Assembly (NCBI RefSeq): GCF_001887355.1
Contig: NZ_MPIN01000006.1
Coordinates: 558,001-622,000, forward strand
Source: Cystobacter ferrugineus
GTDB lineage: Bacteria > Myxococcota > Myxococcia > Myxococcales > Myxococcaceae
Length of the DNA stretch: 64,000 nucleotides
Reading direction: 5' to 3'
Numbering within the stretch: position 1 is the stretch's first letter; every line of letters begins with the position of its first letter. The notes beneath the pieces are model-generated. The model saw nothing but the letters and a program-made list of their open reading frames with translations. It did not search any database and was not told the DNA's origin. The translations under genes and the position numbers were made by a program. Below are positions 1-64,000 of this stretch, one piece after another.

Positions 1-384
1 TGGGGCCGCATCCTCAACATCTCCTCGCTGCACGGCGTGGTGGCCTCGCCGTACAAGTCCGCCTACATCTCCGCCAAGCACGGGCTCATGGGGCTGACGA
101 AGACGGTGGCCCTGGAGGCGGCGGACAAGGGCGTGACGGTCAACGCCCTGTGCCCCAGCTACGTGCGCACCCCGCTCGTGGAGAAGCAGATCGCCGATCA
201 GGCCCGCGTCAACAACATGAGCGAGTCGGACGTCATCGAGAAGATCATGCTGGCCCCCGCCGCCGTCAAACGGCTCCTGGAGCCCTCGGAGGTCGCCGCC
301 TACGCGACCTTCCTGTGCTCGGACGCGGCGGGCGGAATCACCGGTGCCGCCCAGATGATGGACTGCGGGTGGACGGCACGATGA
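1..384 (+). CDS. 3-hydroxybutyrate dehydrogenase, C-terminal part (partial at window start)
   Basis: This is the C-terminal half (about 127 residues) of a short-chain dehydrogenase/reductase. The frame is open from base 1, so the N-terminal NAD-binding glycine motif lies outside the window. The catalytic Ser is in NISSLHG and the Tyr-x-x-x-Lys pair in SAYISAKHG. The wording around them ([29 protein letters not shown], and a C-terminal [13 protein letters not shown]) is that of D-beta-hydroxybutyrate dehydrogenase. That enzyme interconverts 3-hydroxybutyrate and acetoacetate in the cytoplasm, in polyhydroxybutyrate and ketone-body metabolism. Its stop overlaps the next start as ATGA, so the two genes are probably co-transcribed. 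Another SDR specificity is possible. Confidence 0.85.
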
Positions 385-1619
385 CGGACTCCAGCATGGG
401 CTTTGGCGTCAACGTGGACCCGGGCGAGGTGGGCCTGGACGCGCGGCGGCTGCGGCGCATCGACACGCACTTCAGCCGCTACGTCGACGACGGACGGCTC
501 GCCGGCTGGCAGGTGATGGTTTCGCGCCGCGGCAAGGTCGCGCACCTGACGTCCCACGGGCTCGCCGACAAGGAGGCGGGCGTCCCGGTGCGCACGGACA
601 CCCTCTGGCGCATCTACTCCATGACGAAGCCCCTCACCTCCGTCGCGGCGATGATGCTCTGGGAGGAAGGCGCCTTCGAGCTGTCCGATCCCGTCAGCCG
701 CTGGCTGCCCGAGTTCTCCGAGCCGCGCGTCTACACCGGAGGCCCCGCGGCCAAACCCGTCACCGTGCCCGCGACGGAGCCCATCCGCGTGTGGCACCTG
801 CTCACCCATACCGCGGGGCTGACGTACGGCTTCCACCGCGTGCACGTCACCGACGAGCTCTACCGGCTCGCGGAAGCCGAGATGGGCAGCGCCGATCTCG
901 CCACGCGCGTGCGCGGGTGGGCGAAGCTGCCGCTCGCGTTCCAGCCCGGGGCCGAGTGGAACTACTCGGTGGCCACGGACGTGCTCGGCCGGTTCGTCGA
1001 AGCCGTCTCCGGCCAGTCGCTCGACACCTTCTTCTCCGAGCGCATCCTCGGGCCGCTGGGAATGACGGACACCGCCTTCTGGTGTCCCGAGGCCCAGCGG
1101 CACCGTCTGGCGGCGCTGTACACCCGTGCGCCCGGAGCCCCGGGGACGGCGCGCATCGACGCGATCGGCCAGGAGGTGATGCGTCCCCCGGTGTGGCTGT
1201 CGGGCGGAGGCGGTCTGGTGTCGACGACCCGCGACTACACGCGCTTCACCTGGATGCTCCTGCGGGGCGGAGAGCTCGACGGCGTGCGCCTGCTGTCCCC
1301 GAGGACCGTGCGCTACATGACCCAGAACCACTTGCCGGGGAAGGCGGACCTCGCCACCTTTGGCCGGCCGCTGTTCGCCGAGACCCGGTTCGATGGGGTC
1401 GGCTTCGGGCTCGGCTTCGCCGTGGTCGACAATCCGGTGGCCTACCGCACGCCCACGAGCGTGGGTGAGTACCACTGGGGCGGCATGGCGAGCACCGCGT
1501 TCTGGGTCGATCCCACCGAGCAGCTCACCGTGGTCCTCATGACCCAGCTCCTGCCCTCCAGCGCCTATCCCCTGCGCTCACAGCTGCGCCAGCTCGTCTA
1601 TCAAGCGCTCGTCGACTGA
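381..1619 (+). CDS. Serine hydrolase, class C beta-lactamase family
   Basis: A 412-residue protein with the class C beta-lactamase / esterase EstB fold. The nucleophile motif SxxK is SMTK (Ser about residue 80), followed by a YSV motif (Tyr about 195, the Tyr-x-Asn position). Near the C-terminus an HWG triad replaces the KTG of true beta-lactamases. This set is usual for esterases and peptidases of the family rather than for antibiotic-hydrolysing enzymes. No signal peptide is visible, so it is probably cytoplasmic. The start at 381 gives a 4-base ATGA overlap with the dehydrogenase gene, which suggests translational coupling. One possible link is hydrolysis of a hydroxyacid ester feeding the dehydrogenase, but the substrate cannot be read from sequence. 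Confidence 0.85.
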
Positions 1620-1659
1620 GCGCGCGGGCTCCGGGGCCCGCGCGCGAGCCCCGGGGCTC
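1620..1659. terminator. Two GC-only hairpins between convergent genes
   Basis: A perfect 10-bp stem (1620-1629 with 1636-1645, loop TCCGGG) is followed directly by a 14-bp palindrome GAGCCCCGGGGCTC (1646-1659). They fill the gap between the rightward hydrolase gene and the leftward DUF1634 gene. There is no T-run, so this is a likely bidirectional intrinsic-type or Rho-assisted terminator by position rather than by consensus. Confidence 0.6.
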
Positions 1660-2104
1660 AGGCGTGGAACCCGGCGCCCACCGCCACCGCGAGCAGACCC
1701 AACACCCCAGCGGCGTAGACGGCATAGCGCCACTCGCCGCGGATGCCGAGCGTGGTGCCCGCCACCACCAGACGCACCACCGGAGTCACCAGCAGCGCGG
1801 ACGCGGCGCCCTTGCGCAGCACGTCGATGGCCACGTGCACGGTCTCGCTGTCCGGCAGGGACTCGAGCGCCAGGGATGTCAGGAAGAGCGCGCCACTGCA
1901 GGTGGCGCCCCCTCGGAGGAGCCGGGAGATCCACCGCTCCCCGGCCTCCGCGCGCACGATGTGCTCCGGGGTGGTGGTTGTGGTGGCAACCGGAGGCACC
2001 GCCGGGTAGGAGCCCGAGACGGCCCGGTGGGGCTCCTCCTGGGGTACCCACCGCGCCACGGGCACGGACACCTTCTTCGTCATCATCTCGCCACGCTCGT
2101 CCAT
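1658..2104 (-). CDS. DUF1634 membrane protein, partner of TSUP exporter
   Basis: A small protein (148 residues from this start) with a polar N-terminal third and about three hydrophobic segments (roughly residues 62-78, 95-118 and 125-145). The WISRLLRGGATCSGALFL block and the pattern that follows fit DUF1634. That family is nearly always encoded next to TauE/SafE-type permeases, as it is here. I chose the ATG at 2104 because GGAGGGG precedes it. An ATG at 2086 would give an exact ATGA overlap with the upstream permease stop and is equally reasonable. The function is unknown; by association it is a membrane subunit or modulator of the exporter. Confidence 0.75.
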   Translation of the reverse strand: MDERGEMMTKKVSVPVARWVPQEEPHRAVSGSYPAVPPVATTTTTPEHIVRAEAGERWISRLLRGGATCSGALFLTSLALESLPDSETVHVAIDVLRKGAASALLVTPVVRLVVAGTTLGIRGEWRYAVYAAGVLGLLAVAVGAGFHA

Positions 2105-2892
2105 ATCCCCTCCACTCCCTTCCACAGCATCTGTGCCGCCACCAGCAGCAGCACACAGGCGAACATCCGGCGCAGCACGGCCGTGGGCAGGCGCGGCATG
2201 AGCCGGCTGCCCACCGAGGCCCCCGCCAGCACCCCCACCACCAGCGGCGCCACCAGCGCGAGGTTCACGTGGCCGCGCCAGGCGTAGGCGGCCACGCTCG
2301 CGGCCCCCGTCACGCCAATCATCAGGTTGCTCGTGGCGCTGGCCACCTTGAAGGGCACGCGCATGCCGTGGTTCATCAGCGGCACCTTGAGCGGACCGCC
2401 GCCCACCCCCAGCAGCGCCGACAGGCCACCGGCCACGAACGAGCCGGAGATGCCCAGCGGATAGTTGGTGGGCTCGTAGTCCCCGAGCCCCTGCTCCACC
2501 GCCGCGCGCGCCAGCAGCATCTGCGCCGACACGTAGAGCGCGAAGAGGCCGAACACCAGGGCGACCCAGGCGGGGGCCACCAGGCTCGCCACCAGCCCGC
2601 CGACGATGGCACCCGTCACCGTGGCCAGCTCCAGCGTCAGCCCCAGGCGGATGTCACTCAACCGCCGCTCCACATAGCTCGCCGACGCGCCACAGGAGCT
2701 GGCCACCACGCACATCAGGCTCGCCGGCACCGCGTCCTCCAGCGGCACCTTGAACCCCAGGACGAGCGCTGGAACCAGGATGACACCTCCTCCGACCCCC
2801 AGGAGTGAACCCATGGTGCCCGCGAACACACCCGCTGCGATCAACAGGAGAAGCGTCATACCCAAAAAGAGGATAGGGGCCCCCTTGACCAT
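2083..2892 (-). CDS. TauE/SafE (TSUP) family sulfite/organosulfonate exporter-like permease
   Basis: A 269-residue hydrophobic protein with about eight membrane segments. It carries the two inverted glycine-rich repeats diagnostic of the TSUP family: GTMGSLLGVGGGVILVP near residue 25 and GGLSALLGVGGGPLKVP near residue 160. Family members move small anions such as sulfite, sulfoacetate or related organosulfur compounds across the inner membrane; which one cannot be told here. The chosen ATG is at 2892; an internal ATG at 2859, just before the first membrane segment, is the alternative. The gene overlaps the downstream DUF1634 gene, so the pair is an operon. The long open frame upstream of 2892 is a shadow of the next gene. 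Confidence 0.85.
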   Translation of the reverse strand: MVKGAPILFLGMTLLLLIAAGVFAGTMGSLLGVGGGVILVPALVLGFKVPLEDAVPASLMCVVASSCGASASYVERRLSDIRLGLTLELATVTGAIVGGLVASLVAPAWVALVFGLFALYVSAQMLLARAAVEQGLGDYEPTNYPLGISGSFVAGGLSALLGVGGGPLKVPLMNHGMRVPFKVASATSNLMIGVTGAASVAAYAWRGHVNLALVAPLVVGVLAGASVGSRLMPRLPTAVLRRMFACVLLLVAAQMLWKGVEGIWTSVAR

Positions 2893-2972
2893 CGGATAGG
2901 AGCATTCCCCCGGGTATTCGTGCTCGATCGGCCGGCTGCCCCCCACCATGGGACAACGCCCGAAGGCCCTCC

Positions 2973-3866
2973 CTAGGCGGCGCGCGCGCCGATGTTTCCT
3001 TCTGGAAACTCGGCCAGGAAGCGCGCGCGAGCACGGGGAGTGAAAATGCCCCGGGCCATGAAGGCCAGCAGCCGCCGCAGCACCACGCGCGACTGCTCCA
3101 CGGCGCGCTCCACCTCGGCGGCGAAGTCGAAGGAGTCGTTGCGGTAGAGCTCCTGGAAGCTCAACTGGGACCAGGCCGGCAGGGCGCGCATGCGGCCCAG
3201 GGGACTGGAGAGGTAGAGCCCGCCCAGGTACAGGCCGCGCACCCACCCGTCCAGCTCGGCCTTGGTGGGTGCCTGTTGCAGCGTCTCCTGGGAGGCGAGC
3301 CGCACCAGCTCGTAGATGCCCCGGCCGATGCCCTTGAGCGGCATGCCCGCGCTCTTGGTGACCTGGAAGCGCGAGCGCAGGCGCGGACTGCCCATGAGGT
3401 CCGCTCCATGCAGCTCGCGCAGGTAGAAGAGCGTCTGGGTCCACTCGATCTGCCGGTGGGCGACCAGCGCATGCTCGCCCCGGCGCCGGTGGCGCAGCAC
3501 CAGCTCGTCCACCCGCGGGTGGAGCGCGCGATCCAGGCACAGGTGGGTGAAGTAGCCGGCCAGGATCGCGAGCCCGGCCTCGGTGCCCACCAGCGCGCCG
3601 GCGGCCACCAGCTCGGCCATCTTCAGGCCCATGGCCACCGGGGCACGCTCGTGGAACAGGCGCGCGAAGGGGGGCCAGTCGCGTCCGGAGAAGTTGGCGG
3701 CGAGCCCTCCGACGAGCCCCTCGCACAGGGGCAGGTCCGGCAGGGCGGCGCCAAAGCGCGCGTAGGCCAGATCCTCGGAGAGCGCGCGGATGAAGTCCTC
3801 GGGCAGCTCGCCGGGGTTGGCGGCCAGCCGCTCGATGGCCGTGAGGTGGAGCAACAACGAAGGCAT
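2973..3866 (-). CDS. Zinc-dependent phospholipase C-like protein
   Basis: A 297-residue, mostly alpha-helical protein. An early histidine (His7, LLLHLTAIE) and the cluster YFTHLCLDRALHPRVDE (His108, Asp112, His116) match the metal-ligand pattern of the zinc-dependent phospholipase C / S1-P1 nuclease-like superfamily (PF00882 type). No signal peptide is obvious, unlike secreted clostridial alpha toxins. Many bacterial homologues are likewise cytoplasmic and uncharacterised. It stands alone on the minus strand, back-to-back with the aminopeptidase gene, with 123 bases between the starts. The family assignment rests on the His/Asp spacing and is moderate; the substrate is unknown. Confidence 0.6.
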   Translation of the reverse strand: MPSLLLHLTAIERLAANPGELPEDFIRALSEDLAYARFGAALPDLPLCEGLVGGLAANFSGRDWPPFARLFHERAPVAMGLKMAELVAAGALVGTEAGLAILAGYFTHLCLDRALHPRVDELVLRHRRRGEHALVAHRQIEWTQTLFYLRELHGADLMGSPRLRSRFQVTKSAGMPLKGIGRGIYELVRLASQETLQQAPTKAELDGWVRGLYLGGLYLSSPLGRMRALPAWSQLSFQELYRNDSFDFAAEVERAVEQSRVVLRRLLAFMARGIFTPRARARFLAEFPEGNIGARAA

Positions 3867-3989
3867 GGGCTGGACCTAGTCAGCCCCACGGGGCAATGCA
3901 ACGCGGGAGTGCGCGAACCCTTCTTGCTTGAAACATTCCGGGCGCTACAGTCCTGCGCCCCTTTCCCTCTTCAGGAGCTGTCCCCCCGC

Positions 3990-5594
3990 ATGAATTTCAG
4001 TTTCTTCTCCGGCGAACTCGCCCGCGCGAGCGGTGAGATGCTCGTGATTCCCCTCTTCGAAGGCGAGACCGGGGAAGGCTCGCCCGGACTGCTCGCCCAG
4101 GCCCATGCGGCGCTGGAGGCGCGGCTGCTGCCGGCCGCCACCCAGGAGGGCTTCAAGGGCAAGAGTGAGCAGACCTTCGTGATGCACACCCTCGGCAAGC
4201 TCGAGGCGGAGCGCGTGCTGCTGCTCGGCCTGGGGGCCCGTGCCCGCTTCACCCCCGAGGTGTTGCGCCTGACGGCGGGCCGCGCCGCGAAGACGGCCCA
4301 GCGGCTCAAGGTGCGCTCGCTGGTGTTCGCGCTGCCCGGCGGGCTGGACGCCTCGGCCACCGTGCGCGCCGCGGTGGAGGGCCTGGAGCTGGGCGCCTAC
4401 CGCTTCGAGACCTACAAGTCCTCGGCCCGCGAGGAGAAGAACGCGCCCCGGCTCACCACGGTGAAGCTGGCGCTCGCCGAGGGGGAGAAGACGAAGGAGC
4501 TCGAGCAGACGGTGGCGCTCGCGCAGCGCGTGGCCGAGGCCACCAACTGGGCGAGGGATCTCATCAACGAGCCGCCCAACGTCATCAACCCCGAGCGGCT
4601 GGCCCGCGCGGCGCAGGAGATGGCGCGCCAGAGCGGCCTCAAGGCGAGCGTGGGGGGGCGCAAGGAGATCGAGCGGTTGAAGATGGGGATGTTCCTCGCG
4701 GTGGCCCGGGGCAGCGTGAACGAGCCCCAGCTCATCCACATCGAGTACACGCCGAAGAACGCCCGGCACGCGAAGCAGGCCCCCGTGGCGCTGGTGGGCA
4801 AGGCCATCACCTTCGACTCCGGCGGCCTGTCGCTCAAGCCCACCGACTCCATGGTGGACATGAAGACGGACATGGCCGGCTCGGCCGCGGTGCTCGGGGC
4901 CATGAAGGTCATCGCCGCGATGAAGCCGCCCTTCCCCGTGCATGCCTTCATCGGCGCGTGCGAGAACATGCCGTCCGGCACCTCCTACCGGCCGAGCGAC
5001 GTGCTCGTGTCGCGCTCGGGCAAGACGGTGGAGGTGACGAACACGGACGCCGAGGGCCGCCTGGTGCTCGGCGACATCATCACCTGGGCCACCGAGCACA
5101 AGCCCGCGGCGCTCATCGATCTGGCCACGCTCACCGGCGCGTGCATGGTGGCGCTCGGCCACTACCTCACGGGCGCGTTCGGCGACCACGACGCGACGGT
5201 GAACGAGGTGCTGGAGTCGGCGCGCGCGGCGGGCGAGGAGATGTGGCGCATGCCGGTGACGGAGCTGCAGAAGGACGCGCTGCGCTCGGAGATCGCCGAC
5301 ATGAAGAACTCGGGCGAGCGCTGGGGCGGCGCAACCAACGCGGCGCTCTTCCTCAAGGAGTTCGTCGGGGACACGCCGTGGGTGCACCTGGACATCGCGG
5401 GCCCCTCCGTCAGCCCCAAGGAGCGCGGCTACAACGGCAAGGGCGCCACGGGCGTGGGTGTGCGCACGCTCGTGGAGTTCGTGCGGCGCCGCGCCGCGCA
5501 GCTCGAGGGCAGCGAGGCCACGGAGGCGGCGAGCGCCCCCACGGCCCCCGCGCCCAAGGCCAGGCCCGCGCGCGGCGGGCGCGCCCGGAGCTGA
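3990..5594 (+). CDS. pepA: Leucyl aminopeptidase (M17 family)
   Basis: A 534-residue cytosolic metallo-exopeptidase that removes N-terminal residues from peptides. The M17 signature NTDAEGRL is at about residue 351. The metal/catalytic segment VGKAITFDSGGLSLKP is near residue 270. The C-terminal catalytic domain ends with WVHLDIAGPS and GATGVGVRTLVEF as usual. A low-complexity Ala/Pro/Arg tail of about 30 residues follows the conserved domain. The ATG at 3990 begins the N-terminal domain and has AGGAG about a dozen bases upstream. It is transcribed alone and converges on the lipoprotein gene after only nine bases. Confidence 0.95.
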   Translation: MNFSFFSGELARASGEMLVIPLFEGETGEGSPGLLAQAHAALEARLLPAATQEGFKGKSEQTFVMHTLGKLEAERVLLLGLGARARFTPEVLRLTAGRAAKTAQRLKVRSLVFALPGGLDASATVRAAVEGLELGAYRFETYKSSAREEKNAPRLTTVKLALAEGEKTKELEQTVALAQRVAEATNWARDLINEPPNVINPERLARAAQEMARQSGLKASVGGRKEIERLKMGMFLAVARGSVNEPQLIHIEYTPKNARHAKQAPVALVGKAITFDSGGLSLKPTDSMVDMKTDMAGSAAVLGAMKVIAAMKPPFPVHAFIGACENMPSGTSYRPSDVLVSRSGKTVEVTNTDAEGRLVLGDIITWATEHKPAALIDLATLTGACMVALGHYLTGAFGDHDATVNEVLESARAAGEEMWRMPVTELQKDALRSEIADMKNSGERWGGATNAALFLKEFVGDTPWVHLDIAGPSVSPKERGYNGKGATGVGVRTLVEFVRRRAAQLEGSEATEAASAPTAPAPKARPARGGRARS

Positions 5595-5603
5595 GTCCCG
5601 GGC

Positions 5604-6209
5604 TCAGAGCTGCTCGGGCACCTCCACGGGCAGCGGGTGGACACTCTCGAAGAGGGTGTTCACCGTCTCGGGGATGTCGTCCGGCGCGGCCGACGGCCAC
5701 GTGGCGAGCATCATGAAGACGTGGCCCGCGCTGCCGTCACGCACCACCACGCGGCCGCGCACGTTGTCGCCCACGGCGAACTGGAAGCCGACGGCGCTGT
5801 CGGACATGGGCAGCGGCTCCGGATCGCTGGTGACGAAGCCGGGCTGGCTGCGCAACCCCAGCGTCAGCCGCTCGGCGAACTGGATGGGCGAGGCCACCGC
5901 GGGCGCCACCTGCAACACCACCTGGGCGCCGCTCGTGCGGTGGCGCAGGACGATGGGAATGGCGAGCCCCTCGGGCGTCTGCTCATCCGTCTCATCCAGG
6001 AGCCAGTCGCCCCCCGGCTGGGTGAGCTCGAAGCCCAGCGTCTGGTCCACGTAGCGCCGGGACTCCGGCGGCGACTCCTGGGAGTACTCCGCCACGGGAC
6101 CCGAGCCCCCCACCGCCTGATCGGACGACGCCCGCACCGCCTGCTTCGCCCCGCTGCACGCCGTGCAGAGCGCGACCAGGCCCCACCCCAACAACCGCCT
6201 TGCGTCCAT
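5604..6209 (-). CDS. Putative lipoprotein of unknown function
   Basis: A 201-residue protein starting with a basic residue pair, a short hydrophobic stretch and a cysteine (WGLVALCTACSG) that could be a lipobox. The -3 Cys makes the match imperfect. A linker rich in Ser/Glu follows, then a single domain (roughly residues 50-195) with YVDQTLGFELTQPGGDW near its start. That opening resembles small periplasmic domains that sense or bind ligands, but I do not recognise the family. The start is supported by GGGGAGA just upstream. It is the last gene of the leftward lpxC-to-pyrF run, 92 bases after pyrF. The role is unknown. Confidence 0.6.
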   Translation of the reverse strand: MDARRLLGWGLVALCTACSGAKQAVRASSDQAVGGSGPVAEYSQESPPESRRYVDQTLGFELTQPGGDWLLDETDEQTPEGLAIPIVLRHRTSGAQVVLQVAPAVASPIQFAERLTLGLRSQPGFVTSDPEPLPMSDSAVGFQFAVGDNVRGRVVVRDGSAGHVFMMLATWPSAAPDDIPETVNTLFESVHPLPVEVPEQL

Positions 6210-6301
6210 GTGTTCTCCCCTGGCCGGATGGCCCGGGACACAACCTGGGGATGGGGGACGGAAGCGGCCAGGGGTATGGAAGGGTGAGCCGCCGCGCGAT
6301 G

Positions 6302-7027
6302 TCAGGCGGAGGAAACTTCCTCGGCGATGGCGCGCGCGGCCGCCAGCGGCTCGGGGGCGGTGTGGATGGGGCGGCCCACCACGAGCAGATCCGCCCCGGC
6401 GCGCATGGCGAAGGCGGGCGTCTCCGCGCGGCTCTGATCCCCCGCCGCCGCGCCCGCGGGGCGGATGCCGGGGGTACACAGGAAGGGCGTGGGCCCGAGC
6501 TCACGGCGGAAGGCGGCGGCCTCGCGGGGCGAGCAGACGAGACCGTCCACGCCCGCGCCCACGGCCAGCCGCGCCAGCCGCAGCGCCGCCTCCTCGGGCG
6601 TGCCGGGCAGACCCACCGCCGCCACCTCCGCGGCGGACAGCGAGGTGAGCACCGTCACCGCGAGCACCCGGGGCGCCGCGTGCCCCTTGGCACGAGCCCC
6701 CTCGCGCGCGCCCTTCACCGCGGCGCGCAGCATGCTCTCGCCTCCAGCCGCGTGCACGGTGAGCAGCGACACGCCGAGCGCTCCGGCTCGCGCGGCCGCC
6801 AGCTCCACGGTGTTGGGGATGTCGTGCAGCTTCAGGTCGAGGAAGATGCGCGCGCCCAGGCGCTGGAAGGCGGCCACGGCCGGGGGCCCATGCTCCACGA
6901 AGAGCGACAGGCCCACCTTGGCGTAGCCCACGTGGGGCGCCACGCGCTCATAGAGGCGCAGGCCCTCTTCCAGGGGGAGATCCGCGGCGAGCGCGATCCG
7001 CTCCCGCGCGGGGGACACCTCCGTCAT
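6302..7027 (-). CDS. pyrF: Orotidine 5'-phosphate decarboxylase
   Basis: A 241-residue TIM-barrel enzyme that decarboxylates OMP to UMP, the last step of de novo pyrimidine synthesis, in the cytoplasm. The catalytic Asp-x-Lys-x-x-Asp motif is present as [11 protein letters not shown] (about residues 61-71). The phosphate-binding region [19 protein letters not shown] and the terminal [12 protein letters not shown] are also as in bacterial PyrF. The first bases overlap the stop of the upstream DUF4388 gene as ATGA, which indicates translational coupling. It is unusual to find pyrF tied to a DUF4388 gene rather than to other pyr genes. Confidence 0.95.
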
Positions 7028-8307
7028 GACAACCCCTCTTGCAGGTCGCGGTAGCCGCGATAGAGCCGCTCGGACATCTCGCCGGGCAGCACGTTGCGCG
7101 CGGAGAAGAGCGCGTAGGACACGAAGGCATCGAGCGCCTCCAGCGTCATGGCGCGCGCGAGCGCCTCGCCGCCACTGGAGACGTTCTGCCGGATGCGCTC
7201 CACGTCCAGCCGGCCATCGGGTCCGAGCGTCACGCCCTCATAGGCCGCCTCCAGACCGGGCTGGGGCGACTCGAGGAAGCCGCGCAGCAGGTCCGGGTTG
7301 GCGCCCGCGAGGCGGATGGCGGTGTGGATCTGCGCGAGCAGCGAGTTGAAGCGCTCCTCGGGACTCATGGGGGCCACCACGGGCGGGGGAATCGCCGCGA
7401 AGGTGCCCGAGGCCCGCCGGGGAACGGGCGCCACGGGCGCCACGGCCGGCACGGTCGTCTTGAGCTGGATGACGAGCGCGCCATCGCGCATGCGCTCCTC
7501 CACCCAGGTGAGGAAGGAAAAGAGGCTGCCCTCCCAGAAGGAGCGCAGCGCGCCCAGCGAGGTGCCCGGGGCCGCCCGGGCGAAGAGGGCCTCCTCGCCG
7601 GGGGGAGGCGCCTCGGCGCCGGTGGTGACCATCAGATCATCCGGGAAGCGCCGGCGCAGCCGCGCCACCGCCTCGCCCCGCTTGAGACCCTGGATGACCA
7701 GATCCCTCGTGCGCTCCTGGAGCTTCACCTGATCTCCCGGAGGCGGCTGGCGCCCCTCGAGGAAGAGGAAGCTGCCCTCGGCCATCTCGAAGAGGTTGAG
7801 CATCACCTCGCGCACCAGGTACGTCATGGCGCTGTAGAGGTTGGCCTCGGACAGGAAGCCCTCGCGGGTGAGCACCGCGCCGATGCGCTGGGAGGGCGTC
7901 ACCTTGCCGAGCGCGATGTGGAGCTGCTCGGGCGTGACGAGCCCCAGCTGCACCACCACGGAGCCCAGCCGCTCGTGGTGCACGCTGGAGACGGCGAAGG
8001 TGGGCTGACCATCCCGGAAGGTGACGGTGCGCTGCACCGGACCGTTCTGGAGGATGAGCTGGCCGCTGCGGATGCCGGAGACGACGTGGCCGAGCACCTC
8101 CTCCACGGACAGCGAGCTGAGGCTGCCGGCGAAGAAGCCGCCCAGGGCGGCGGGCTCGCGCAACAGCACCACTCCCTCGGACGAGTGGAAATGCGCCACG
8201 AGGGGTTGGCCCGGCGTGAGGCTGGCGGCGAGCGGGCGCTCCAACTCGAGCACCGCCGGCTCACCGCCCTGCCCTGGACGAAGCGAGGCCTTGGGACGAG
8301 CCGCCAC
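7024..8307 (-). CDS. DUF4388 domain-containing protein
   Basis: A 427-residue cytoplasmic protein. Residues about 60-200 carry the DUF4388 pattern: [20 protein letters not shown], then [21 protein letters not shown], then a helical part with [16 protein letters not shown]. Such domains are abundant in myxobacteria and often sit in signalling or gliding-related proteins. The middle is a Pro-rich linker (about 275-300). The C-terminal helical region has [21 protein letters not shown] and shows no known domain to me. It starts ten bases after the DsbA-like gene and overlaps pyrF, so it belongs to the lpxC-DsbA-DUF4388-pyrF run. The function is unknown. Confidence 0.7.
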
Positions 8308-8316
8308 GCGGACTCC

Positions 8317-9402
8317 CTACTGCTTGGCCTTCAGCTCGTTGTCGATGACGCTCTTGAACTCGTCGAACGGCTGGGCGCCGGACAGCAGGATGCCGTTGAT
8401 GAAGAACGCCGGGGTGCCCGTGACGCCCACCTTCGAACCCGCCTCCTGATCGGCCTTCACCACGGCGGCCTTCTCACCCGAGTCCAGGCACTGGTCGAAC
8501 TTCGCCGTGTCCAGGCCCACCGTCTTGGCGTGAGCCTTGAGGTCCTCCACCTTGAGCGCCTGCTGATTGGCGAACAGGGCGTCGTGGTACTCCCAGAACT
8601 TGTTCTGATCCTGGGCGCACAGCGAGGCCTCGGCGGCCTTGGGGGCCTCCTTGTGGAAATCCAGGGGGAACTGGCGGAACACCAGCTTCACCTTGTCCGG
8701 GTAGGCCTTGAGCACCTCGTCCACCGTCTTCACGGCGCGGCTGCAGAAGGGGCACTGGAAGTCGCTGAACTCCACGATGGTGATGGGCGCGTTGTCCGGG
8801 CCGCGCGCGGGGCCGGTGGCCGCCACTTCCTTGCGCTCGGCGGGCGGGCGCGGGGGCTCGGGCAGGGTGATCTGCACGTTGGCGTTCTTCTTGAGCTCGG
8901 CGAAGTACTCGCGCGCGCGCTCCTGCTTCTTCGAGCCGGTGAGGAAGTCGACGATCTGCGGCTTGACCTGCTCATAGGTGGTGCCCGGGGGCAGCCGCTC
9001 CTTGGCCTCGTCGTACAGCTTCTTGATCTCCTCCTCGGGCGGCTGGGGAATCTTGTCGTCCACCTCGGCCTTGACCAGCTGCTCCTCGGTGAGGTTGCGC
9101 TTGGCGGCCTCGGCCTTCACGAGCTTCTCCACCACGAAGCCGTCCAGGCCCTGCTTGCGCGTCTGGAACTTCTGCTTCTCCAGGTTGGCCAGCGGCTCCT
9201 TGATGCGCTCGTTGAGCTCACCGAAGGTGATCTTCTGACCGTCACCGAAGGTGGCCACGACGGTGTCGGGAGCGGGCTCCGTGGCGGAGGCGGAGGTGGT
9301 GGGAGCACCGGCGGTCGCCGGGGCCTTCTCCTTGTTGCAGCCGGAGAACAGGGAGGCCGCCAGCAGACCGGCCAGGAGAGTGGAAGTCGAGCGCATGAGC
9401 AT
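8317..9402 (-). CDS. DsbA-family thiol-disulfide oxidoreductase, lipoprotein
   Basis: A 361-residue periplasmic lipoprotein. The signal ends in a lipobox with Cys near residue 22 (ASLFSGCNKE), followed by an Ala/Thr/Pro linker. Residues about 50-165 are charged and helical, and they resemble the peptidyl-prolyl isomerase-associated N-terminal helices of SurA-like proteins. Residues about 190-360 form the thioredoxin-fold domain with active site CPFC in FSDFQCPFCSRAV and cis-proline loop VGVTGTPAFFINGILLSG. It probably forms or rearranges disulfides in envelope proteins. The ATG at 9402 is used; a second ATG lies two codons in. It follows lpxC by 48 bases, an envelope-biogenesis context. Confidence 0.85.
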   Translation of the reverse strand: MLMRSTSTLLAGLLAASLFSGCNKEKAPATAGAPTTSASATEPAPDTVVATFGDGQKITFGELNERIKEPLANLEKQKFQTRKQGLDGFVVEKLVKAEAAKRNLTEEQLVKAEVDDKIPQPPEEEIKKLYDEAKERLPPGTTYEQVKPQIVDFLTGSKKQERAREYFAELKKNANVQITLPEPPRPPAERKEVAATGPARGPDNAPITIVEFSDFQCPFCSRAVKTVDEVLKAYPDKVKLVFRQFPLDFHKEAPKAAEASLCAQDQNKFWEYHDALFANQQALKVEDLKAHAKTVGLDTAKFDQCLDSGEKAAVVKADQEAGSKVGVTGTPAFFINGILLSGAQPFDEFKSVIDNELKAKQ

Positions 9403-9450
9403 GGGATGGGGTCCTTAGTCGAGAAAACCCCGAAGCCGCAAAGAAATTTC

Positions 9451-10380
9451 TCAGGCCACCAGGGGCTCGAGCCCGAGCTCCGGCAGACGCAGCTCGGGCA
9501 ATTCCAGGTGCTTGCGCGCCGGGACGATCTCATACGAGTTGGGATCGGCGAGGACCGCCTTGACCAGCTTCTGGTTGAGCGCGTGGCCCGTCTTGAAGGC
9601 CTTGAGGTGGCCCATCACGGGGCGGCCAAACAGGGAGATGTCACCGATGGCGTCCAGGATCTTGTGACGCACGAACTCATCCGCGAAGCGCAGGCCGTCC
9701 GGGTTGAGGATGGAGAACTCGTCCACCACGATGGCGTTGTCCAGCGAGCCGCCGCGCGCCAGGCCCATCTTCTGCAGCATCTCCACGTCCCGGCGGAAGC
9801 AGAAGGTGCGCGCGCGGGAGATCTCCCGGGCGAAGCACCGGTCGGAGAACTCCAGCTCGAAGGACTGCTCGGTGATGAGCGGGTGCTTGAAGTCCACGGT
9901 GCACGAGATGCGGAAGCCCTTGGCGGGCGACAGGCTCGCCTCCTTGTCCCCGTCCGTCACCGTCACCGTCTTCTTGATGACCAGCAGGCGGCGCGGCTCC
10001 TCCTGCTCGCGCACCCCCGCCTCGGAGATGAGGGAGGAGAAGGGCGCGGCGCTCCCATCCATGATGGGCACCTCGGGGCCATCCAGCTCCACGCGCACGT
10101 TGTCCAGCCCCATGCCGGCCAGCGCCGACATCAGGTGCTCCACCGTGCTCACCTTGACGCCGTCCTTGCCCAGCGTGGTGGCCAGGGACGTGTCCACCAC
10201 GTACTCCGTCAACGCGGGGATGCACACCGGGCGCGGCGTGTCCGTGCGCACGAAGACGATGCCGTGGTTCACCGGCGCGGGCAGCAGGACCAGATTCACC
10301 GGGGCACCAGAGTGGAGTCCCACCCCCTGGCAACGGACGGGCTGGAGGAGGGTGCGCTGGTTGAAGGAGGTGTAAGCCAT
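9451..10380 (-). CDS. lpxC: UDP-3-O-acyl-N-acetylglucosamine deacetylase
   Basis: A 309-residue zinc enzyme that carries out the committed step of lipid A synthesis. Visible elements are QRTLLQPVRCQGVGLHSG at the N-terminus and the zinc ligand His in STVEHLMSALAG. The second ligand set is in RHKILDAIGDISLFG, and the catalytic His region is KTGHALNQKLV. The ATG at 10380 gives the usual N-terminus (MAYTSFNQRTL), and the length is typical. Nearly 480 bases of non-coding DNA lie upstream, so this is the likely head of the leftward transcription unit that continues through the DsbA-like, DUF4388 and pyrF genes. Confidence 0.95.
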   Translation of the reverse strand: MAYTSFNQRTLLQPVRCQGVGLHSGAPVNLVLLPAPVNHGIVFVRTDTPRPVCIPALTEYVVDTSLATTLGKDGVKVSTVEHLMSALAGMGLDNVRVELDGPEVPIMDGSAAPFSSLISEAGVREQEEPRRLLVIKKTVTVTDGDKEASLSPAKGFRISCTVDFKHPLITEQSFELEFSDRCFAREISRARTFCFRRDVEMLQKMGLARGGSLDNAIVVDEFSILNPDGLRFADEFVRHKILDAIGDISLFGRPVMGHLKAFKTGHALNQKLVKAVLADPNSYEIVPARKHLELPELRLPELGLEPLVA

Positions 10381-10858
10381 GTTGTTTTGTCGCCTCGCCG
10401 ATGCGGATGCTTCGCTGCCCCACCCCGGATTCCACCTCCAGGCACGGGCTCTCTTCTGTTCACTGCCCATCTGACGCGCCGCGTATTGATGCAAAACTCA
10501 GGCCAGGGACGCCCTCAACTCGAGAAGAGCACCCTGGGGAGTCAACCCTCGTCCAAGGGCTTGGATTCATTGAGTTTCAGAGCGACCCGCTGGAGTTCCC
10601 CCATCCTCGGGAGCTCCGACATCCCCTCGACCCGCCGTGCACCAGAGCCACCACCGTGACAAATGTGTCCGGACTTTTGCTTGCGGACGCGCCGTCCTGG
10701 CGCGTCATGGACGGCCCCGCAGATAGCGCAGACGGGGGGCCGGAATCAAACGGCGGCGGGCAGAAAGCAAGAAGTCCAGCGCGGTTGCAATGCCGCGCAC
10801 CGAACGAAACCGCCGTCCGAAACCCTCGTTTCACCGGGGCCCTCCCGGGCCCACCGGC
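10381..10858. other. Non-coding interval upstream of lpxC
   Basis: No credible gene is seen in these 478 bases; the frames here lack ribosome sites and family resemblance. Near 10656-10669 there is a short inverted repeat GACA-AATG-TGTC, followed by GTCCGGAC. The lpxC promoter must lie here, but no box pair is convincing enough to annotate. The interval also receives the end of the leftward gene at 10859. Confidence 0.4.
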
Positions 10859-12346
10859 TCAGCGGCCCTCGGCGAGGAAACGATCCCGCAGCCGCTCCGC
10901 CTCGTCCCGGTCGAAGTTGAAGCCCCGGAGCTGGGCGCGGCGGCTGACGGCGGAGAAGGTGTTCTCCAGCACATGGGAGAAGCCACGCAGGTCCTCGATG
11001 AGCCGGGTGCGCACGGCCGGCCCCTCGGGAGGCCAGGGCAGCTCGGTGAGCAGCGCGGAGAAACGATCGAAGGCCTCGTAGTCCACGTAGCGCAGCAACT
11101 GGTAGCTGCCGTCCTGGAAGTAGCCGAGGAAGGCCACGATGCTGGAGATGACGGCCTCGGCCGCCGGCACGTTGTCGCCGCGCAGGTGGCCCTCCGCCGC
11201 GCGGCACAACTGGGAGAAGACCCACAGGTCGCGGCGCAGCCGCTCGGCGCTCTCGGTGGCGGAGACGAGCTGCTCGAAAGGGGCCTCGCCGGAGGCGGAG
11301 CCGGGGGCGAGCGCCTCGGTGAGGGCCACCACCTGGGCCTGGAAGAGCTGGGTGAAGGCGTAGGAGGCGCGCGCCGCGGCGGCCCGATCCCGATCCAACT
11401 CCACGAGGATGTCTCGGGCGATGCGCTCCGTCTCGCGGGCGATGTCGCGCGCGGCGCGCAGGCACGCGGCCTGGAGCGGCTTGGGGCCCGCCCGGGGGGC
11501 AATCTCGTTCTTCAGGTAGCCCACGAGGCTGAGCGCCTCGCTGCGCACCAGGGCGAGCAGCACGCGCACGCGCCGGGGAATGGGGCCCTGGGCATCCTGG
11601 CTCACGTAGGCCAGGCAGTGCAGCAGACGGAACAGACCCAGATAGACGGTGGTGAAGAGGGGCCGGGTCTCCGCGGGCACCGTGGCGAGCAGCTCCAGCA
11701 GCCGCGCCGAGCGCAGCCGATCATACTCGAGGCGGAACTCGGTGAGGCGGCAGGGCCGGAAGTAGCGGTTGAGGACGATCTCGCGCAGGACGAGGTTGCC
11801 CACGTCGGTGAAGAGGCTCAGGCCGCACACCGGCAGTTGCAGCAGGTGATCGATGAGGTTGCGCAGCGACTCGAAGGACTGGCGCAGGACGAAGAGGCTC
11901 TCCTGGGGCGTCTCCTGCTTGCGCTCGCCCTCGATGCGCGAGCGCAGGCCCCGGTCATCGGCGAGCTGCGTCTCCACGTAGCGGCGGAATTGCAGCTTCT
12001 GGTCCGAGTCCGGATCCAACAGGTGCCGGGCCAGGCGGATGGCCTGGCTGAGCGTGGCGCGGATGTCCTTGAGCTCCTCGCGGAAGTCGCGCGTGACGAG
12101 CGGCTGCTCCTGGGCATCGGTGACGCCGTTGTCCTCCTGGTGGACATAGCGCTCCAGGCCCCGCAGGAGCATCTCGAACTCGAAGAGCAGCTCCTCGCGC
12201 GCCTCCACGGGCAGGGCGCGCAGCCAGCGCTCGCGCTCGGCGAGGAAGCCGGCCTGGCTGCCCTGGGAGAAGCGCACGAAGTCCTCATAGAAGTCGCGGG
12301 GAACCCGCGAGGCACGAGGCGGATGGACGACGGGCGCGGTGCTCAC
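10859..12346 (-). CDS. Conserved alpha-helical protein of unknown function
   Basis: A 495-residue protein without signal peptide or membrane segments. It is almost wholly helical, with many Leu/Arg heptad-like stretches (for example [31 protein letters not shown] and [17 protein letters not shown]). I do not recognise a domain. It overlaps the end of ruvB by four bases (ATGA), so it is translated with ruvB and may be linked to that operon's expression. The C-terminal part ([23 protein letters not shown]) has a repeat-like helical look. No catalytic motif is visible. Confidence 0.7.
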
Positions 12347-13374
12347 CAGAGGGTCCCCTGCGCCGACTCGGGCGCCTTCTTGTTGAAGTACGTGTAGGCG
12401 CGGTGCGTGGCCGTGCGGCCCCGCGGCGTGCGCTGCAGGAAGCCCTCCTGCAAGAGGTACGGCTCGTACACATCCTCGATGGTGTCGCGCTGCTCGCCCA
12501 CGCTCGCGGCGATCGTCTCCACGCCCACCGGTCCCCCACCGAACTTGTCGAGGATGGCCAGGAGGATCTTCCGATCCATGGCGTCCAGGCCCGAGGCGTC
12601 CACCCCCAGACGGGTGAGCGCCTGGGCGGCGAGCTCCCGGGTGATGGTGCCATCGCCCTCCACCTGGGCGAAGTCACGCAGGCGGCGCAAGAGCCGGTTG
12701 GCGATGCGGGGCGTGCCCCGGGCGCGGGTGGAGATCTCCCGGGCGCCGTCGCGCTCCAGCTTCACGCCCAGGATGCGCGCGGAGCGGTTGAGGATCATCT
12801 CCAGGTGCTTGGGCTCGTAGTACTCGAGCCGCTCTTGAATCTGGAAGCGGTCGCGCAGGGGCGAGGTGAGCAGGCCCGTGCGCGTGGTGGCGCCGATGAG
12901 GGTGAAGGGCGGCAGATCGATCTTCATCGCGCGCGCGGCGGGGCCCGTGTCGATGGTGATGTCCAGCCGGAAGTCCTCCATCGCCGGATAGAGGTACTCC
13001 TCGATGGCGGCGTTGAGGCGGTGCACCTCGTCGATGAAGAGGATGTCGCGCTCGTTGAGGTTGGTGAGCAGGCCCGCCAGGTCGCCCTTGCGCTCGAGCG
13101 CCGGGCCGCTGGTGACGTGGATGCCCACGCCCAGCTCCGTGGCCATGAGATAGGCGATCGACGTCTTGCCCAGGCCGGGCGGCCCGGAGAAGAGACAGTG
13201 ATCGAGCGCTTCCCCACGGCTGCGGGCCGCCTGCACGTACACCCGGAGCTTGTCGACGACGGCGCTCTGGCCCACGTACTCGTCGAAGGAGCGTGGACGC
13301 AGCGAGGCCTCGACCCGCACTTCGTCGTTGAGCGCCTCACCCGAGAGCGCGTCTTCCGATTTCCGCTTCGCCAT
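12343..13374 (-). CDS. ruvB: Holliday junction branch migration helicase RuvB
   Basis: A 343-residue AAA+ motor that, with RuvA, drives branch migration of Holliday junctions in recombination repair. The Walker A motif is GPPGLGKTS (about residues 64-72) and Walker B is [10 protein letters not shown] (about 115). Sensor I is GATTRTGLL, and the arginine finger and sensor II region is [13 protein letters not shown]. The C-terminal winged-helix domain includes [16 protein letters not shown] and [16 protein letters not shown]. The N-terminus is the usual [11 protein letters not shown]. It is separated from ruvC-ruvA by two rightward genes, whereas ruvABC are adjacent in many bacteria. It overlaps the downstream helical protein gene. 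Confidence 0.97.
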
Positions 13375-13587
13375 GCCAGTCCTCTGCCCCCACCCTACCA
13401 GAATGGCCCTCGGGTGGAGGGCTCTCTACATGATGCGCTCCGATGCTCACCGGCCGCCGGGCCGCTTGCCCGCAAGCCACGTCTACCAGTGAACCCGAGG
13501 CCCCCCTGCCGCTCCCGGGAGCATCCAGCCACCCCTCGAAACGTGCGACACATTCCCCCTGGATCGTGCGTTTTCCCGGTGAACCCC

Positions 13588-14652
13588 ATGACTCCATCCT
13601 TCCGCCCCCTGCCCTTCCTCCCCGAAGCCCGCGCCGAGCACCTCGCCAGCTCCCGGCTGCAGAAGCTGCGCCGGGCGGCCTGGCAGGCGCGCGAGGCCTT
13701 CACGGCGGAGGGCCCGGTCCAGGCGCTCGCCACCTGCGACCTCATCACCATCCCCTATCCGGCCCTGTTCGCCTTCAGCGGCGCGGCGCTCTCCCCGGCG
13801 CCCTACGTGATGGTCATGAACCGCATGCAGGTGGTGCAGTACGAGGAGGACGGGGTCACGCGCGTGCTGCTCTTCAACCCGAGCGATTATGAGCGCGGTC
13901 ATGAGGCGCCCTTCTACAAGTCGCTGCGCGGCAAGTACGGCACCTTCCTCGCGGACAAGGTGATGACGCGCAAGCACGGCACGGTGCAGGGGCACCTCGA
14001 GGCGCTGGGCCTCGGGCCCGGGGACGTGGACTACATCGCGTTCGATCACCTGCACGTGCAGGACGTGCGGCGCTGGCTCGGGGGAGACGGGCAGCCCGCG
14101 TACTTCCCCCGGGCGAAGCTGTTGGTGCAGCGGGCCGAGTGGGCCTCGGTGAAGAACCTGCACCCGCTGGAGCGCGTCTGGTACGTGCCGGGGGGAACCG
14201 ACGGGGTGCCCGAGGAGCGCGTGGTGCTGCTGGAGGGGGACACGTGGCTCGGCCGGGGCGTGGCGCTCCTGTCGACGCCTGGGCACACCCTGGGGAACAT
14301 GTCGCTCGCGGTGGCCACGGACCAGGAGGTCTTCGTGGTGAGCGAGAACGGCATCGCCACCGAGAGCTACACGCCGCTGCAATCGGGCATCCCCGGCGTG
14401 CGCGTCTTCGCCGAGCAGATGGGCTGGGAAGTCGTCCTCAACGGCAACACCCGCGAGAGCTCGCTGGAGCAGTACTCGTCGATGATCGTGGAGAAGGTAT
14501 TCGCGGGACCGTCGCGGGTGGATGGGTGCTTCGTGAACTTCCACCCCTCGTCGCTGCTGACGGGAGCCAAGGTGGCCCCTGGACTCACGCCCACCCTCAC
14601 CCTGCCCGCGCCGACCTACGGCCGCATCCGCTCGATGGCCTCCGCCGCCTGA
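13588..14652 (+). CDS. Metallo-beta-lactamase-fold hydrolase with altered metal motif
   Basis: A 354-residue cytoplasmic protein. The fold is suggested by the order of elements: a hydrophobic strand before FDHLHVQDVRRW, then a second His in LLSTPGHTLGNMSL, then a strand ending in SENGIA. In the canonical HxHxDH motif the last two positions (Asp-His) read Gln-Asp here (DHLHVQD), and the later ligand Asp is missing. The metal site is therefore unusual or lost. The ATG at 13588 begins MTPSFRPLPFLPE. It is transcribed rightward, divergent from ruvB across about 210 bases. The substrate is unknown; it could be an inactive or lactonase-like member. Confidence 0.6.
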   Translation: MTPSFRPLPFLPEARAEHLASSRLQKLRRAAWQAREAFTAEGPVQALATCDLITIPYPALFAFSGAALSPAPYVMVMNRMQVVQYEEDGVTRVLLFNPSDYERGHEAPFYKSLRGKYGTFLADKVMTRKHGTVQGHLEALGLGPGDVDYIAFDHLHVQDVRRWLGGDGQPAYFPRAKLLVQRAEWASVKNLHPLERVWYVPGGTDGVPEERVVLLEGDTWLGRGVALLSTPGHTLGNMSLAVATDQEVFVVSENGIATESYTPLQSGIPGVRVFAEQMGWEVVLNGNTRESSLEQYSSMIVEKVFAGPSRVDGCFVNFHPSSLLTGAKVAPGLTPTLTLPAPTYGRIRSMASAA

Positions 14653-14812
14653 GCACACCGGGGCGCGGCCCCTCGGACGCCTGGGAATTCGGGGTTCGCC
14701 CGTGGAGCAGCCGGGCGCGCCAGGGTGGCCCGGCGATGGACCCTCCTGGCGCACTCCGCCCGAAAGCGGGCTCGTGTGTCTCCCGGTCCCCTGTGGTTAG
14801 ATGCCCCCAGGC

Positions 14813-15460
14813 ATGACGACCGGTTCCCCAGAAGGCCCCCCGCCGCAGTGGAAGGACATCCACCAGTCGATCCTCTCCACCCTCGATGCGCTGAACGCCT
14901 CCACCAGTTGGATCGCCACCGCGGCGACCGTGGGCATCGAGCCCGTCTTCGAGCGCGTGCTCCAGCAGGTGTGTGGACCCGCGGAAGTCTCGCCCCAGGC
15001 CTATATCGAGCACATCACCCGGGACACCGGGATGCGGCGCGAGGTGCAGCAGCGCCTGTCGCGCCTCATGGAGAACCCGAAGCTCGTCACCATGCGCCGC
15101 GAGGCCCAGCGCCGCGAGGCCGAGCACCAGCTTCACGTGCTGCACTATGTCCTGTCGGGCAAGCAGCCCCCGGAATGGGTGTGGACCACCCTCGACGAGG
15201 ACCAGCGTGAGCAGTTGCGCGAGGCGGCCGAGTCCGGCGAGGAGCGGGACGATCAGCTCCTGCCGCGCGTGCAGCGGGCCATCCACAAGCTCGAGGTGAC
15301 TCCGGGCATCTACGGCCTGTGCGAGGACTGCTACGCCATCATCCTGCTGGAGCGGCTCCAGCTCGTGCCCTGGGCGGAGTGCTGTGCCGCCTGCCAGCGC
15401 AAGCGCGAGGGCATTCCAGACCAGGCGCCGCAGCCCGAAGTGCCCATCACCTACTTCTGA
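14813..15460 (+). CDS. Helical protein with C-terminal DksA/TraR-type zinc finger
   Basis: A 215-residue protein. Residues 1-150 are charged and helical (for example RREVQQRLSRLMENPKL and EDQREQLREAAESGEERD). Residues about 165-205 carry a four-cysteine finger: YGLCEDCYAIILLERL, then WAECCAACQRKRE. The CxxC...CxxC spacing and the YGxCxxC opening are typical of DksA/TraR proteins, which bind the RNA polymerase secondary channel. The N-terminal part is longer than in classical DksA and lacks an obvious coiled-coil tip with paired Asp. It may instead be a zinc-ribbon protein of other function. The ATG at 14813 is preferred to 14801. Confidence 0.6.
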   Translation: MTTGSPEGPPPQWKDIHQSILSTLDALNASTSWIATAATVGIEPVFERVLQQVCGPAEVSPQAYIEHITRDTGMRREVQQRLSRLMENPKLVTMRREAQRREAEHQLHVLHYVLSGKQPPEWVWTTLDEDQREQLREAAESGEERDDQLLPRVQRAIHKLEVTPGIYGLCEDCYAIILLERLQLVPWAECCAACQRKREGIPDQAPQPEVPITYF

Positions 15461-15485
15461 GTGGCCGCGCGGGCGGCGTCCCGGC

Positions 15486-16097
15486 TCAAGGCGCCGCGCG
15501 CAGGACCTTGAGCGCCTCGCGGAAGAGGGCCTGGAAGGCGGCCTCCTCGCCCAACCGCTCGCTGGCGGACTGGGCGGCCTTCTCCGCCTGGGGCTGCTTG
15601 TAGCCGAGGTTGACGAGCGCCGAGATGAGGTCCGCCAGGTGCTTGGCCGCGGGCGCCTCCGGCTTCAGCTGCGTGGCCACCTGCTCCAGGTGCAACGTCT
15701 TCACCTTGTCCTTGAGCTCCAGCACGAGCCGCTCGGCGGTCTTCTTCCCCACGCCGTGAATCTTCGTGAGGCGGGCCACCTCGCCCCGTCCGAGCGCGGT
15801 CACCAGCTCGGACACCTCCATGCCGGAGAGCACCGCCAGCGCCAGCCGCGGCCCCACATGGGACACCGAGTTGAGCAGCAGGAAGAGCTCCTCCTCGGGG
15901 CGCGAGAGGAAGCCGAACAGCTCGAAGGCGTCCTCGCGCACCACGGTGCGCACGCGCACCTGCACGGGCTCACCCTCCGCGGGCAGCCGGCCCAGGGTGA
16001 GCGTGGAGAAGAAGACGCGGTAGCCCACGCCCCCCACGTCGATGATGGCCTCCTCGAGGCCCTTCTCCTGCACGGTGCCACGCAGTGCCGCGATCAT
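15486..16097 (-). CDS. ruvA: Holliday junction DNA-binding protein RuvA
   Basis: A 203-residue protein that binds four-way junctions as a tetramer and loads RuvB. The N-terminal OB-fold begins MIAALRGTVQEKG and continues IIDVGGVGYRVFFS. Two helix-hairpin-helix motifs follow, SHVGPRLALAVLSGM (about residue 78) and IHGVGKKTAERLVLEL (about 113). The C-terminal RuvB-contacting helices include ALVNLGYKQPQAEKA. It overlaps the end of ruvC by four bases, so ruvC-ruvA are coupled. The terminal residues, rich in Ala/Arg, match the usual length. Confidence 0.96.
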   Translation of the reverse strand: MIAALRGTVQEKGLEEAIIDVGGVGYRVFFSTLTLGRLPAEGEPVQVRVRTVVREDAFELFGFLSRPEEELFLLLNSVSHVGPRLALAVLSGMEVSELVTALGRGEVARLTKIHGVGKKTAERLVLELKDKVKTLHLEQVATQLKPEAPAAKHLADLISALVNLGYKQPQAEKAAQSASERLGEEAAFQALFREALKVLRAAP

Positions 16098-16666
16098 CGC
16101 GCCTCCGGACGCCGGTAGGACGGCGTGAGCTTGTCGGCCAGCTTCGCCTGCGTCGCGCGGGCGCGCGTGCGGCCCCGGGTGCCCGCCACGGGAACGCCCG
16201 ACCGGGCGTGGTTGAGGTGGCAGACGGCCACCGCGAGCGCGTCACTCGCGTCCGAGCGCTCCAGCTCCTCCAGGTCGAGGAAGGTGCACACCATGCGCTC
16301 CACCGCGTCCTTGTCCGCCGCGCCCCCGGCGCCCACCGCGCGCTTCACCTTGGCGGGCGCGTACTCGTGCACGCTCAGCCCCGCCTGGGCGGCGGCCAGC
16401 AGCGCCACGCCCCGGGCGTGCCCGAGGATGAGCGCGCTGCGCGCGTTGCGGAAGGTGAACACGCCTTCCACCGCCACCGACTCGGGCCGGTAGAGCTTGA
16501 AGGCCTCCAGGAGGGACTCGTGCAGCGACTTGAGCCGCAGCTCGAGCGCGGCGTCGGGATCCACCTTGATGACGCCGTGACCCACGTGGACCAGACGGCC
16601 GCGCCGATCCTCCACCACGCCATAGCCCATGAAGCGGCTGCCAGGGTCGATGCCTAGGACGCGCAC
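16094..16666 (-). CDS. ruvC: Crossover junction endodeoxyribonuclease RuvC
   Basis: A 190-residue Holliday junction resolvase. The first catalytic Asp is in VLGIDPGSRFMGYGVV (Asp7 from this start) and the second acidic residue is in VAVEGVFTF. The C-terminal acidic cluster is DASDALAVAVCHLNH. I place the start at the GTG at 16666, because GGAGAGG lies just upstream and the N-terminus then matches the family. A longer frame from a TTG at 16684 has no ribosome site. Downstream of it ruvA overlaps by ATGA. A basic Ala/Arg tail extends past the usual end. Confidence 0.95.
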   Translation of the reverse strand: MRVLGIDPGSRFMGYGVVEDRRGRLVHVGHGVIKVDPDAALELRLKSLHESLLEAFKLYRPESVAVEGVFTFRNARSALILGHARGVALLAAAQAGLSVHEYAPAKVKRAVGAGGAADKDAVERMVCTFLDLEELERSDASDALAVAVCHLNHARSGVPVAGTRGRTRARATQAKLADKLTPSYRRPEAR

Positions 16667-16759
16667 GTGCCTCTCCGGAAACAACGGAACAGGGGTTCAG
16701 CCAGCCCTATAACGCGTTGGCCCGCTCCGTGTCGATGGACCCGTGCGCTCCCCGCCCCC

Positions 16760-17509
16760 TCACCCCGAGAGCGAGTCCATCAGCGCATCGTCCATCTCGA
16801 AGTTGGCGTAGACGTTCTGCACGTCGTCGTTGTCCTCGAGCAGCTCCATGAGCTTGAGCATCTTCCGGGCGGTGTCGCCCTCGACGCGCACGGTGTTCTG
16901 GGGCAGGTACGTCCACTTCTGCTCGCCGAGCTTCAGGCCCGCGCCCTCCAGGGCCGAGGCCACCGCGTGCAGGTCCGCCGGGGCGCATCTCACCTCGAAG
17001 CCGTCCTCGCCCAGCGGCAGCACGTCCTCGGCGCCCGCGTCGAGCGCCTTCTCCATCACCACGTCCTCGCTGGGGCCGGGCTTCACGAGGACCACGCCCT
17101 TCTTGTGGAACATCCAGCTCACCGAGCCCTCCGCGCCCATGTTGCCGCCCTCCTTGCCGAGCATGGAGCGCACGTCGGCCGCCGAGCGGTTGCGGTTGTC
17201 GGTGAGGCACTCCACCAGCAGGGCCACGCCCCCGGGGCCATAGCCCTCGTAGACGATCTCCTCGTAGCTCTCCCCCTCCAACTCCCCCGTGCCCTTCTTG
17301 ATGGCGCGCTGGATGTTGTCGTTGGGCATGTTCGCCTCGCGCGCGGCGGCGATGGCCACGCGCAGCCGGGCATTGCCCTCCGGATTGCCCCCACCCAGCC
17401 GCGCGGCGACGGTCATCTCCTTGATGAGCTTGGAGTAGAGCTTGCCCTTGGTCTTGCCCATGATGGCGTTGGCCCGCTTGAGCTTCGACCATCGGTTGTG
17501 ACCGGACAT
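16760..17509 (-). CDS. YebC/PmpR family DNA-binding regulatory / translation-associated protein
   Basis: A 249-residue protein with the highly conserved YebC opening MSGHNRWSKLKR (family form MAGHSKWANIKH). It continues with KLYSKLIKEMTVAARLGGG, NMPNDNIQRAIKKGTG and YEGYGPGGVALLVECLTDN. Family members were described as transcriptional regulators, and newer work links YebC-type proteins to ribosome stalling relief at proline stretches. Which role applies here cannot be told. It lies 93 bases upstream of ruvC on the same strand, the common yebC-ruvC order, so they may form an operon. Confidence 0.93.
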   Translation of the reverse strand: MSGHNRWSKLKRANAIMGKTKGKLYSKLIKEMTVAARLGGGNPEGNARLRVAIAAAREANMPNDNIQRAIKKGTGELEGESYEEIVYEGYGPGGVALLVECLTDNRNRSAADVRSMLGKEGGNMGAEGSVSWMFHKKGVVLVKPGPSEDVVMEKALDAGAEDVLPLGEDGFEVRCAPADLHAVASALEGAGLKLGEQKWTYLPQNTVRVEGDTARKMLKLMELLEDNDDVQNVYANFEMDDALMDSLSG

Positions 17510-17624
17510 GGGGATGTCACTCCTGGAGGCGGATGCCCCTCGGCGAGGTGGAGACAGCGCCGCGCCTTGTCACCCGGACGCGCGGCGGGAGTCAAACCCC
17601 TTGGGAGGGCCAAGGCCCCGTGCC

Positions 17625-18752
17625 TCAGGCGGCCCGGGAATCCACGGCCGCGAACGCCTCCGAGAACGGCGTCTCGTCCAGGGCGCCCTCCGGCTCGAAG
17701 AAGGGCGGGACGCGCGGACGCGGCGGCTCGCGCTCGGCGATGAAGTTGGCCGGCACCAGCACCCCTTGCGCGTACAGGAACGTCACCACCTCCAGGGTGG
17801 TGATCTCCGGCAACCCACACTCCAGGAGCGTGGAGTGCACGGTGCGCTGGCCGTCACACAGGCGGATGACCTGCCCCACGTCGTCGGGCAGCGTGTGCAG
17901 CGCGTCCGCCAGCCGCTTGAAGTCCACCGACAGCCGGGCCGACAGCGGAATGCCCAGGGCGCACAGGGCCGTGAAGCGCTCCACGGCCGGCAGCAGCAGC
18001 GAGGTGAACACCCGCGGACTGAGCAGGGGCTTGCCCTGGGCGAGCGCCTCCCCGAAGGACACCGCGTACGCGCCCGAGCCGAAGAAGAGCAGGCGGCGCA
18101 GGGCGACCAGACCCCGCTCCCCCTCGTAGGACGCATCCACCACGTGCCCCCGGCGAAAGGCGAGCCAGCCCTCGTTGTCACGCAGCTCGACGCGGCCGGA
18201 GCGCGAGCCGCACAACAGCGCCCGTACCATCTGGTGCAGGGGCATGCGCACGGTATGCGCCTCGTAGGCGGGCGCGAACGCCCCCCGGCCGGCCTTCAAC
18301 CGCGCCAGCGACACCACCACCCGGGGATCCACCGGCTGCACGAGCAGGTCATCCGCGCGCACGGCCTCGGCGCGCTCACGCGGGGCGGATGCCTCGTCGC
18401 GCGAGAACACGAACACCGGGAGCGAGGCGGTGCGAGCGTCCGCGCGCAGCCGCTCGCACAGCGTCAATCCATCCAGACCTTCCGGCGAGGCCTTGGTGGG
18501 CACGAGCACCAGGTGCGGCGGCGGCCTGCCCTCGCTCAGCTCTCCGAGGAGATCCTCGATGGCCGGAGCGGCGACCACCTCGAAGCCAGCGCCCACCAAC
18601 TCCTGGGCGAGCGCGGTGCGCACCTCACACTGGGGCTCGGCGAGCAGGACGCGGGGGCGGAAGCGGTGGGCGCGGCGCCGGGGGCTGACATCCGCGCACG
18701 GCGCCGTGGGCGCCGGCTCGAGGACGGAAGCGACGTGCGTGCTGTTGGCCAT
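17625..18752 (-). CDS. Degenerate response-regulator receiver fused to DUF4388-type domain
   Basis: A 375-residue cytoplasmic protein. Residues about 32-150 have the receiver-domain pattern: PRVLLAEPQCEVRTALAQEL, then LVLVPTKASPEGLDGLTLCERLR, then LPVFVFSRDEA. The phosphoacceptor Asp position in HLVLVPTKA is occupied by a non-acidic residue, so this looks like a pseudo-receiver. Residues about 165-345 resemble DUF4388: VRALLCGSRSGRVELRDNEGWLAFRRGHVVDAS, then a helical domain with LIRLCDGQRTVHSTLLEC-like wording. The combination is common in myxobacterial signalling. The partner and output are unknown. It stands alone. Confidence 0.65.
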   Translation of the reverse strand: MANSTHVASVLEPAPTAPCADVSPRRRAHRFRPRVLLAEPQCEVRTALAQELVGAGFEVVAAPAIEDLLGELSEGRPPPHLVLVPTKASPEGLDGLTLCERLRADARTASLPVFVFSRDEASAPRERAEAVRADDLLVQPVDPRVVVSLARLKAGRGAFAPAYEAHTVRMPLHQMVRALLCGSRSGRVELRDNEGWLAFRRGHVVDASYEGERGLVALRRLLFFGSGAYAVSFGEALAQGKPLLSPRVFTSLLLPAVERFTALCALGIPLSARLSVDFKRLADALHTLPDDVGQVIRLCDGQRTVHSTLLECGLPEITTLEVVTFLYAQGVLVPANFIAEREPPRPRVPPFFEPEGALDETPFSEAFAAVDSRAA

Positions 18753-18957
18753 GGACGACTCCTACTCGAGGGTGATCCGCTGTCCGCTTTCAGCCTAAAA
18801 ATACAAGAAGCCGGTAAAGAGCCTACCAGGAAACACTCGGGTCGCACGTTTTACGTGGAATGTTCCCACTGTGAAGTCCAAGCGCTTGAAATCGTTGGGT
18901 ATAGCGCAATACGTCAGAGAAGGAAACGCTCGACGGAGCCGGGGAGGAGGCGCCAGA

Positions 18958-19662
18958 GTGCACGGCCCTATGAAGCGACTGATGCAGGCCTGGGTGCTGG
19001 TGCCGTGGGTGGCGATGGCGCAGGGGACGGCGGCGCCGGAGAAGACGACTCCGTCGGAGACGGAGTCAGTGCGCGTGGAGGACCGCCAGAGGAACTTCGG
19101 GGCGATGCTGGCCCCGGCGGTGCTTCCGGACGGAGGGAGCGCGGTGGCCGGATGGGTGGGCGCCCCCGAGGTGGGAGTGTCCTACCGGCAGGGCCTGTCG
19201 GGCTGGGAGTTGGGTGCCCGGGCGCGCTTCGACTACCTGCACCTGTCGACGACGGTGGAGGCCGTGGGGCGCTGGCCCGTGTGGAGCGAGGGCGCGTGGG
19301 CCGTGGCCCCGGAGCTGGGACTGGGAGTGACGGCCAACCCGGGCAGCCGCTACTTCGACGCGCTGAACCTGCGGGGCTGGTTCCTGCGGGTGGATCCCGC
19401 GCTGGTGGCCACCTGGCGGGTGGTGGAGACGGTGGCGGCGCTCGGCACGGTGGAAGTGCCGTACGACATCGGTTTGAGCCCGGGCGGCACCTGGCGGGTG
19501 AAGCCCCTGGCCGGCGTGGGCGCGGAAATCTACATCGGCGAGGACCTGACGCTGTCGCTGCTGGGCCAGCTCGGCGCGGACGTATTCAAGGAAGTGCGCG
19601 GGGTGACGCAGAGCCGGCTGGGCTACGGCGCGCGGCTGGGCCTGGGCGTGCGGCTGTTCTGA
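18958..19662 (+). CDS. Putative outer-membrane beta-barrel protein
   Basis: About 234 residues with an N-terminal signal peptide (KRLMQAWVLVPWVAMAQG). The mature part consists of alternating polar/hydrophobic strands, for example WELGARARFDYLHLSTTVEAV, AVAPELGLGVTAN and RLGYGARLGLGVRLF. It ends in Phe, the classical C-terminal signature of outer-membrane barrels. I chose the GTG at 18958 because GGGGAGGAGG lies seven bases upstream; the ATG at 18970 is the alternative. No family name is recognised. It is divergent from the pseudo-receiver gene across about 200 bases. Confidence 0.65.
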   Translation: MHGPMKRLMQAWVLVPWVAMAQGTAAPEKTTPSETESVRVEDRQRNFGAMLAPAVLPDGGSAVAGWVGAPEVGVSYRQGLSGWELGARARFDYLHLSTTVEAVGRWPVWSEGAWAVAPELGLGVTANPGSRYFDALNLRGWFLRVDPALVATWRVVETVAALGTVEVPYDIGLSPGGTWRVKPLAGVGAEIYIGEDLTLSLLGQLGADVFKEVRGVTQSRLGYGARLGLGVRLF

Positions 19663-19666
19663 GCAG

Positions 19667-19900
19667 TCACTCCTCCGGGAGGGGCGCCACACGGGGCCTC
19701 CCCAGCAGTTCCAGGGTCCGGAGCGCCACGCGGATGAGTTGCTGGGCACACGGCTCGCACCCACCGCCACAACACCGGGGCCAGCGCCCCTCCGGGTCAC
19801 GCAGGAGGGGGCGCACACACGCCATGTAATAGTCGGGCAGTGACAGCTCCGCGCTCGCGCGGTGGAGGGCGGCGTGGAGCTGCTCCTCGCTCTGTTTCAT
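19667..19900 (-). CDS. Small cysteine-rich protein
   Basis: A 77-residue protein with a strong ribosome site (AGGAGGTG) before the ATG at 19900. The centre holds RWPRCCGGGCEPCAQQL, a CC-x3-C-x2-C cluster. It resembles the short oxidoreductase-like N-terminal motif (PF09791 type, CCxxxCxxC) and could bind a metal or an iron-sulfur centre. The N-terminal half is helical (EEQLHAALHRASAELSLPDYY). It converges closely (four bases) on the barrel protein gene. The function is unknown; the gene looks real because of the ribosome site and the clustered cysteines. Confidence 0.55.
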   Translation of the reverse strand: MKQSEEQLHAALHRASAELSLPDYYMACVRPLLRDPEGRWPRCCGGGCEPCAQQLIRVALRTLELLGRPRVAPLPEE

Positions 19901-20037
19901 GCGCCACCTCCTGACGGGGACAGGCGGATGGCCACGTGCTCCAGCCAGGTCTTCGGGAACATGGGGTGGCATTGTAGCTGGCCACGCGCCCCTCCGTGCC
20001 AACCGAAGCCGCCCCCCCGTCCGTCCACATGAGGTTC

Positions 20038-20070
20038 GGTTCATGTCTGATTGATGGAAGGTTCATGTCT
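20038..20070 (+). repeat. Direct repeat upstream of the secreted esterase gene
   Basis: Two identical 11-base copies of GGTTCATGTCT at 20038-20048 and 20060-20070 start 22 bases apart, which is two helical turns. They lie in the 317-base non-coding interval 19901-20217. A TTGACA hexamer follows at 20088-20093 without a clear -10 partner. This is a plausible tandem operator for a regulator of the downstream gene. Nothing else is seen in the interval. Confidence 0.4.
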
Positions 20071-20217
20071 CGTGGTCCTTCCCAATCTTGACATCGCGCG
20101 TCAGGGATTGCTCTCCATGGCAACGGATGAGTAGCCGTCAAACCACGAGAACAAGCCAGACCCGAGAGAGCCCATCATGATAAAGTATTGCCCTCCCTAC
20201 CCCACCAGGAGTCCCTC

Positions 20218-22011
20218 ATGTCGAAGCGAGGTTTCGCGGGCGCCGCCCGTGTGTTGCTCACCTTGTCGTTGCTGGGCTGTGGAACCGAGCCCTCCTCCGA
20301 GGACGCGGTGGCCCTGGGAGAGGTGAGCAGCGCGTTGACGCAGGTGACGGGTTTCGGAAGCAACCCCGGCAACCTGAGGATGTGGAAGCACGTCCCCGCC
20401 GGAGTGCCCGCCAACGCCCCCCTGGTGGTGGCCCTGCATGGCTGTACCCAGACGGCCAACGCCTACACCAACGCCGGCTGGAACGCCCTGGCCGAGCAGC
20501 TCAAGTTCTACGTGCTCTATCCCGAGCAACCGAGCGCCAACAACCAGAACTCCTGCTTCAACTGGTTCGAGCCGGGAGACATCGCGCGGGGCTCGGGCGA
20601 GGCGCTCTCCATCAAGCAGATGGTGGACAAGATGAAGGCGGATCACTCGATTGATCCGGGCCGGGTCTTCGTCACCGGCCTGTCGGCGGGCGGGGCGATG
20701 GCGCACGTCATGGCCGCCACCTACCCGGACGTCTTCTCGGGGGCCGCCATCATGGCGGGCATCCCCTACAAGTGCGCCACCTCGATGGTCGACGCCTTCT
20801 CCTGCATGAGCCCGGGCGTGAACAAGACGGCGGACCAGTGGGCGAGCCTGGTGCGCGGCGCCTACCCCGGCTACACCGGCGCCTACCCGAAGATCTCCCT
20901 CTGGCACGGCACCTCCGACTACACCGTGAAGAACACCAACCAGGTGGAGGCCCTGGAGCAGTGGACGGCGGCGCACGGCATCGACATGACGGCGGACGTC
21001 TCGGACTCGGTCGCCACCTACCCCCACAAGGTCTACAAGAACAACGCGGGCCAGGCCCTGGTGGAGACGTATGAGTTGACCGGCATGGGGCATGGCACCG
21101 CCATCGATCCGGCCACGAAGTTCCCCGGCACCTCCGTCGCCTGCGGCACCGCGGGCGCCTACATCCTGGACACCAACATCTGCTCCACGCTCGAGGTGGC
21201 GAGGTTCTTCGGGCTCGACAACTCCAACACACCCGGCACCCCCGACGACACGGTCGCCCCCACCGTCAGCCTCTCCGCGCCCGCCAACGGCGCCACCGTG
21301 AGCGGCACGGTGACACTGAGCGCCAACGCCTCCGACAACGTGGGCGTCACCCAGGTGGCGTTCCTCGTCGACGGCGCCGTGGTGGGCACCGACTCCACCC
21401 CGCCCTTCACCTTCGCGTGGAACACCGCCACCGCGGCCACTGGCCCCCACTCCCTGGCGGCCCGGGCCTCCGACGCCGCGGGCAACACCACCACGTCCAG
21501 CCCCATCACCGTCACCGTCTCCGTGGACCAGAACCCGGCGCGCTTCACCGAGACCTTCTCCACCAACGGCCCCGACAACGTGGGCTGGACCTTGACCGAG
21601 TGGGCCCTCGACAGCGGCGATCAGACTGGCTCGAGCGGCAGCAGATCCATCCTCGGCTCCGCCACGCCCTCCTTCAATACCGTCACCCGCACCGCCAGTG
21701 TCTCCGTGGCCCTCCCCAGCAACCCCAGGCTCACCTACTGGCGCAAGCTGGATCTCTCCGGTGCCAACACCCTGGCGTCGGTGTCCTTCAAGGTCGTCGT
21801 CAACGCGGGCAACGACGTGGTGGTGGACTCCGTCACCAAGGGCCTCGGCACCGTCACCGAGTCCACCTGGACGCAGCGCGCCAACATCGACCTGTCCGCC
21901 TACGCCAACCGCACCGTCACCCTGAAGTTCATCGTCTCGGCCACGGACACCGCCTCCACGGTCAGCCGCGCCAGGGCCTGGGTGGACGGCATCACCGTGG
22001 GCACGCCCTGA
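20218..22011 (+). CDS. Secreted polyhydroxybutyrate depolymerase-type esterase with Ig-like domain
   Basis: A 597-residue exported protein. The signal ends in a likely lipobox (LLTLSLLGCGTE). Residues about 45-340 are an esterase domain of the PHB depolymerase / feruloyl esterase group. It has the oxyanion strand LVVALHGCTQTANAY, the nucleophile box GLSAGGAMAHVMA (Ser about 156), and a late GMGHGTA with the catalytic His. Residues about 345-440 form a bacterial Ig-like domain (VAPTVSLSAPANGATVSG and VTQVAFLVDGAVVG), followed by a beta-rich C-terminal domain. It probably degrades extracellular polyester or acylated polysaccharide. AGGAG lies seven bases before the start. A 3-hydroxybutyrate dehydrogenase lies elsewhere in the window. 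Confidence 0.85.
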   Translation: MSKRGFAGAARVLLTLSLLGCGTEPSSEDAVALGEVSSALTQVTGFGSNPGNLRMWKHVPAGVPANAPLVVALHGCTQTANAYTNAGWNALAEQLKFYVLYPEQPSANNQNSCFNWFEPGDIARGSGEALSIKQMVDKMKADHSIDPGRVFVTGLSAGGAMAHVMAATYPDVFSGAAIMAGIPYKCATSMVDAFSCMSPGVNKTADQWASLVRGAYPGYTGAYPKISLWHGTSDYTVKNTNQVEALEQWTAAHGIDMTADVSDSVATYPHKVYKNNAGQALVETYELTGMGHGTAIDPATKFPGTSVACGTAGAYILDTNICSTLEVARFFGLDNSNTPGTPDDTVAPTVSLSAPANGATVSGTVTLSANASDNVGVTQVAFLVDGAVVGTDSTPPFTFAWNTATAATGPHSLAARASDAAGNTTTSSPITVTVSVDQNPARFTETFSTNGPDNVGWTLTEWALDSGDQTGSSGSRSILGSATPSFNTVTRTASVSVALPSNPRLTYWRKLDLSGANTLASVSFKVVVNAGNDVVVDSVTKGLGTVTESTWTQRANIDLSAYANRTVTLKFIVSATDTASTVSRARAWVDGITVGTP

Positions 22012-22101
22012 CCGGCGGACCCGCGAGCGCTCGCCCCAAGGAGCGAGCCGGGGACAACGATGGCTCGCTGAGCTGGTTCTGGGCGCTGCGCTGAGCCTCC
22101 C

Positions 22102-22130
22102 AGCCGCTGGACAGGCGAGGTCCAGCGGCT
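22102..22130. terminator. 11-bp perfect hairpin between convergent genes
   Basis: AGCCGCTGGAC (22102-22112) pairs perfectly with GTCCAGCGGCT (22120-22130) across a 7-base loop. It sits between the rightward esterase gene and the stop of the leftward oxidoreductase gene. There is no long T-run on either side. Position and strength support a shared terminator. Confidence 0.6.
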
Positions 22131-23272
22131 TAGCGCAGGCCCTTGTTGGGATTGATCAGGTACTTCTTGCCGGTGGAGCGCGTGCTGTAGACGGAAATCC
22201 TGTCGAGTTGCAGTGCCTCGGCCAGCGAGAGCTCCCCAACGTAATGGCTGGCGAAGGTGGTTTTCAGCTCGGCCGCCACCCGCTCTCGTAGCTTCTGCGC
22301 GGCCTGCGGTCCGATCTTCTCCAGGAACGGTATCAGCAGCCAGCCGCCCACGCCCCAGGCCATGCCGAAATTGCCCGCGAGCTCGATCGGGCGCAGATCG
22401 AGCTTGCCGTAGACGTAGACCTGCTTGTGGATGGGTGAGCCGTAAGGACTGTAGGTGGTGGCGGTGCGGTTGGCCGCGGCCTCCATGCAGGACAGGATCT
22501 GCCCGGCGAGCCGCCCACCACCGGTGGCGTCGAACGCGAGCGTGGCGCCAGTCTCCACCAGGGCCTGGGTCAGCTCCTCGGTGAACGTGGACGAGGTGCT
22601 GTCATACACATGGACCGCACCGAGGTCGCGCAGGAGCGCCACCTGTTCCTGGCTCCGGACGATGTTCACCAGCCCGATGCCGTCCTTGAGGCAGATCTTG
22701 TTCAGCATCTGCCCGAGGTTGGAGGCGGCGGCCGTGTGAACCAGCGCCTTGTGGCCCTCCCGGCGCATGGTCTCGACCATCCCCAGCGCCGTCAGCGGGT
22801 TGACGAAGCAGGAAGCGCCGTCGGCCGGGGTCGCGTCCGCCGACAGGAGCAGGCAATGGGCCGCCTTGAGGACCCGGAACTGGGAGTACATGCCGCCCCC
22901 CAGCGCGGCCACGGTCTTGCCGAGCAGTTCCCGGACATTGGCGCCCGCCTTGATCACCACGCCCGCGCCCTCGTTGCCCACGGGCAGGGACTTGTCCAAG
23001 CGCGACGCCAGGGCCTTCAGCGTCGGCTGCGGGATGGTCGCCGTGACCACGGGGCTTTCCGGCGTTCCTCCGGCCCGGGCCGAGGACAGGTCGGCCGGGC
23101 CCAGCAGCAGGCCCAGATCCGAGGGATTGATCGGCGAGGCCTCGACGCGGATGACGACTTCGTCGGGAGCGGGTTCCGGTATCGCGACCCGCGCCAGCGA
23201 CAACTCCAGTTCGCCCTGGGAGCTCACCCTCGAGCGAAGCTGGAGCCCATGTTCCTGATTCGGGGTGTTCAT
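22130..23272 (-). CDS. Zinc-type alcohol dehydrogenase / quinone reductase-like (MDR) protein
   Basis: A 380-residue medium-chain dehydrogenase/reductase. The GroES-like N-terminal domain contains EVVIRVEASPINPSDLGLLLG and LPVGNEGAGVVIKAG. The Rossmann part has KALVHTAAASNLGQMLNKIC and LAFDATGGGRLAGQIL. The usual GxGxxG is degenerate (AAASNLG), as in several quinone reductase-like subfamilies. The cysteine ligands of true zinc alcohol dehydrogenases are not obvious. It probably uses NADPH to reduce an enone, quinone or similar substrate in the cytoplasm. A good GAGGAG ribosome site precedes the ATG. Confidence 0.8.
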   Translation of the reverse strand: MNTPNQEHGLQLRSRVSSQGELELSLARVAIPEPAPDEVVIRVEASPINPSDLGLLLGPADLSSARAGGTPESPVVTATIPQPTLKALASRLDKSLPVGNEGAGVVIKAGANVRELLGKTVAALGGGMYSQFRVLKAAHCLLLSADATPADGASCFVNPLTALGMVETMRREGHKALVHTAAASNLGQMLNKICLKDGIGLVNIVRSQEQVALLRDLGAVHVYDSTSSTFTEELTQALVETGATLAFDATGGGRLAGQILSCMEAAANRTATTYSPYGSPIHKQVYVYGKLDLRPIELAGNFGMAWGVGGWLLIPFLEKIGPQAAQKLRERVAAELKTTFASHYVGELSLAEALQLDRISVYSTRSTGKKYLINPNKGLR

Positions 23273-23402
23273 CTGGATCTCCTCTTCTTGTTTATTGGAA
23301 GACGCTTCGTGGCAACCGCCGCGGAGGCCGTCTCTTGTCGAGGGAGCCAGGTGAAATCAAGTGAATCTGGGCCGAACCAGCACCCCATCGAGCGCCAGGG
23401 GC

Positions 23403-23828
23403 TTATACCCACTGGATCCACTGTCTTATGACAGACGCGAAGGCGGACCCCTTCGCGTCAATGTCTTTCATATCCCGAAACCGCACCGACGCCCGGTCCG
23501 TGGCCAGCCACTCCAGCAACGCCTCCGGGTCGGCGAGCGCGACCCCCGAGCCCAGGTCGTCCCGCTTCTTCGCCCCCAGGTGCAGGATGACCTGCACACC
23601 GTCCTTCGCTCGAAGCTGAAAGGTCGCGAAGTACTCCGCCGTCCGGAAGCTCGGCGCGTTCCACTTGATGCCCTCGGCGATCCGTGGATCGGCGCCGAGG
23701 ATGATTTGCCTGAGGGCGAGGAGTTCCTGCTTGAACGGGTGCTCGAGCGACGCGAGAAAGTCCTCGACGGACTCAGGTGCGGACGCGCCGCGCTTCGCTG
23801 TCTTCGTACGGAGGGCTTTCACGGCCAT
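23403..23828 (-). CDS. DUF1801 domain protein
   Basis: A 141-residue protein with the DUF1801 pattern: ESVEDFLASLEHPFKQELLALRQIILGADPRIAEGIKWNAPSF, then an aromatic strand AEYFATF and later VILHLGAKKRDD. The family (YdhG-like fold) is small, cytoplasmic and of unknown biochemical role, and is often found near stress or SRPBCC genes. The ATG at 23828 has AAGGAG just upstream, so the longer frame is rejected. It is followed on the opposite side of the window by a second DUF1801 gene at 36043, but the two are not close copies. Confidence 0.8.
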   Translation of the reverse strand: MAVKALRTKTAKRGASAPESVEDFLASLEHPFKQELLALRQIILGADPRIAEGIKWNAPSFRTAEYFATFQLRAKDGVQVILHLGAKKRDDLGSGVALADPEALLEWLATDRASVRFRDMKDIDAKGSAFASVIRQWIQWV

Positions 23829-23917
23829 GGTGTGCTCCTTGGGATCGAGTAGTCGGTTCAACGGGAGCGTAGAGGCGCGCGGGTGGGTCCGGCCAGGACG
23901 AGTTCCGCCACGCCATG

Positions 23918-25531
23918 TCAGCGGCCCGCCTCGAGGCTCCCCTCGGTCCGGATGCGGTACTCGTCGAGGCTCGGCGGCCACTCCGTCCAGAAGCGCAGCA
24001 GCGCCTCATGGCCCATCAGGCTCTCCTGCTTCCGGCCCGCGTCCGCATCCGAGGCCATCACCGTCAGCATCGCACCGACGAGCGGCTTCGACTCCTGGAG
24101 CACGTCGAGTGGCAGGGTGACGTCCACCGAGTAGCCCCACTCGCTCCGGCTCCAGGTGCCCTGGACGGGGGCGTAGGGTGCATCACCGCTGCCCGTCCAC
24201 AGCCGGACCTGGACCTGTCCCCCCTCCGCGAGCAACACGCCCAGCTTGCGCAACACGGTCCTGTCCGGCGCCATGCGGACGGACGGCTCGTCCCGAGCGG
24301 GTCTCCATACGGTGAGTTCCAGGTGGTCCGAATGCACCCCCGTCCCGGCGTCCGCGCTGAAGGGGACGACCACGTCGTCGTCCACCTCGGCGTGGAGTTG
24401 CAATTGCTCGCCCACGCGCACCATCTGCCAGGCGAGTGACAGGTCCGCGGTGCCCCGCCAGCCCTTCTGTCCCCACGTCACGTGCAGCAGGGTGTCCGCG
24501 TGCACGGTGGGAGCCAGGGCCCGCGCGGCCTCGAAGGTTTTCGCCTCGCGCACGGGGTAGGGATTGGCGCCCCGCACATGCGCGCCCGCGGTGTCGTTGA
24601 AGGACATGTAGCCGGGACGGACGCGGGAAATCCACTTCCCATCCTCCCGGGAGCCATAGGGACCCGTGTTGGAGGAAACCACGTACTCGGACGGCGTGAG
24701 GGTGACGCAGTCGTCCGAATCAAAGGTGTAGAGCCGGCGGACCTCACTCCCCTTCACCAGGACGAAGCACAGCGAGCCGCAGAAGCGGTCCTTCTCCTCC
24801 GGGTTGTCGTTCCTCTCGTCGGCCGCGCCGAGGATGAGCATGCAACTCTTCCCCCGGCATTCGTGGTGCCAGGGGAGCATCGTCGTGTTCGCCTCACATG
24901 CGGTCCGGGCCTGGGCGAGCACGCTCTCGGATACGGGGCGACGCTCCCCAGGTGTCACCTGGGGGGCCTCGGCGGGCGGCACGCGCCGGTACCGCCATTC
25001 GGGCCCGCGCGACGCCTCGGCGTCTCGGGTGAGCTTCCTTCCGTCCGCGGACAACTTCAGCACCTGGCGGGAGATGTTCATCCCGTCCAACCCCCTGTCG
25101 GGGTCGGGCCCGGCGTACCCCGGGAAGCGCCGGGAGAGGACTTCCACCTGGCGGGGCCCGAGGAATCTCACGAAGTCCTCGCCGGACTCGGACAGTGACC
25201 AACTCGCACCCAGGGCATGGCCCTTGAGATCCGAGGTGGTCAGTACGACGTTGGCGCAGCGATAGGACGCGCACGGACCCATTTCCTCGATGATCCGCCA
25301 CAGGCAGAACCGCCCCTCACAGGCGATACGGTGCGCGGAGCCCATGACATCATCCGTATGCAGCGGGCCCTCGACGAGGACGGTGCCGACCAGATAGGTG
25401 CCCTCCTCCCCGGGTCCTGGTTGCGCCCAGGCACGGGGGCCCAGCCAGAGGGCCAGGGCCCCCAGCACCACCGCCCAGTGCCGCTTCGTCCCGGTGTTCC
25501 GTGTCCGCCTGTCGTGGTGCTCGACGCGCAT
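23918..25531 (-). CDS. Secreted protein of unknown function
   Basis: A 537-residue protein with an N-terminal hydrophobic segment (HWAVVLGALALWLGPRAWAQP) that looks like a Sec signal with AWA cleavage. The mature part has many cysteines in the first half (CEGRFCLWRI, CASYRCANV, CRGKSCMLIL and RFCGSLCFVL), suggesting disulfides. The C-terminal half is beta-rich (ELTVWRPARDEPS, QVQVRLWTGSGDA and WGYSVDVTLPL), like a carbohydrate-binding or DOMON-like sandwich. I do not recognise a family. The start at 25531 has GGAGAGGACAGGG upstream. It stands 113 bases after the hydrolase gene on the same strand. Confidence 0.55.
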   Translation of the reverse strand: MRVEHHDRRTRNTGTKRHWAVVLGALALWLGPRAWAQPGPGEEGTYLVGTVLVEGPLHTDDVMGSAHRIACEGRFCLWRIIEEMGPCASYRCANVVLTTSDLKGHALGASWSLSESGEDFVRFLGPRQVEVLSRRFPGYAGPDPDRGLDGMNISRQVLKLSADGRKLTRDAEASRGPEWRYRRVPPAEAPQVTPGERRPVSESVLAQARTACEANTTMLPWHHECRGKSCMLILGAADERNDNPEEKDRFCGSLCFVLVKGSEVRRLYTFDSDDCVTLTPSEYVVSSNTGPYGSREDGKWISRVRPGYMSFNDTAGAHVRGANPYPVREAKTFEAARALAPTVHADTLLHVTWGQKGWRGTADLSLAWQMVRVGEQLQLHAEVDDDVVVPFSADAGTGVHSDHLELTVWRPARDEPSVRMAPDRTVLRKLGVLLAEGGQVQVRLWTGSGDAPYAPVQGTWSRSEWGYSVDVTLPLDVLQESKPLVGAMLTVMASDADAGRKQESLMGHEALLRFWTEWPPSLDEYRIRTEGSLEAGR

Positions 25532-25644
25532 GTCCCTGTCCTCTCCCTGCATGGCAGCGCAGGTTCGGTGCCGAAGAGTGAGGGCCGCATCTTGCCGGAG
25601 GCGGCGGGAAGCGGAGCCGCCACCGTGAAGGGCCGGCTCAGAAC

Positions 25645-26385
25645 TCACTCGCCGAGCAGCACGTCCCGCAGGAGCGCGAACGTCGCCGCCGGATCCTGCA
25701 ACTGCATGTCGTGGCGCAGATGGGACAGCCTGCGCACGTCCCACCCGAACCCCGTCAGTGCCGTGGCGAGCGCCTCTGGCAACACGGCCTTGCTGTCCGC
25801 GGAGAGCACGACGGTGGAGGGCACGAGGGGCCTGGCGGCGACCACCGGGTGGAAGGCGATGTCCCGGAAGACGCTCGTCGCCATCCGCTTGTCGAAGCGC
25901 GCTGTCGCGTCCGCGATGAGGCGCTGCGTGCGCTCCGGGTAGCCCTTGCGCGCCGCCGCGTTCGAGCGCGCGGTGATGAGGGCGGCGACACCGAGTGTCA
26001 GGGCCGGAGCCGCCCAGAACAGCCGGCCCCCGAGCCCGGAGGTCGGCAGGCCTAGCTGGAAGCCCGGATCCAGGTACACCGCATGGCGGGGCCGCAACCG
26101 CTCCACCGCGGCCGCGAGCACCGCGCCTCCGAGCGAGTGTCCCACGACGACGTCGAGGTCAGGCGGGAGGGTCTCGACGAGATCGTCGGCGAACTCGGCG
26201 AGCCCCCACGAGTCCGGCCGCGGACTGCGGCCATGGCCCCGCAGGTCGGGCGCGAAAACCGTCACCTCGCCCGCCGCGCGGAGCTGCTCGATGAAGGGCT
26301 CCCAGGTGGACGAGTCGACACCGAGTCCATGTACCAGGCCGATGCGGCGGGGGCCGTTGCCCACGAGCGTTGTCTCGAGTCGCAC
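25645..26385 (-). CDS. Alpha/beta hydrolase
   Basis: A 246-residue alpha/beta-hydrolase-fold protein. The oxyanion motif is GLVHGLGVDSSTWEP and the strand-loop FAPDLRGHGRSPRP is typical. The nucleophile elbow is VGHSLGGAVLA (Ser84 from the GTG start). A late acidic strand VVLSADSK and the His in LSHLRHDMQLQDP complete a plausible triad. The start is a GTG at 26385 without a strong ribosome site; the frame upstream has no family resemblance. It is divergent from the NTF2-like gene. The substrate is unknown. Confidence 0.75.
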   Translation of the reverse strand: MRLETTLVGNGPRRIGLVHGLGVDSSTWEPFIEQLRAAGEVTVFAPDLRGHGRSPRPDSWGLAEFADDLVETLPPDLDVVVGHSLGGAVLAAAVERLRPRHAVYLDPGFQLGLPTSGLGGRLFWAAPALTLGVAALITARSNAAARKGYPERTQRLIADATARFDKRMATSVFRDIAFHPVVAARPLVPSTVVLSADSKAVLPEALATALTGFGWDVRRLSHLRHDMQLQDPAATFALLRDVLLGE

Positions 26386-26560
26386 GGGGCGAGCATACCC
26401 ACCCGCACCACGCCGCGACAAAGAATCCCAGGTGCTCGCGCCGTGCTCCAGGAGGGCCTTGGTGCCGCGCTTGTCCGCATCTGCCGGAGGTGAGAACATC
26501 AGGCGAACAACGGAGGCGACGGTGTTGCCCGAGTTCGCCTCCTCTCCCAGGATGGAACCG

Positions 26561-26953
26561 ATGGCGGCCGATCCGATCCGTGGCTGGCACGCATACATGG
26601 CCGCGCCAACGCGCGAGGCACTCGACGCGTTGCTCTCCGACCACGTCGTCTTCCAGAGCCCCGCGGTACACACGCCGCAGGAGGGCAAGGCGGTGACGAT
26701 GAAGTATCTCACCGCCGCCACTGAGGTGCTCGGCGGCCCCGCCTTCCGCTACGTCAACGAGTGGCGCGGCGAGCGCTCCGCGGTGCTGGAGTTCGAGTGC
26801 GCGCTCGACGGTGGCATTCAGGTCAACGGCGTCGACATCGTCGAATGGGACGAGGGCGGTCGCATCACCCGGTTCAAGGTCATGATCCGGCCGCTGAAGG
26901 CGCTCAACGCGGTGGTGTCCGCCATGGGCGCGGCGCTGGCGAGGCTCGGCTGA
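26561..26953 (+). CDS. Nuclear transport factor 2 (SnoaL)-like protein
   Basis: A 130-residue single-domain protein with the cone-shaped NTF2/SnoaL pattern: an N-terminal helix WHAYMAAPTREALDALLSDHVVFQSP, then a hydrophobic cavity-lining sheet (LEFECALDGGIQVNGVDIVEWDEGGRITRFKVMIRP). Members are often ketosteroid isomerase-like or simply ligand-binding. No catalytic Asp/Tyr pair can be fixed from sequence alone. AGGA lies eight bases before the ATG at 26561; an in-frame ATG at 26552 is possible. It converges on the methyltransferase gene after eight bases. Confidence 0.75.
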   Translation: MAADPIRGWHAYMAAPTREALDALLSDHVVFQSPAVHTPQEGKAVTMKYLTAATEVLGGPAFRYVNEWRGERSAVLEFECALDGGIQVNGVDIVEWDEGGRITRFKVMIRPLKALNAVVSAMGAALARLG

Positions 26954-26961
26954 GGCCGCGC

Positions 26962-27717
26962 TCAGCCGGCCTTTCTCGCCCAGGCGCCGAACACCATCTC
27001 CCAGAGACAGGTGCCGTTGGCCGCCCGCATCTCCTCGGCGAGCCGCTCGTCGATCGTGTCCAGCGCCAGCTCCTCCTCCGTCGCGACCGCCTTCTCCACG
27101 ATGCGCCCGCGCATGGCGCGCAGGATGTGGCCGATGGGGTGCGACTGCTCCGGCGTGAGCACGGTGGACTCGGCGCGGACGCGCTCGACCTTGAACCCGG
27201 CCTTCACCAGCACCGGGGCGAGGTGCAGGCCCATGCGCAGGTCCGCGCCCTCGCGCGCGACCGTCTCCCACATCCAGCCGCTCACCCGACGGTGCAGCGG
27301 CAGCTCCGGCAGACAGACGGGCATCGCCGTCGAGTCATGCTCCTGCAGGACAATGAGGCCCCCGGGCACCAGCACGTCGGCGAGCCGCCTGAGGCTGGCC
27401 ACCGCGTCGGGCTGGTACATCAGCACGCGCCGTCCGACCACCGCGTCGAACGGACCGTGCTCACCCGGCGGTGAGGCCAGGTCAGCGCACACGAAGTGGA
27501 CGTGCGTCAGGCCGAGGTCACGGGCGCGCTGACGTCCCACCTCGAGCGGCGCCGCATCCCGGTCGATACCCACCACCCGCCCCCGCTCCCCGACGAGCTC
27601 CGCCGCCAGGAATGTGACGTTGCCCGCTCCACAGCCGATGTCGAGCACGCGCATGCCCTCGCGCACGCCCGCGTCGACGAGCAGCCGACGCGTCCACTCT
27701 TCCGCCAGGTTCTTCAT
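26962..27717 (-). CDS. Class I SAM-dependent methyltransferase
   Basis: A 251-residue cytoplasmic enzyme. SAM-binding motif I is VLDIGCGAGNVTFLAAE, motif II is VVGIDRDAAPLEVGR, the adenine-contact acidic residue is in FVCADLASPP, and motif IV is FDAVVGRRVLMY. The C-terminal part is of the UbiE/ARSM-like small-molecule type, but the acceptor is unknown. The start at 27717 has a near-perfect ribosome site (ACAGGAGGTG), which rules out the longer frame. It sits next to an AraC regulator on the same strand, 90 bases upstream, which may or may not control it. Confidence 0.85.
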   Translation of the reverse strand: MKNLAEEWTRRLLVDAGVREGMRVLDIGCGAGNVTFLAAELVGERGRVVGIDRDAAPLEVGRQRARDLGLTHVHFVCADLASPPGEHGPFDAVVGRRVLMYQPDAVASLRRLADVLVPGGLIVLQEHDSTAMPVCLPELPLHRRVSGWMWETVAREGADLRMGLHLAPVLVKAGFKVERVRAESTVLTPEQSHPIGHILRAMRGRIVEKAVATEEELALDTIDERLAEEMRAANGTCLWEMVFGAWARKAG

Positions 27718-27807
27718 GACACCTCCTGTCCTCGCGTCAGATATCACCCGGTGCTCGCGAATCCTGGAGGCTCGACCGGGTGCGGCATCATGTCGCGGCT
27801 CGACCGT

Positions 27808-28611
27808 CTACCCACACTCCGTGGTGTCGTGGAGATCGGCCTCCGCCTCGCCGGAGCCGAGTCGAACGCCCCGACCGCCCGCACGCTTCACGAAGGCGCC
27901 CGGTGTGAACCCGACGAGCTCCCGGAAGTCGGCAATGAGGTGCGCCTGGTCGTAATAGCCCGCGTCCGCGGCGATGCGTCCCCAGTCCTTCGAGGTCGCC
28001 GCCATCCCCACGGCACGCCGCAGGCGAACGGCCCGCGCGAAATCCTTCGGCCCGATGCCGACGCTCTCCGTGAAGGCGCGGCGAAGATGCCGCGCCGTGA
28101 CGCCAAGCCGCTCCGCCACGCTCTCCACCCGAACCTCGTCTCCTTCGAGCAAGCGAACCGCGCGGCGAGCGAGCCGTGCCGATGCCGGTTCGAATGTCTG
28201 GTGGGCACGAAGGGCGATCGCGTGGGAGAGTCGGTCGAGCATCTCCGGCAGGCTTCGCGCCGCGAGGAGCTCGAGGCAGAGGTCGCTGCCCGAACGGCCC
28301 CAGATGTCTTCCAGATGTACGATCCGGTCCGTCAGCGCGCTCGCCGACACGCCCAGGAGCTGCGCCGACCAGCCTGGCTTGAACTGAAGGATGACCGCCC
28401 GCGCGACGCCCGTTCCGTTCTTGAACAGCGCCCGCGTTCGCGGGCCCGCGACGCACACATCCCCTTTCCGGCCCTCCTCGAGCACTCGAAAGACAAGGGT
28501 CGTTCTTCCGTCGGGCAGCCGTTCGTGACATGCGCGTCCAGCGACTGGCACGACACCGCGAACGTCCTCGACGAAGCGGGAAAGTGAGAACGTCAAGGTG
28601 GCAGAGTCCAT
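27808..28611 (-). CDS. AraC-family transcriptional regulator
   Basis: A 267-residue regulator. The N-terminal domain (residues 1-150) has FSLSRFVEDVRGVVPVAGRACHERLPDGRTTLVF, the DUF6597-like cupin-type sensing region common in AraC proteins of this size. The C-terminal double helix-turn-helix reads VESVAERLGVTARHLRRAF, then GPKDFARAVRLRRAVG, then IAADAGYYDQAHLIADFRELVGFTPG. The YYDQAHLxxDFRxxxGxTP signature is diagnostic. It is divergent from the alpha/beta hydrolase gene at 28786 over a 174-base interval, so that gene is a natural candidate target. Confidence 0.88.
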   Translation of the reverse strand: MDSATLTFSLSRFVEDVRGVVPVAGRACHERLPDGRTTLVFRVLEEGRKGDVCVAGPRTRALFKNGTGVARAVILQFKPGWSAQLLGVSASALTDRIVHLEDIWGRSGSDLCLELLAARSLPEMLDRLSHAIALRAHQTFEPASARLARRAVRLLEGDEVRVESVAERLGVTARHLRRAFTESVGIGPKDFARAVRLRRAVGMAATSKDWGRIAADAGYYDQAHLIADFRELVGFTPGAFVKRAGGRGVRLGSGEAEADLHDTTECG

Positions 28612-28785
28612 CGTGCGCGGCACCCTCGTATCCTCACGCGTCCACCGCGGCCGTTCAAGCCGGCGCGGAAGGAGCGATGAAAATGTCCGGTCCTTCCAAT
28701 TCACGGCTCGCGCCGCGCCCCATAGTCCGCGCTCTCGTCTCCGGGCCTTTTCACGGGGCCGAGCCCACGAAAGGAAATCAGAATC

Positions 28786-29742
28786 ATGAGCGAACCGACT
28801 TCCACGGCCAGCACTCCCAGCGCACCCACGCCGGTCCTCTCGGTCAGCCCAATCGTGCTGCCAGCTCCCGGCCGCGCCGTCGATCTCCAGGTGCGAGTCT
28901 CCGCGCCCGTGACCGGAAGCGAACTGCCCATCCTCTTGCTCTCGCACGGCCACGGCCGCTCCAACCACCTCTCCTCATTGAACGGCTACGCCCCACTCGC
29001 CAACTACTTCGCGGCACACGGCTTCGTCGTGATCCAGCCCACCCATCTCGACTCGAAGACGCTCACCCTCGACTCCAATGACCCCGATGCGCCTCTGTAC
29101 TGGCGAGCGCGGGTCGAGGACATGAAGCGCATCCTCGACCAGCTCGACGCGATCGAGCGCGCCGTCGTTGGGCTCGCCGGGCGCTTGGACCGAAGCAAGG
29201 TGGCCGTCGTCGGGCACTCGATGGGCGGGCACACCGCGAGCCTGCTGCTTGGCGCGCGGCACAAGGCTCCCCACGACGGAGCGGAAGTGAACCTCGCCGA
29301 GCCCCGGATCAAGGCGGGCGTGCTGCTCGCCGCGCCCGGCAGAGGCGACGCCCTCAGCAAGTTCGCAGCCGAGAACTACTCCTTCTTCACGACCATCGAC
29401 TTCTCCACGATGACGACGCCCGCGCTCGTGGTCGCCGGCGACAAGGACGACTCTCCCCACCTGACGGACGCAGGCGCCGACTGGCACGCCGATCCATACT
29501 TCCTCTCCCCAAGCCCCAAGTCCCTGCTCACCCTGTTCGACGCGGGGCACGGGCTGGGCGGAGTCTCGGGATATGACGTCGCCGAGACCACGGACGAGAA
29601 CCCCGAGCGAGTGGCTGCCGTTCAGCGTCTCACCTGGGCCTACCTCCGCACCGAGCTCTATCCCGGAGACTCCGCCTGGCGGGAAGCGCGAAACGCGCTG
29701 ACTGGCGTAGCCAGGCCGCTCGGACGGGTCGAGTCCAAATAA
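28786..29742 (+). CDS. Alpha/beta hydrolase, chlorophyllase/PAF-acetylhydrolase-like
   Basis: A 318-residue protein with alpha/beta hydrolase elements: PILLLSHGHGRSNHLSSL (oxyanion), FVVIQPTHLDSKTL, and the nucleophile VAVVGHSMGGHTASLLLG (Ser about 145). A strand with TPALVVAGDKDDSPHL gives the acidic residue, and DAGHGLGGVSGYD gives the His. This arrangement is seen in chlorophyllase-like and dienelactone hydrolase-like groups. There is no clear signal peptide, although the first 40 residues are Ser/Thr/Pro-rich. It lies head-to-head with the AraC regulator. The substrate is unknown. Confidence 0.8.
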   Translation: MSEPTSTASTPSAPTPVLSVSPIVLPAPGRAVDLQVRVSAPVTGSELPILLLSHGHGRSNHLSSLNGYAPLANYFAAHGFVVIQPTHLDSKTLTLDSNDPDAPLYWRARVEDMKRILDQLDAIERAVVGLAGRLDRSKVAVVGHSMGGHTASLLLGARHKAPHDGAEVNLAEPRIKAGVLLAAPGRGDALSKFAAENYSFFTTIDFSTMTTPALVVAGDKDDSPHLTDAGADWHADPYFLSPSPKSLLTLFDAGHGLGGVSGYDVAETTDENPERVAAVQRLTWAYLRTELYPGDSAWREARNALTGVARPLGRVESK

Positions 29743-30055
29743 GCGAAGGAGGCCCATCCGTCGCGGACCAGCAGCACGAGCTGGTCACCCTCGACGATGA
29801 ATTGGAAGCGGCGGGAATCGAAGCCACGGCCCTCCCCACGCCGGGCGGTGTGCCGCTGGCGGGGGCATCCTCACCGTCCGCGAGAGCGCGCCCGCTGGCA
29901 CCGCCAACGCCCTGGGAGCCCTCCACAGGCCCGAGCTGCGGCTGCCGTGTGCCGCTCCCCTCGCGTGCTCGTCCGTCGCTGTCGGGGCGGGTCTGCATAC
30001 TCCGAACAGCCCCACCAGGATCCGTCAGGTCCTGACTTGACCGGAGGATGTAGCC
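29743..30055. other. Non-coding interval at the left edge of the toxin island
   Basis: 313 bases without a convincing gene. One stretch near 29810-29835, read on the minus strand, contains TTCGATTCCCGC as in a tRNA T-arm. The expected G53-C61 pair is broken and no other tRNA part is present. Just before 30056 there is a good ribosome site, CGGAGGAT, for the toxin gene. Confidence 0.4.
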
Positions 30056-30868
30056 ATGCGTTTCCGAGCGTGCATCACACTTTTGCTCTATGTCTCAGCC
30101 TGCGCTACGTCAGCGCCGAGCCCCCGAGAGTCAGCGGCCCGAGGCCCGAGGCTCGCCAACCTCCAGCAAGCGGCGACGCTGCCCTGGACGGACGGGGGGC
30201 GGTGCGCCGTTCAGGAGGCTACCCAGCCCTGGCCCATGCTGGTGGAGCGATGCTTTCATGCCCTCGACCATGACCGGATCGAATTTCACGACATCACGGG
30301 AAGATGCGCGGTCGCTTCTGCCGGTGCCGCTGCCATGGGACTCGGGGTCTGCGTCCTGGCGGCCCCGGAAATCGTCGTGGGAGCGGTAGTTGTTGCGGGC
30401 GTTGTCGTGGTGGGCTTCGCCATCAAAGAAGCCCTTGATGCGTATGAGCTGAGATGGGGCGATCCCGAGAAAGTGAGGCCCGCGCCTGAAACGAAGCCCG
30501 TACCTGAGACAGAATCGTTCACGTCGCTGTTTAATGAGAACACCAAGGAGCAGGAAGATGCGAAGACTGGACCGAGGATTACTGAGGTCACGGAAGCGGA
30601 GGGGGTAATTGAGATCGTTGCAGAAGGCGAGAATGGCGGAATTCGAATCATGGGCAACATCGAAACCAATGAGGGGACGATCACGCTTGAGCAGACCCAC
30701 ATTCAAGGTCAGGGCGCCGGAACAAGCGGTTTGAGGGAAATGGGTGAGATTATCCGTGAGTTCGGGCGATCACGTGGTGCAAGCGAAGTCATCATTCAAG
30801 GTGCGACGCGAACGACCGGATCGCGCCCCGGTCACACGCCTCGTCCAATTCGAGTCAGGGTGAAATGA
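30056..30868 (+). CDS. SitA-like polymorphic toxin lipoprotein
   Basis: A 270-residue predicted lipoprotein: signal MRFRACITLLLYVSAC with lipobox VSAC (Cys16). Residues about 31-135 have the layout I recall for the N-terminal region of myxobacterial Sit toxins: LQQAATLPWTDGGRC, then LVERCFHALDHDRIEF, then a long hydrophobic stretch (about 95-125, CVLAAPEIVVGAVVV). The linker (about 138-172) is Pro/Glu-rich. The C-terminal module (about 173-270) ends in GASEVIIQGATRTTGSRPGH and is the presumed variable effector; I do not recognise its activity. SitA proteins are known to pass between sister cells by TraAB-dependent outer-membrane exchange. The next gene overlaps by ATGA, the usual toxin-immunity order. 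The 3' half is less GC-rich than neighbouring genes. Confidence 0.7.
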   Translation: MRFRACITLLLYVSACATSAPSPRESAARGPRLANLQQAATLPWTDGGRCAVQEATQPWPMLVERCFHALDHDRIEFHDITGRCAVASAGAAAMGLGVCVLAAPEIVVGAVVVAGVVVVGFAIKEALDAYELRWGDPEKVRPAPETKPVPETESFTSLFNENTKEQEDAKTGPRITEVTEAEGVIEIVAEGENGGIRIMGNIETNEGTITLEQTHIQGQGAGTSGLREMGEIIREFGRSRGASEVIIQGATRTTGSRPGHTPRPIRVRVK

Positions 30869-31314
30869 GCGCCATTCAACTCGTATTCTCGGGCTGGAAG
30901 GACGATCCGCGCTCGGTGGATCTCGTTCATCTTCTTCGTCGTGAGCTCAAGCTATCGCTTGGTGTTTCCAAGCGGATCGTGGATTCTATTGTTGCTCGGC
31001 CAGTGGAGATGGTCGAGGTTTCCAATGAAATGGTCGCGAAACGGGTGCGCGAACTCGGTGCAGGTATCGGACTATATGCTGCCGTGAAGGGACCGAAGAT
31101 CTATTTCACTGGCCTGAGACCCAACGCGAGTCGGGAATCTCTGGTTCACTTGCTCTCGGAGGATGGTGGCCTTGCGGTGGGTGAGGCAGGCCGCTTGGTT
31201 GACCGACTGGTTGGCTCGGGTGAAACAGCAGTGGAGAGCAATGATCGGGAGAGTGCCCTTAGATGCCGTGAGGAGGCCGAGTTGCTAGGCTTTGTCTGTA
31301 CTCTCACCACATAA
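30865..31314 (+). CDS. Putative immunity protein made of two L7/L12 C-terminal-like repeats
   Basis: A 149-residue cytoplasmic protein overlapping the toxin gene by four bases, hence its proposed role as cognate immunity (SitI-like). It is an internal duplication. Residues 4-74 contain SVDLVHLLRRELKLSLGVS, and residues 79-147 contain ESLVHLLSEDGGLAVGEAG. Shared positions include LVHLL, L-x-(L/V)G, R-(I/L)VD and a final short beta strand. Each unit follows the pattern of the ribosomal protein bL12 C-terminal domain (a helix, a LxLxxAKxxVD turn, a helix ending AxxLxxxGAxVxL). That resemblance is my inference. Codon choice is more relaxed than in flanking genes, as for the toxin. Confidence 0.6.
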   Translation: MSAIQLVFSGWKDDPRSVDLVHLLRRELKLSLGVSKRIVDSIVARPVEMVEVSNEMVAKRVRELGAGIGLYAAVKGPKIYFTGLRPNASRESLVHLLSEDGGLAVGEAGRLVDRLVGSGETAVESNDRESALRCREEAELLGFVCTLTT

Positions 31315-31430
31315 GGGGCTGTGTCCGCTTCCGGTTTCGCTTCACAGCGCACGGGTGAACTCCTCACCGACTTCTCTCTGGAGCTCAACGGTTCCGTGAA
31401 GCTGGAGGCGAGGGCGGACGGTTGACGTCG

Positions 31431-31493
31431 GAGGCAGGGGCGGCGGGAATCGAACCCGCCACCACTCCGGGGTGACAAGAGCGCCCCCTGCTC
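31431..31493 (-). other. tRNA-like hairpin without a D-arm (tRNA relic or structured RNA)
   Basis: On the minus strand, a perfect T-arm is present at 31457-31441 (GCGGG, loop TTCGATT, CCCGC). A following CGCCCCTGCCTC (31442-31431) pairs back to GAGCAGGGGGCG (31493-31482) with a bulge on each side. Between the outer stem and the T-arm lie only about 24 bases. They include a 17-base segment, CTCTTGTCACCCCGGAG, that can fold as an anticodon-like arm with U33 and a CAC triplet. The D-arm and positions 8-26 of a tRNA are absent. It may be a tRNA pseudogene, an attachment-site relic or another structured RNA. It is not a normal tRNA. Confidence 0.4.
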
Positions 31494-31560
31494 AATGAGA
31501 AACGCGCGAGGAGCTCCCGCTTGCACGGAAAACTCCTTGCCTGCTCGAGCTCACGGCAGG

Positions 31561-33327
31561 TCAGAAGTTCCAGAGCAGCTCGACAGCGATCCGGCGCATC
31601 GAATCCGCCTCGCTCCGCTGCGCGCGCTCGAACGAGACGCCAGCGACTTCCACCGGCTCACCACTGCCCCGATCGGAGAGCGCACCCGCGATCTGCTCGG
31701 CCGCCGCTCCCGTGAAGAGGAACGAGAACTGGAGCCTGGCCGAGACCGCGCTGTTGAACATGTAGGTCAGCTCATTGTCCCACTCCACGCCGAAGAGGTG
31801 CTCGTCCACCAACCGCTTGATGCCGAAGTCTCGGGCGGTCAGGCCCACGGAGGAGGCGTTGTTGGGCTCGGAGAGCGCGCCGACCAGGAAACGCTCGTTG
31901 TAGATGAGCGCATAGGCATTGGTCCGGAATCGCAGCGTGCCCTTCAGGGGCTCGGTGTCCACCCCCCCACCGATCATCGTCAGGCCGGGCGAGTCCGAGC
32001 GGCTGTTGCTGAAGAGCCCTCCCCCGTTGCTCATCAGGTTGCTCTGATTGCCCCACAACTCGGGGAAGGCGCTGTAGAGCGGGCTGCCATAGGCGATGTT
32101 GCCGTCGGCCACGATCATGCCCTCCCCCGAGAAGCGCTGCGTGAACCGGGGCATGCCCACCACCGGCGTATAGCCTCCGAGGATGTCGTCCCCGGGGTTG
32201 CCATCCCCCTTGAGGTAATAGGCGCCCACGTGGGGCTCGAACTTGAAGCCGACGGCCGCGCTCGCGTCGTAGGCCAGGTCCGCGAAGGCCGCGAACGACT
32301 GGACCCGGAAGGTGCGACCGTTGATGGGCTTGCCGAGATAGTCCGGGATGTTCGCCGCCGTGCCCGGATAACGCACCGAACCAAGGCTCCCGGCCACTTC
32401 CAGGATGGGCTTGAACCCCCCCAGGTTGCCGGTGATCAACAGGCCCGGGTAGTGGGTGACGGAGGTGAGGGCGTTGATTCCCGTGGCGGGGGGCTGGCCG
32501 CGCACGCGCGCGTGGTTCACCGCGTAGAGACCCGAGAGCGTCAGCCCCTCCACCGGGGTGAAGTCGAGCCGCGCGACCCCGACGCGCCGCTCGCCGAAGT
32601 TGGCATCGAAGTCTCCGATGGGCAGCAACTGCGCGCAGCCGGTGGGGACGCTTCCGCCGCCCGGCGGCACGTTGATGACGGGAGGACAGGGCCCCGAGAC
32701 GCTCGTGGTGCGATCCGCGTAGACGAACTGCGACTCGTTCTTGAGGACGTACGCGGCCTTCCACGCCAGTGGGCCGGCCTTGCCCGTCAGCCAGAGGCCC
32801 GGGTCGTCATCCACGTAGAGCAACCCGCCTCCGTCCATGTCCGCCGAGGGCGCCGTGTCCCACCCGGCATGGAGCCGGGAGGAGATCCACGGAAGCTTCA
32901 CGCTGGCCTGCAACCGCTCCACGCCGAAGTCATCGAACAGTCCCTTCTCCTGGTTGGAGATGCGGTCGGTCCTCCGCTGGGTCAGGACACTGTCGAACTC
33001 GAGTGCCATGAAGAAGTCCCAGTCATCGCCCTTGCTCACGTTGAAGTAGAGGCGGTCCTCCGTCCGCACGTAGTCACGGCCGACGATGCCCGCCTCGTTC
33101 ACGTGACTCCCCATCCCACGGATGGGCGTCCGCTCGGACAGCCCGAGGTCCCAGTTGCTCTCGAGCGTCGGGATCATCCTCACCTGTCCACCGAGACGCA
33201 CCGACAGTCCCAGTTCCGGCGCCGTGGGGATGACCACCGTGCCCGGACCCGCCCAGGCCTCGCCAGCGAAGCCCAGACCCAGCGCGAATGCCGCCCCCGC
33301 TACCGCTCCAAACGTCTTCACGTTCAA
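31561..33327 (-). CDS. Outer-membrane porin-like protein
   Basis: About 588 residues with a signal peptide (AVAGAAFALGLGFAGEAWAG) and a mature part of repeated amphipathic strands. It opens LGLSVRLGGQVRMIPTLESNWD, continues TEDRLYFNVSKGDDWDFFMALEFD, and ends MRRIAVELLWNF with a terminal Phe. This is the profile of a large outer-membrane beta-barrel of unknown specificity. There are two candidate starts. The TTG at 33327 has AGGAGG seven bases upstream and I prefer it; the GTG at 33321 is next. It sits between the intact and the decayed toxin loci, on the opposite strand. Confidence 0.7.
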   Translation of the reverse strand: MNVKTFGAVAGAAFALGLGFAGEAWAGPGTVVIPTAPELGLSVRLGGQVRMIPTLESNWDLGLSERTPIRGMGSHVNEAGIVGRDYVRTEDRLYFNVSKGDDWDFFMALEFDSVLTQRRTDRISNQEKGLFDDFGVERLQASVKLPWISSRLHAGWDTAPSADMDGGGLLYVDDDPGLWLTGKAGPLAWKAAYVLKNESQFVYADRTTSVSGPCPPVINVPPGGGSVPTGCAQLLPIGDFDANFGERRVGVARLDFTPVEGLTLSGLYAVNHARVRGQPPATGINALTSVTHYPGLLITGNLGGFKPILEVAGSLGSVRYPGTAANIPDYLGKPINGRTFRVQSFAAFADLAYDASAAVGFKFEPHVGAYYLKGDGNPGDDILGGYTPVVGMPRFTQRFSGEGMIVADGNIAYGSPLYSAFPELWGNQSNLMSNGGGLFSNSRSDSPGLTMIGGGVDTEPLKGTLRFRTNAYALIYNERFLVGALSEPNNASSVGLTARDFGIKRLVDEHLFGVEWDNELTYMFNSAVSARLQFSFLFTGAAAEQIAGALSDRGSGEPVEVAGVSFERAQRSEADSMRRIAVELLWNF

Positions 33328-33498
33328 GAACACCCCTCCTCGAAGAGGGTCGGCACCATAGCACTCGCTCAGTCGACCCTCCGCCCGCTGCGATGAGGTC
33401 TCTTCTCGGGAACACGCAGCCAAAAGCACCATGCCGCTTTCGAAGCTCCTTCCAGTTCCCTGTCAGCGCCTCGGTCAAGCAAACGGCGGGCACTTTGA

Positions 33499-33712
33499 AG
33501 TATCCGGTCCTTCCTGCTGCCCAAGGAGTTTCGCGAGTGGTTCGAGCAGCGCGGCTTCACTGGCGAAATGGACATCGACGAGTTCTGCATCGAGATGGAG
33601 CAGGCACACCAGCTGGACGGATGTTGACTCGGAACGAGATCCTGGACATCGGCGCGGAGAGCATGAGGAGTACAGAATCTCGATGAATTTCATCCGCTGG
33701 AGAGGGCGATGA
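33499..33712 (+). pseudogene. C-terminal remnant of a polymorphic toxin, frameshifted
   Basis: Three consecutive pieces in different frames join into one protein tail. Piece one (to 33627) reads LLPKEFREWFEQRGF, then MDIDEFCIEMEQAHQ. Piece two (about 33612-33686) reads AGRMLTRNEILDIGAE. Piece three (33659-33712) reads HEEYRISMNFIRWRGR and a stop. The wording is that of the HNH/AHH-like tails I recall from myxobacterial toxin lipoproteins, which have a conserved HHQ...HGGG segment. That segment is deleted here between MEQAHQ and AGRML. No N-terminal part is found upstream. The true stop overlaps the next start as ATGA, as expected for a toxin-immunity pair. Confidence 0.55.
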
Positions 33713-34012
33713 GCGACGGACACGCCTGGGACGGCAACTGGAGGGTCCACCTGCATGAGCGGGTCCGCAAGCGTGGTTACTTTTCGCTCACCGCCTTCGC
33801 GGATGCGCACCCCACCGCCTCGCTGGTAGCGCTAGCCGACGAGCTTGGCAAGGACGCAGGTATTGAGCGGGTTGCTCGCCGAGGCGGAACAACGCAAGCA
33901 AGTCACACGCTTCGTACGCGATGTGCTCGTGCGTATGGGCGAGGTTCGTTCGCCGTGGGTAGTAGGAGCTGGCCTCTTCGTTTCACTCCCTCGTGGAGAT
34001 CCTCGAACATGA
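33709..34012 (+). pseudogene. Decayed immunity-type gene, frameshifted
   Basis: The start codon overlaps the toxin remnant's stop. The first 50 codons read GNWRVHLHERVRKRGYF, then SLTAFADAHPTASLVALADELGK. At about 33859 the sensible frame moves by one base and continues LLAEAEQRKQVTRFVRDVLVRMGEV, ending LFVSLPRGDPRT at 34012. Without that shift the frame runs into nonsense up to 34059. Proteins of this type (short, beginning with W-x-G-x-W-R) accompany myxobacterial toxin genes as I recall, so this is probably a dead immunity gene. A sequencing error cannot be excluded. Confidence 0.5.
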
Positions 34013-34112
34013 ACACCAGTGCTTCCGCTGAGTGTCTGTCCGGGGACACGGACCACTGAGTGTGCTCCACCTCTTCCTCCCAGCTCGACCCGGACTCCTT
34101 CTCGTCCTTCAT
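33903..34112 (-). CDS. Small uncertain protein antisense to the immunity relic
   Basis: A 69-residue frame with a strong ribosome site (GAGAGGAG, four bases before the ATG at 34112). The first half is acidic (KDEKESGSSWEEEVEHTQW). The second half lies wholly antisense to the decayed immunity gene, which argues that only the start region may be real or that the gene is truncated. No family is recognised. Confidence 0.25.
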   Translation of the reverse strand: MKDEKESGSSWEEEVEHTQWSVSPDRHSAEALVFMFEDLHEGVKRRGQLLLPTANEPRPYARAHRVRSV

Positions 34113-34198
34113 GTCGCTCCTCTCTCACCTTCCCGCCTGATTAGTGCTCAGAACTCATCTCTGCACCGAAGCCACGCCCCTGCTCCAGGAGGTGACTG

Positions 34199-34680
34199 GT
34201 GGACCATGAGGGGGCCTACTGTCCAGGTGGCACTCTCAACCTCGTCACGCTGCTGGCGGAGGCGAACGAGCTGGGGCGCGGCCTGCCCCGGTACGTGGAG
34301 CGGGACTTCGCCCGGTACCTGGAGTGTTGGCGCACGGCTTCGCGCGGGTGCGCTGTGAGCGTTGTAAGGACGAACTTCTCGTCGCCTTCTCGTGCAAGGG
34401 ACGAGGGGTGCGCCCGTCCTGCAATGCGAAGCGTGCGCATGTGACGGCGGCGCACCTGGTGGAGCGGGTGTTGCCGCACGTGCCCTATCGACAGTGGACG
34501 CTGTCCTTTCCGCACCGGGTGCGGTGGGTGCTGCTGAAGAACGCGGGACTGCTCTCGGACGTCCTCACCGTCTTCCTGCGCGCGGTGTTCGCCCTGCACG
34601 CCGGAGGGCACGGCGACAGGGCCTGCGGGGTGGGCAACCAGGAGGGGCGGACCAGGCAAACGTGTGCCCCAAGGGGGGCT
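34199..34680 (+). pseudogene. IS91-family transposase remnant
   Basis: Three frames in order give the N-terminal third of an IS91-type (Y2) transposase. Frame one (34199 to about 34325) reads LLAEANELGRGLPRYVERDF. Frame two (from 34324) reads LAHGFARVRCERCKDELLVAF, SCKGRGVRPSCNAKRAHVTA and VPYRQWTLSFPHRVRWVLL. Frame three (from about 34590) reads RRRARRQGLRGGQPG. The zinc-binding CxxC pairs (CERC, and a second pair degenerate as RPSC) mark the IS91 zinc-finger domain. The catalytic HUH and two-tyrosine region is absent. It is dead, and marks past mobile-element activity at the right edge of the toxin island. Confidence 0.75.
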
Positions 34681-34794
34681 CCACCCAGAGCGCACCGGCA
34701 TGGCGCACAGCTCGTGGGCTCCCGTCAGCGGCCTTCCTCTGCCTCTCTGCTCTCACCCCCTGCCCTCGACATTGTCCCCATTCCTCTTATGCGC

Positions 34795-34824
34795 TTGACA
34801 CGTAAGCATCGCCTTACGCATTAT
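34795..34824 (+). promoter_or_regulatory. Sigma-70-type promoter with palindromic operator in the spacer
   Basis: TTGACA at 34795-34800 is a perfect -35 box. CATTAT at 34819-34824 serves as -10 after an 18-base spacer. The whole spacer is an inverted repeat: CGTAAG (34801-34806), CATCGC, CTTACG (34813-34818). A repressor bound there would block RNA polymerase. The ArsR-type gene starts ten bases after the -10 box, so autorepression of the four-gene cassette is the obvious reading, with a nearly leaderless transcript. Confidence 0.7.
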
Positions 34825-34833
34825 CGGCGGGCG

Positions 34834-35157
34834 ATGATGCACACGGAGCCCGGGGTGTTCGGAGCGATCAGCCATCCGGCGCGGCGCCGCATGCTCGACC
34901 TGCTGGTCGACGGCGACCGCCCTGTGAATGCGATCGCCGAGAACTTCGAGATGAGCCGCCCGGCGGTGTCCCAGCACCTGCGCGTGCTCCTCGATGCGGG
35001 CCTCGTCACCGAGCAACGGCACGGCAGGGAACGGCGGTACCGCCTCGTGCCGGAGCGACTGGAGCCGGTGCGCGACTGGCTTGCTCACTACGAGCGGTTC
35101 TGGGACGACAACTTCACCCGCCTGCGGCGGCACCTTGAGAAGGGCAACGAACGATGA
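34834..35157 (+). CDS. ArsR-family winged-helix repressor
   Basis: A 107-residue regulator with the ArsR/SmtB fold: GAISHPARRRMLDLLVDGDRPVNAIAENF, recognition helix MSRPAVSQHLRVLLDAGLV, and wing EQRHGRERRYRLVPERL. The metal-binding ELCVCDL-type motif of classical ArsR is absent. This is the SRPBCC-associated subgroup, which often controls an AHSA1-like neighbour. The palindrome between -35 and -10 upstream is its likely operator. It overlaps the SRPBCC gene by ATGA and leads a four-gene unit. Confidence 0.9.
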   Translation: MMHTEPGVFGAISHPARRRMLDLLVDGDRPVNAIAENFEMSRPAVSQHLRVLLDAGLVTEQRHGRERRYRLVPERLEPVRDWLAHYERFWDDNFTRLRRHLEKGNER

Positions 35158-35624
35158 CGACGAAGACAATCCGACGGGAGCTGAAGTTCACCCAGTCGCC
35201 CGCCGTAGTGTGGCGCGCGCTCGCGACCAGCGAGGCGCTCGCCGACTGGATGTACCCGAACGACTTCGAGCCGCGCGTCGGGCATCGCTTCACGTTCCGC
35301 GTGCCTCCGGACCCTCGGGCCGAGTTCGATGGACTCGTCGTGCACTGCGAGGTGCTCCGGTGCGCTCCTCCGTCCGAGCTCGAGTTCACGTGGGTCGTTG
35401 GCGAGGGCTGGTTGGATACGCGCGTCAGCTACCGCCTCGAGGCCGATGGCGATGGGACGCGCGTGCTCTTCGAGCACTCCGGCTTCAAGGAGGACCAGGC
35501 GTTCCACGGCGCCGAGTACGGCTGGAAGATGATGCACGGAAAGCTCGCCAAGACGCTCGAGAAGGCGTCGGGCGGCGCCACTCTGCCTTCTCCCGTCAGC
35601 GACAACCCGGCCCTCAAGGCCTAA
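35154..35624 (+). CDS. SRPBCC (AHSA1-like) domain protein
   Basis: A 156-residue protein of the START/Bet v 1-like SRPBCC superfamily. It has an N-terminal strand IRRELKFTQSPAVVWRAL, helix TSEALADWMYPNDF, curved sheet (HRFTFRVPPDP and LEFTWVVGEGWLDTRVSYRLE) and a long C-terminal helix YGWKMMHGKLAKTLEKA. The hydrophobic cavity binds small lipophilic ligands in the family; the ligand here is unknown. Pairing with an ArsR repressor is a widespread arrangement and suggests a response to an organic compound. Confidence 0.85.
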   Translation: MTTKTIRRELKFTQSPAVVWRALATSEALADWMYPNDFEPRVGHRFTFRVPPDPRAEFDGLVVHCEVLRCAPPSELEFTWVVGEGWLDTRVSYRLEADGDGTRVLFEHSGFKEDQAFHGAEYGWKMMHGKLAKTLEKASGGATLPSPVSDNPALKA

Positions 35625-35641
35625 TCACCGAGCCACCACAT

Positions 35642-36028
35642 ATGAACATCGTCTTCTGGAGTCTTCAGGCCGTCCTCGCGCTGCTGTTCCTCGCAGGCGG
35701 GTCGTACAAGGCGTTCTCGTTTCAGCAGCTCGCGAGCCAGTTCAGCGAGGTCCCCCACGGGGGATGGCGGGCGCTCGGCATCCTCGAGATGGCCGGTGGC
35801 GTGCTGCTGATCGTTCCGGCGGCGTTGAAGTGGATGCCCAGTCTCACCGCGTACGCGGCCGCAGTGCTCACGCTCGAGACGTTTGCGCTCGCCGCGCTGT
35901 ACGCGCGTCATTCGACGAAGATGACGCCCGAGAACCCGATGATCTGGGCGCTCGTGATGGGTGTTCTGGTCGCCTTCGTGGCGTACGGTCGCTACGTACT
36001 CAAGCCAGTGGTGTCAGTCGCCGCGTAA
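35642..36028 (+). CDS. DoxX-family membrane protein
   Basis: A 128-residue protein with four membrane helices: VFWSLQAVLALLFLAGG, then WRALGILEMAGGVLLIVPAAL, then LTAYAAAVLTLETFALAAL, and MIWALVMGVLVAFVAYGRY. The pattern (an LAGGSYK-type turn after helix one, G-x-x-E-x-x-G in helix two) fits DoxX-like proteins. Their biochemical role is mostly unsettled; links to redox and thiosulfate metabolism are known for some. It is third in the ArsR-led cassette, 17 bases after the SRPBCC gene. Confidence 0.8.
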   Translation: MNIVFWSLQAVLALLFLAGGSYKAFSFQQLASQFSEVPHGGWRALGILEMAGGVLLIVPAALKWMPSLTAYAAAVLTLETFALAALYARHSTKMTPENPMIWALVMGVLVAFVAYGRYVLKPVVSVAA

Positions 36029-36042
36029 CGGAGTGAAGAACG

Positions 36043-36531
36043 ATGCCTGCGAAGTCGCCCTCGAAGCCACGGAAGACCGCGATGAAGTCGGGACGGTCTC
36101 GAACCGCTAGCAGCGGCGCTCCGCGCGCCGCGAAGCCGAAGCTCCTGTCAGGCGGCAACCCTCAGATTCCGAAGGGCGAGGGCGACGCGCCGGTGCAGGC
36201 CTTCATCGAAGCGATGCCCGAGTGGAAGCGCGACATCGGCCGCCGAATCGACGAGATCATCGTCCGCACCGTCCCGGGCGTGCGGAAGGCGGTGAAGTGG
36301 AACACGCCGTTCTTCGGCGTCGGCGAGGTGGGCTACTTCACCGCGTTTCACTGCTTCGACAAGTACGTCAAGGTGACCTTCTTCCGGGGCACGTCGCTCG
36401 AGCCGCTTCCCCCCGGCGCGTCCAAGGTGAAGGACGTCCGCTACTACGACATCTACGAGGGGAAATTCGACGAGGCGCAATTTGCCTCGTGGATCCGTCA
36501 GGCCGCCGCGCTCCCGGGCGTGGTCTCGTGA
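36043..36531 (+). CDS. DUF1801 domain protein with basic N-terminal tail
   Basis: A 162-residue protein. The first 40 residues are Lys/Arg/Ser/Ala-rich (KSPSKPRKTAMKSGRSRTAS), reminiscent of histone H1-like tails that could bind nucleic acid. Residues about 50-158 are DUF1801: VQAFIEAMPEWKRDIGRRIDEIIVRTVPGVRKAVKWNTPFFG, then YFTAFHCFDKYVKVTFFRG. It closes the ArsR-SRPBCC-DoxX cassette, 14 bases after DoxX. The function is unknown. Confidence 0.78.
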   Translation: MPAKSPSKPRKTAMKSGRSRTASSGAPRAAKPKLLSGGNPQIPKGEGDAPVQAFIEAMPEWKRDIGRRIDEIIVRTVPGVRKAVKWNTPFFGVGEVGYFTAFHCFDKYVKVTFFRGTSLEPLPPGASKVKDVRYYDIYEGKFDEAQFASWIRQAAALPGVVS

Positions 36532-36676
36532 CAGGGTGAGTGACGGAGAGGGTGTCAAAGAACAGTGCGCGCCCTATTGGGGCACCTGGGACTGGTCCCG
36601 CGGCTTGTGAAGCTGACTCCAGCGCAGAGGCCTCCTCAGCTGGCGTGGTGTTGAGCCACAAGAGCGCCGCTCCTGC

Positions 36677-37702
36677 TCAGACGGAGGCCTGGCCCACGCC
36701 CACCTCGAACACCGAGGCGGAGAGCTCTTTCACCGAGAGCTTCACGTCCAGGAAGTGGGCGAAGGTCTCGAGCTGGGTCCGCGCATGTCCATCCAGCGGC
36801 AGGGTCCGGAACGAGCCCCCACGCGCCAGGGCCAGCAGCAACATGAGCTGATCACACAGGTGGTGCCCCACGGGGACTCCGGCCTCCAGGTAGACCCGCG
36901 CCTCCTCCGACACGGCCGAGGCGACGGTCTCCGCGGGCACGCCCCGCTCCCCGAAGCCGGTGAACACCTCGGTGACGTGCTCGCTCTCCACCTCCAGGGA
37001 CAACACGTTTCCCGGCCCGGGCGCGCGCTTCAGTTCCTCCACCCGCCGCTCCTCGGCGCTCCAGCCGAGCTTGCGCCCCACCGTCTCCAGCTCCCGCTTC
37101 GCCACGTCGAAGGGCACCTGGGAGAACATCGCCGTGGCCTGCCGCCGCACCACGTTCCCCCGCTCCAACAGGTGCAGGGGCATGAGCGGCGCTGGCTGCA
37201 CGCTCACGTGGAACTTGCCTCCCCCGGCGGGGAAGAAACCGGGCCGCTCCAGCGTGGCCTCCACCCCCGGCCCCATCCGCCGCACGAGCGGCAGGTACGC
37301 CTTGGCCAGGAAGTCGAACGGCGGCGCCGCCGGGTTGTGCGTCCCCCCCTCCAACACCAGCGTGGACGGCCCGCTCGCGCTCAAGAGCGCCGGCAACACC
37401 GTCTGCAACACCAGCGTGGCGCTTCCCGCCGTGCCCACCGCGAAGTGGTAGTCCCCGGGCTTCACGCTCCGGGGCCGGAATGTCAGCTCCCGCGAGTGCA
37501 GCTCCGCCCCCTCCACCTCCGCGTCCCCCACCGCCGCCGCCGCCTTCACCGACGTGAGGTGCTGGCGCAACAGCCCCGGCTTGGAGCGCCCCGCGCGGAT
37601 ATTCACCATCTGGAAGGGCGTCCCCGTCACCAGCGCCAGCGCCAGCGACGTGCGCAACACCTGGCCGCCGCCCTCTCCCTTCGAACCATCAATGCGAACC
37701 AT
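36677..37702 (-). CDS. rtcA: RNA 3'-terminal phosphate cyclase
   Basis: A 341-residue enzyme that converts RNA 3'-phosphate ends to 2',3'-cyclic phosphate using ATP. Signature elements are IDGSKGEGGGQVLRTSLALA at the N-terminus and SKPGLLRQHLTSVKAA. Next come GGTHNPAAPPFDFLAKAYLP and RPGFFPAGGGKFHV, and the catalytic His that is adenylylated in VGHHLCDQLMLLLALA. The ATG at 37702 has GGAGGGAG upstream. It lies 141 bases downstream of rtcB on the same strand, so rtcBA probably form one sigma-54-driven unit with a long spacer. Confidence 0.95.
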   Translation of the reverse strand: MVRIDGSKGEGGGQVLRTSLALALVTGTPFQMVNIRAGRSKPGLLRQHLTSVKAAAAVGDAEVEGAELHSRELTFRPRSVKPGDYHFAVGTAGSATLVLQTVLPALLSASGPSTLVLEGGTHNPAAPPFDFLAKAYLPLVRRMGPGVEATLERPGFFPAGGGKFHVSVQPAPLMPLHLLERGNVVRRQATAMFSQVPFDVAKRELETVGRKLGWSAEERRVEELKRAPGPGNVLSLEVESEHVTEVFTGFGERGVPAETVASAVSEEARVYLEAGVPVGHHLCDQLMLLLALARGGSFRTLPLDGHARTQLETFAHFLDVKLSVKELSASVFEVGVGQASV

Positions 37703-37843
37703 CTCGGCTCCCTCCCTGTACTTCCCTTTGCCCGCACGTAGCGACGCCCGCTCCCCCATCCTACTGACCGGAGGGGAAGCGAGCGTCTCGATGTCTCTAT
37801 CCCCTCATGGCGTCCTCCCGGGTCCAGGGTCCGTGCTTCCCGC

Positions 37844-39079
37844 TCACCCCTTCACGCACACCACCTGCCGCAGCGTGTGGACGACGTCGACCAGGCTCGC
37901 CTGCGCCTGCATCACCGCGTCGATGGGCTTGTAGGCCCCGGGCGTCTCGTCGATGACGTCCGCGTCCTTGCGGCACTCGATGCCCTGCGTCGCCCGCGCG
38001 TGGTCCTCCAGCGTGAAGCGCCGCTTCGCCGCCTCACGCGACATCACCCGGCCCGCGCCGTGGCTGCACGAGTGGAAGGACTCCGCGTTCCCCTTCCCGC
38101 GCACGATGTACGAGCGCGCTCCCATGCTCCCGGGGATGATGCCCAGGTCCCCCTCGCGCGCCCGCACCGCGCCCTTGCGCGTCACCAGCACGTTCTTGCC
38201 GTAGTGGTGCTCACGCGACACGTAGTTGTGGTGGCAGTTCACCGCCGCCTGCGTGAGCGAGAACTCCGGCAGCTCCCCGCTCGCCTGCAACGCCTCCACG
38301 GTCGAGCGCAGCATCAGCTCGCGGTTGGTCGCCGCGTACTCCTGCGCCCAGCTCACCGCGCGCAGGTAGTCCTCGAAGTGCTCGGAGCCCTCGGGCAGGT
38401 AGGCCAGGTCCGCCTCCGGCAGGTGGATGAAGAAGCGGCGCATGTCCTCCTTGGCCAGTTCGATGAAGTGGCTGCCGATGCGGTTGCCCACCCCGCGCGA
38501 GCCGCTGTGCAGCATCACCCAGACGTGGTCCGCCTCATCCAGACACACCTCGATGAAGTGGTTTCCCGTCCCCAGCGTCCCGAGGTGACCCAGGTCCGGG
38601 CCCCGGCCCAGGCGCGGGTGCTTCTCCAGGATGGCGTCATAGCCGGGCTTCAGGCGGCCCCAGGCCTCGCGGTGCGCCGCGGGCGCGTCCTTCCAGGCGC
38701 CCCGGTCATTGCGGCCTCCGTTGTCGGTGCGGCCGTGCGGCACCGCGCGCTCGATGGCCGAGCGCACCCCACCGAGCGAGTCCGGCAACTGCTCCGCGCG
38801 CAGCGTGGTGCGCACGGCGATCATCCCACAGCCGATGTCCACGCCCACCGCGGCCGGAACCACCGCGCCCGCCGTCGCCACCACGCTGCCCACCGTCGCG
38901 CCGAAGCCGCGGTGCACGTCCGGCATCACCGCCACCCACTTGTGCACGAAAGGCAGGGAGGCCATCGCCCGGAGCTGCTTCTTCGCCTCGTCCTCGAACG
39001 GCACCCCCACCGTCCACGCCTTGATGGGCACCCCACCCGCCTCGTTCGTCAGCACCTCGTAGTCGCGCTCGGTCCGCAT
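37844..39079 (-). CDS. rtcB: RNA-splicing ligase RtcB
   Basis: A 411-residue Mn/GTP-dependent ligase that seals 2',3'-cyclic phosphate or 3'-phosphate RNA to 5'-OH ends. Metal-binding residues are in VGVDIGCGMIAVRT (Asp81, Cys84). His ligands are in LHSGSRGVGNRIGSHF and in NCHHNYVSREHHYGK. The guanylylated His is in SCSHGAGRVMSREAAKRRF. The start at 39079 is close behind the sigma-54 promoter. Known biology: tRNA splicing in archaea and animals, RNA repair in bacteria under stress. The DUF/archease partner is not seen in this window. Confidence 0.96.
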   Translation of the reverse strand: MRTERDYEVLTNEAGGVPIKAWTVGVPFEDEAKKQLRAMASLPFVHKWVAVMPDVHRGFGATVGSVVATAGAVVPAAVGVDIGCGMIAVRTTLRAEQLPDSLGGVRSAIERAVPHGRTDNGGRNDRGAWKDAPAAHREAWGRLKPGYDAILEKHPRLGRGPDLGHLGTLGTGNHFIEVCLDEADHVWVMLHSGSRGVGNRIGSHFIELAKEDMRRFFIHLPEADLAYLPEGSEHFEDYLRAVSWAQEYAATNRELMLRSTVEALQASGELPEFSLTQAAVNCHHNYVSREHHYGKNVLVTRKGAVRAREGDLGIIPGSMGARSYIVRGKGNAESFHSCSHGAGRVMSREAAKRRFTLEDHARATQGIECRKDADVIDETPGAYKPIDAVMQAQASLVDVVHTLRQVVCVKG

Positions 39080-39137
39080 GATCTGTGTCCTCGAATCGTC
39101 TGCCCGGGGTCCGTCCCGGGTCACGCGGAGGGGTAGA

Positions 39138-39152
39138 GCAGGCCGCGTGCCA
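39138..39152 (-). promoter_or_regulatory. Sigma-54 promoter of rtcBA
   Basis: On the minus strand the sequence reads TGGCACGCGGCCTGC: GG at -24 and GC at -12, separated by exactly ten bases. It matches the consensus TGGCACG-N4-TTGC at all but one position. The predicted transcript start is near 39127, about 48 bases before the rtcB ATG. The divergent gene encodes the matching activator RtcR. Confidence 0.8.
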
Positions 39153-39190
39153 GCCCATCTCCCCAGGGGAGCGCCGAAACCCCGGCCTTT

Positions 39191-39220
39191 TTCCTATCCC
39201 CTGGGATAAATTCCCTATCC
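39191..39220. promoter_or_regulatory. Putative RtcR binding sites
   Basis: An inverted repeat TATCCC-CT-GGGATA lies at 39195-39208. A third half-site CCCTATCC follows at 39213-39220, in direct repeat with 39193-39200. It lies about 45 bases upstream of the -24 box of rtcBA and just before the rtcR start codon. It is a likely enhancer site for the activator, possibly also used for autoregulation. Confidence 0.45.
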
Positions 39221-39222
39221 TC

Positions 39223-40842
39223 ATGGCGAAGACGCGAGTCCGCGAGACGGTGGTGTTCGGGGTGCTGGGGACGAACCTGGATGCGGGCAGGGGGCCCCGG
39301 AGGTGGGACAAGTGGCGCCCCTCGGTGGGGCTCTGTCAGCAGGAAGATCTGCTGGTGCACCGCTTCGAGCTGCTCCATCCCCCCGGCCAGGAGGAGCTGG
39401 CGCGCACGGTGGAGCAGGACATCCGGCAGGTCTCCCCGGAGACGCAGGTGCGTCTGACCGCCGTGGGCATCCGCAATCCGTGGGATCTGGAGGAGACCTA
39501 CGGCGCGCTGCTCGACTACGCCAGGACCTACCCCTTCCAGCCCGAGCAGGAGGACTACCTCGTGCACATCACCACGGGCACGCACATCACGCAGATCTCC
39601 CTGTTCCTCCTGGTGGAGAGCCGGCACATCCCCGCGCGACTGGTGCAGACCTCGCCTCCGGCCCCCGGCCGGGACCATGGAGGGCCGGGGACGCACACCC
39701 TCATCGATCTGGATCTATCGAAGTACGACACGCTGGCGCGCCGCTTCCAGCAGGAGCAGCGCGAGGGCCTGTCCTTCCTCAAGGCGGGCATCGACACGCG
39801 CAACGCGGCCTTCAACCGGCTCATCGAGCGCATCGAACAGGTGGCCACGAGCTCGCGCGCGCCCCTGTTGCTCATGGGTCCCACCGGAGCGGGCAAGTCG
39901 CAGCTCGCCCGGCGCATCTACCAGCTCAAGAAGGCGCGGCGGCACGTGAGCGGCCCCTTCATGGACGTCAACTGCGCCACCCTGCGCGGCGACGGGGCCA
40001 TGTCCGCGCTCTTCGGCCACGTGAAGGGGGCCTTCACCGGCGCGGTGGCGGACCGGCCAGGGCTCTTGCGCCAGGCGAACGCGGGCGTGCTGTTCCTGGA
40101 CGAGATTGGCGAGCTGGGCGCGGACGAGCAGGCCATGCTCCTGCGAGCGCTCGAGGACAAGCGCTTCCTGCCGGTGGGCTCGGACAAGGAGGTGGAGAGC
40201 GACTTCCAGCTCCTCGCGGGCACCAACCGGGACTTGCTCGCCGAGGTGGAGCGCGGCCGCTTCCGGGAGGATCTGCTCGCGCGCATCAACCTGTGGACCT
40301 TCCGGCTGCCCGCCTTGCGCGAGCGGCCCGAGGACATCCTCCCCAATCTCCTCTTCGAGATGGATCAGGCCTCGCAGGCGCTCGGCACGCGCGTGACGAT
40401 GAACAAGGAGGCCCAGGCCCACTTCCTGCGCTTCGCCACCTCCGCCGAGGCCCGCTGGAGCGGCAACTTCCGCGACCTCAACGCCGCCGTGCTGCGCATG
40501 GCCACGCTCGCCCCCGGAGGCCGCATCACCCGCGAGGGCGTGGACGAGGAGCTGGAGCGCCTGCGCGCCACGTGGCTGCCCACCCCGCCCACCTCCCGGC
40601 CCGCGGCGGAGGAGCTGGTGACGCGGGTGCTCGGGGAGGAGAAGGCACAGGCCCTGGACCGCTTCGACCGGGCCCAGCTCGAGGAGGTGCTCGCCGTGTG
40701 CCGCGAGGCCCGCTCCCTGTCCGACGCGGGGCGGCTGCTCTTCGCCTGCTCCCGGGAGCAGAAGAAGAGCGTCAACGACGCGGACCGGCTGCGCAAATAC
40801 CTCGCCCGCTTCGGCCTGGACTGGACCGGTGTACGAGACTGA
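39223..40842 (+). CDS. rtcR: Sigma-54-dependent transcriptional activator of rtcBA
   Basis: A 539-residue bacterial enhancer-binding protein. Residues 1 to about 185 are the RtcR-specific sensor (VVFGVLGTNLDAGRGPRRWDKWRPSV, DYLVHITTGTHITQIS), a CARF-like domain thought to sense RNA-derived ligands. The AAA+ domain follows, with Walker A GPTGAGKS (about residue 219), the sigma-54 contact loop GAFTGA (about 269) and Walker B GVLFLDEIGEL. The arginine finger region is FREDLLARINLWTFRLPALRERPED. The C-terminal end has a helical DNA-binding part. It is divergent from rtcB with the GG-N10-GC promoter between them, the classic rtc arrangement. Confidence 0.95.
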   Translation: MAKTRVRETVVFGVLGTNLDAGRGPRRWDKWRPSVGLCQQEDLLVHRFELLHPPGQEELARTVEQDIRQVSPETQVRLTAVGIRNPWDLEETYGALLDYARTYPFQPEQEDYLVHITTGTHITQISLFLLVESRHIPARLVQTSPPAPGRDHGGPGTHTLIDLDLSKYDTLARRFQQEQREGLSFLKAGIDTRNAAFNRLIERIEQVATSSRAPLLLMGPTGAGKSQLARRIYQLKKARRHVSGPFMDVNCATLRGDGAMSALFGHVKGAFTGAVADRPGLLRQANAGVLFLDEIGELGADEQAMLLRALEDKRFLPVGSDKEVESDFQLLAGTNRDLLAEVERGRFREDLLARINLWTFRLPALRERPEDILPNLLFEMDQASQALGTRVTMNKEAQAHFLRFATSAEARWSGNFRDLNAAVLRMATLAPGGRITREGVDEELERLRATWLPTPPTSRPAAEELVTRVLGEEKAQALDRFDRAQLEEVLAVCREARSLSDAGRLLFACSREQKKSVNDADRLRKYLARFGLDWTGVRD

Positions 40843-40865
40843 GTGAACTACAAGGGGTAGGCACC

Positions 40866-40885
40866 ACATCCACCCGGGTGGATGT
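40866..40885. promoter_or_regulatory. Perfect 20-bp palindrome
   Basis: ACATCCACCC is followed at once by its exact complement GGGTGGATGT, with no loop. It lies 24 bases past the rtcR stop and about 160 bases before the next gene. The lack of a loop and of a T-run makes a dimeric-protein operator more likely than a terminator. The rest of the 202-base interval shows nothing else. Confidence 0.45.
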
Positions 40886-41044
40886 CCTCTGGTGCACGAG
40901 TCGACCGTTCCTGGACGACAGACTCACGGGAAACCTTCCTTCACACGCTTCCCAGTCTCGCGGAAATGGCGAAATTTTCCCGGTAGCCCACACCGCCGCC
41001 AGATCCCCCCGAAGGCACGGTGCCCGCCAGACCAGGAGAAGACC

Positions 41045-41953
41045 ATGAAGACGCTCGTGCCGCGCGCAATGCTGTGGATGGCCCTCGCCGCGGGTTGTGG
41101 TCCGGTCGGGGAATCAGCGGCCCCCGCCGAGGCGGCGACCGGTCAGGTGACCCGGGCCATCGAGGATGACAACGGCCTGACCCCCAATGGGCTCGCCTTC
41201 AATGGGCTCGCCTTCAACGGCCTGGCCTTCAATGGGCTCGCCTTCAACGGGCTCGCCTTCAACGGCCTGTCCAGCCCCCAGTTCGCCTCCTGGTTCCAGC
41301 AGCACCCGTCCGAGTCCAACGACTTCATGAAGTACCTTGTGCGCTGCGCCGTGCCCGAGGGACAGACGCGCAGCTACACGCTGGGCTCCACCACTTATGA
41401 GTGGCCGGGCAGCCTGGGGCTGGCACCGGGCTGGGCCAACGGCGCGGCGGCGACCCTGGAGGAGCAGCAGGTCGTCAGCGCGTGCCTGGCGGCCCTCACC
41501 AACAAATACGGACGCTCGGTCCTCCTGTCGGTGCAGGGCACCAACGCCAGGGGGGTTCGCATCCCCACGACGAGTGGGGAGCTGGCGGACTTCCCGCTGC
41601 GCGAGGCCTGCTTCTTCGGCAACCTCTTCACCGGAGAGGGCCTGTTCGTCGGCAACGACCAGATCATGCTGCGCGGCAACCAGACGAGCCTGCGCGCGTG
41701 CGCGCTGATGGGCAAGAAGGAGTGCGAGCCGCTCGTGCACGTCGGGAGCTGCCATGAGTTCTGCCAGCACGACGCCACGGGGACCTACTTCGCGCGGTGC
41801 ACCCGCGGCGGCATCTCCTACCACGCGCTCAGCACCCGGCTGCGCCCCCAGGAGATCTACATCTGTGGGGATGGACGCTGCCAGTTCCCGGAGACCTGCG
41901 CCAGAAACAACGCGAGCCCCCACTGCAAGCAGGACTGCGGCACCTGCGATTGA
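41045..41953 (+). CDS. Lipoprotein with NGLAF pentapeptide repeats and cysteine-rich tail
   Basis: A 302-residue predicted lipoprotein (signal LWMALAAGC, Cys18). Residues about 43-77 are seven pentapeptides: NGLTP, five NGLAF and NGLSS. The following domain (about 78-240) has WFQQHPSESNDFMKYLVRCAVPEGQTRSY and further conserved-looking aromatic and cysteine positions. The C-terminus is rich in Cys (ICGDGRCQFPETC and CKQDCGTC), like small EGF- or toxin-like knots. NGL-repeat lipoproteins are frequent in Cystobacterineae, and their role is unknown. A purine-rich GACCAGGAGAAG ribosome site precedes the ATG. Confidence 0.65.
   Translation: MKTLVPRAMLWMALAAGCGPVGESAAPAEAATGQVTRAIEDDNGLTPNGLAFNGLAFNGLAFNGLAFNGLAFNGLSSPQFASWFQQHPSESNDFMKYLVRCAVPEGQTRSYTLGSTTYEWPGSLGLAPGWANGAAATLEEQQVVSACLAALTNKYGRSVLLSVQGTNARGVRIPTTSGELADFPLREACFFGNLFTGEGLFVGNDQIMLRGNQTSLRACALMGKKECEPLVHVGSCHEFCQHDATGTYFARCTRGGISYHALSTRLRPQEIYICGDGRCQFPETCARNNASPHCKQDCGTCD
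41171..41275 (+). repeat. In-frame 15-bp tandem repeat
   Basis: Seven 15-base units encode N-G-L-x-x. The five central copies (41186-41260) are near-identical, differing mainly by AAT/AAC, GGG/GGC and CTC/CTG. The in-phase repeat can gain or lose units without a frameshift, so length variation between strains is expected. Confidence 0.8.
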
Positions 41954-42054
41954 CGCGGGCGCTCTCCCCAGGGGCAGCCAGGGAAAATTCCGCCACGAAG
42001 CCAGCAATGAGGATCTAGGCGGGGGCCGCATCCCTTCCGTATAGGATGCCCCCA

Positions 42055-43407
42055 ATGGGAACGCGCAGGCTCCTGGCCATCTTCGATGCACTCGCCTCGC
42101 TGGCCACCGCCTTCAAGGACATCTTCCCGGGCAGCATCACGTCCACCCTGTCGGAGGAGGAGCTCGCCGCCCATGTCGAGGCGCTGGGCACCCGCGCGGC
42201 CCTCAAGCCCAAGGTGATTCCGATCGACGAGACACGGCTGGCCGCCCTGCTCTACTTCGATCAACCCACCCCCCAGGCCGGCCTGCTCATCGATCTGCGG
42301 CGCCCGGTGCGCACCAGCGACAGCCACTTCGCCCGCGCCTTCTGCCGCGTCTTCAACGACGATCTGAACCGCGTCTCCGCCGCCCTGCGCCTCAACGAGC
42401 ACTGGGCCTCGCTCGAGCAGACCCGCCTGCGCCGCGCCATCGCTCGCTTCCACAACTACCGGCCCCAGCAGATGTCCAGTTGGATCCGCGCCGTGGAGGA
42501 CTCCATGGCCCTCACCTACGAGGGCCGCGCCGTGCGCCACTGCCTCATCGTCGCGCGCAAGGCGCCCAAGCTCGTGCAGAAGCTGCAGAACAAGTTCATC
42601 CCCCTGCCAGGCGGCATCTCCATCGAGAACGCGCTCCTGCGCGAGAAGTGGATCCGCACCGTCGTGGACGGCCGTCGCGTCGCCCTGCTCGGCAGCATGC
42701 ACTCCGGCAGCATCATCGGCTTCATCTCGCTCGCCGAGATGGATCGCCAGGAAGTCGCCGCGCTGCGCTACGCCCCCCACGAGACGCTCCTGCCCGTGCA
42801 GGCCGTGCTCTCCCACTCACCCCATGATGTCGCGCTCGTGGCCTCGCCCCATGGCGATCTCTTCATCCTCAGTGGCAAGGGCTCCGTCTTCCAGAAGACC
42901 CACGGCCACTGGCGCGTGCTGGACTACGCGGCCCTGCACGAGCGCATCTCCATGCGCTTTCGCGAGGACGTCGTCACCGGTGTGCTCCGCGCCGCCATCG
43001 ATCTGGCCTTCGAGCGCACCGGCGCCCTCTTCTGCCTGCTCGACTCGCGCGAGGATCTCACCGACTTCATCCCCGATCATGGCCACCCGCTCGCCGCCAA
43101 CTCCCACCTGCGCCGCTCCCTGCGCGGGCAGAACATCGCCATCTGGGCGCAGCGCCAGGTCATCACCGCCGCGGCCACCACCGATGGGGCCGTCGTACTC
43201 GACGCGGACGGCAGCGTCCTCGACATCGCCTGCATGATCTCCAGCCCCAAGGAGATCGCCCGCCTGGGGGTGCGCGAACCCAGCATGCCCGGGGCCCGGG
43301 CGCTCGCCGCCTGGCGCGCGAGCTTCCGCGGCGTGGCCCTCAACGTCTCCGAGGACGGCCCCATCACCGTCTACGAGCGGGGCGCCGTCATCGGCCGCAT
43401 TGGCTGA
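42055..43407 (+). CDS. Protein with DisA_N (diadenylate cyclase)-like C-terminal domain
   Basis: A 450-residue cytoplasmic protein. Residues 1 to about 280 are of unknown type (TSTLSEEELAAHVEALG, PLPGGISIENALLREKW). The last 150 residues follow the order of a diadenylate cyclase domain: FERTGALFCLLDSREDL, then TDGAVVLDADGSVLDIACMIS with the DGA motif (about residue 377), then PGARALAAWRASFRGVALNVSEDGPITVYERG. The second active-site motif RHR is degenerate (ARALAA), so c-di-AMP synthesis is doubtful; nucleotide binding may remain. The ATG at 42055 is preferred to 42046. The neighbours give no clue. Confidence 0.6.
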   Translation: MGTRRLLAIFDALASLATAFKDIFPGSITSTLSEEELAAHVEALGTRAALKPKVIPIDETRLAALLYFDQPTPQAGLLIDLRRPVRTSDSHFARAFCRVFNDDLNRVSAALRLNEHWASLEQTRLRRAIARFHNYRPQQMSSWIRAVEDSMALTYEGRAVRHCLIVARKAPKLVQKLQNKFIPLPGGISIENALLREKWIRTVVDGRRVALLGSMHSGSIIGFISLAEMDRQEVAALRYAPHETLLPVQAVLSHSPHDVALVASPHGDLFILSGKGSVFQKTHGHWRVLDYAALHERISMRFREDVVTGVLRAAIDLAFERTGALFCLLDSREDLTDFIPDHGHPLAANSHLRRSLRGQNIAIWAQRQVITAAATTDGAVVLDADGSVLDIACMISSPKEIARLGVREPSMPGARALAAWRASFRGVALNVSEDGPITVYERGAVIGRIG

Positions 43408-43533
43408 CGCCCCTCCCGGCCGGCTTCCGGGCGAGCGCTCCAGCACCCCCTCCGGCTTCCCCCACGCTGACTCGGGCACTCGGTTAGGCTGCCGAGCCCC
43501 GGGCCCGCGCGCCCGGTCCTTCCAGGAGTCCAC

Positions 43534-44409
43534 GTGAAGTCCTTCCTCATGGTCGCGGTGGGCGCCGCCCTCTGGGGCTGCTGGTCCCTCTTCCTGCGGC
43601 CCGCGGGCCTGTCCGGCACCCAGAGCGCCTTCCTCTCCCTGGTGTTCATGTCGCTGCCGGCCCCGTTCGTGCTGAGCCGCGGGGCCTGGCGCGACCGGCG
43701 CGCCACGCTCGCGCTCGGGGTGCTCGCGCTGTGCGATGCCGCCAACGCCGCCCTCTTCTTCGCCGCCGTGCAGCGCGGCCCGGTCGCCGTCGCCGTCCTC
43801 ACCCACTACCTCGCCCCCCTGCTCATCGCGCTCGCCGCCCCGTGGGTGCTGCGCGAGCGCCGCTCTCCCCGCGCCCTGCTCGGCGCCCCCCTCACCCTGC
43901 TGGGCCTCGCGCTCCTCCTGGGCACGCCCCAGGGCGGCCTCTCCGACTCCCGGACGGCCCTGCTCGGCGGTGCCAGCGCCCTCTTCTTCGCGGCCAACGT
44001 GCTCTCCATCAAGGAGGCCTCCCGCGCCTTCTCCCCCCTGGCCATCAACTCGTTGCACGCCCCCCTGTCCGCGCTCGTGCTCCTGCTCATCTTCGGGCGC
44101 GAGGCCCTCCCTCCCTCCCTGGATGGGCGCCTGTTATGGGTGGGGGGAGGCGCCATCCTGTGTGGCATCGTGGGCAACTCCGTCTTCTCCGCCGGGCTGA
44201 AGGGCGTGCCCGCCGCCGCCGGCTCGGCCCTCACCTACCTGGAGCCGCTGACGGCCGCCCTGGTGGGCTGGGGGGTGTTCGCCGAGCCGCTCGGTCCCTC
44301 CGGGCTTCTGGGGGGCCTGCTCGTCCTGGGCACCGGCGTCTGGGTGGCCCGGGCCCCCCGTGCGCCCGCCCCGTCCGCCGAAGTGGCGCCGGGCATGGGA
44401 TGCACATAA
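43534..44409 (+). CDS. EamA-family (DMT) transporter
   Basis: A 291-residue inner-membrane protein with ten predicted helices in two EamA halves. It begins FLMVAVGAALWGCWSLFLRP. The first half ends VAVLTHYLAPLLIALAAPWVLRERRSPRALLGAPLTLLGLALLLG. The second half ends AGSALTYLEPLTAALVGWGVFAEPLGPSGLLGGLLVLGTGV. The YLxPLxxALxxxxxxxE signature occurs once per half. It is a likely exporter of a small metabolite or amino acid. The GTG start has CAGGAG six bases upstream. Confidence 0.88.
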   Translation: MKSFLMVAVGAALWGCWSLFLRPAGLSGTQSAFLSLVFMSLPAPFVLSRGAWRDRRATLALGVLALCDAANAALFFAAVQRGPVAVAVLTHYLAPLLIALAAPWVLRERRSPRALLGAPLTLLGLALLLGTPQGGLSDSRTALLGGASALFFAANVLSIKEASRAFSPLAINSLHAPLSALVLLLIFGREALPPSLDGRLLWVGGGAILCGIVGNSVFSAGLKGVPAAAGSALTYLEPLTAALVGWGVFAEPLGPSGLLGGLLVLGTGVWVARAPRAPAPSAEVAPGMGCT

Positions 44410-44515
44410 ATGGAACCCTGCTCAAATCCCCGCTTGCGCTCGGGGCCGGGGGAATGGTCCTCTTTTCCCTTCCTTCCAAGCCAGTCCGTCTTGCCCCCAC
44501 GGAAGCAGTACCCGT

Positions 44516-45061
44516 ATGGAACCTTCCATCGACAGCCGTGAGTACCGCGTCGTTTTCTTCTGCCCGACCTCGAGCGCCCAGCTCGAGCACATCGAGGCCC
44601 CGGTGCGCCGGGTGCTCACGCGCATCTCCGCCCCGCCCGCCGAGCTCGCGCCGCTCGAAGCCGCGGGCACGCTGGGCGAGGCCGGCTGGCGCGTCTACCT
44701 CGTGCGCTCCATGACCGAGCGCTCCGCCGCGCACGCCCTCGCCGCCCATGTCACCGAGGCCGCCGCCGCCATCTCCACCGAGCTGGACACCGAGGTGCTC
44801 GGGCTCTACGTGGACGTGGGCAGCGACTCGGCGCGCATCTGCCGGTGCATGCCCGAGGAGAACCCCGAGACGTTCAGCGGCCAGCGCCGCAACGTGTTGG
44901 ATCGCACCGCGGAGTGGCTGGACATCAACCCCGCGCACCTCTCGGCCCTCTTCCAGCTCGCCCTGGACGCCGACGAGGAGGCGGACGCCGAGGACCGTTT
45001 CGTGGAGACGAAGCTGCGCGAGGCGCGCGCCTTCATGCAGCGCTACCGCCAGAGCCGATGA
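44516..45061 (+). CDS. Conserved protein of unknown function, first of a DTW/DUF2378 run
   Basis: A 181-residue soluble protein without recognised domain. It has beta-alpha alternation in the first half (YRVVFFCPTSSAQLEHIEAPVRRVL and WRVYLVRSMTERSAAHALAAHV). Then comes a helical acidic C-terminal region (FQLALDADEEADAEDRFVE). The stop overlaps the DTW gene start as ATGA, so the two are translated together. No catalytic pattern is visible. Confidence 0.65.
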   Translation: MEPSIDSREYRVVFFCPTSSAQLEHIEAPVRRVLTRISAPPAELAPLEAAGTLGEAGWRVYLVRSMTERSAAHALAAHVTEAAAAISTELDTEVLGLYVDVGSDSARICRCMPEENPETFSGQRRNVLDRTAEWLDINPAHLSALFQLALDADEEADAEDRFVETKLREARAFMQRYRQSR

Positions 45062-45645
45062 GGTCCAGCACTCCGGCGGACCTCGCCGGCCGCTGTCCGG
45101 GGTGCTACCTGCCGTGTGCCCTGTGTCTGTGCGCCGAGGTGCCGCGGGTGGACACCCGCACCGAGGTGCTCGTCATCCGCCACAACAAGGAAGCCCACAA
45201 GTCCACCAACACGGCACGCCTGGCGGCGCTCGCCCTGCCCCGCTGCCACATCCTGTCCTATGGCGCACCGGGCCAGCCCTTCGCGTTGTCGGGGCTCGAC
45301 GCGCCGGGCACGTGGATCGTCTTCCCGGACGCCCCGCCTCCGCCACCCGAAGCACCTCCCCCCGAGCGGCTGCTGGTGCTCGATGGCAACTGGGCCCAGG
45401 CCCGGCGCATGTACCAGCGCCTGGGGTTGAGCCGCATGCCGGGACTGGCCCTGCCCCCGCCCGCCGCGGACACCCGGCGCCTGCGCCGCCCGCCCCACCC
45501 CTACGGCATGTCCACGGTGGAGGCGATCGCCGGCGCACTCGCCGTGCTGGAGGGGGAGGAGGTGGCCCGGCCCCTCCACGCGCTGCACGAGCTGATGATC
45601 GACCGGGTGTTGGCCGCCCGGGGCCGACTCTCCGAGGAGGACTGA
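45058..45645 (+). CDS. DTW-domain tRNA-uridine aminocarboxypropyltransferase-like
   Basis: A 195-residue protein. The N-terminal cysteine cluster (RCPGCYLPCALCLC) is the zinc-binding feature of DTW proteins. The body has EVLVIRHNKEAHKSTNTARLAALALPRC. The eponymous motif is LDGNWAQARRMYQR (about residue 109), where family members read D-G-x-W. The PHPYGMSTVEAIAGAL segment near the end is also typical. Related enzymes (TapT, TuaA) add a 3-amino-3-carboxypropyl group from SAM to tRNA uridine 47, forming acp3U. It overlaps the preceding gene and is followed by DUF2378 after six bases. Confidence 0.88.
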   Translation: MRSSTPADLAGRCPGCYLPCALCLCAEVPRVDTRTEVLVIRHNKEAHKSTNTARLAALALPRCHILSYGAPGQPFALSGLDAPGTWIVFPDAPPPPPEAPPPERLLVLDGNWAQARRMYQRLGLSRMPGLALPPPAADTRRLRRPPHPYGMSTVEAIAGALAVLEGEEVARPLHALHELMIDRVLAARGRLSEED

Positions 45646-45651
45646 GAGGGA

Positions 45652-46191
45652 ATGACGGAGAAGCTGGTCTACGACTACACGATGGAGGCCCTGCTGCGCG
45701 TGCTGGGCCAGCCCCTCACGGCCGAGCACCTCACCGGGCTGCGAGCGTTGGGCGTCGACCCCCGCCAGTTCCAGCCGGCCTATCCGGCGGACACATACAC
45801 CCAGGTGCTGAACTTCATCGTGGCCGAGCTCTGGCCCCAGCTACCGAGGGAGGAAGCAGGCTTCGAGCTGGGACGGGCCTTCATGCGCGCCTACCAGCAG
45901 ACGGCGATGGGCAAGGCGGTGGCCGCGGTGACGCGGGTCATCGGTCCCCACCGGTCGCTCGAGCGGATGAGCCGCAACTTCCGCAGCGCCAACAACTTCA
46001 CCGAGACGAAGCTGAACAAGGTGGGGCCGAACCACTACGAGCTGTGGTTCAACCACGCCCGCCACACGAACTTCTTCCGGGGCCTGCTGACCGAGGCCCT
46101 CACCAGGACGGGCGCCCGGGAGGTGTCCGTGACGCTGCTCACCCTGGGCGAGGCCACCGAGGCCACCTTCCACATCACCTGGAGTCAGTAA
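45652..46191 (+). CDS. DUF2378 (TIGR02265) family protein
   Basis: A 179-residue protein of a family found almost only in myxobacteria. Matching elements are LTGLRALGVDPRQFQPAYPADTY, FIVAELWPQL, EAGFELGRAFMRAYQQTAMGKAV and FRSANNFTETKLNKVGPNHYELWFN. Its function is unknown. The fold is thought to be related to heme/NO-binding-like or Bet v 1-like helical-barrel groups, but I cannot support that from this sequence. It is last of a three-gene run (unknown, DTW, DUF2378). Confidence 0.85.
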   Translation: MTEKLVYDYTMEALLRVLGQPLTAEHLTGLRALGVDPRQFQPAYPADTYTQVLNFIVAELWPQLPREEAGFELGRAFMRAYQQTAMGKAVAAVTRVIGPHRSLERMSRNFRSANNFTETKLNKVGPNHYELWFNHARHTNFFRGLLTEALTRTGAREVSVTLLTLGEATEATFHITWSQ

Positions 46192-46277
46192 AAAACCGAA
46201 GCCCGCCCCCCGGTACCTCTCGGCACCGGGGAACGGGCCACGGAGAAATCCCGCGTGCCCCCCGGCTCGCGGGAACG

Positions 46278-46311
46278 GGGAGGTGCGGCCGAGACACGGC
46301 CGACACCTCCC
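46278..46311. terminator. Long GC-rich hairpin
   Basis: GGGAGGTG plus CGGCCG (46278-46291) pair with CGGCCG and CACCTCCC (46297-46311) across the loop AGACA, with a single bulged A at 46303. That makes 14 base pairs, the strongest hairpin in this gap. No T-run follows. It probably ends the DUF2378 transcript or is a small structured RNA element. Confidence 0.5.
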
Positions 46312-46405
46312 GGGGTCGGCGACCCCAGGCCGCGATCCCCCTCGCAGCCCGGAACCCCCTTCCCTGTTCCGCGCGGCACCATCCCACGCCTGCCTGCCCC
46401 AGTCT

Positions 46406-46442
46406 GTGAAGCCGTTCACTCCCGGGAAGTGAACGGATTCAC
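46406..46442. promoter_or_regulatory. Inverted repeat upstream of the S41 peptidase gene
   Basis: CCGTTCACT (46412-46420) pairs perfectly with AGTGAACGG (46428-46436) across CCCGGGA. The arms extend to GTGAA and TTCAC after one mismatch on each side. The symmetric GTGAA-N-CCGTTCACT form is that of a two-step operator. It lies about 140 bases upstream of the peptidase start. Confidence 0.45.
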
Positions 46443-46584
46443 ACCCCCGGGGGCCCCCACACGCGGCGGCGGGGGCGGCGTGCAAGCGAAGAGTGGTGGC
46501 CCGGACGCACTCCGCTCTTCGGTGAATCCACGAGGGTGAGCTAGCCTGACGGCGCCGGATGGTCTCCATCCCCCAGGAAGGCAC

Positions 46585-48837
46585 ATGCTGCGCACCCTGC
46601 TTACCCGATTCATCCTGGCCGCCGGGCTCATCGCCTGGACGGCCTCGGCGGCGCCGACCCCCAACGCCCCCGAGCTTCCCTCCCCCGAGGAGCGGCTGAA
46701 CCGTCTGGCCCGATTGTGGGGCCAGGTGAAGTACCGCCACCCCTCCCTGGCCTACAAACCCATCGACTGGGACGCCGCGCTGATCACGGCGCTGCCCCGC
46801 GTCGAGGCCGCCAAGGACCGCGCCGCCTACGCCGCGGCCGTCCAGGACATGCTGGAGACGCTCAATGATCCCGCCACGCGGATCCTCCGCCCCGACGAGC
46901 GGCAGGACAGCGCACCGGCCGACCCGGCGCGCACGCGCGAGCCGCGCCGGTGGGAAGCCAAGGACGTGCTCGTGATCAACATGGGCGTGAGGCAGCCGAC
47001 CGCCCCGTTGCGCGAGGAGCTCACCCGGGCCAAGGCCGTCATCCTCGACCTGCGCGCCCGGGGACTGGACCCGCGCGCCTCCGAGGCCATGCGCCAGACG
47101 CTGGGCGAGGTCCTGCCACTGCTGCTCACCCAGGAGCTGCAGGTGCCCGGGCCCCGCGCCGTGTACCACTCGGGCTACCGCCCGCAGACGATCTCCTCGA
47201 GCGGCGGCTTCGCCACGTCGTTCCTCACGTCGACGGGAGAGCGCATCTCGCCCCAGGCTCCCGGCAAGGCCCTGCCCCTGCTCTTCCTGTTGGATGATCA
47301 GTCCTCCGTGGACGCACGCGTGCTCACCATGAAGGCGCAGGGCCTGGCGCAGATCATCACCGAGGGCCGCCTGGACGATGGCTCGAGCGTGGAGCGCACG
47401 CGGGTGGACCTGGGCGCCGGGTTGACGGCGGTGGTGCGCTTGAGCGAGCTGGGCGTGCCCCTGCGCGCGGACGCCGTGCTGCCCAAGCGCTCGCGCTCGG
47501 GCAAGGACGAGGCGCTGCTCAAGGCGCTCGAGCTGGCGCGCAAGCCGGCACGCGGCAAGGCGCCCAAGGTGCGCGAGGCGGATCTTCCCCCGGGCCGGTG
47601 GCAGGCGGACGAGGCGTACGCGAACATGCCCTACCCGGATCGCCCCTATCGCCTGCTCGCGCTCTTCCGGATGTGGAACATCATCGAGTTCTTCTACCCC
47701 TACAAGCACCTGATGGATCAGGACTGGGACCAGGCCCTGACCACGTTCCTGCCCCGCTTCTCCAAGGCCAAGGACGCCGCCGAGTACGCGCTCGCGGTGG
47801 CGGAGATGAGCACGCTGCTCAAGGACGGACACACCACCCTGCACGGCCACCCCGAGCTGGAGAAGCGCGGCATCGCCGGCGTGCTGGCCCCCTTCGAGGC
47901 GATGGAGCTGGAGGGCAAGGCGGTGGTGACCCGGGTGTGGGACGAGGCGGCCGCCCCGGGGATCGCACCGGGGCAGGTCATCGAGACGTACGAGGGCAAG
48001 CCCCTGGCGGAGCGGATGAACGCGCTCAAGTCCTACGTCACGGCGTCGACACCCGCGCACCTGCGCCACCGCCTGTTGGCGCGCGCCCTGTCGGGAGCCG
48101 AGGGCTCCCAGGCCACGGTGGGCGTGCGCGACGCCGCGGGAGCGCGCAAGCAGGTGCGCTTCACCCGGAGCATGCGGTCGTTGCAGAAGCCGCCCACGGG
48201 AGACGCCTGGCGCCTCCTGGGCAACGGCGTGGGCTACGTGGACCTGACGCGCCTGCAGCCCGCCGACGTGGCGACCCTGTTCGAGAAGATGAAGAGCACG
48301 AAGGCGCTCGTGTTCGACATGCGCGGCTATCCCCACGGCACCGCCTGGGCGATCGCTCCGTACCTCAACGCGCGCAAGGCCCCTTATGGGGCGGTGATCG
48401 AGCGCAACATCGTCTCCTCGGAGGAACTGGGCGGGCGCTACAAGTACTACCAGCCCCTGCCCCAGGCCAACGTCACTCCCTACAAGGGCCGCACGGTGAT
48501 GCTCATCGACGAGCGCACCATCAGCCAGGCCGAGTACACGGGCCTGTTCTTCGAGGCGGCCAACAACACCACCTTCATCGGCACGCCCAGCGCGGGCGCC
48601 GACGGCGACGTCACCAACATGGTGCTCCCGGGTGGCATCGCGCTGCTCTTCTCCGGCGACGACGTGCGGCACGTGGACGGCCGTCAGCTGCAGCGCGTGG
48701 GGCTCAAGCCCCAGGTCTTCGTGCGGCCCTCCCTCGCGAGCGTCCAGAAGGGTCAGGACGAAGTGCTGGAGCGGGCGCTCAAGTACCTCGTGAGCAAGGG
48801 CGTGAGCGCCAAGGTATCGGGAGAGACGCCGCGGTAG
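46585..48837 (+). CDS. Secreted S41-family (C-terminal processing type) peptidase
   Basis: A 750-residue exported protein with signal peptide (LLTRFILAAGLIAWTASAAP). The first 330 residues are poorly conserved but contain an S41-like segment (VLVINMGVRQPTAPLREELTRAKAVILDLRARG), hinting at an internal duplication. The C-terminal part is the S41 domain with PDZ-like insertion (IAPGQVIETYEGKPLAERM), GVGYVDLTRLQPADVATLFEKMKSTKALVFDMRGYP, and the nucleophile Ser in DERTISQAEYTGLFFEAA (about residue 647). Such enzymes cleave misfolded or peptide substrates in the periplasm. AGGAAGG precedes the ATG. Confidence 0.85.
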   Translation: MLRTLLTRFILAAGLIAWTASAAPTPNAPELPSPEERLNRLARLWGQVKYRHPSLAYKPIDWDAALITALPRVEAAKDRAAYAAAVQDMLETLNDPATRILRPDERQDSAPADPARTREPRRWEAKDVLVINMGVRQPTAPLREELTRAKAVILDLRARGLDPRASEAMRQTLGEVLPLLLTQELQVPGPRAVYHSGYRPQTISSSGGFATSFLTSTGERISPQAPGKALPLLFLLDDQSSVDARVLTMKAQGLAQIITEGRLDDGSSVERTRVDLGAGLTAVVRLSELGVPLRADAVLPKRSRSGKDEALLKALELARKPARGKAPKVREADLPPGRWQADEAYANMPYPDRPYRLLALFRMWNIIEFFYPYKHLMDQDWDQALTTFLPRFSKAKDAAEYALAVAEMSTLLKDGHTTLHGHPELEKRGIAGVLAPFEAMELEGKAVVTRVWDEAAAPGIAPGQVIETYEGKPLAERMNALKSYVTASTPAHLRHRLLARALSGAEGSQATVGVRDAAGARKQVRFTRSMRSLQKPPTGDAWRLLGNGVGYVDLTRLQPADVATLFEKMKSTKALVFDMRGYPHGTAWAIAPYLNARKAPYGAVIERNIVSSEELGGRYKYYQPLPQANVTPYKGRTVMLIDERTISQAEYTGLFFEAANNTTFIGTPSAGADGDVTNMVLPGGIALLFSGDDVRHVDGRQLQRVGLKPQVFVRPSLASVQKGQDEVLERALKYLVSKGVSAKVSGETPR

Positions 48838-48883
48838 GCGAACCGCTAGGCTGTCCTCCTCCCCTTTCCCTGGAGGACAACCC

Positions 48884-49246
48884 ATGCCGACCCTCATCGC
48901 CACTCCCACCCGCGTCACCGCCGCGGGCAACAAGCCCAAGCTCATCGACGAGTACATCGGGCGGGTGAACACGCAGCAGAGCGGGCTCAGCGTCGCCCAC
49001 ATGCGCAGCCCGGGCGGCTGGCTCGAGCCCGGACAGACCCCCGAGTTCCAGGAGATGACGGTGGTGCTGCGCGGCCTGCTGCGCGTGGAACACCGCGGCG
49101 GCACGCTCGAGGTGCGCGCCGGACAGGCGGTGGTGACCGAGGCAGGAGAGTGGGTGCGCTACAGCACCCCCGAGGCCGAGGGCGCCGAGTACATCGCCAT
49201 CTGCCTGCCAGCCTTCTCGCCCGACACCGTGCACCGCGATCCCTGA
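48884..49246 (+). CDS. Cupin-domain protein
   Basis: A 120-residue single cupin. The central barrel has PGQTPEFQEMTVVLRGLLRVEHRGGTLEVRAGQAVVTEAGEWVRYSTP. The first metal motif is degenerate: the usual GxxxHxH reads GQTPEFQE, keeping only the Glu. Metal binding is therefore uncertain. It lies 46 bases behind the S41 peptidase gene and has GGAGGACAA upstream of the ATG. The role is unknown. Confidence 0.75.
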   Translation: MPTLIATPTRVTAAGNKPKLIDEYIGRVNTQQSGLSVAHMRSPGGWLEPGQTPEFQEMTVVLRGLLRVEHRGGTLEVRAGQAVVTEAGEWVRYSTPEAEGAEYIAICLPAFSPDTVHRDP

Positions 49247-49265
49247 GCGAGGTGGGCGCCCGGAC

Positions 49266-50516
49266 TCAGGGCGACGGAGACACGGAGTGGGCGGTCTGCT
49301 CACCCCGGCGCAGGGGCCAGAGCAGCGCCACGAAGGCCACCGACAGGATCGTGCCCAGCAGGAAGACCTGGGCATAGCTCCACCCGAACCGGGTCGCGAG
49401 CAGACCCGCGAGCGGCCCGCCGGGGGACTTGCCCAGCACCTCCACGCTCGCGAGCAGCGTGTAGTGCGTGGCGCCAATGCGCCTGTCTACCCGCGACATC
49501 ATGAACGCGAAGACGGCCGTGGTGAGCACGCCCCCGAAGAAGTGCTCCGCCACGGTGACGGCGATGACTCCTTGCGCCGAGGGAGGATGAAGCGCCAGCC
49601 ACCACTCGCCCCCGAGCGGGATGACGCGCAAGCACGAGGCGAGCGCCAGCGCACCCAGCAGGGGCATCCGGGCCGCCAGCCAGCCCCCCGCCGCCGAACC
49701 CAGCAACGACGCCACCATGCCCCAGGTGCCCACCCACTGGCCGATCTGCGCGGCCGTGAAGCCCATGTCCACGAGGAAGGGCTTGAAGAGCACGTCCACC
49801 AGGGTCTCGCCCAGCTTGTAGGTGGCGATGAAGAGCAGCACCCAGCCCGTGCCCGGCAGGCGCCACGCGGCGGCGAGCCGCTCGCGCACCTCGCGCCATG
49901 ACACGCGATCCCCCCCGCCCACCACCTCGCCGCGCCGGGGCTCGCGCGTCAGGGCCACCACCCCGAACACGCCCAGCGACAAGGCGGACATCACCAGGAA
50001 GATGCCCCTCCAGCCGAGCGAGCCGCTCATCCACACGAGCAGCCCGCCTCCGGTGAGCATCCCCAGCTTGTAGCCCACCACCTGGGCCGAGTTGCCCCAC
50101 CCCAGCTCATGGGGCTCGAGCAGGTCCACCGCGAACCCGTCCACGGCGATGTCCTGCGTGGCCGCGAAGAGGTTCATCAGGAAGACGAGCCCCAACAGGG
50201 CCTTGAGCGCGTCGGGCACCGGCACGAAGGCCGCCAGGGCGCATGTCGCCGCGAGCCCCAACTGCATGGGCAATATCCACGACTTGCGCCGCCCCACGCG
50301 CTCCGAGCCATAGCGGTCCACCAGCGGCGCCCACAGGGCCTTGCCCATCCACGGCAGCGACAGCAGGCCCAGGCTGCTGATGACCAGCAGCGACACGCCC
50401 TGGGTGCGCAGGTACACCGGCAGCGCGGTGGTCTGGAAACCGAAGGGCAGCCCCTGCACGAAGTACAGCGCGCTGAGCAGGGCCACCTTGCGAGCTCGGG
50501 ACGAAGTAGGCGTCAC
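49266..50516 (-). CDS. AmpG-like MFS transporter
   Basis: A 416-residue inner-membrane protein with about twelve helices. The N-terminus ([27 protein letters not shown]) and [28 protein letters not shown] are typical of AmpG / acetyl-CoA transporter-like MFS proteins. [17 protein letters not shown] is the helix-four signature with the conserved QDIAxDG. AmpG carries GlcNAc-anhydro-muropeptides into the cytoplasm for cell-wall recycling; this fits but is not proven. It is convergent with the cupin gene. Confidence 0.82.
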
Positions 50517-50538
50517 GCTCCGGACGCTAGCGGAGAAT

Positions 50539-50829
50539 TCAGCGCGCGCCGAACGTCTTCACCATCTTCGTGTACACGCCCATGATGAGCAGGGGCCCCA
50601 CCCACATGCCGGTGAAGCGGGCCGCCCGCTCGTGCCCCATCAGCTCCGCCCCCAGCGAGAAGGCCATCGCGCACAAGCTGGTGAAAAGAAAGACATCCGA
50701 GGGAATCTTCGCCGCCTGTTGTTCCAGGAGCCGGGTGAGGGAGCTCTCCATGTGCTCGGCCCGCATGACCGCCGCCGCCCGGTACTCCTTCATCGACCGA
50801 TGGCTCGCCGGATTGATGTCCTGCCGCAT
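50539..50829 (-). CDS. Small membrane protein
   Basis: A 96-residue protein. The N-terminal half is helical and charged (MKEYRAAAVMRAEHMESSLTRLLEQQAAKIP). The second half has two membrane segments (VFLFTSLCAMAFSLGAELMG and FTGMWVGPLLIMGVYTKMV). GGGGGAGGCGGG precedes the ATG at 50829. It lies 22 bases upstream of the MFS gene on the same strand, so they are probably co-transcribed. No family is recognised. Confidence 0.6.
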   Translation of the reverse strand: MRQDINPASHRSMKEYRAAAVMRAEHMESSLTRLLEQQAAKIPSDVFLFTSLCAMAFSLGAELMGHERAARFTGMWVGPLLIMGVYTKMVKTFGAR

Positions 50830-50934
50830 CCCGCCTCCCCCATGTGACGGAGCCGGCGTGGCTCCGTGCGCCCGTGGCGCTGCGTACCATATTAAGTCCT
50901 CCACCCCAGAGGGCGAGGGGCGGCGGGGAGGGGC

Positions 50935-51543
50935 ATGCAAGCGAGCGAGCAGGTACACGAGGGGTTGCTATTCGCGGCGGACGGAGCGGGTCCCCTGCTG
51001 CAGCGAGACTACTGGGGACTCATCGACCGGTGCGCGAGCTCACCCACGGAAGTGATGGAGTGGGTGGCCTCGCACTTCGGGGAGTTCGCCCCCAAGGAGC
51101 TGTGTGTCTTCGAGCGAACGGGTAGCCCCAACGGGCCCCTGAAGCTGGGCGACGAGATGGAGGTGCGCATCCGGGGCGCGGGCCAGTGCCACGTGCGTGT
51201 CATCCACCAGGATCGTCAGAGCTTCACCCTGGGCACCCTGCCCGGCCACCCCGAGGCGGGACGCATCACGTTTGGCGCCTACCGGAATGAGCAGGGCGAC
51301 GTCATCTTCCACATTCGAAGCCGGGCACGCTCCGGCTCGCCAATCATCTACCTGGGGTTCTACACCGGCGGCGAGGCCATGCAGACGAACACCTGGACGG
51401 ACTTCGTGAACAACGTCGCCCTCACCGTGGGTGAGGGAATCATCGGCTTCATCCACGCGGACACGACCGTGATGGAAAAGGAGCACGAGGAAGAGGACGA
51501 CGTCCAGGGCCCCACCTATCTCGCACGGGGAGACGAGACATGA
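50935..51543 (+). CDS. DUF1990 domain protein
   Basis: A 202-residue protein with the SRPBCC-related DUF1990 pattern in its second half: QSFTLGTLPGHPEAGRITFGAYRNEQGDVIFHIRSRARSGSPIIYLGFYTGGEAMQTNTWTDFV. The last segment is the family's hallmark. Residues before that (EVRIRGAGQCHVRVI) belong to the same sheet. A ligand-binding role is likely. The stop overlaps the next gene as ATGA, and that gene also carries a DUF1990-like region, so the two work as a pair. Confidence 0.75.
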   Translation: MQASEQVHEGLLFAADGAGPLLQRDYWGLIDRCASSPTEVMEWVASHFGEFAPKELCVFERTGSPNGPLKLGDEMEVRIRGAGQCHVRVIHQDRQSFTLGTLPGHPEAGRITFGAYRNEQGDVIFHIRSRARSGSPIIYLGFYTGGEAMQTNTWTDFVNNVALTVGEGIIGFIHADTTVMEKEHEEEDDVQGPTYLARGDET

Positions 51544-52772
51544 CGAACGTCGAGTGGCGCTTGATGTCGGGCTGGTCGGACAAGGAGGTGATGGAGCGGC
51601 TCGCGCGCGCCTCCACCCTGCCCCTCAACTTCGAGGTGCAGGAGAAGGACATGACGGCCGACAACGGCTGGAGCCAGGTGGAATCCCAGGCCATCATCGG
51701 CTGTGACCCTCCGGGCCCGCCCAAGGAGGGCGACGCGTTCCACAAGCTCAAGGACGCCGTGACGCGCATGGGCTTCTCCGACCCGCGCATCGTGCACGGA
51801 CACTTCAGCGACACCATGCCGCTGCTGGGCCGCCCGATGATGCTCGAGCTGAGGCCCCTGGTGGGCCTGCGCTACCTGTGCCCGGTGCGCGTGCGCGCCG
51901 TGCGCTCCGAGGTGGATGACGAGCGCACCGTCTACGGCTTCAGCATCGACACGCTGCAGGGGCACGTCGAGGCGGGGCGTGAGTGGTTCCAGCTCAGCAA
52001 GGCTCACCACACGGGCGAGCTGCGCTTCCACATCCGCGCCGCGTGGCGCGAGGGGCAGTTCCCCAACTGGTGGAGCTACGTGGGCTTCGAGCTGGTGGGC
52101 CGCCGCTACCAGCGCGCCTGGCACCACCTGGCCCACCAGCGATTGAGGGAGCTGCTGCGCGGCGGCCACCTGGAACAACATCCGGACGCCCAGGCCCTGC
52201 AGGAGGCGAACCTCCGGGTGAGCCGGCTGCCCGTGCAGTTCGCCTCGCAGCGGGGCCTCAGCCGCCGCCTGCTGGGGGTGGAGCACGAAGTGGAGCGCGA
52301 CCAGGGAAACAACGGGTGGAGCACCCTGGGACTCGGAGTGCTTGCCGGCATGCGCGGCTTCAGCGCCCCGGCCCTGCTCGGCGTCCACTTCTCCCGCGAG
52401 CCCCGGACCGCGCCCTCGGGAAACCTGGGGCTGCTCGCCTCGCCCCTCGTATCGCGCGCGCTCGCGGTGCTGGCGGCGGGCGAGGTGGTCGCCGACAAGA
52501 CCCCGTGGATTCCCGCACGCATCTCGCCGCCCGCGCTGGTGGGCCGGGCCCTCTCGGGCGCGCTGGTGGGAGCCGCCGTGTCACCCCGCCGCCAGCTCGC
52601 TCCGGTCCACGCGGTGCTGGGCGCCGCGGCGGCGGTGGCCTCGTCCTTCACCTTCTACGCACTGCGTCGGTTCATGACGCGCCGCCTGGGTGTGCCCAAC
52701 GTGGTGGCGGGGCTCGCGGAAGACGCCGTGGCCGCCGCGCTCGGGGGCAAGCTGTTCGCCGCACTGCGGTAA
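51540..52772 (+). CDS. DUF1990-like and DUF4126-like fusion protein
   Basis: A 410-residue protein. Residues 1 to about 225 resemble DUF1990: MSGWSDKEVMERLARASTLPLNF, GHFSDTMPLLGRPMMLELRPLVGLRY, HHTGELRFHIRAAWREGQFPNWWSYVGFELVGRRYQRAWHH. Residues about 255-410 are a membrane domain like DUF4126, with STLGLGVLAGMRGFSAPALLGV, LAVLAAGEVVADKTPWIPARI and SGALVGAAVSP. The fusion places a soluble SRPBCC-like module on a membrane protein. It is co-translated with the preceding DUF1990 gene. Function unknown. Confidence 0.7.
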   Translation: MTNVEWRLMSGWSDKEVMERLARASTLPLNFEVQEKDMTADNGWSQVESQAIIGCDPPGPPKEGDAFHKLKDAVTRMGFSDPRIVHGHFSDTMPLLGRPMMLELRPLVGLRYLCPVRVRAVRSEVDDERTVYGFSIDTLQGHVEAGREWFQLSKAHHTGELRFHIRAAWREGQFPNWWSYVGFELVGRRYQRAWHHLAHQRLRELLRGGHLEQHPDAQALQEANLRVSRLPVQFASQRGLSRRLLGVEHEVERDQGNNGWSTLGLGVLAGMRGFSAPALLGVHFSREPRTAPSGNLGLLASPLVSRALAVLAAGEVVADKTPWIPARISPPALVGRALSGALVGAAVSPRRQLAPVHAVLGAAAAVASSFTFYALRRFMTRRLGVPNVVAGLAEDAVAAALGGKLFAALR

Positions 52773-52859
52773 AGACAGACAGGGGAACCCGGGTGATACG
52801 CTGGAAGCCCGCTCGCCTCCCCGACGAGCGGGCGCACCTGCCTACCCCCGGAGTCCCCA

Positions 52860-53747
52860 ATGCGTTGCACTCGTCACGCGGCCCTGGTCGCGGGCCTCAC
52901 CACCACCCTCCTCGCCGTCCCCGCTCTCGCCACGAATTACACGCTGTGGATTCACGGCAAGAATGGCGGCGGCACCCAGCCGGGCAACTACAACGACTTC
53001 TCCAACTGGGGCCCGAGCACGGTCTCCGCGGGTGTGAACAAGAAGGCCGTCAACTGGAACGGCACCCAGCGCATCTCCGTGGAGAACTACCGCATCCGCG
53101 ATGCGCTCGACTGCTTCTGCACGGGTGGCAACTGGTGCTACGTCGCCGTGCACAGCGCGGGAGATTTGCAGATTGGCTATGCGCTGTCGCTCTACGGCGG
53201 CTCCACGCGCTCCATCAAGAACGCCACGCCCAACAGCAGTGGCGTGTGTGGCAACGCGGGCGGCACCCAGGTGGGCTGGAACATCAAGTGGGTGGACGTG
53301 GCCTCGGGCGCGGGCGGCGGCAGCGAGCTGGCGGACCACGGCGACTGGGCGGTGAAGGACCCCATCGTGAGCGACCTGGTCACCACCACGGCGCGCGGCA
53401 TGTACAACCACAACACCACGCGCTCGGTGTGGTTCTACAACTTCGCCGCCTCCAAGGGCACCGCCTACTCGGGCATCCTCCCGGGCCAGGATGACGAGGC
53501 CGTGTCCTATCACTCCACGGGAGGCGTCTCCGGCTCCTCGGGCAGCTCGCTGTGCAACCCCGGCGACTGGTTCTGCGGCGGCACGCTCAACACCGGCACC
53601 AGTGCATGCAGCTCCGGCCAGGCCAAGTGGTCCTACCACTCGGTGAGCTTCCGGGATGACGGCGAGGACTACAGCCACTCGGGCAACGGCAACTGGGAAG
53701 GCATCCCCGGCGTGGTGCGCAAGGACGTGGCCAGCCGCGCCTACTGA
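52860..53747 (+). CDS. Secreted protein with lipase-like VHSAG motif
   Basis: A 295-residue exported protein (signal RHAALVAGLTTTLLAVPALA). The mature part begins TNYTLWIHGKNGGGTQPGNYNDF, like the first strand and oxyanion loop of an alpha/beta hydrolase. It later has CYVAVHSAGDLQIGYALSLYG, a possible G-x-S-x-G elbow with Val in place of the first Gly. Several Cys (CFCTGGNWC, CNPGDWFC) and a late His-rich segment (DYSHSGNGNW) could supply disulfides and the catalytic His. The family is not recognised; a secreted esterase or lipase is an inference. Confidence 0.5.
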   Translation: MRCTRHAALVAGLTTTLLAVPALATNYTLWIHGKNGGGTQPGNYNDFSNWGPSTVSAGVNKKAVNWNGTQRISVENYRIRDALDCFCTGGNWCYVAVHSAGDLQIGYALSLYGGSTRSIKNATPNSSGVCGNAGGTQVGWNIKWVDVASGAGGGSELADHGDWAVKDPIVSDLVTTTARGMYNHNTTRSVWFYNFAASKGTAYSGILPGQDDEAVSYHSTGGVSGSSGSSLCNPGDWFCGGTLNTGTSACSSGQAKWSYHSVSFRDDGEDYSHSGNGNWEGIPGVVRKDVASRAY

Positions 53748-53973
53748 ACAGCAGCCCACTCAACCACCAGGCCCGTGTTCGCTCCGTCAGGACGGAGCGT
53801 TCTCGCCAGCTACCACCGAAGACGAACTGGATTCCCACCGCCTCGAATCAATGAGATAGCAAAATGACTGGGGAGCCACGCCATTCTTGATCAACGACCG
53901 CGATTCCAGCTCACCGGCGCCCCCGCCCACCGCACTTTCTGGTGACGAGCACCCCCTTCGGTAGGATGAGCCC

Positions 53974-54363
53974 ATGCACATCGAACACGTCGCCATCTGG
54001 ACGCGGGACCTCGAACGGCTCCGCTCGTTCTACGAGACGTATTTCCAGGCCAGCGCGGGGCCTCGGTACGTCAACGAGCGCAAGCGCTTCTCCTCGTACT
54101 TCCTGAGCTTCGCCTCGGGAGCACGTCTGGAGCTCATGACGAAGCCCCTCCTGGTGGACGCGAGCGGCAACGCCGAGACGCCGCCCACCGGCTACGCGCA
54201 CCTGGCGCTCTCGGTGGGCTCGCGCGAAGAGGTGGACTCCATGGCCGAGCGCTTCCGCCGTGACGGGCTCCCCGTGGTGGATGGTCCCCGGCAGACGGGA
54301 GACGGCTACTACGAGTGCGTCGTGCTCGATCCCGACGGCAACCGCATCGAAATCACCGTGTGA
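53974..54363 (+). CDS. VOC-family (glyoxalase/bleomycin resistance) protein
   Basis: A 129-residue vicinal-oxygen-chelate protein with two beta-alpha-beta-beta-beta modules. Module one begins [28 protein letters not shown]. Module two begins [26 protein letters not shown] and ends [16 protein letters not shown]. Candidate metal ligands are His (HIEHVAI), Glu (LELM), His (AHLAL) and Glu (NRIEI), the usual set. The reaction is unknown; lyase, dioxygenase or binding-only members occur. Confidence 0.85.
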
Positions 54364-54718
54364 GCCACGTCGCGAGCGAGAGGTGAGCCAGTTCCGTTGC
54401 CCCGAGCATCTCCTGCTGGACCCTGGTTTTGGACTCGCGCAGAACGCATAGGGCAAATGGGAGGCCTGCAGTACCCTTTGGGCACACGCCTGCTCAGTCC
54501 CCCTCTCAGGGGCGCGGCAGAGGGCTTGGGCCTGAGGGCAACCGCGGCCTGGCGCTCAATGCCGTCATGTCTCCATTGCCGGCATTGCCGGTTTCCTGTC
54601 GAGACAATTGCTTGTCATCCGTCCTCAACCGGGAGGCGCTCGCCTCGGAATGGACGGGTTCTCGGTGAGGAATCGCAGTCGCCAAATTCGTTGGGCTTAT
54701 TGGGAAGGGAGAGCCGGC
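54364..54718. other. Non-coding interval
   Basis: 355 bases without a supported gene. A tandem 9-base near-repeat, ATTGCCGGC then ATTGCCGGT, occurs around 54574-54592. The start of the next gene has GGGAAGGGAGAG upstream. No promoter pair is convincing. Confidence 0.4.
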
Positions 54719-56122
54719 ATGTTCCTGAAGAAAAGGGTGCGCCGCAGTCCGGTGTTGCCTTGGAGCCTGGCCGCAGGCGTGGCGAATGCCGAGCCTGCCA
54801 TCAGTATCACTCCGGCGGGCGGCACGCTGATCGATGAACCGCTATCGATCGTGGTCCGCGGACTCGAATCCGGTGCGCAGGTCTCGGTGAAGGCGCGGCT
54901 GGTGGATGACCGCGGAATAGCATGGACGTCGGAAGCACTGGTTTATGCCGATAACGATGGCATCGTTGATCTCACCAGCGCCGCCTCGACCGGGGGAACC
55001 TATCAGGGTGTCGATGCGAGCGGACTGCTCTGGTCGATGATGCCGGTTACCCCGGACGAGCTCGACACCTATCGCAAGGAGATGCCGAAGCATCCCGAAC
55101 GCACTGCTGCGCCCACGTTCGATGAACCCGGAGAGAGCGAGCTGCGCATCTGGGCAGAACGCAACGGCCGCGAGCTTGCTACCACCCTTTACCACCAGCG
55201 CCGCATCGCTGCCGATGTCGAGGTTCGCGCCGTGCGGGATGGGCGCCTGCGCGGTGTCCTCTACAGACCGAAGGGCGGTAGCGGCAGCAGGCCCGCGTTG
55301 ATATGGATGATGGGCTCCGGCGGGAGCGTCGACAGCCGCTATGCGCCATTGCTCGCTTCTCGCGGCTACACCGTCCTCGCGCTCGGCTATTTCGGATATG
55401 CGGATCTACCCGCCGCATCGCACAATCTGCCGATCGAATATGTCGGTGAAGCGCTTGATTGGATGGCCCGTGAGACCGGGCGATCCAGAACGGTGGTGGT
55501 GGGAATGTCGCGCGGGACCGAGGCGGCGCTGCTGACCGGCAGCTTCTACCCGGACAAGGTGGCCGGCGTGGTTGCCTACGCTCCCAGCCACGTTGTCAAC
55601 AACGGCATCGACGACAAGGGCAACGTGGCCGTACCCAACTGGACCTGGCAAGGCAAACCGTTGCCGTTCGCGCAGGCGTCATTTCCGGACGCCGCGACCT
55701 GGCTGAAGATGGGGGCGGAAAAGCCGTATATGGGTACCCCCATCTATCTCAGTGCATGGAACAACCCCGGTGCAGACGAACGCTATGGGATTCCGGTCGA
55801 GCGGATCGCGGCTCCGATACTGCTCATCTCCGGCTCCGGCGACGATCTGTGGCCGTCTGCGATCGGTGGCGACCGGATCGTGGCACGGCTCAAGGCGAAG
55901 AACTTCCGCTATCCTTATCGCCACTATCGGGCACCAGGGGCAGGTCATCTGTTCACTCCGCCCAATTTCGTGTCGACCATGTCGGACTGGACTTTCCTTC
56001 GCGCGATCTTCGTCTCCACGGGTGGCACACCGGCGCTGAACGCCGCAGCATCGCGGCAGGCCTGGAGCGAGCTGCTTCGTTTCCTTGGTCAGGTCGACGG
56101 CGCAAAGCGGAAGAGCCGTTAG
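54719..56122 (+). CDS. BAAT-type acyl-CoA thioester hydrolase / alpha-beta hydrolase
   Basis: A 467-residue protein. Residues about 24-150 form the N-terminal Ig-like domain of acyl-CoA thioesterase/BAAT proteins (ISITPAGGTLIDEPLSIVVRGL). The C-terminal hydrolase domain has PALIWMMGSGGSVDSRYAPLLASRGYTVLALGYFG, the nucleophile VVVGMSRGTEAALLTG (Ser about 264), ISGSGDDLWPS and a His in GAGHLFTPPN. The signal-like N-terminus (VLPWSLAAGVANAEP) is short and looks truncated. Codon choice (more TAT, GCA, CGC/CGA and ATC/ATT mixture) and lower GC3 than flanking genes suggest transfer, perhaps from alphaproteobacteria. Confidence 0.75.
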   Translation: MFLKKRVRRSPVLPWSLAAGVANAEPAISITPAGGTLIDEPLSIVVRGLESGAQVSVKARLVDDRGIAWTSEALVYADNDGIVDLTSAASTGGTYQGVDASGLLWSMMPVTPDELDTYRKEMPKHPERTAAPTFDEPGESELRIWAERNGRELATTLYHQRRIAADVEVRAVRDGRLRGVLYRPKGGSGSRPALIWMMGSGGSVDSRYAPLLASRGYTVLALGYFGYADLPAASHNLPIEYVGEALDWMARETGRSRTVVVGMSRGTEAALLTGSFYPDKVAGVVAYAPSHVVNNGIDDKGNVAVPNWTWQGKPLPFAQASFPDAATWLKMGAEKPYMGTPIYLSAWNNPGADERYGIPVERIAAPILLISGSGDDLWPSAIGGDRIVARLKAKNFRYPYRHYRAPGAGHLFTPPNFVSTMSDWTFLRAIFVSTGGTPALNAAASRQAWSELLRFLGQVDGAKRKSR

Positions 56123-56317
56123 AATGTGCGACCCAATCATCGGGCGAATGGAAGGCCTGGAGAGAGGGTGAGGGCTGGAGCAGAGGGACCAAGGAGGGCT
56201 GCGGACGGGTGCCGCCGAGCTGTGCGCCACGCCGGTGGACAGGCCGTGCAGCCGCCGAAGCCCCAGTTGCACGACAATCTCCTCGCCACCATCCCCGCGG
56301 ACTTCTAGCCTGGAAGC

Positions 56318-56926
56318 ATGGAGCTCTTCGAAAAGTTGCTGCAGGAGTCCTCGCTTCACGACCACGCCGGCTCGGCCTCCAGTCGGGCCGCGCTCAAGGC
56401 GAAGCTGGCACCCTCCGGCACCGTGAAGCAGGTGGCCGAAGATCTGAAGGTTTCCGAGGGAGAGGACCTGCACTTCGACGGCGGCCTCGTGGTGAAGGGC
56501 AACCTCGTCATCGAGGACCAGGGGCGCCTGCTCGTGGCCGGCGACCTGGTAGTGGAGGGCAACATCATCCACGAGGGCTTCGACTACTCCCTGCTCTTCG
56601 TCGGAGGCTCGCTCGAGGCAGACAATCTCCTCTTCCATGGCGAGCTCGTCGTCCTCGGAGGCTTCACGCTCGAGGGCATCGCGTGGACCTACTACAGTGA
56701 CTACTCCACCTACGCCGACACGCTGTCCGCCAGACTCGTCGTGGCGGATGACCGCGAGGACGCTATCGGGACGGTGCGCGCGGACCACCACCTCGTCGGC
56801 CACTCCAGTAAAATCGGTCCCAAGCTGAGCAAGCTGCTCGAGAAGGGGCTCGTGGATGAAGAGGGCAAGTGGTCCTACTCCACGCTCGCGAACAAGCTGC
56901 TGAAGAAGGAAGCACTGCTGCCGTGA
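56318..56926 (+). CDS. Protein with beta-helix-like repeat, unknown function
   Basis: A 202-residue soluble protein. Residues about 42-115 form a ladder of short strands of the type (L/V)xVxGxLxxxG: LHFDGGLVVKGNLVIEDQGRLLVAGDLVVEGNIIHEG, then LLFVGGSLEADNLLFHGELVVLGG. This suggests a right-handed or left-handed beta-solenoid like bactofilin-type polymer proteins, but it is shorter and not clearly homologous. The C-terminal part is helical (SSKIGPKLSKLLEKGLVDEEG). No signal peptide. It stands alone between two accessory genes. Confidence 0.55.
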   Translation: MELFEKLLQESSLHDHAGSASSRAALKAKLAPSGTVKQVAEDLKVSEGEDLHFDGGLVVKGNLVIEDQGRLLVAGDLVVEGNIIHEGFDYSLLFVGGSLEADNLLFHGELVVLGGFTLEGIAWTYYSDYSTYADTLSARLVVADDREDAIGTVRADHHLVGHSSKIGPKLSKLLEKGLVDEEGKWSYSTLANKLLKKEALLP

Positions 56927-57163
56927 CGTGATGCCATGCACCACGCGGGCGGCGGCCGCTCCTGCACGCGGCCTCGCTCGTGCTACCAGTGGCGTCCAAG
57001 GCCAACTTCACCAGGTACGTCACCGCGCCTACTGTCCACGTAACCGGGCAAGCCCGCCGCCCAGGCGTGACCGTCACATCCGTTCCGCGTTCCCTCCATC
57101 AGGGTAGTCAGGTGCAAGGCTCCGGGGGGAGCCCTGCCCCTGGAGCACGGGAGAGGCTCGCAC

Positions 57164-58222
57164 ATGGCATTGAGGCGATACGGAGTCTTGAAGGGGATGG
57201 CCGTGGGACGCCGCCTTGGAACGGGTCCCAGCCCACATTACCAGGTGCACCTCGTCGACGAGCAGCGGGACTACCGCATCGCCATCAACGTCCGCTCACA
57301 GCTCTTCCCCTCCGAGCTGGAGTACTTCATCGACGAGAACTTCCAACACCCCCAGCTCGCGAGCCTGCGGGAGCTGCCCCTTGGCTTCACCCCGCTCGAC
57401 AGCGCTCCAGGCGGGCTGGCCCTCGACTACATCCGCGGCAACCTCTTCGAGCCCTGGCGGATGCGGCCCCTGCCGCACGATGTCCCCGGACCGGACAATG
57501 ACTTGAACGAGAAGATCGACCACTTCTGCCAGCGCGCCATGGCGGAGGAGGAGGCGTTCCTCTATGCCTTCGGAGAGCCGTGGGGTCCCGAGAACAAACG
57601 GGACAAGTACTTTGGCTTCAGCCCCGGCAATGGCATCCACGACATCCACATGAACCAGGGCAACCACTCCGACTTCGCCTCCCAGGATGGGACCTGGCAG
57701 GACGGTGGGCTGCTCTTTCACTTCCCAGCGCAGCAGCAGTGGGTGGCCGTCTTCCTCAAGTTCCAGTCGCAGGCGTGGCACACCGACGATCGGACGGGCC
57801 ATGCGCTCGCCGCGGCTCCCACCGGGCGCCCCGCCGAGCCGCCGATGGGGACTGGCACGGGCTCCGGGCCCGCCCCCGCTCCCGAGCCCACCGCCGAGCA
57901 GCCCGATGGGCTGGTGCGCATCGTCGCGGCCCTCGTCAACGACACCCGCTCGCCCGAGCGGGAAACCGTGACGATCCTCAACGCCTCCGCTCACCCCCTC
58001 TCCCTCGAGGGCTGGGCGCTCGCCGACGCGCACAAGCGCAAGCATCCGCTCGACGGGGAACTCGCCCCGGGTGACACCCGGGTGGTGCAGGTGCGCAAGC
58101 CGATGGAGCTGTCCAACCAGGGCGGCCTCATCACCCTGCTGAACGACCAGGGGTTGAAGGTGCACGGCGTCTCGTACTCGCGCGATCAGGCGCGCCGACC
58201 GGGTTGGACCCTCGTCTTCTGA
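57164..58222 (+). CDS. DUF2278 protein with C-terminal lamin-tail-like domain
   Basis: A 352-residue protein. Residues 1 to about 200 match DUF2278: YGVLKGMAVGRRLGTGPSPHYQVHLVDEQRDYRIAINV, LDYIRGNLFEPWRMRPLP, and GNGIHDIHMNQGN, with His residues (HDIHMNQGNH) placed like a metal site. A Pro/Ala/Gly linker (about 212-245) leads to a lamin-tail-like domain (VRIVAALVNDTRSPERETVTILNASAHPLSLEGWALAD), a beta-sandwich often seen in secreted nucleases. No signal peptide. The phospholipase D-like gene follows after 16 bases, so the two are an operon. Confidence 0.75.
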   Translation: MALRRYGVLKGMAVGRRLGTGPSPHYQVHLVDEQRDYRIAINVRSQLFPSELEYFIDENFQHPQLASLRELPLGFTPLDSAPGGLALDYIRGNLFEPWRMRPLPHDVPGPDNDLNEKIDHFCQRAMAEEEAFLYAFGEPWGPENKRDKYFGFSPGNGIHDIHMNQGNHSDFASQDGTWQDGGLLFHFPAQQQWVAVFLKFQSQAWHTDDRTGHALAAAPTGRPAEPPMGTGTGSGPAPAPEPTAEQPDGLVRIVAALVNDTRSPERETVTILNASAHPLSLEGWALADAHKRKHPLDGELAPGDTRVVQVRKPMELSNQGGLITLLNDQGLKVHGVSYSRDQARRPGWTLVF

Positions 58223-58238
58223 GTCCGGGGAGCACACC

Positions 58239-59933
58239 ATGCGAATCAAGCAACGAGCGGGTCCCCTCTCCGTCCACGCCACCGCGGGCACGCACGTGGT
58301 GCTGCTCGGCATCAACCTGCGGGAACAGAACCGCGCGGGGCTCCTGGGCTTCGCCATCGAGCGGACCGACCACACGGAAAACGAGCGCTACTGGCTGCGA
58401 GGCTTCCGGACCTTCGCGGACACGGAGCCCCACCTGACAGCGGGGACCTCCGTCTCCCTGCGCGAGCACCCGCTGCAAGGTTTCCTGTGGAGCGACTTCA
58501 CGGCCAAACCGGACCACCGCTACACGTACCGGATCGTCGCCCTGCGTGGCCATCCCAAGCGCCTGGAGGAGAGCCAGGAGGTCGAGGTCCAGGTGACCAC
58601 GGAGGCCGAGCACGACGGCACGCACTCGGTGCACTTCAACCGCGGCATCGCGGGCTCCCAGGCGTACGCGGTGCGCTTCGGCAACCGGCATCCAGACGAC
58701 GTCCCGGACGGCCAGGCCTACACCTGGCTCTCCCGGGGGCTCAGCGAGGCGTTGTCGCACTTCATCGCCCAGGCGAAGGACTCGAGCTGGGGCCTCCGGG
58801 CCTCCGTCTACGAGTTCACCGCCGCCCCCATCCTCCAGGCCTTCGCGCGCGCCAATGCGCAAGGCGCCGACGTCCGCATCGTCTTCGACGCCAAGCGCAA
58901 CCAGCCGCCCGGAGCGGACGGCGAACCGCATGGGAATCCGCGCGATCGCAACCTGGCCGCCATCGCGGCGGCGGAGCTGCAGGCGCTCGCCATCCCGAGG
59001 GAGCGCAACACCCACTCCATCTCCCACAACAAGTTCATCGTCCTGCTCCACCACGGCGAACCGGTGGCCGTCCTCACCGGCTCCACCAATCTCACCCCAG
59101 GGGGCCTCTACGGCCATTCCAACGTGGCGCACGTGGTGCGCGACCCGGCCGTGGCCACCGCCTTCCTGCGCTACTGGGAGCAGCTCGCGGGCGACCCCGA
59201 GGCACGCTCGCTGCGCCAGTGGACGGGGCAGGCCACGCCCGTGCCGCGAGTCCCGCCTCCACGCGGCTGCACGCCCTTGTTCAGCCCGCGCGCGTCGCTG
59301 GAAGCCCTCAAGTGGTACCGGGATCGGATTCGCGAGGCCCGGAGCGGCGTCTTCCTCACCGCGGCCTTTGGCGTCAACGATCTCCTGGAGGAAGTGCTCG
59401 CCGAGGACGTGGACTTCCCGCGCTACGTCCTTCTGGACCGGGAGGACGACAACATGGAGTTGCTCCGGCGCGACCGGGACAACCGCATCGCCGTGGGTTC
59501 CGTCCTCGGGGGTGACGTGCTGGAGCGGTGGGTGCGCGAGCGCACGGTGCCGGGACTCAATGGACACGTGAAGTACGTCCATACCAAGTACCTGCTCATC
59601 GACCCGCTCGACCGGGTCCCCCTGGTCATCACCGGCTCGGCGAACTTCAGCGATGCCTCGACGCGCGACAATGACGAGAACATGCTCGTCATCCGCGGCG
59701 ACACCCGCGTGGCCGACATCTACCTCGGCGAGTTCATGCGGCTCTTCAATCACTTCTACTTCCGCACCGCCGTGGCGAACCGGCCCTCTCCCCAGCGGCA
59801 CCTCTCGCCCGATGATTCCTGGAGCCGGACGTATTACGCCCCCGGCTCGTTCAAGAGCCGGGAGCGATTGCTCTTCGCGGGAGAAACCCGGAGCACGCGC
59901 GGCGCTGCCCGAAACCCAGCTCCAGGAGTATGA
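58239..59933 (+). CDS. Phospholipase D-like protein with two HKD motifs
   Basis: A 564-residue protein. The first 120 residues are beta-rich (GPLSVHATAGTHVVLLGINLR), perhaps a substrate-binding domain. The PLD domains carry HKD motifs SHNKFIVLLHHGEPVAVLTGSTNLT (His about 263) and VHTKYLLIDPLDRVPLVITGSANFSDAS (His about 448). In both the trailing G-S-x-N is intact, so catalysis is likely. Substrates in the family range from phospholipids to DNA. GSTN-type HKD proteins without signal peptides are often nucleases. It follows the DUF2278 gene in the same operon and has GGGGAG upstream. Confidence 0.82.
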   Translation: MRIKQRAGPLSVHATAGTHVVLLGINLREQNRAGLLGFAIERTDHTENERYWLRGFRTFADTEPHLTAGTSVSLREHPLQGFLWSDFTAKPDHRYTYRIVALRGHPKRLEESQEVEVQVTTEAEHDGTHSVHFNRGIAGSQAYAVRFGNRHPDDVPDGQAYTWLSRGLSEALSHFIAQAKDSSWGLRASVYEFTAAPILQAFARANAQGADVRIVFDAKRNQPPGADGEPHGNPRDRNLAAIAAAELQALAIPRERNTHSISHNKFIVLLHHGEPVAVLTGSTNLTPGGLYGHSNVAHVVRDPAVATAFLRYWEQLAGDPEARSLRQWTGQATPVPRVPPPRGCTPLFSPRASLEALKWYRDRIREARSGVFLTAAFGVNDLLEEVLAEDVDFPRYVLLDREDDNMELLRRDRDNRIAVGSVLGGDVLERWVRERTVPGLNGHVKYVHTKYLLIDPLDRVPLVITGSANFSDASTRDNDENMLVIRGDTRVADIYLGEFMRLFNHFYFRTAVANRPSPQRHLSPDDSWSRTYYAPGSFKSRERLLFAGETRSTRGAARNPAPGV

Positions 59934-60100
59934 GGCCAAGGCAGTCAGACACACCCTGGTCGTAATGTTATACGAGCAACGCCAGCCTTCTCTCACCCGA
60001 TGAGAGGAACCAAGCGAACAGGCACCCACTCCGTCCTCACCGTTCCCGTGGCGATGATGTTATTGACGCTCCGGTAACAGCCATCTCCCGGACGGTGTAC

Positions 60101-61510
60101 ATGAAGAACAAACTCATCGGTTCATTGGTTCTGGCGTGCAGTTGGCTCGGTCCCATCGCCTGCGCTGGCGACACGCCCGCGCCCGCCGCCCAGGGCGGCG
60201 ACGCTCCATCGTCACCGGCGGCCCCGGCGCCAGGCAGCCCCGCCGTCGACGCCGCCGCCAGTTGCTCCATCACCCAGGAGCGCGTGCGAATCACCGAAAT
60301 CGATGTCGGTGCGACGGTCGTGAGCAACGAGGACGAGGTGGCGCTCAAGCCGCTCGTCATCTCCCCCATTCCGGCCGGCGGTTCGCGGCTGGCCTGGATG
60401 GGCAATGACGGCAAGGTGCACATCACCCAGCTCGATGCGAGCGATCGCCCGGTGGGAACGTCCTTCGGCCTGCCGGCGAATGACTTCGCCGACCTGTACG
60501 CCGACAACACCGGTGGCACGCTGTTGTTGACACGGAATGCGAAGGGCGGAGGCACGCTCAACTGCGGCGCACCGACCAACCTCTGTGGCACTCCGCCCAA
60601 CCCGCCCGTGCCCTGCTACGACATGTACATGGTGCGCTTCGACGGCACCACCGAGACGTGGGCCACCGTGCTGACGAGCTCCAGCGAGACCCTGCCGCCC
60701 TACTCCACCGGACCCAAGGGCCCCACCGTCTACATGATCTGGTGGTACGCCCACCACGGGCGCATCGCGTTCGACGGCACGCGCTACGCGGGTTACTTCG
60801 GCGCGGCGATCAGCGTCTCGCAGAATGGCTGCATCAACATCCACCAGGGCGACCGGATGAAGGTCGTCGGCACCGACGGCAAGCTCCAGTCCGGCGGCTT
60901 CGATTGGGGTTGCAGCCACAGCGGTTATGAGCGGCTCATCTGGGATCCCACGGCCCGAAAGTTCGTCTCCATCTGCAAGACCGACAACAACAACCGGATC
61001 GCCTTCGCCCCCACCTACAAGACCATCCAGCCCGTCGACCTCGCCTACTCGAACCTGGGCAACCTGGTGACGGCCACGGGCGGGGGTTACTGGCTCACCA
61101 CGAGCAACATCCGGTCCGGACAGACGCCCAACGCCAACGGGCTCGCGGACGTGCACCTCCTCCACTTCGTGGACGGCGCCCCCGACAAGGACATCATCCT
61201 GGCGAGCGATGCGGGGCTCAACAACCGCGCCCCCCACCTGGCCGCCTATGGCCAGAACCAGCTCCTGGCGGCCTGGGAGACCTCGACGCGGACGGGAGAT
61301 CTGGTCCGGAACGACACCAGCCGCAAGCTCTACGTCCAGGCGCTGGATCGCGCGACCGGCGCCGCGAACGGCTCGGCGCTGCAGGTCGATGTGAAGGGCA
61401 ACCGCTATCAGGACTTCGTGGCCTTCCCGGATGGCAGCGTGGCCTTCGCCGCACCGGGCAGCAGCGCGACCAAGATCAAGATCCTCCGCGTCCTGCCCTG
61501 CGCGGGGTGA
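60101..61510 (+). CDS. Secreted lipoprotein, possible beta-propeller
   Basis: A 469-residue predicted lipoprotein (signal LIGSLVLACSWLGPIACAG, Cys near 21). A Pro/Ala/Ser linker is followed by repeats of about 50 residues with strand pairs such as SRLAWMGNDGKVHITQLDAS, GRIAFDGTRYAGYFGAAISV and HLAAYGQNQLLAAWETSTR. That is the kind of pattern seen in beta-propeller surface proteins. Paired Cys in the middle (NCGAPTNLCGTPP, DWGCSHSG) suggest disulfides. No enzyme motif is seen. The ATG at 60101 follows a weak GGACGG ribosome site. Confidence 0.55.
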   Translation: MKNKLIGSLVLACSWLGPIACAGDTPAPAAQGGDAPSSPAAPAPGSPAVDAAASCSITQERVRITEIDVGATVVSNEDEVALKPLVISPIPAGGSRLAWMGNDGKVHITQLDASDRPVGTSFGLPANDFADLYADNTGGTLLLTRNAKGGGTLNCGAPTNLCGTPPNPPVPCYDMYMVRFDGTTETWATVLTSSSETLPPYSTGPKGPTVYMIWWYAHHGRIAFDGTRYAGYFGAAISVSQNGCINIHQGDRMKVVGTDGKLQSGGFDWGCSHSGYERLIWDPTARKFVSICKTDNNNRIAFAPTYKTIQPVDLAYSNLGNLVTATGGGYWLTTSNIRSGQTPNANGLADVHLLHFVDGAPDKDIILASDAGLNNRAPHLAAYGQNQLLAAWETSTRTGDLVRNDTSRKLYVQALDRATGAANGSALQVDVKGNRYQDFVAFPDGSVAFAAPGSSATKIKILRVLPCAG

Positions 61511-61523
61511 GAGGAAGACAGGA

Positions 61524-61551
61524 GGGGTGCCGTCGAGTCGGTCGGCACCCC
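61524..61551. terminator. Nine-bp hairpin between convergent genes
   Basis: GGGGTGCCG (61524-61532) pairs with CGGCACCCC (61543-61551) over a ten-base loop, and TTCATCG follows. It sits between the stop of the lipoprotein gene and the stop of the leftward DUF6010 gene. It is probably a shared terminator. Confidence 0.65.
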
Positions 61552-61577
61552 TTCATCGCCGCGCGGAAGAACTCCCC

Positions 61578-62045
61578 TCAGCCCTCGCTGGCCCCGGGGA
61601 CTCGCGCGGTGCCCGTGGTTCGACGAAGCCACTCGAACACGGAGGGAGCACCCGCGAAGCACCACAGGGCGATCACCGGATCGCACAGGGCACAGCCGAA
61701 CGATGACGTTGCGTCGAACGGGATGATGGGATTGCCGTAGAGGTGGTGGGCGAAATCCCAGCAGGTATGCAACAGCCAGCCGGCACCGATGATGCGGTAG
61801 TCCTCGAGCCCCCGGTACGCGCAGTAGGCGATGATCGCGTTGAAGGCGAACTCCCAGACGCCGAAGCCGCCGCTGAGGTACGCGGCGCCCGCGCCCGCGA
61901 TCATCACCGCATTGAACTTCTGTCGCGCTGGCTCCCTGAGCAAGGAGCAGAGGCAGATGTACAGCAGCCCGATCAGCACTGGCGCCACGTAATGCAAGAC
62001 GCCCAGCCCCCGGGTCTTCTCGATCAGCAACTCCGTGAACGGCAT
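61578..62045 (-). CDS. DUF6010-like membrane protein
   Basis: A 155-residue protein with about four to five hydrophobic segments (YVAPVLIGLLYICLCSLL, FNAVMIAGAGAAYLSGGFGVWEFAFNAIIAYCAYRG, ALCDPVIALWCFAG). The central IGAGWLLHTCWDFAHHLYGNPIIPF holds several His residues that could bind metal. I recall the arrangement from proteins labelled DUF6010, but cannot confirm. AGGAAAG lies close to the ATG. It is divergent from the next lipoprotein gene. Confidence 0.6.
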   Translation of the reverse strand: MPFTELLIEKTRGLGVLHYVAPVLIGLLYICLCSLLREPARQKFNAVMIAGAGAAYLSGGFGVWEFAFNAIIAYCAYRGLEDYRIIGAGWLLHTCWDFAHHLYGNPIIPFDATSSFGCALCDPVIALWCFAGAPSVFEWLRRTTGTARVPGASEG

Positions 62046-62210
62046 GGCTTTCCTTTCACTGAAACCTCTCCAATGCCTCCACGCTAGGGTCGCCCGTCAC
62101 ACCTGAACAATTGGCGGAAGTGCCATGAATCAACGGATTCCGGCCAACGGACATCCACGGAAAAGTGTCCTTAAGAAACACGTAACAATTCCGTCACAAG
62201 CTGTCCGTCC

Positions 62211-63254
62211 ATGTGGATCCGCCTCCGCCGTCCCCCATTCCGCGGCACGCCGCGTGGACTGACTGCCCCTCCCGTACTCCGAGCCCTGGCCGCCGCGACC
62301 GGGCTCTTCCTGGGTGGCTGTGGTACCCAGCAAGACACGCCCCCCGAGGACACACCGCCGGACTCCACACCGGCGGGAGACCCCAACGTGCTCGTGGGCA
62401 CCTTCCAGGTGCTCCTGGTGCCGCCCGTCGCCGCCTCGAGCGGCCAGTCCGAGACGCCGGGGTACACCACGGTGGTGGGCAAGATCTACGATGGCCCCTC
62501 CCCCTCCCAGATCATCTGGCAACAGGCCGCCCAGGGTGGAGACTGCGAGCTGCGGACACCGCGCGTCCCCTTCTGCGGCACGCCCTGCGGTGGCAGCGCG
62601 GCCTGCGTCGACGATGACAAGTGTCAGGCCTACCCCACCGCGCGCGCCGTGGGCGCCATCCAGGTCAAGGGACTGCGCACGGCCTCGGGGGCCACCGAGT
62701 TCTCGATGAGCCCCATCGCCAACAACTACCAACCCCCGGCGAGCGTCTCACTGCCCTATCCCGCCTTCTCGGAGGGGGAGGAGATCGTCCTCACGGCGGC
62801 GGGCGCGTACTACCCGGCGTTCACCCTCGAGGGGCGCGGCATCGCGCCGCTCCAGTTGCTCGATGACAGCCTCACGCTGCAACGTGGCCAACCTCTGGCA
62901 TTGCACTGGGCGCCTGCGGGCCAGACGGATGTCTCCACCATCCACGTCAAGCTGGACATCAGTCACCACGGTGGGACCAAGGGGATGATCGAGTGCGACA
63001 CCGCGGACACCGGCTCGCTCCAACTGTCGGCCGAGCTCGTCACGCAACTGCTCGACCTCGGGGTGGCGGGCTACCCCTCCATCCTCGTGACGCGAAGGTC
63101 GGTGGGCTCGGTGACGATCGCCCCCGGCCGGGTGGACCTGCTCGTCTCCTCCGAGGTCGAGCGCGCGGTCATCGTCCCCGGCGTCACCTCGTGCGGCGAC
63201 AACTCGGATTGCCCCTCCGGCCAGACCTGTCAGCCGGACCTCACCTGTGGCTGA
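62211..63254 (+). CDS. Secreted lipoprotein of unknown function
   Basis: A 347-residue protein. The signal region ends in ALAAATGLFLGGCGTQ, a good lipobox. A Thr/Pro/Asp-rich linker leads to a beta-rich body (VGTFQVLLVPPVAASSGQSETPG, LAFHWAP-like LALHWAPAGQTDVSTIHVKLDISHHGG). The C-terminus is a small Cys cluster, CGDNSDCPSGQTCQPDLTCG. That is the CxxxxDCPxGxxC knot that is very common at the ends of myxobacterial surface proteins. The start at 62211 may be a little early, since the twenty residues before the hydrophobic stretch are unusually basic. Confidence 0.6.
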   Translation: MWIRLRRPPFRGTPRGLTAPPVLRALAAATGLFLGGCGTQQDTPPEDTPPDSTPAGDPNVLVGTFQVLLVPPVAASSGQSETPGYTTVVGKIYDGPSPSQIIWQQAAQGGDCELRTPRVPFCGTPCGGSAACVDDDKCQAYPTARAVGAIQVKGLRTASGATEFSMSPIANNYQPPASVSLPYPAFSEGEEIVLTAAGAYYPAFTLEGRGIAPLQLLDDSLTLQRGQPLALHWAPAGQTDVSTIHVKLDISHHGGTKGMIECDTADTGSLQLSAELVTQLLDLGVAGYPSILVTRRSVGSVTIAPGRVDLLVSSEVERAVIVPGVTSCGDNSDCPSGQTCQPDLTCG

Positions 63255-63285
63255 GAAGCTCATGACGCGTCAATCCGGAGGACGA

Positions 63286-64000
63286 ATGGTGAAGACTCAC
63301 ACAGCGAAGTGCCTGTGGGGCGTGACGCTCCTGGGCGGTCTGCTCTCGGCCGCGTGCGGCAAGAGCGACAGTCCCTCCACCCCCGCCATCGAGTGGACGT
63401 GCCAGGCCCCCAGCACCACCGAGGCGCCCGACTTCCTCGAGCAGGTGGGCTGCGAGACGGACTTCCAGGCACTCGCCTCGGAGCCCATCGACTCGAGCCT
63501 GCCCGGCGCGCGCTCGGTCAAGGTGGTGTTGGATACGGCGGACGACAACGCGCTCTACTTCCAGAACAGCACGCGGTACCAGATCCACTACCAGTTCGCC
63601 TCGACCCACCTGTCTGGCAATGGGTTGCCCATCGTCCCCGCGCTCGCGTCGTTCAATGCCTCCGAGTACTTCAGCCCCGAGCGCCGCTTCGTCCTGGGAA
63701 CCGTGACGTACTACGAGGGCCCCAGGCTATTTGCGCTCGAGCTGTCACCCTATGACACCGCCTCGGCGACGATGATCACCACGCTGTTCCAGAAGGTGAA
63801 GGGCTCGGCCTTCTTCGGCTCGGAGCTGGTCTTCCACCCGACCTCGGCCGCGGTGGAGGTGGAGGCCAGACGGCTGCCCGCGGACATCCCCATCAAGAGC
63901 ACGGACGACATCTACGCCGCCATCGACTACCAACCGCTGACGCTCGCCTCGGGCATCGGCCGGTTGCGCTTCGTCAAGGCGGTGGACCTGGAGGACGAAT
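63286..64000 (+). CDS. Lipoprotein, probable PEP/pyruvate-binding domain protein (partial at window end)
   Basis: 238 residues are visible before the window ends. The ATG at 63286 is preceded by GGAGG; the signal LWGVTLLGGLLSAACGK has a good lipobox. The readable part has SVKVVLDTADDNALYFQNSTRYQIHYQF and ends ALELSPYDTASATMITTLFQKVKGSAFFG, then YQPLTLASGIGRLRFVK. I recall this order from the N-terminal region of myxobacterial surface proteins with a C-terminal PEP/pyruvate-binding domain, but that domain lies outside the window. It follows the previous lipoprotein gene by 31 bases, so the two may be one operon. Confidence 0.55.
   Translation, partial: MVKTHTAKCLWGVTLLGGLLSAACGKSDSPSTPAIEWTCQAPSTTEAPDFLEQVGCETDFQALASEPIDSSLPGARSVKVVLDTADDNALYFQNSTRYQIHYQFASTHLSGNGLPIVPALASFNASEYFSPERRFVLGTVTYYEGPRLFALELSPYDTASATMITTLFQKVKGSAFFGSELVFHPTSAAVEVEARRLPADIPIKSTDDIYAAIDYQPLTLASGIGRLRFVKAVDLEDE

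Follow-up and report, generated by a model that had tools for sequence, protein, structure and literature searches.

Two adjacent genes lie on the forward strand in the window analyzed here, a stretch of 64,000 nucleotides from Cystobacter ferrugineus. The upstream gene (gene 1, 57164..58222) encodes a protein of 352 amino acids with a DUF2278 (PF10042) core at residues 1-212 and a lamin-tail fold at residues ~247-340. The downstream gene (gene 2, 58239..59933) encodes a phospholipase D (PLD)-superfamily protein of 564 amino acids. The spacer between them (58223..58238, forward strand) is purine-rich just 5' of the second ATG. A preliminary description of the locus had placed the two genes 16 bases apart, and this spacing, measured from stop to start on one strand, is confirmed. 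The GC contents at the third and second codon positions (GC3 0.88 and 0.89, GC2 0.45 and 0.48 for genes 1 and 2, respectively) are typical of real genes in this DNA and thus support both open reading frames as genes.

The pair is preceded by a conserved leader (57056..57163, forward strand) that borders a variable stretch; homology starts at position 57056 in the sister genome G073, which also carries the pair, and at position 57066 in G074, a genome of the same genus. The leader is probably the promoter region. Neither sigma-70 promoters nor terminators were found around the pair, a kind of search that is uninformative in a GC-rich myxobacterium. The stretch directly 5' of the pair (~53.9-57.06 kb) is different in all three congeners, and the genes downstream are rare in the family (lipoprotein 5/96, DUF6010 7/96). 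Hence, the pair sits in an accessory region. The source genome (12 Mb, 42 contigs) contains one PLD relative (E ≤ 0.001) and one DUF2278 gene. Because the nearest named kin of its DUF2278 gene outside the genus are found in Myxococcus and Pyxidicoccus, the genome is myxobacterial. The dN/dS values of the PLD gene (0.25-0.36; 0.29 for the window against G073) and of the DUF2278 gene (0.26 for the window against G073) indicate that both genes are under purifying selection.

Residues 1-212 of the gene 1 product match the PF10042 model over its entire length (positions 1-206 of 206; E 3e-78, 262.8 bits against a cut-off of 25). The histidine-rich segment HDIHMNQGNH, singled out in the preliminary description, is present in gene 1, and its core is a signature of the DUF2278 family. 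When 17 diverse DUF2278 members were compared, tail-less proteins included, 16 residues were found to be invariant, among them N42, D88, R91, D180 and Q203 as well as H159, H162, M163, N164 and Q165 (17/17). The invariant D180 is adjoined by a glycine (D180-G). Like the rest of the DUF2278/YukJ family, gene 1 has all the invariant core residues. These residues look like a reactive site, and we infer from their conservation that DUF2278 may be an enzyme. No clear match between the DUF2278 core and solved structures was found by sequence or by fold search with Foldseek and VIA, where the matches corresponded to the lamin tail; the fold search used the whole model, core included, and a missing match does not prove a new fold.

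The lamin tail announced in the preliminary description is upheld by the predicted fold and not by the Pfam score. The PF00932 match falls below the Pfam cut-off (26.7 vs 34.3 bits), while in the predicted model (mean pLDDT 80.8, built on 48 sequences) the C-terminal part adopts the lamin-tail Ig-like fold (Z 10.1 over 87 residues, 2.1 Å to 1ifr), and the lamin-tail matches in general reach Z values around 10 across 87-93 residues. The accompanying remark that lamin tails are common in nucleases is useful as a lead. In the extracellular nuclease ExeM, removal of the lamin tail is reported to have slowed nuclease activity without abolishing it, and ExeM and other extracellular nucleases resemble gene 1 in having a lamin tail joined to a hydrolase-like protein (PMC6085458). 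As a guide to function the remark has a weak side: two of the DUF2278 proteins found in pairs lack the tail. ExeM, moreover, is an exported protein with nuclease parts of the EEP and OB-fold types, whereas gene 1 has neither a signal peptide nor a known nuclease domain. A YukJ-type member from Priestia differs from gene 1 in lacking the lamin tail, and gene 1 adjoins a PLD gene.

The gene 2 product matches PLDc_2 (PF13091; E 1e-21), and its sequence matches in the PDB are headed by the Nuc endonuclease and include MitoPLD/Zucchini and NucT. The predicted model has a mean pLDDT of 65.6 and was built from 9 sequences only. It shows a PLD fold whose top match is 7e0m, an entry titled phospholipase D (Z 29.2, 324 residues, 3.6 Å). 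Residues 126-516 superpose on the PLD3/PLD4 nucleases with Z values of 27-28 and ~320 residues aligned, at an identity of only 12-16%; the comparison with the Nuc endonuclease 1byr yields Z 20.5 and 27% identity over 145 residues. Phosphatidylserine (PS) synthase (Z 25.6), PPK1 and lipid PLDs also score high, in the range Z 18-26, so the fold leaves the substrate of gene 2 unsettled. Residues ~10-120 form an all-beta domain in the model, with no match in Pfam. Gene 2 thus shares with the PLD3/PLD4-type 5' exonucleases and with the Nuc, NucT and MitoPLD nucleases the fold, both HxK half-sites and the GSxN sites, and it differs from them in having this extra N-terminal domain, no export signal and a DUF2278 neighbor.

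A further difference is found in the first half-site. The preliminary description had considered both HKD motifs complete, which is true of the second one (H448-T-K450-YLLI-D455, with Asp in 32/33 relatives). The first motif (H263-N-K265-FIVL-L270) carries no Asp, and Leu, Ile, Ser, Cys or another residue occupies this position in the relatives (Asp in 0/33). Absence of the first Asp is a departure from the classic HKD motif. Both HxK and both GSxN-type sites (GSTN at 281-284 and GSAN at 466-469 in gene 2) are invariant in the 33 aligned PLD proteins, a set made of proteins with letters at the sites and including near-duplicates. The conserved domain starts at or near a Met in nearly all PLD relatives, and no export signal was detected by simple hydropathy. 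The maximal N-terminal hydropathy is 1.56 for gene 2 and 0.47 for gene 1, compared with 1.68-2.11 for four window proteins judged exported-looking; by this simple measure, the reported lack of a signal peptide in gene 2 holds and extends to gene 1.

To learn how often the two genes occur together, we searched 84,980 species genomes for DUF2278 and checked the best 80 loci for a PLD neighbor. A PLD gene was found beside DUF2278, on the same strand, at 9 of these 80 loci: Nitrotoga (L039, L041, L042), Chromatiaceae (L052), Lamprocystis (L053, with a truncated PLD), Nitrospira (L067, L073), Roseomonas (L061) and Methylobacterium (L087). The intergenic gap is shorter than ~65 bases in 7/9 paired loci and amounts to 0.7 and 2.1 kb in the Nitrospira loci. 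Gene order varies, with PLD first in Roseomonas and Methylobacterium. A whole-genome search, using a profile built from paired PLDs, detected a PLD of this kind in 11 of the 80 DUF2278 genomes (11/50 plus 0/30), always in single copy, and none in the remaining 69. The preliminary description had named a lack of conserved adjacency as grounds for refuting its idea, and the idea survives this check: the sole PLD copy adjoins DUF2278 in 9/11 PLD-bearing genomes, the nine representing five lineages in two phyla, and the arrangement recurs on plasmids and within the genus. Pseudomonas sp. SDI is one of the two unpaired cases; the other, Bradyrhizobium DOA9, has a distant member. Since the PLD-bearing genomes measure 2.8 to 7.9 Mb and we estimate the probability of chance adjacency at about one in a thousand per genome, pairing of a single-copy gene in 9/11 genomes is not chance.

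Plasmids provided additional examples. DUF2278 was present within 8 kb in four of the nine PLD plasmid regions examined (of 65 matching records), namely those of Comamonadaceae, M. indicum, Undibacterium and M. aquaticum, and among the seven DUF2278 plasmid regions examined (of 35 matching records) a single one, that of R. etli, carries a PLD, at a distance of two genes. Clustering of neighbors found no third partner gene as widely shared as PLD. A Dyp peroxidase-pyruvate formate lyase-like protein, which recurs in Pseudomonas, Asticcacaulis and Hymenobacter in the vicinity of DUF2278 or PLD, was considered and discarded as a third partner; a search of plasmids gave a nearly full-length copy in a single record.

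The partnership is optional. In the order of the window, DUF2278 is present in 13/145 genomes and a strong PLD match (E 1e-60 or better) in 7, and the two genes are adjacent in two genomes, the window's own and G073. In the order around Methylobacterium, a PLD match was found in 14/297 genomes, and 5/6 of those with strong matches have no DUF2278 within ~5 kb. On a DUF2278 tree with 95 rows, pairing must have changed 8 times, with 7 changes forced by starred branches, compared with 15.0 in shuffles. A PLD tree with 35 rows contains a starred clade in which 10 of 11 PLDs are paired; the sample is biased, since most rows were reached through DUF2278. In the PLD tree, the PLDs of Roseomonas and M. 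indicum are sisters, and the former is accompanied by a lamin-tail DUF2278 and the latter by a tail-less, very divergent one; the constant partner is therefore the DUF2278 core, not the tail. Gene distances of DUF2278 and PLD agree moderately (Mantel r 0.47, with 199/5040 permutations as high), and strict co-divergence is not claimed.

A natural deletion was found within the genus. The alignment of G074 to the window covers 57066-57118 and resumes at 58116; the ~997 bases in between (57119..58115, forward strand), which include the start codon and most of DUF2278, are absent. Because G074 keeps the leader and a remnant of the DUF2278 gene (its last 107 bases), the simplest reading of the alignment is that it lost DUF2278 by deletion. 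Its PLD gene is open and 91% identical to that of the window, with a dN/dS of 0.26 when compared with the window and of 0.36 when compared with G073. Retention of a constrained PLD without DUF2278 indicates that the PLD is worth keeping alone and that DUF2278 is not an obligate antitoxin. An obligate toxin-antitoxin pair was also considered and is ruled out by the occurrence of PLD without DUF2278 in G074 and other loci and of DUF2278 without PLD in 69/80 genomes. To speak of a two-gene system, as the preliminary description did, is therefore to claim too much. The pair is a recurrent unit in which each gene is common alone: from the genomic distribution, the pair is facultative, and neither gene strictly needs the other.

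Our preferred interpretation, to which we give an even chance, is that two intracellular enzymes, a phosphodiesterase likely to act on nucleic acids and a DUF2278 accessory, form a partnership that recurs and is optional. Phosphatase- or nuclease-type neighbors at some pair loci (PhoX, metallophosphoesterase, CYTH-CHAD) speak for it, although they are few. Phosphodiester transfer via a half-site histidine is established for the PLD superfamily. Gene 2 would thus act as an intracellular phosphodiesterase, with a phospho-histidine intermediate formed on one of the two half-site histidines, and both lysines and the Ser/Asn residues would hold the phosphate. Nucleic acid is the likeliest substrate because Nuc and PLD3/PLD4 are among the nearest relatives in sequence and fold, although lipid PLDs also come close in fold. 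DUF2278 might be an accessory enzyme or a substrate handler whose conserved His/Asn/Gln/Asp cluster would act either on the substrate of the PLD or on what the PLD makes of it, and the lamin tail might be an auxiliary binding module, absent from some paired forms. The likely physiology would be phosphodiester turnover or salvage, not phage defense. A more far-reaching version, which we regard as doubtful, is that the DUF2278 proteins are enzymes with a new fold and a new chemistry, based on the conserved His/Asn/Gln/Asp site, and were recruited repeatedly from different subfamilies as second step or substrate handler for one clade of PLDs with two half-sites. This would be a widespread and undescribed bacterial pathway in which two enzymes process nucleic acids or other phosphodiesters.

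The neighborhoods of the pair admit other explanations, to be weighed with the caution that the neighbors scanned all come from pair loci, so that neither the presence of phosphate genes nor the scarcity of defense genes is a statistical observation. A phosphorus-scavenging or polyphosphate module, in which the pair would free phosphate from phosphodiesters or handle polyphosphate, is suggested by PhoX directly 5' of PLD-DUF2278 in Roseomonas (L061; Pfam search of selected neighbors), by the arrangement metallophosphoesterase-PLD-PGM-annotated gene-DUF2278 in M. indicum (L127) and by CYTH-CHAD near the pair in two plasmids (L125 and L172). Three CYTH and two CHAD members are found among the 73 neighbors of pair loci; in Nitrospira, the gene 3' of PLD encodes an amidase. 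Neighbors related to phosphate are, however, few and could be due to chance, and they are absent from most pair loci, the window included. Furthermore, PhoX-type enzymes are exported, and the pair has no export signal, all of which makes this explanation rather unlikely. Less probable still is a phospholipase D or transphosphatidylase that acts on lipids, in which case DUF2278 would modulate membrane lipids. The title of 7e0m and the score of PS synthase agree with such an activity, and two half-sites per chain are the layout of lipid PLDs, a layout that is also that of PLD3/4. The closest PDB sequence relatives of gene 2 are nevertheless Nuc, NucT and MitoPLD, the protein lacks an export signal, and comparison of its N-terminal domain with Pfam brought up no known lipid-binding domain.

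A role in anti-phage defense or inter-bacterial conflict, with the PLD as nuclease effector and DUF2278 as sensor, regulator or immunity protein, appears improbable. Patchy distribution, plasmid carriage and repeated gain and loss would fit such a role, as would an nSTAND1-HEAT gene that ends ~470 bases 5' of DUF2278 in Chromatiaceae (L052) and the weak resemblance of the pair to DrmC, ZacB and PbeA detected by PADLOC. DISARM DrmC shares with gene 2 a PLD-like nuclease domain; yet the DrmC model scores 29.6 bits against gene 2, far under the NCBIfam equivalog cut-off of 133, and the only Drm-type neighbor is one DrmD-like protein. Among the 73 neighbors of 12 pair loci, PADLOC matches are scattered over 12 families, all but one single-member, and the strongest are generic TPR and HEAT proteins; the count covers pair loci only. 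Searches with both proteins (tblastn) in 50,697 phage records yielded nothing, and no relative of either protein turned up in viral contigs. When the DUF2278 model was compared with viral protein structures, three matches had E < 0.001 (best 4e-4), each over ~120-150 columns. Intactness of the PLD without DUF2278 in G074 also argues against a conflict system. The defensive role proposed in the preliminary description thus finds no backing in the empty phage and viral-contig searches, the sub-threshold DrmC score and the scattered PADLOC matches. As to the predatory use that the preliminary description also thought conceivable, neither protein shows an export signal. Finally, the genes might have no functional link and travel together by chance as two accessory genes, as one could argue from the fact that most copies of each gene are alone and that the locus of the window is accessory and variable. 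This possibility is hardly credible, as a single-copy PLD lies beside DUF2278 in 9/11 multi-megabase genomes from five lineages, in both orders and with different DUF2278 subfamilies.

We found no printed description of the pair. The terms 'DUF2278', 'PF10042' and 'COG5634' do not occur in the open-access literature (5.39 million papers), which is the scope of our search, and no relevant description of a lamin tail together with phospholipase D was found there. The statement in the preliminary description that no account of the pair was known is in agreement with this search, and a description elsewhere is possible. YukJ is presented in one paper as a protein of unknown function and in another as an entry in the pellicle and cell-free-liquid lists of Bacillus. 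Other mentions of YukJ in the open-access literature appear mostly unrelated.

Altogether, the pair is real, recurrent, optional and undescribed in the open-access literature, with known chemistry in the PLD partner only. Its recurrence in unrelated bacteria suggests that the two genes have a common task, as yet undescribed. Members of the DUF2278/YukJ family occur from Bacillus to Nitrospira, in cyanobacteria and in myxobacteria, and the open-access literature gave no function for the family. A recurrent partner with recognizable chemistry provides a concrete handle on the function of DUF2278, and G074, where DUF2278 has been lost and the PLD kept, constitutes a natural knockout.

Ahead of the DUF2278-PLD pair, comparison of three congeneric genomes revealed a variable spot: between similar borders, the DNA content differs from one genome to another (positions 53900-57056 of the window, 2261-7690 of locus L111 and 1964-9824 of locus L110). 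The right border is placed within 10 bases in both comparisons (57056-57066). Inside the spot, the window harbors a gene for a BAAT/acyl-CoA thioester hydrolase-like protein (54707-56122), in which both BAAT Pfam domains are found.

Other PLD copies were also detected. The sister genome G073 carries a second PLD of the same family (contig C65, 147411-149048; L116) that is 50% identical and has one internal stop as read by the genome search. The Lamprocystis purpurea copy (L053, 7069-7626) is a truncated one whose alignment stops at about 142 residues, and the adjoining DUF2278 gene is intact.

In a Chromatiaceae MAG, the gene directly preceding the DUF2278-PLD pair encodes a HEAT-repeat NTPase of the nSTAND1 type (1,580 aa; L052, 792-5531). 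Dyp-type peroxidase and pyruvate formate lyase-like proteins are encoded at L033 (8123-12148), L134 (10119-14096) and L126 (4079-7505): in Pseudomonas and Asticcacaulis, a single fusion protein of 1,342 aa, encoded near DUF2278, joins the peroxidase to the lyase-like domain, and in Hymenobacter the two are separate genes adjoining PLD. The 80 best DUF2278-lamin-tail loci (L030-L109) favor nitrifiers, anammox bacteria, methanotrophs and cyanobacteria, a taxonomic lean that may reflect a bias of similarity ranking.

Downstream of the pair lies a lipoprotein-like gene (60098-61510) that was absent from 91 of the 96 family genomes searched. Its matches in two genomes from another genus of the same family show 92% identity (G048) and 94% identity with partial coverage and one stop (G045). 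Such similarity across genera, together with absence from most of the family, suggests that the gene was recently transferred.
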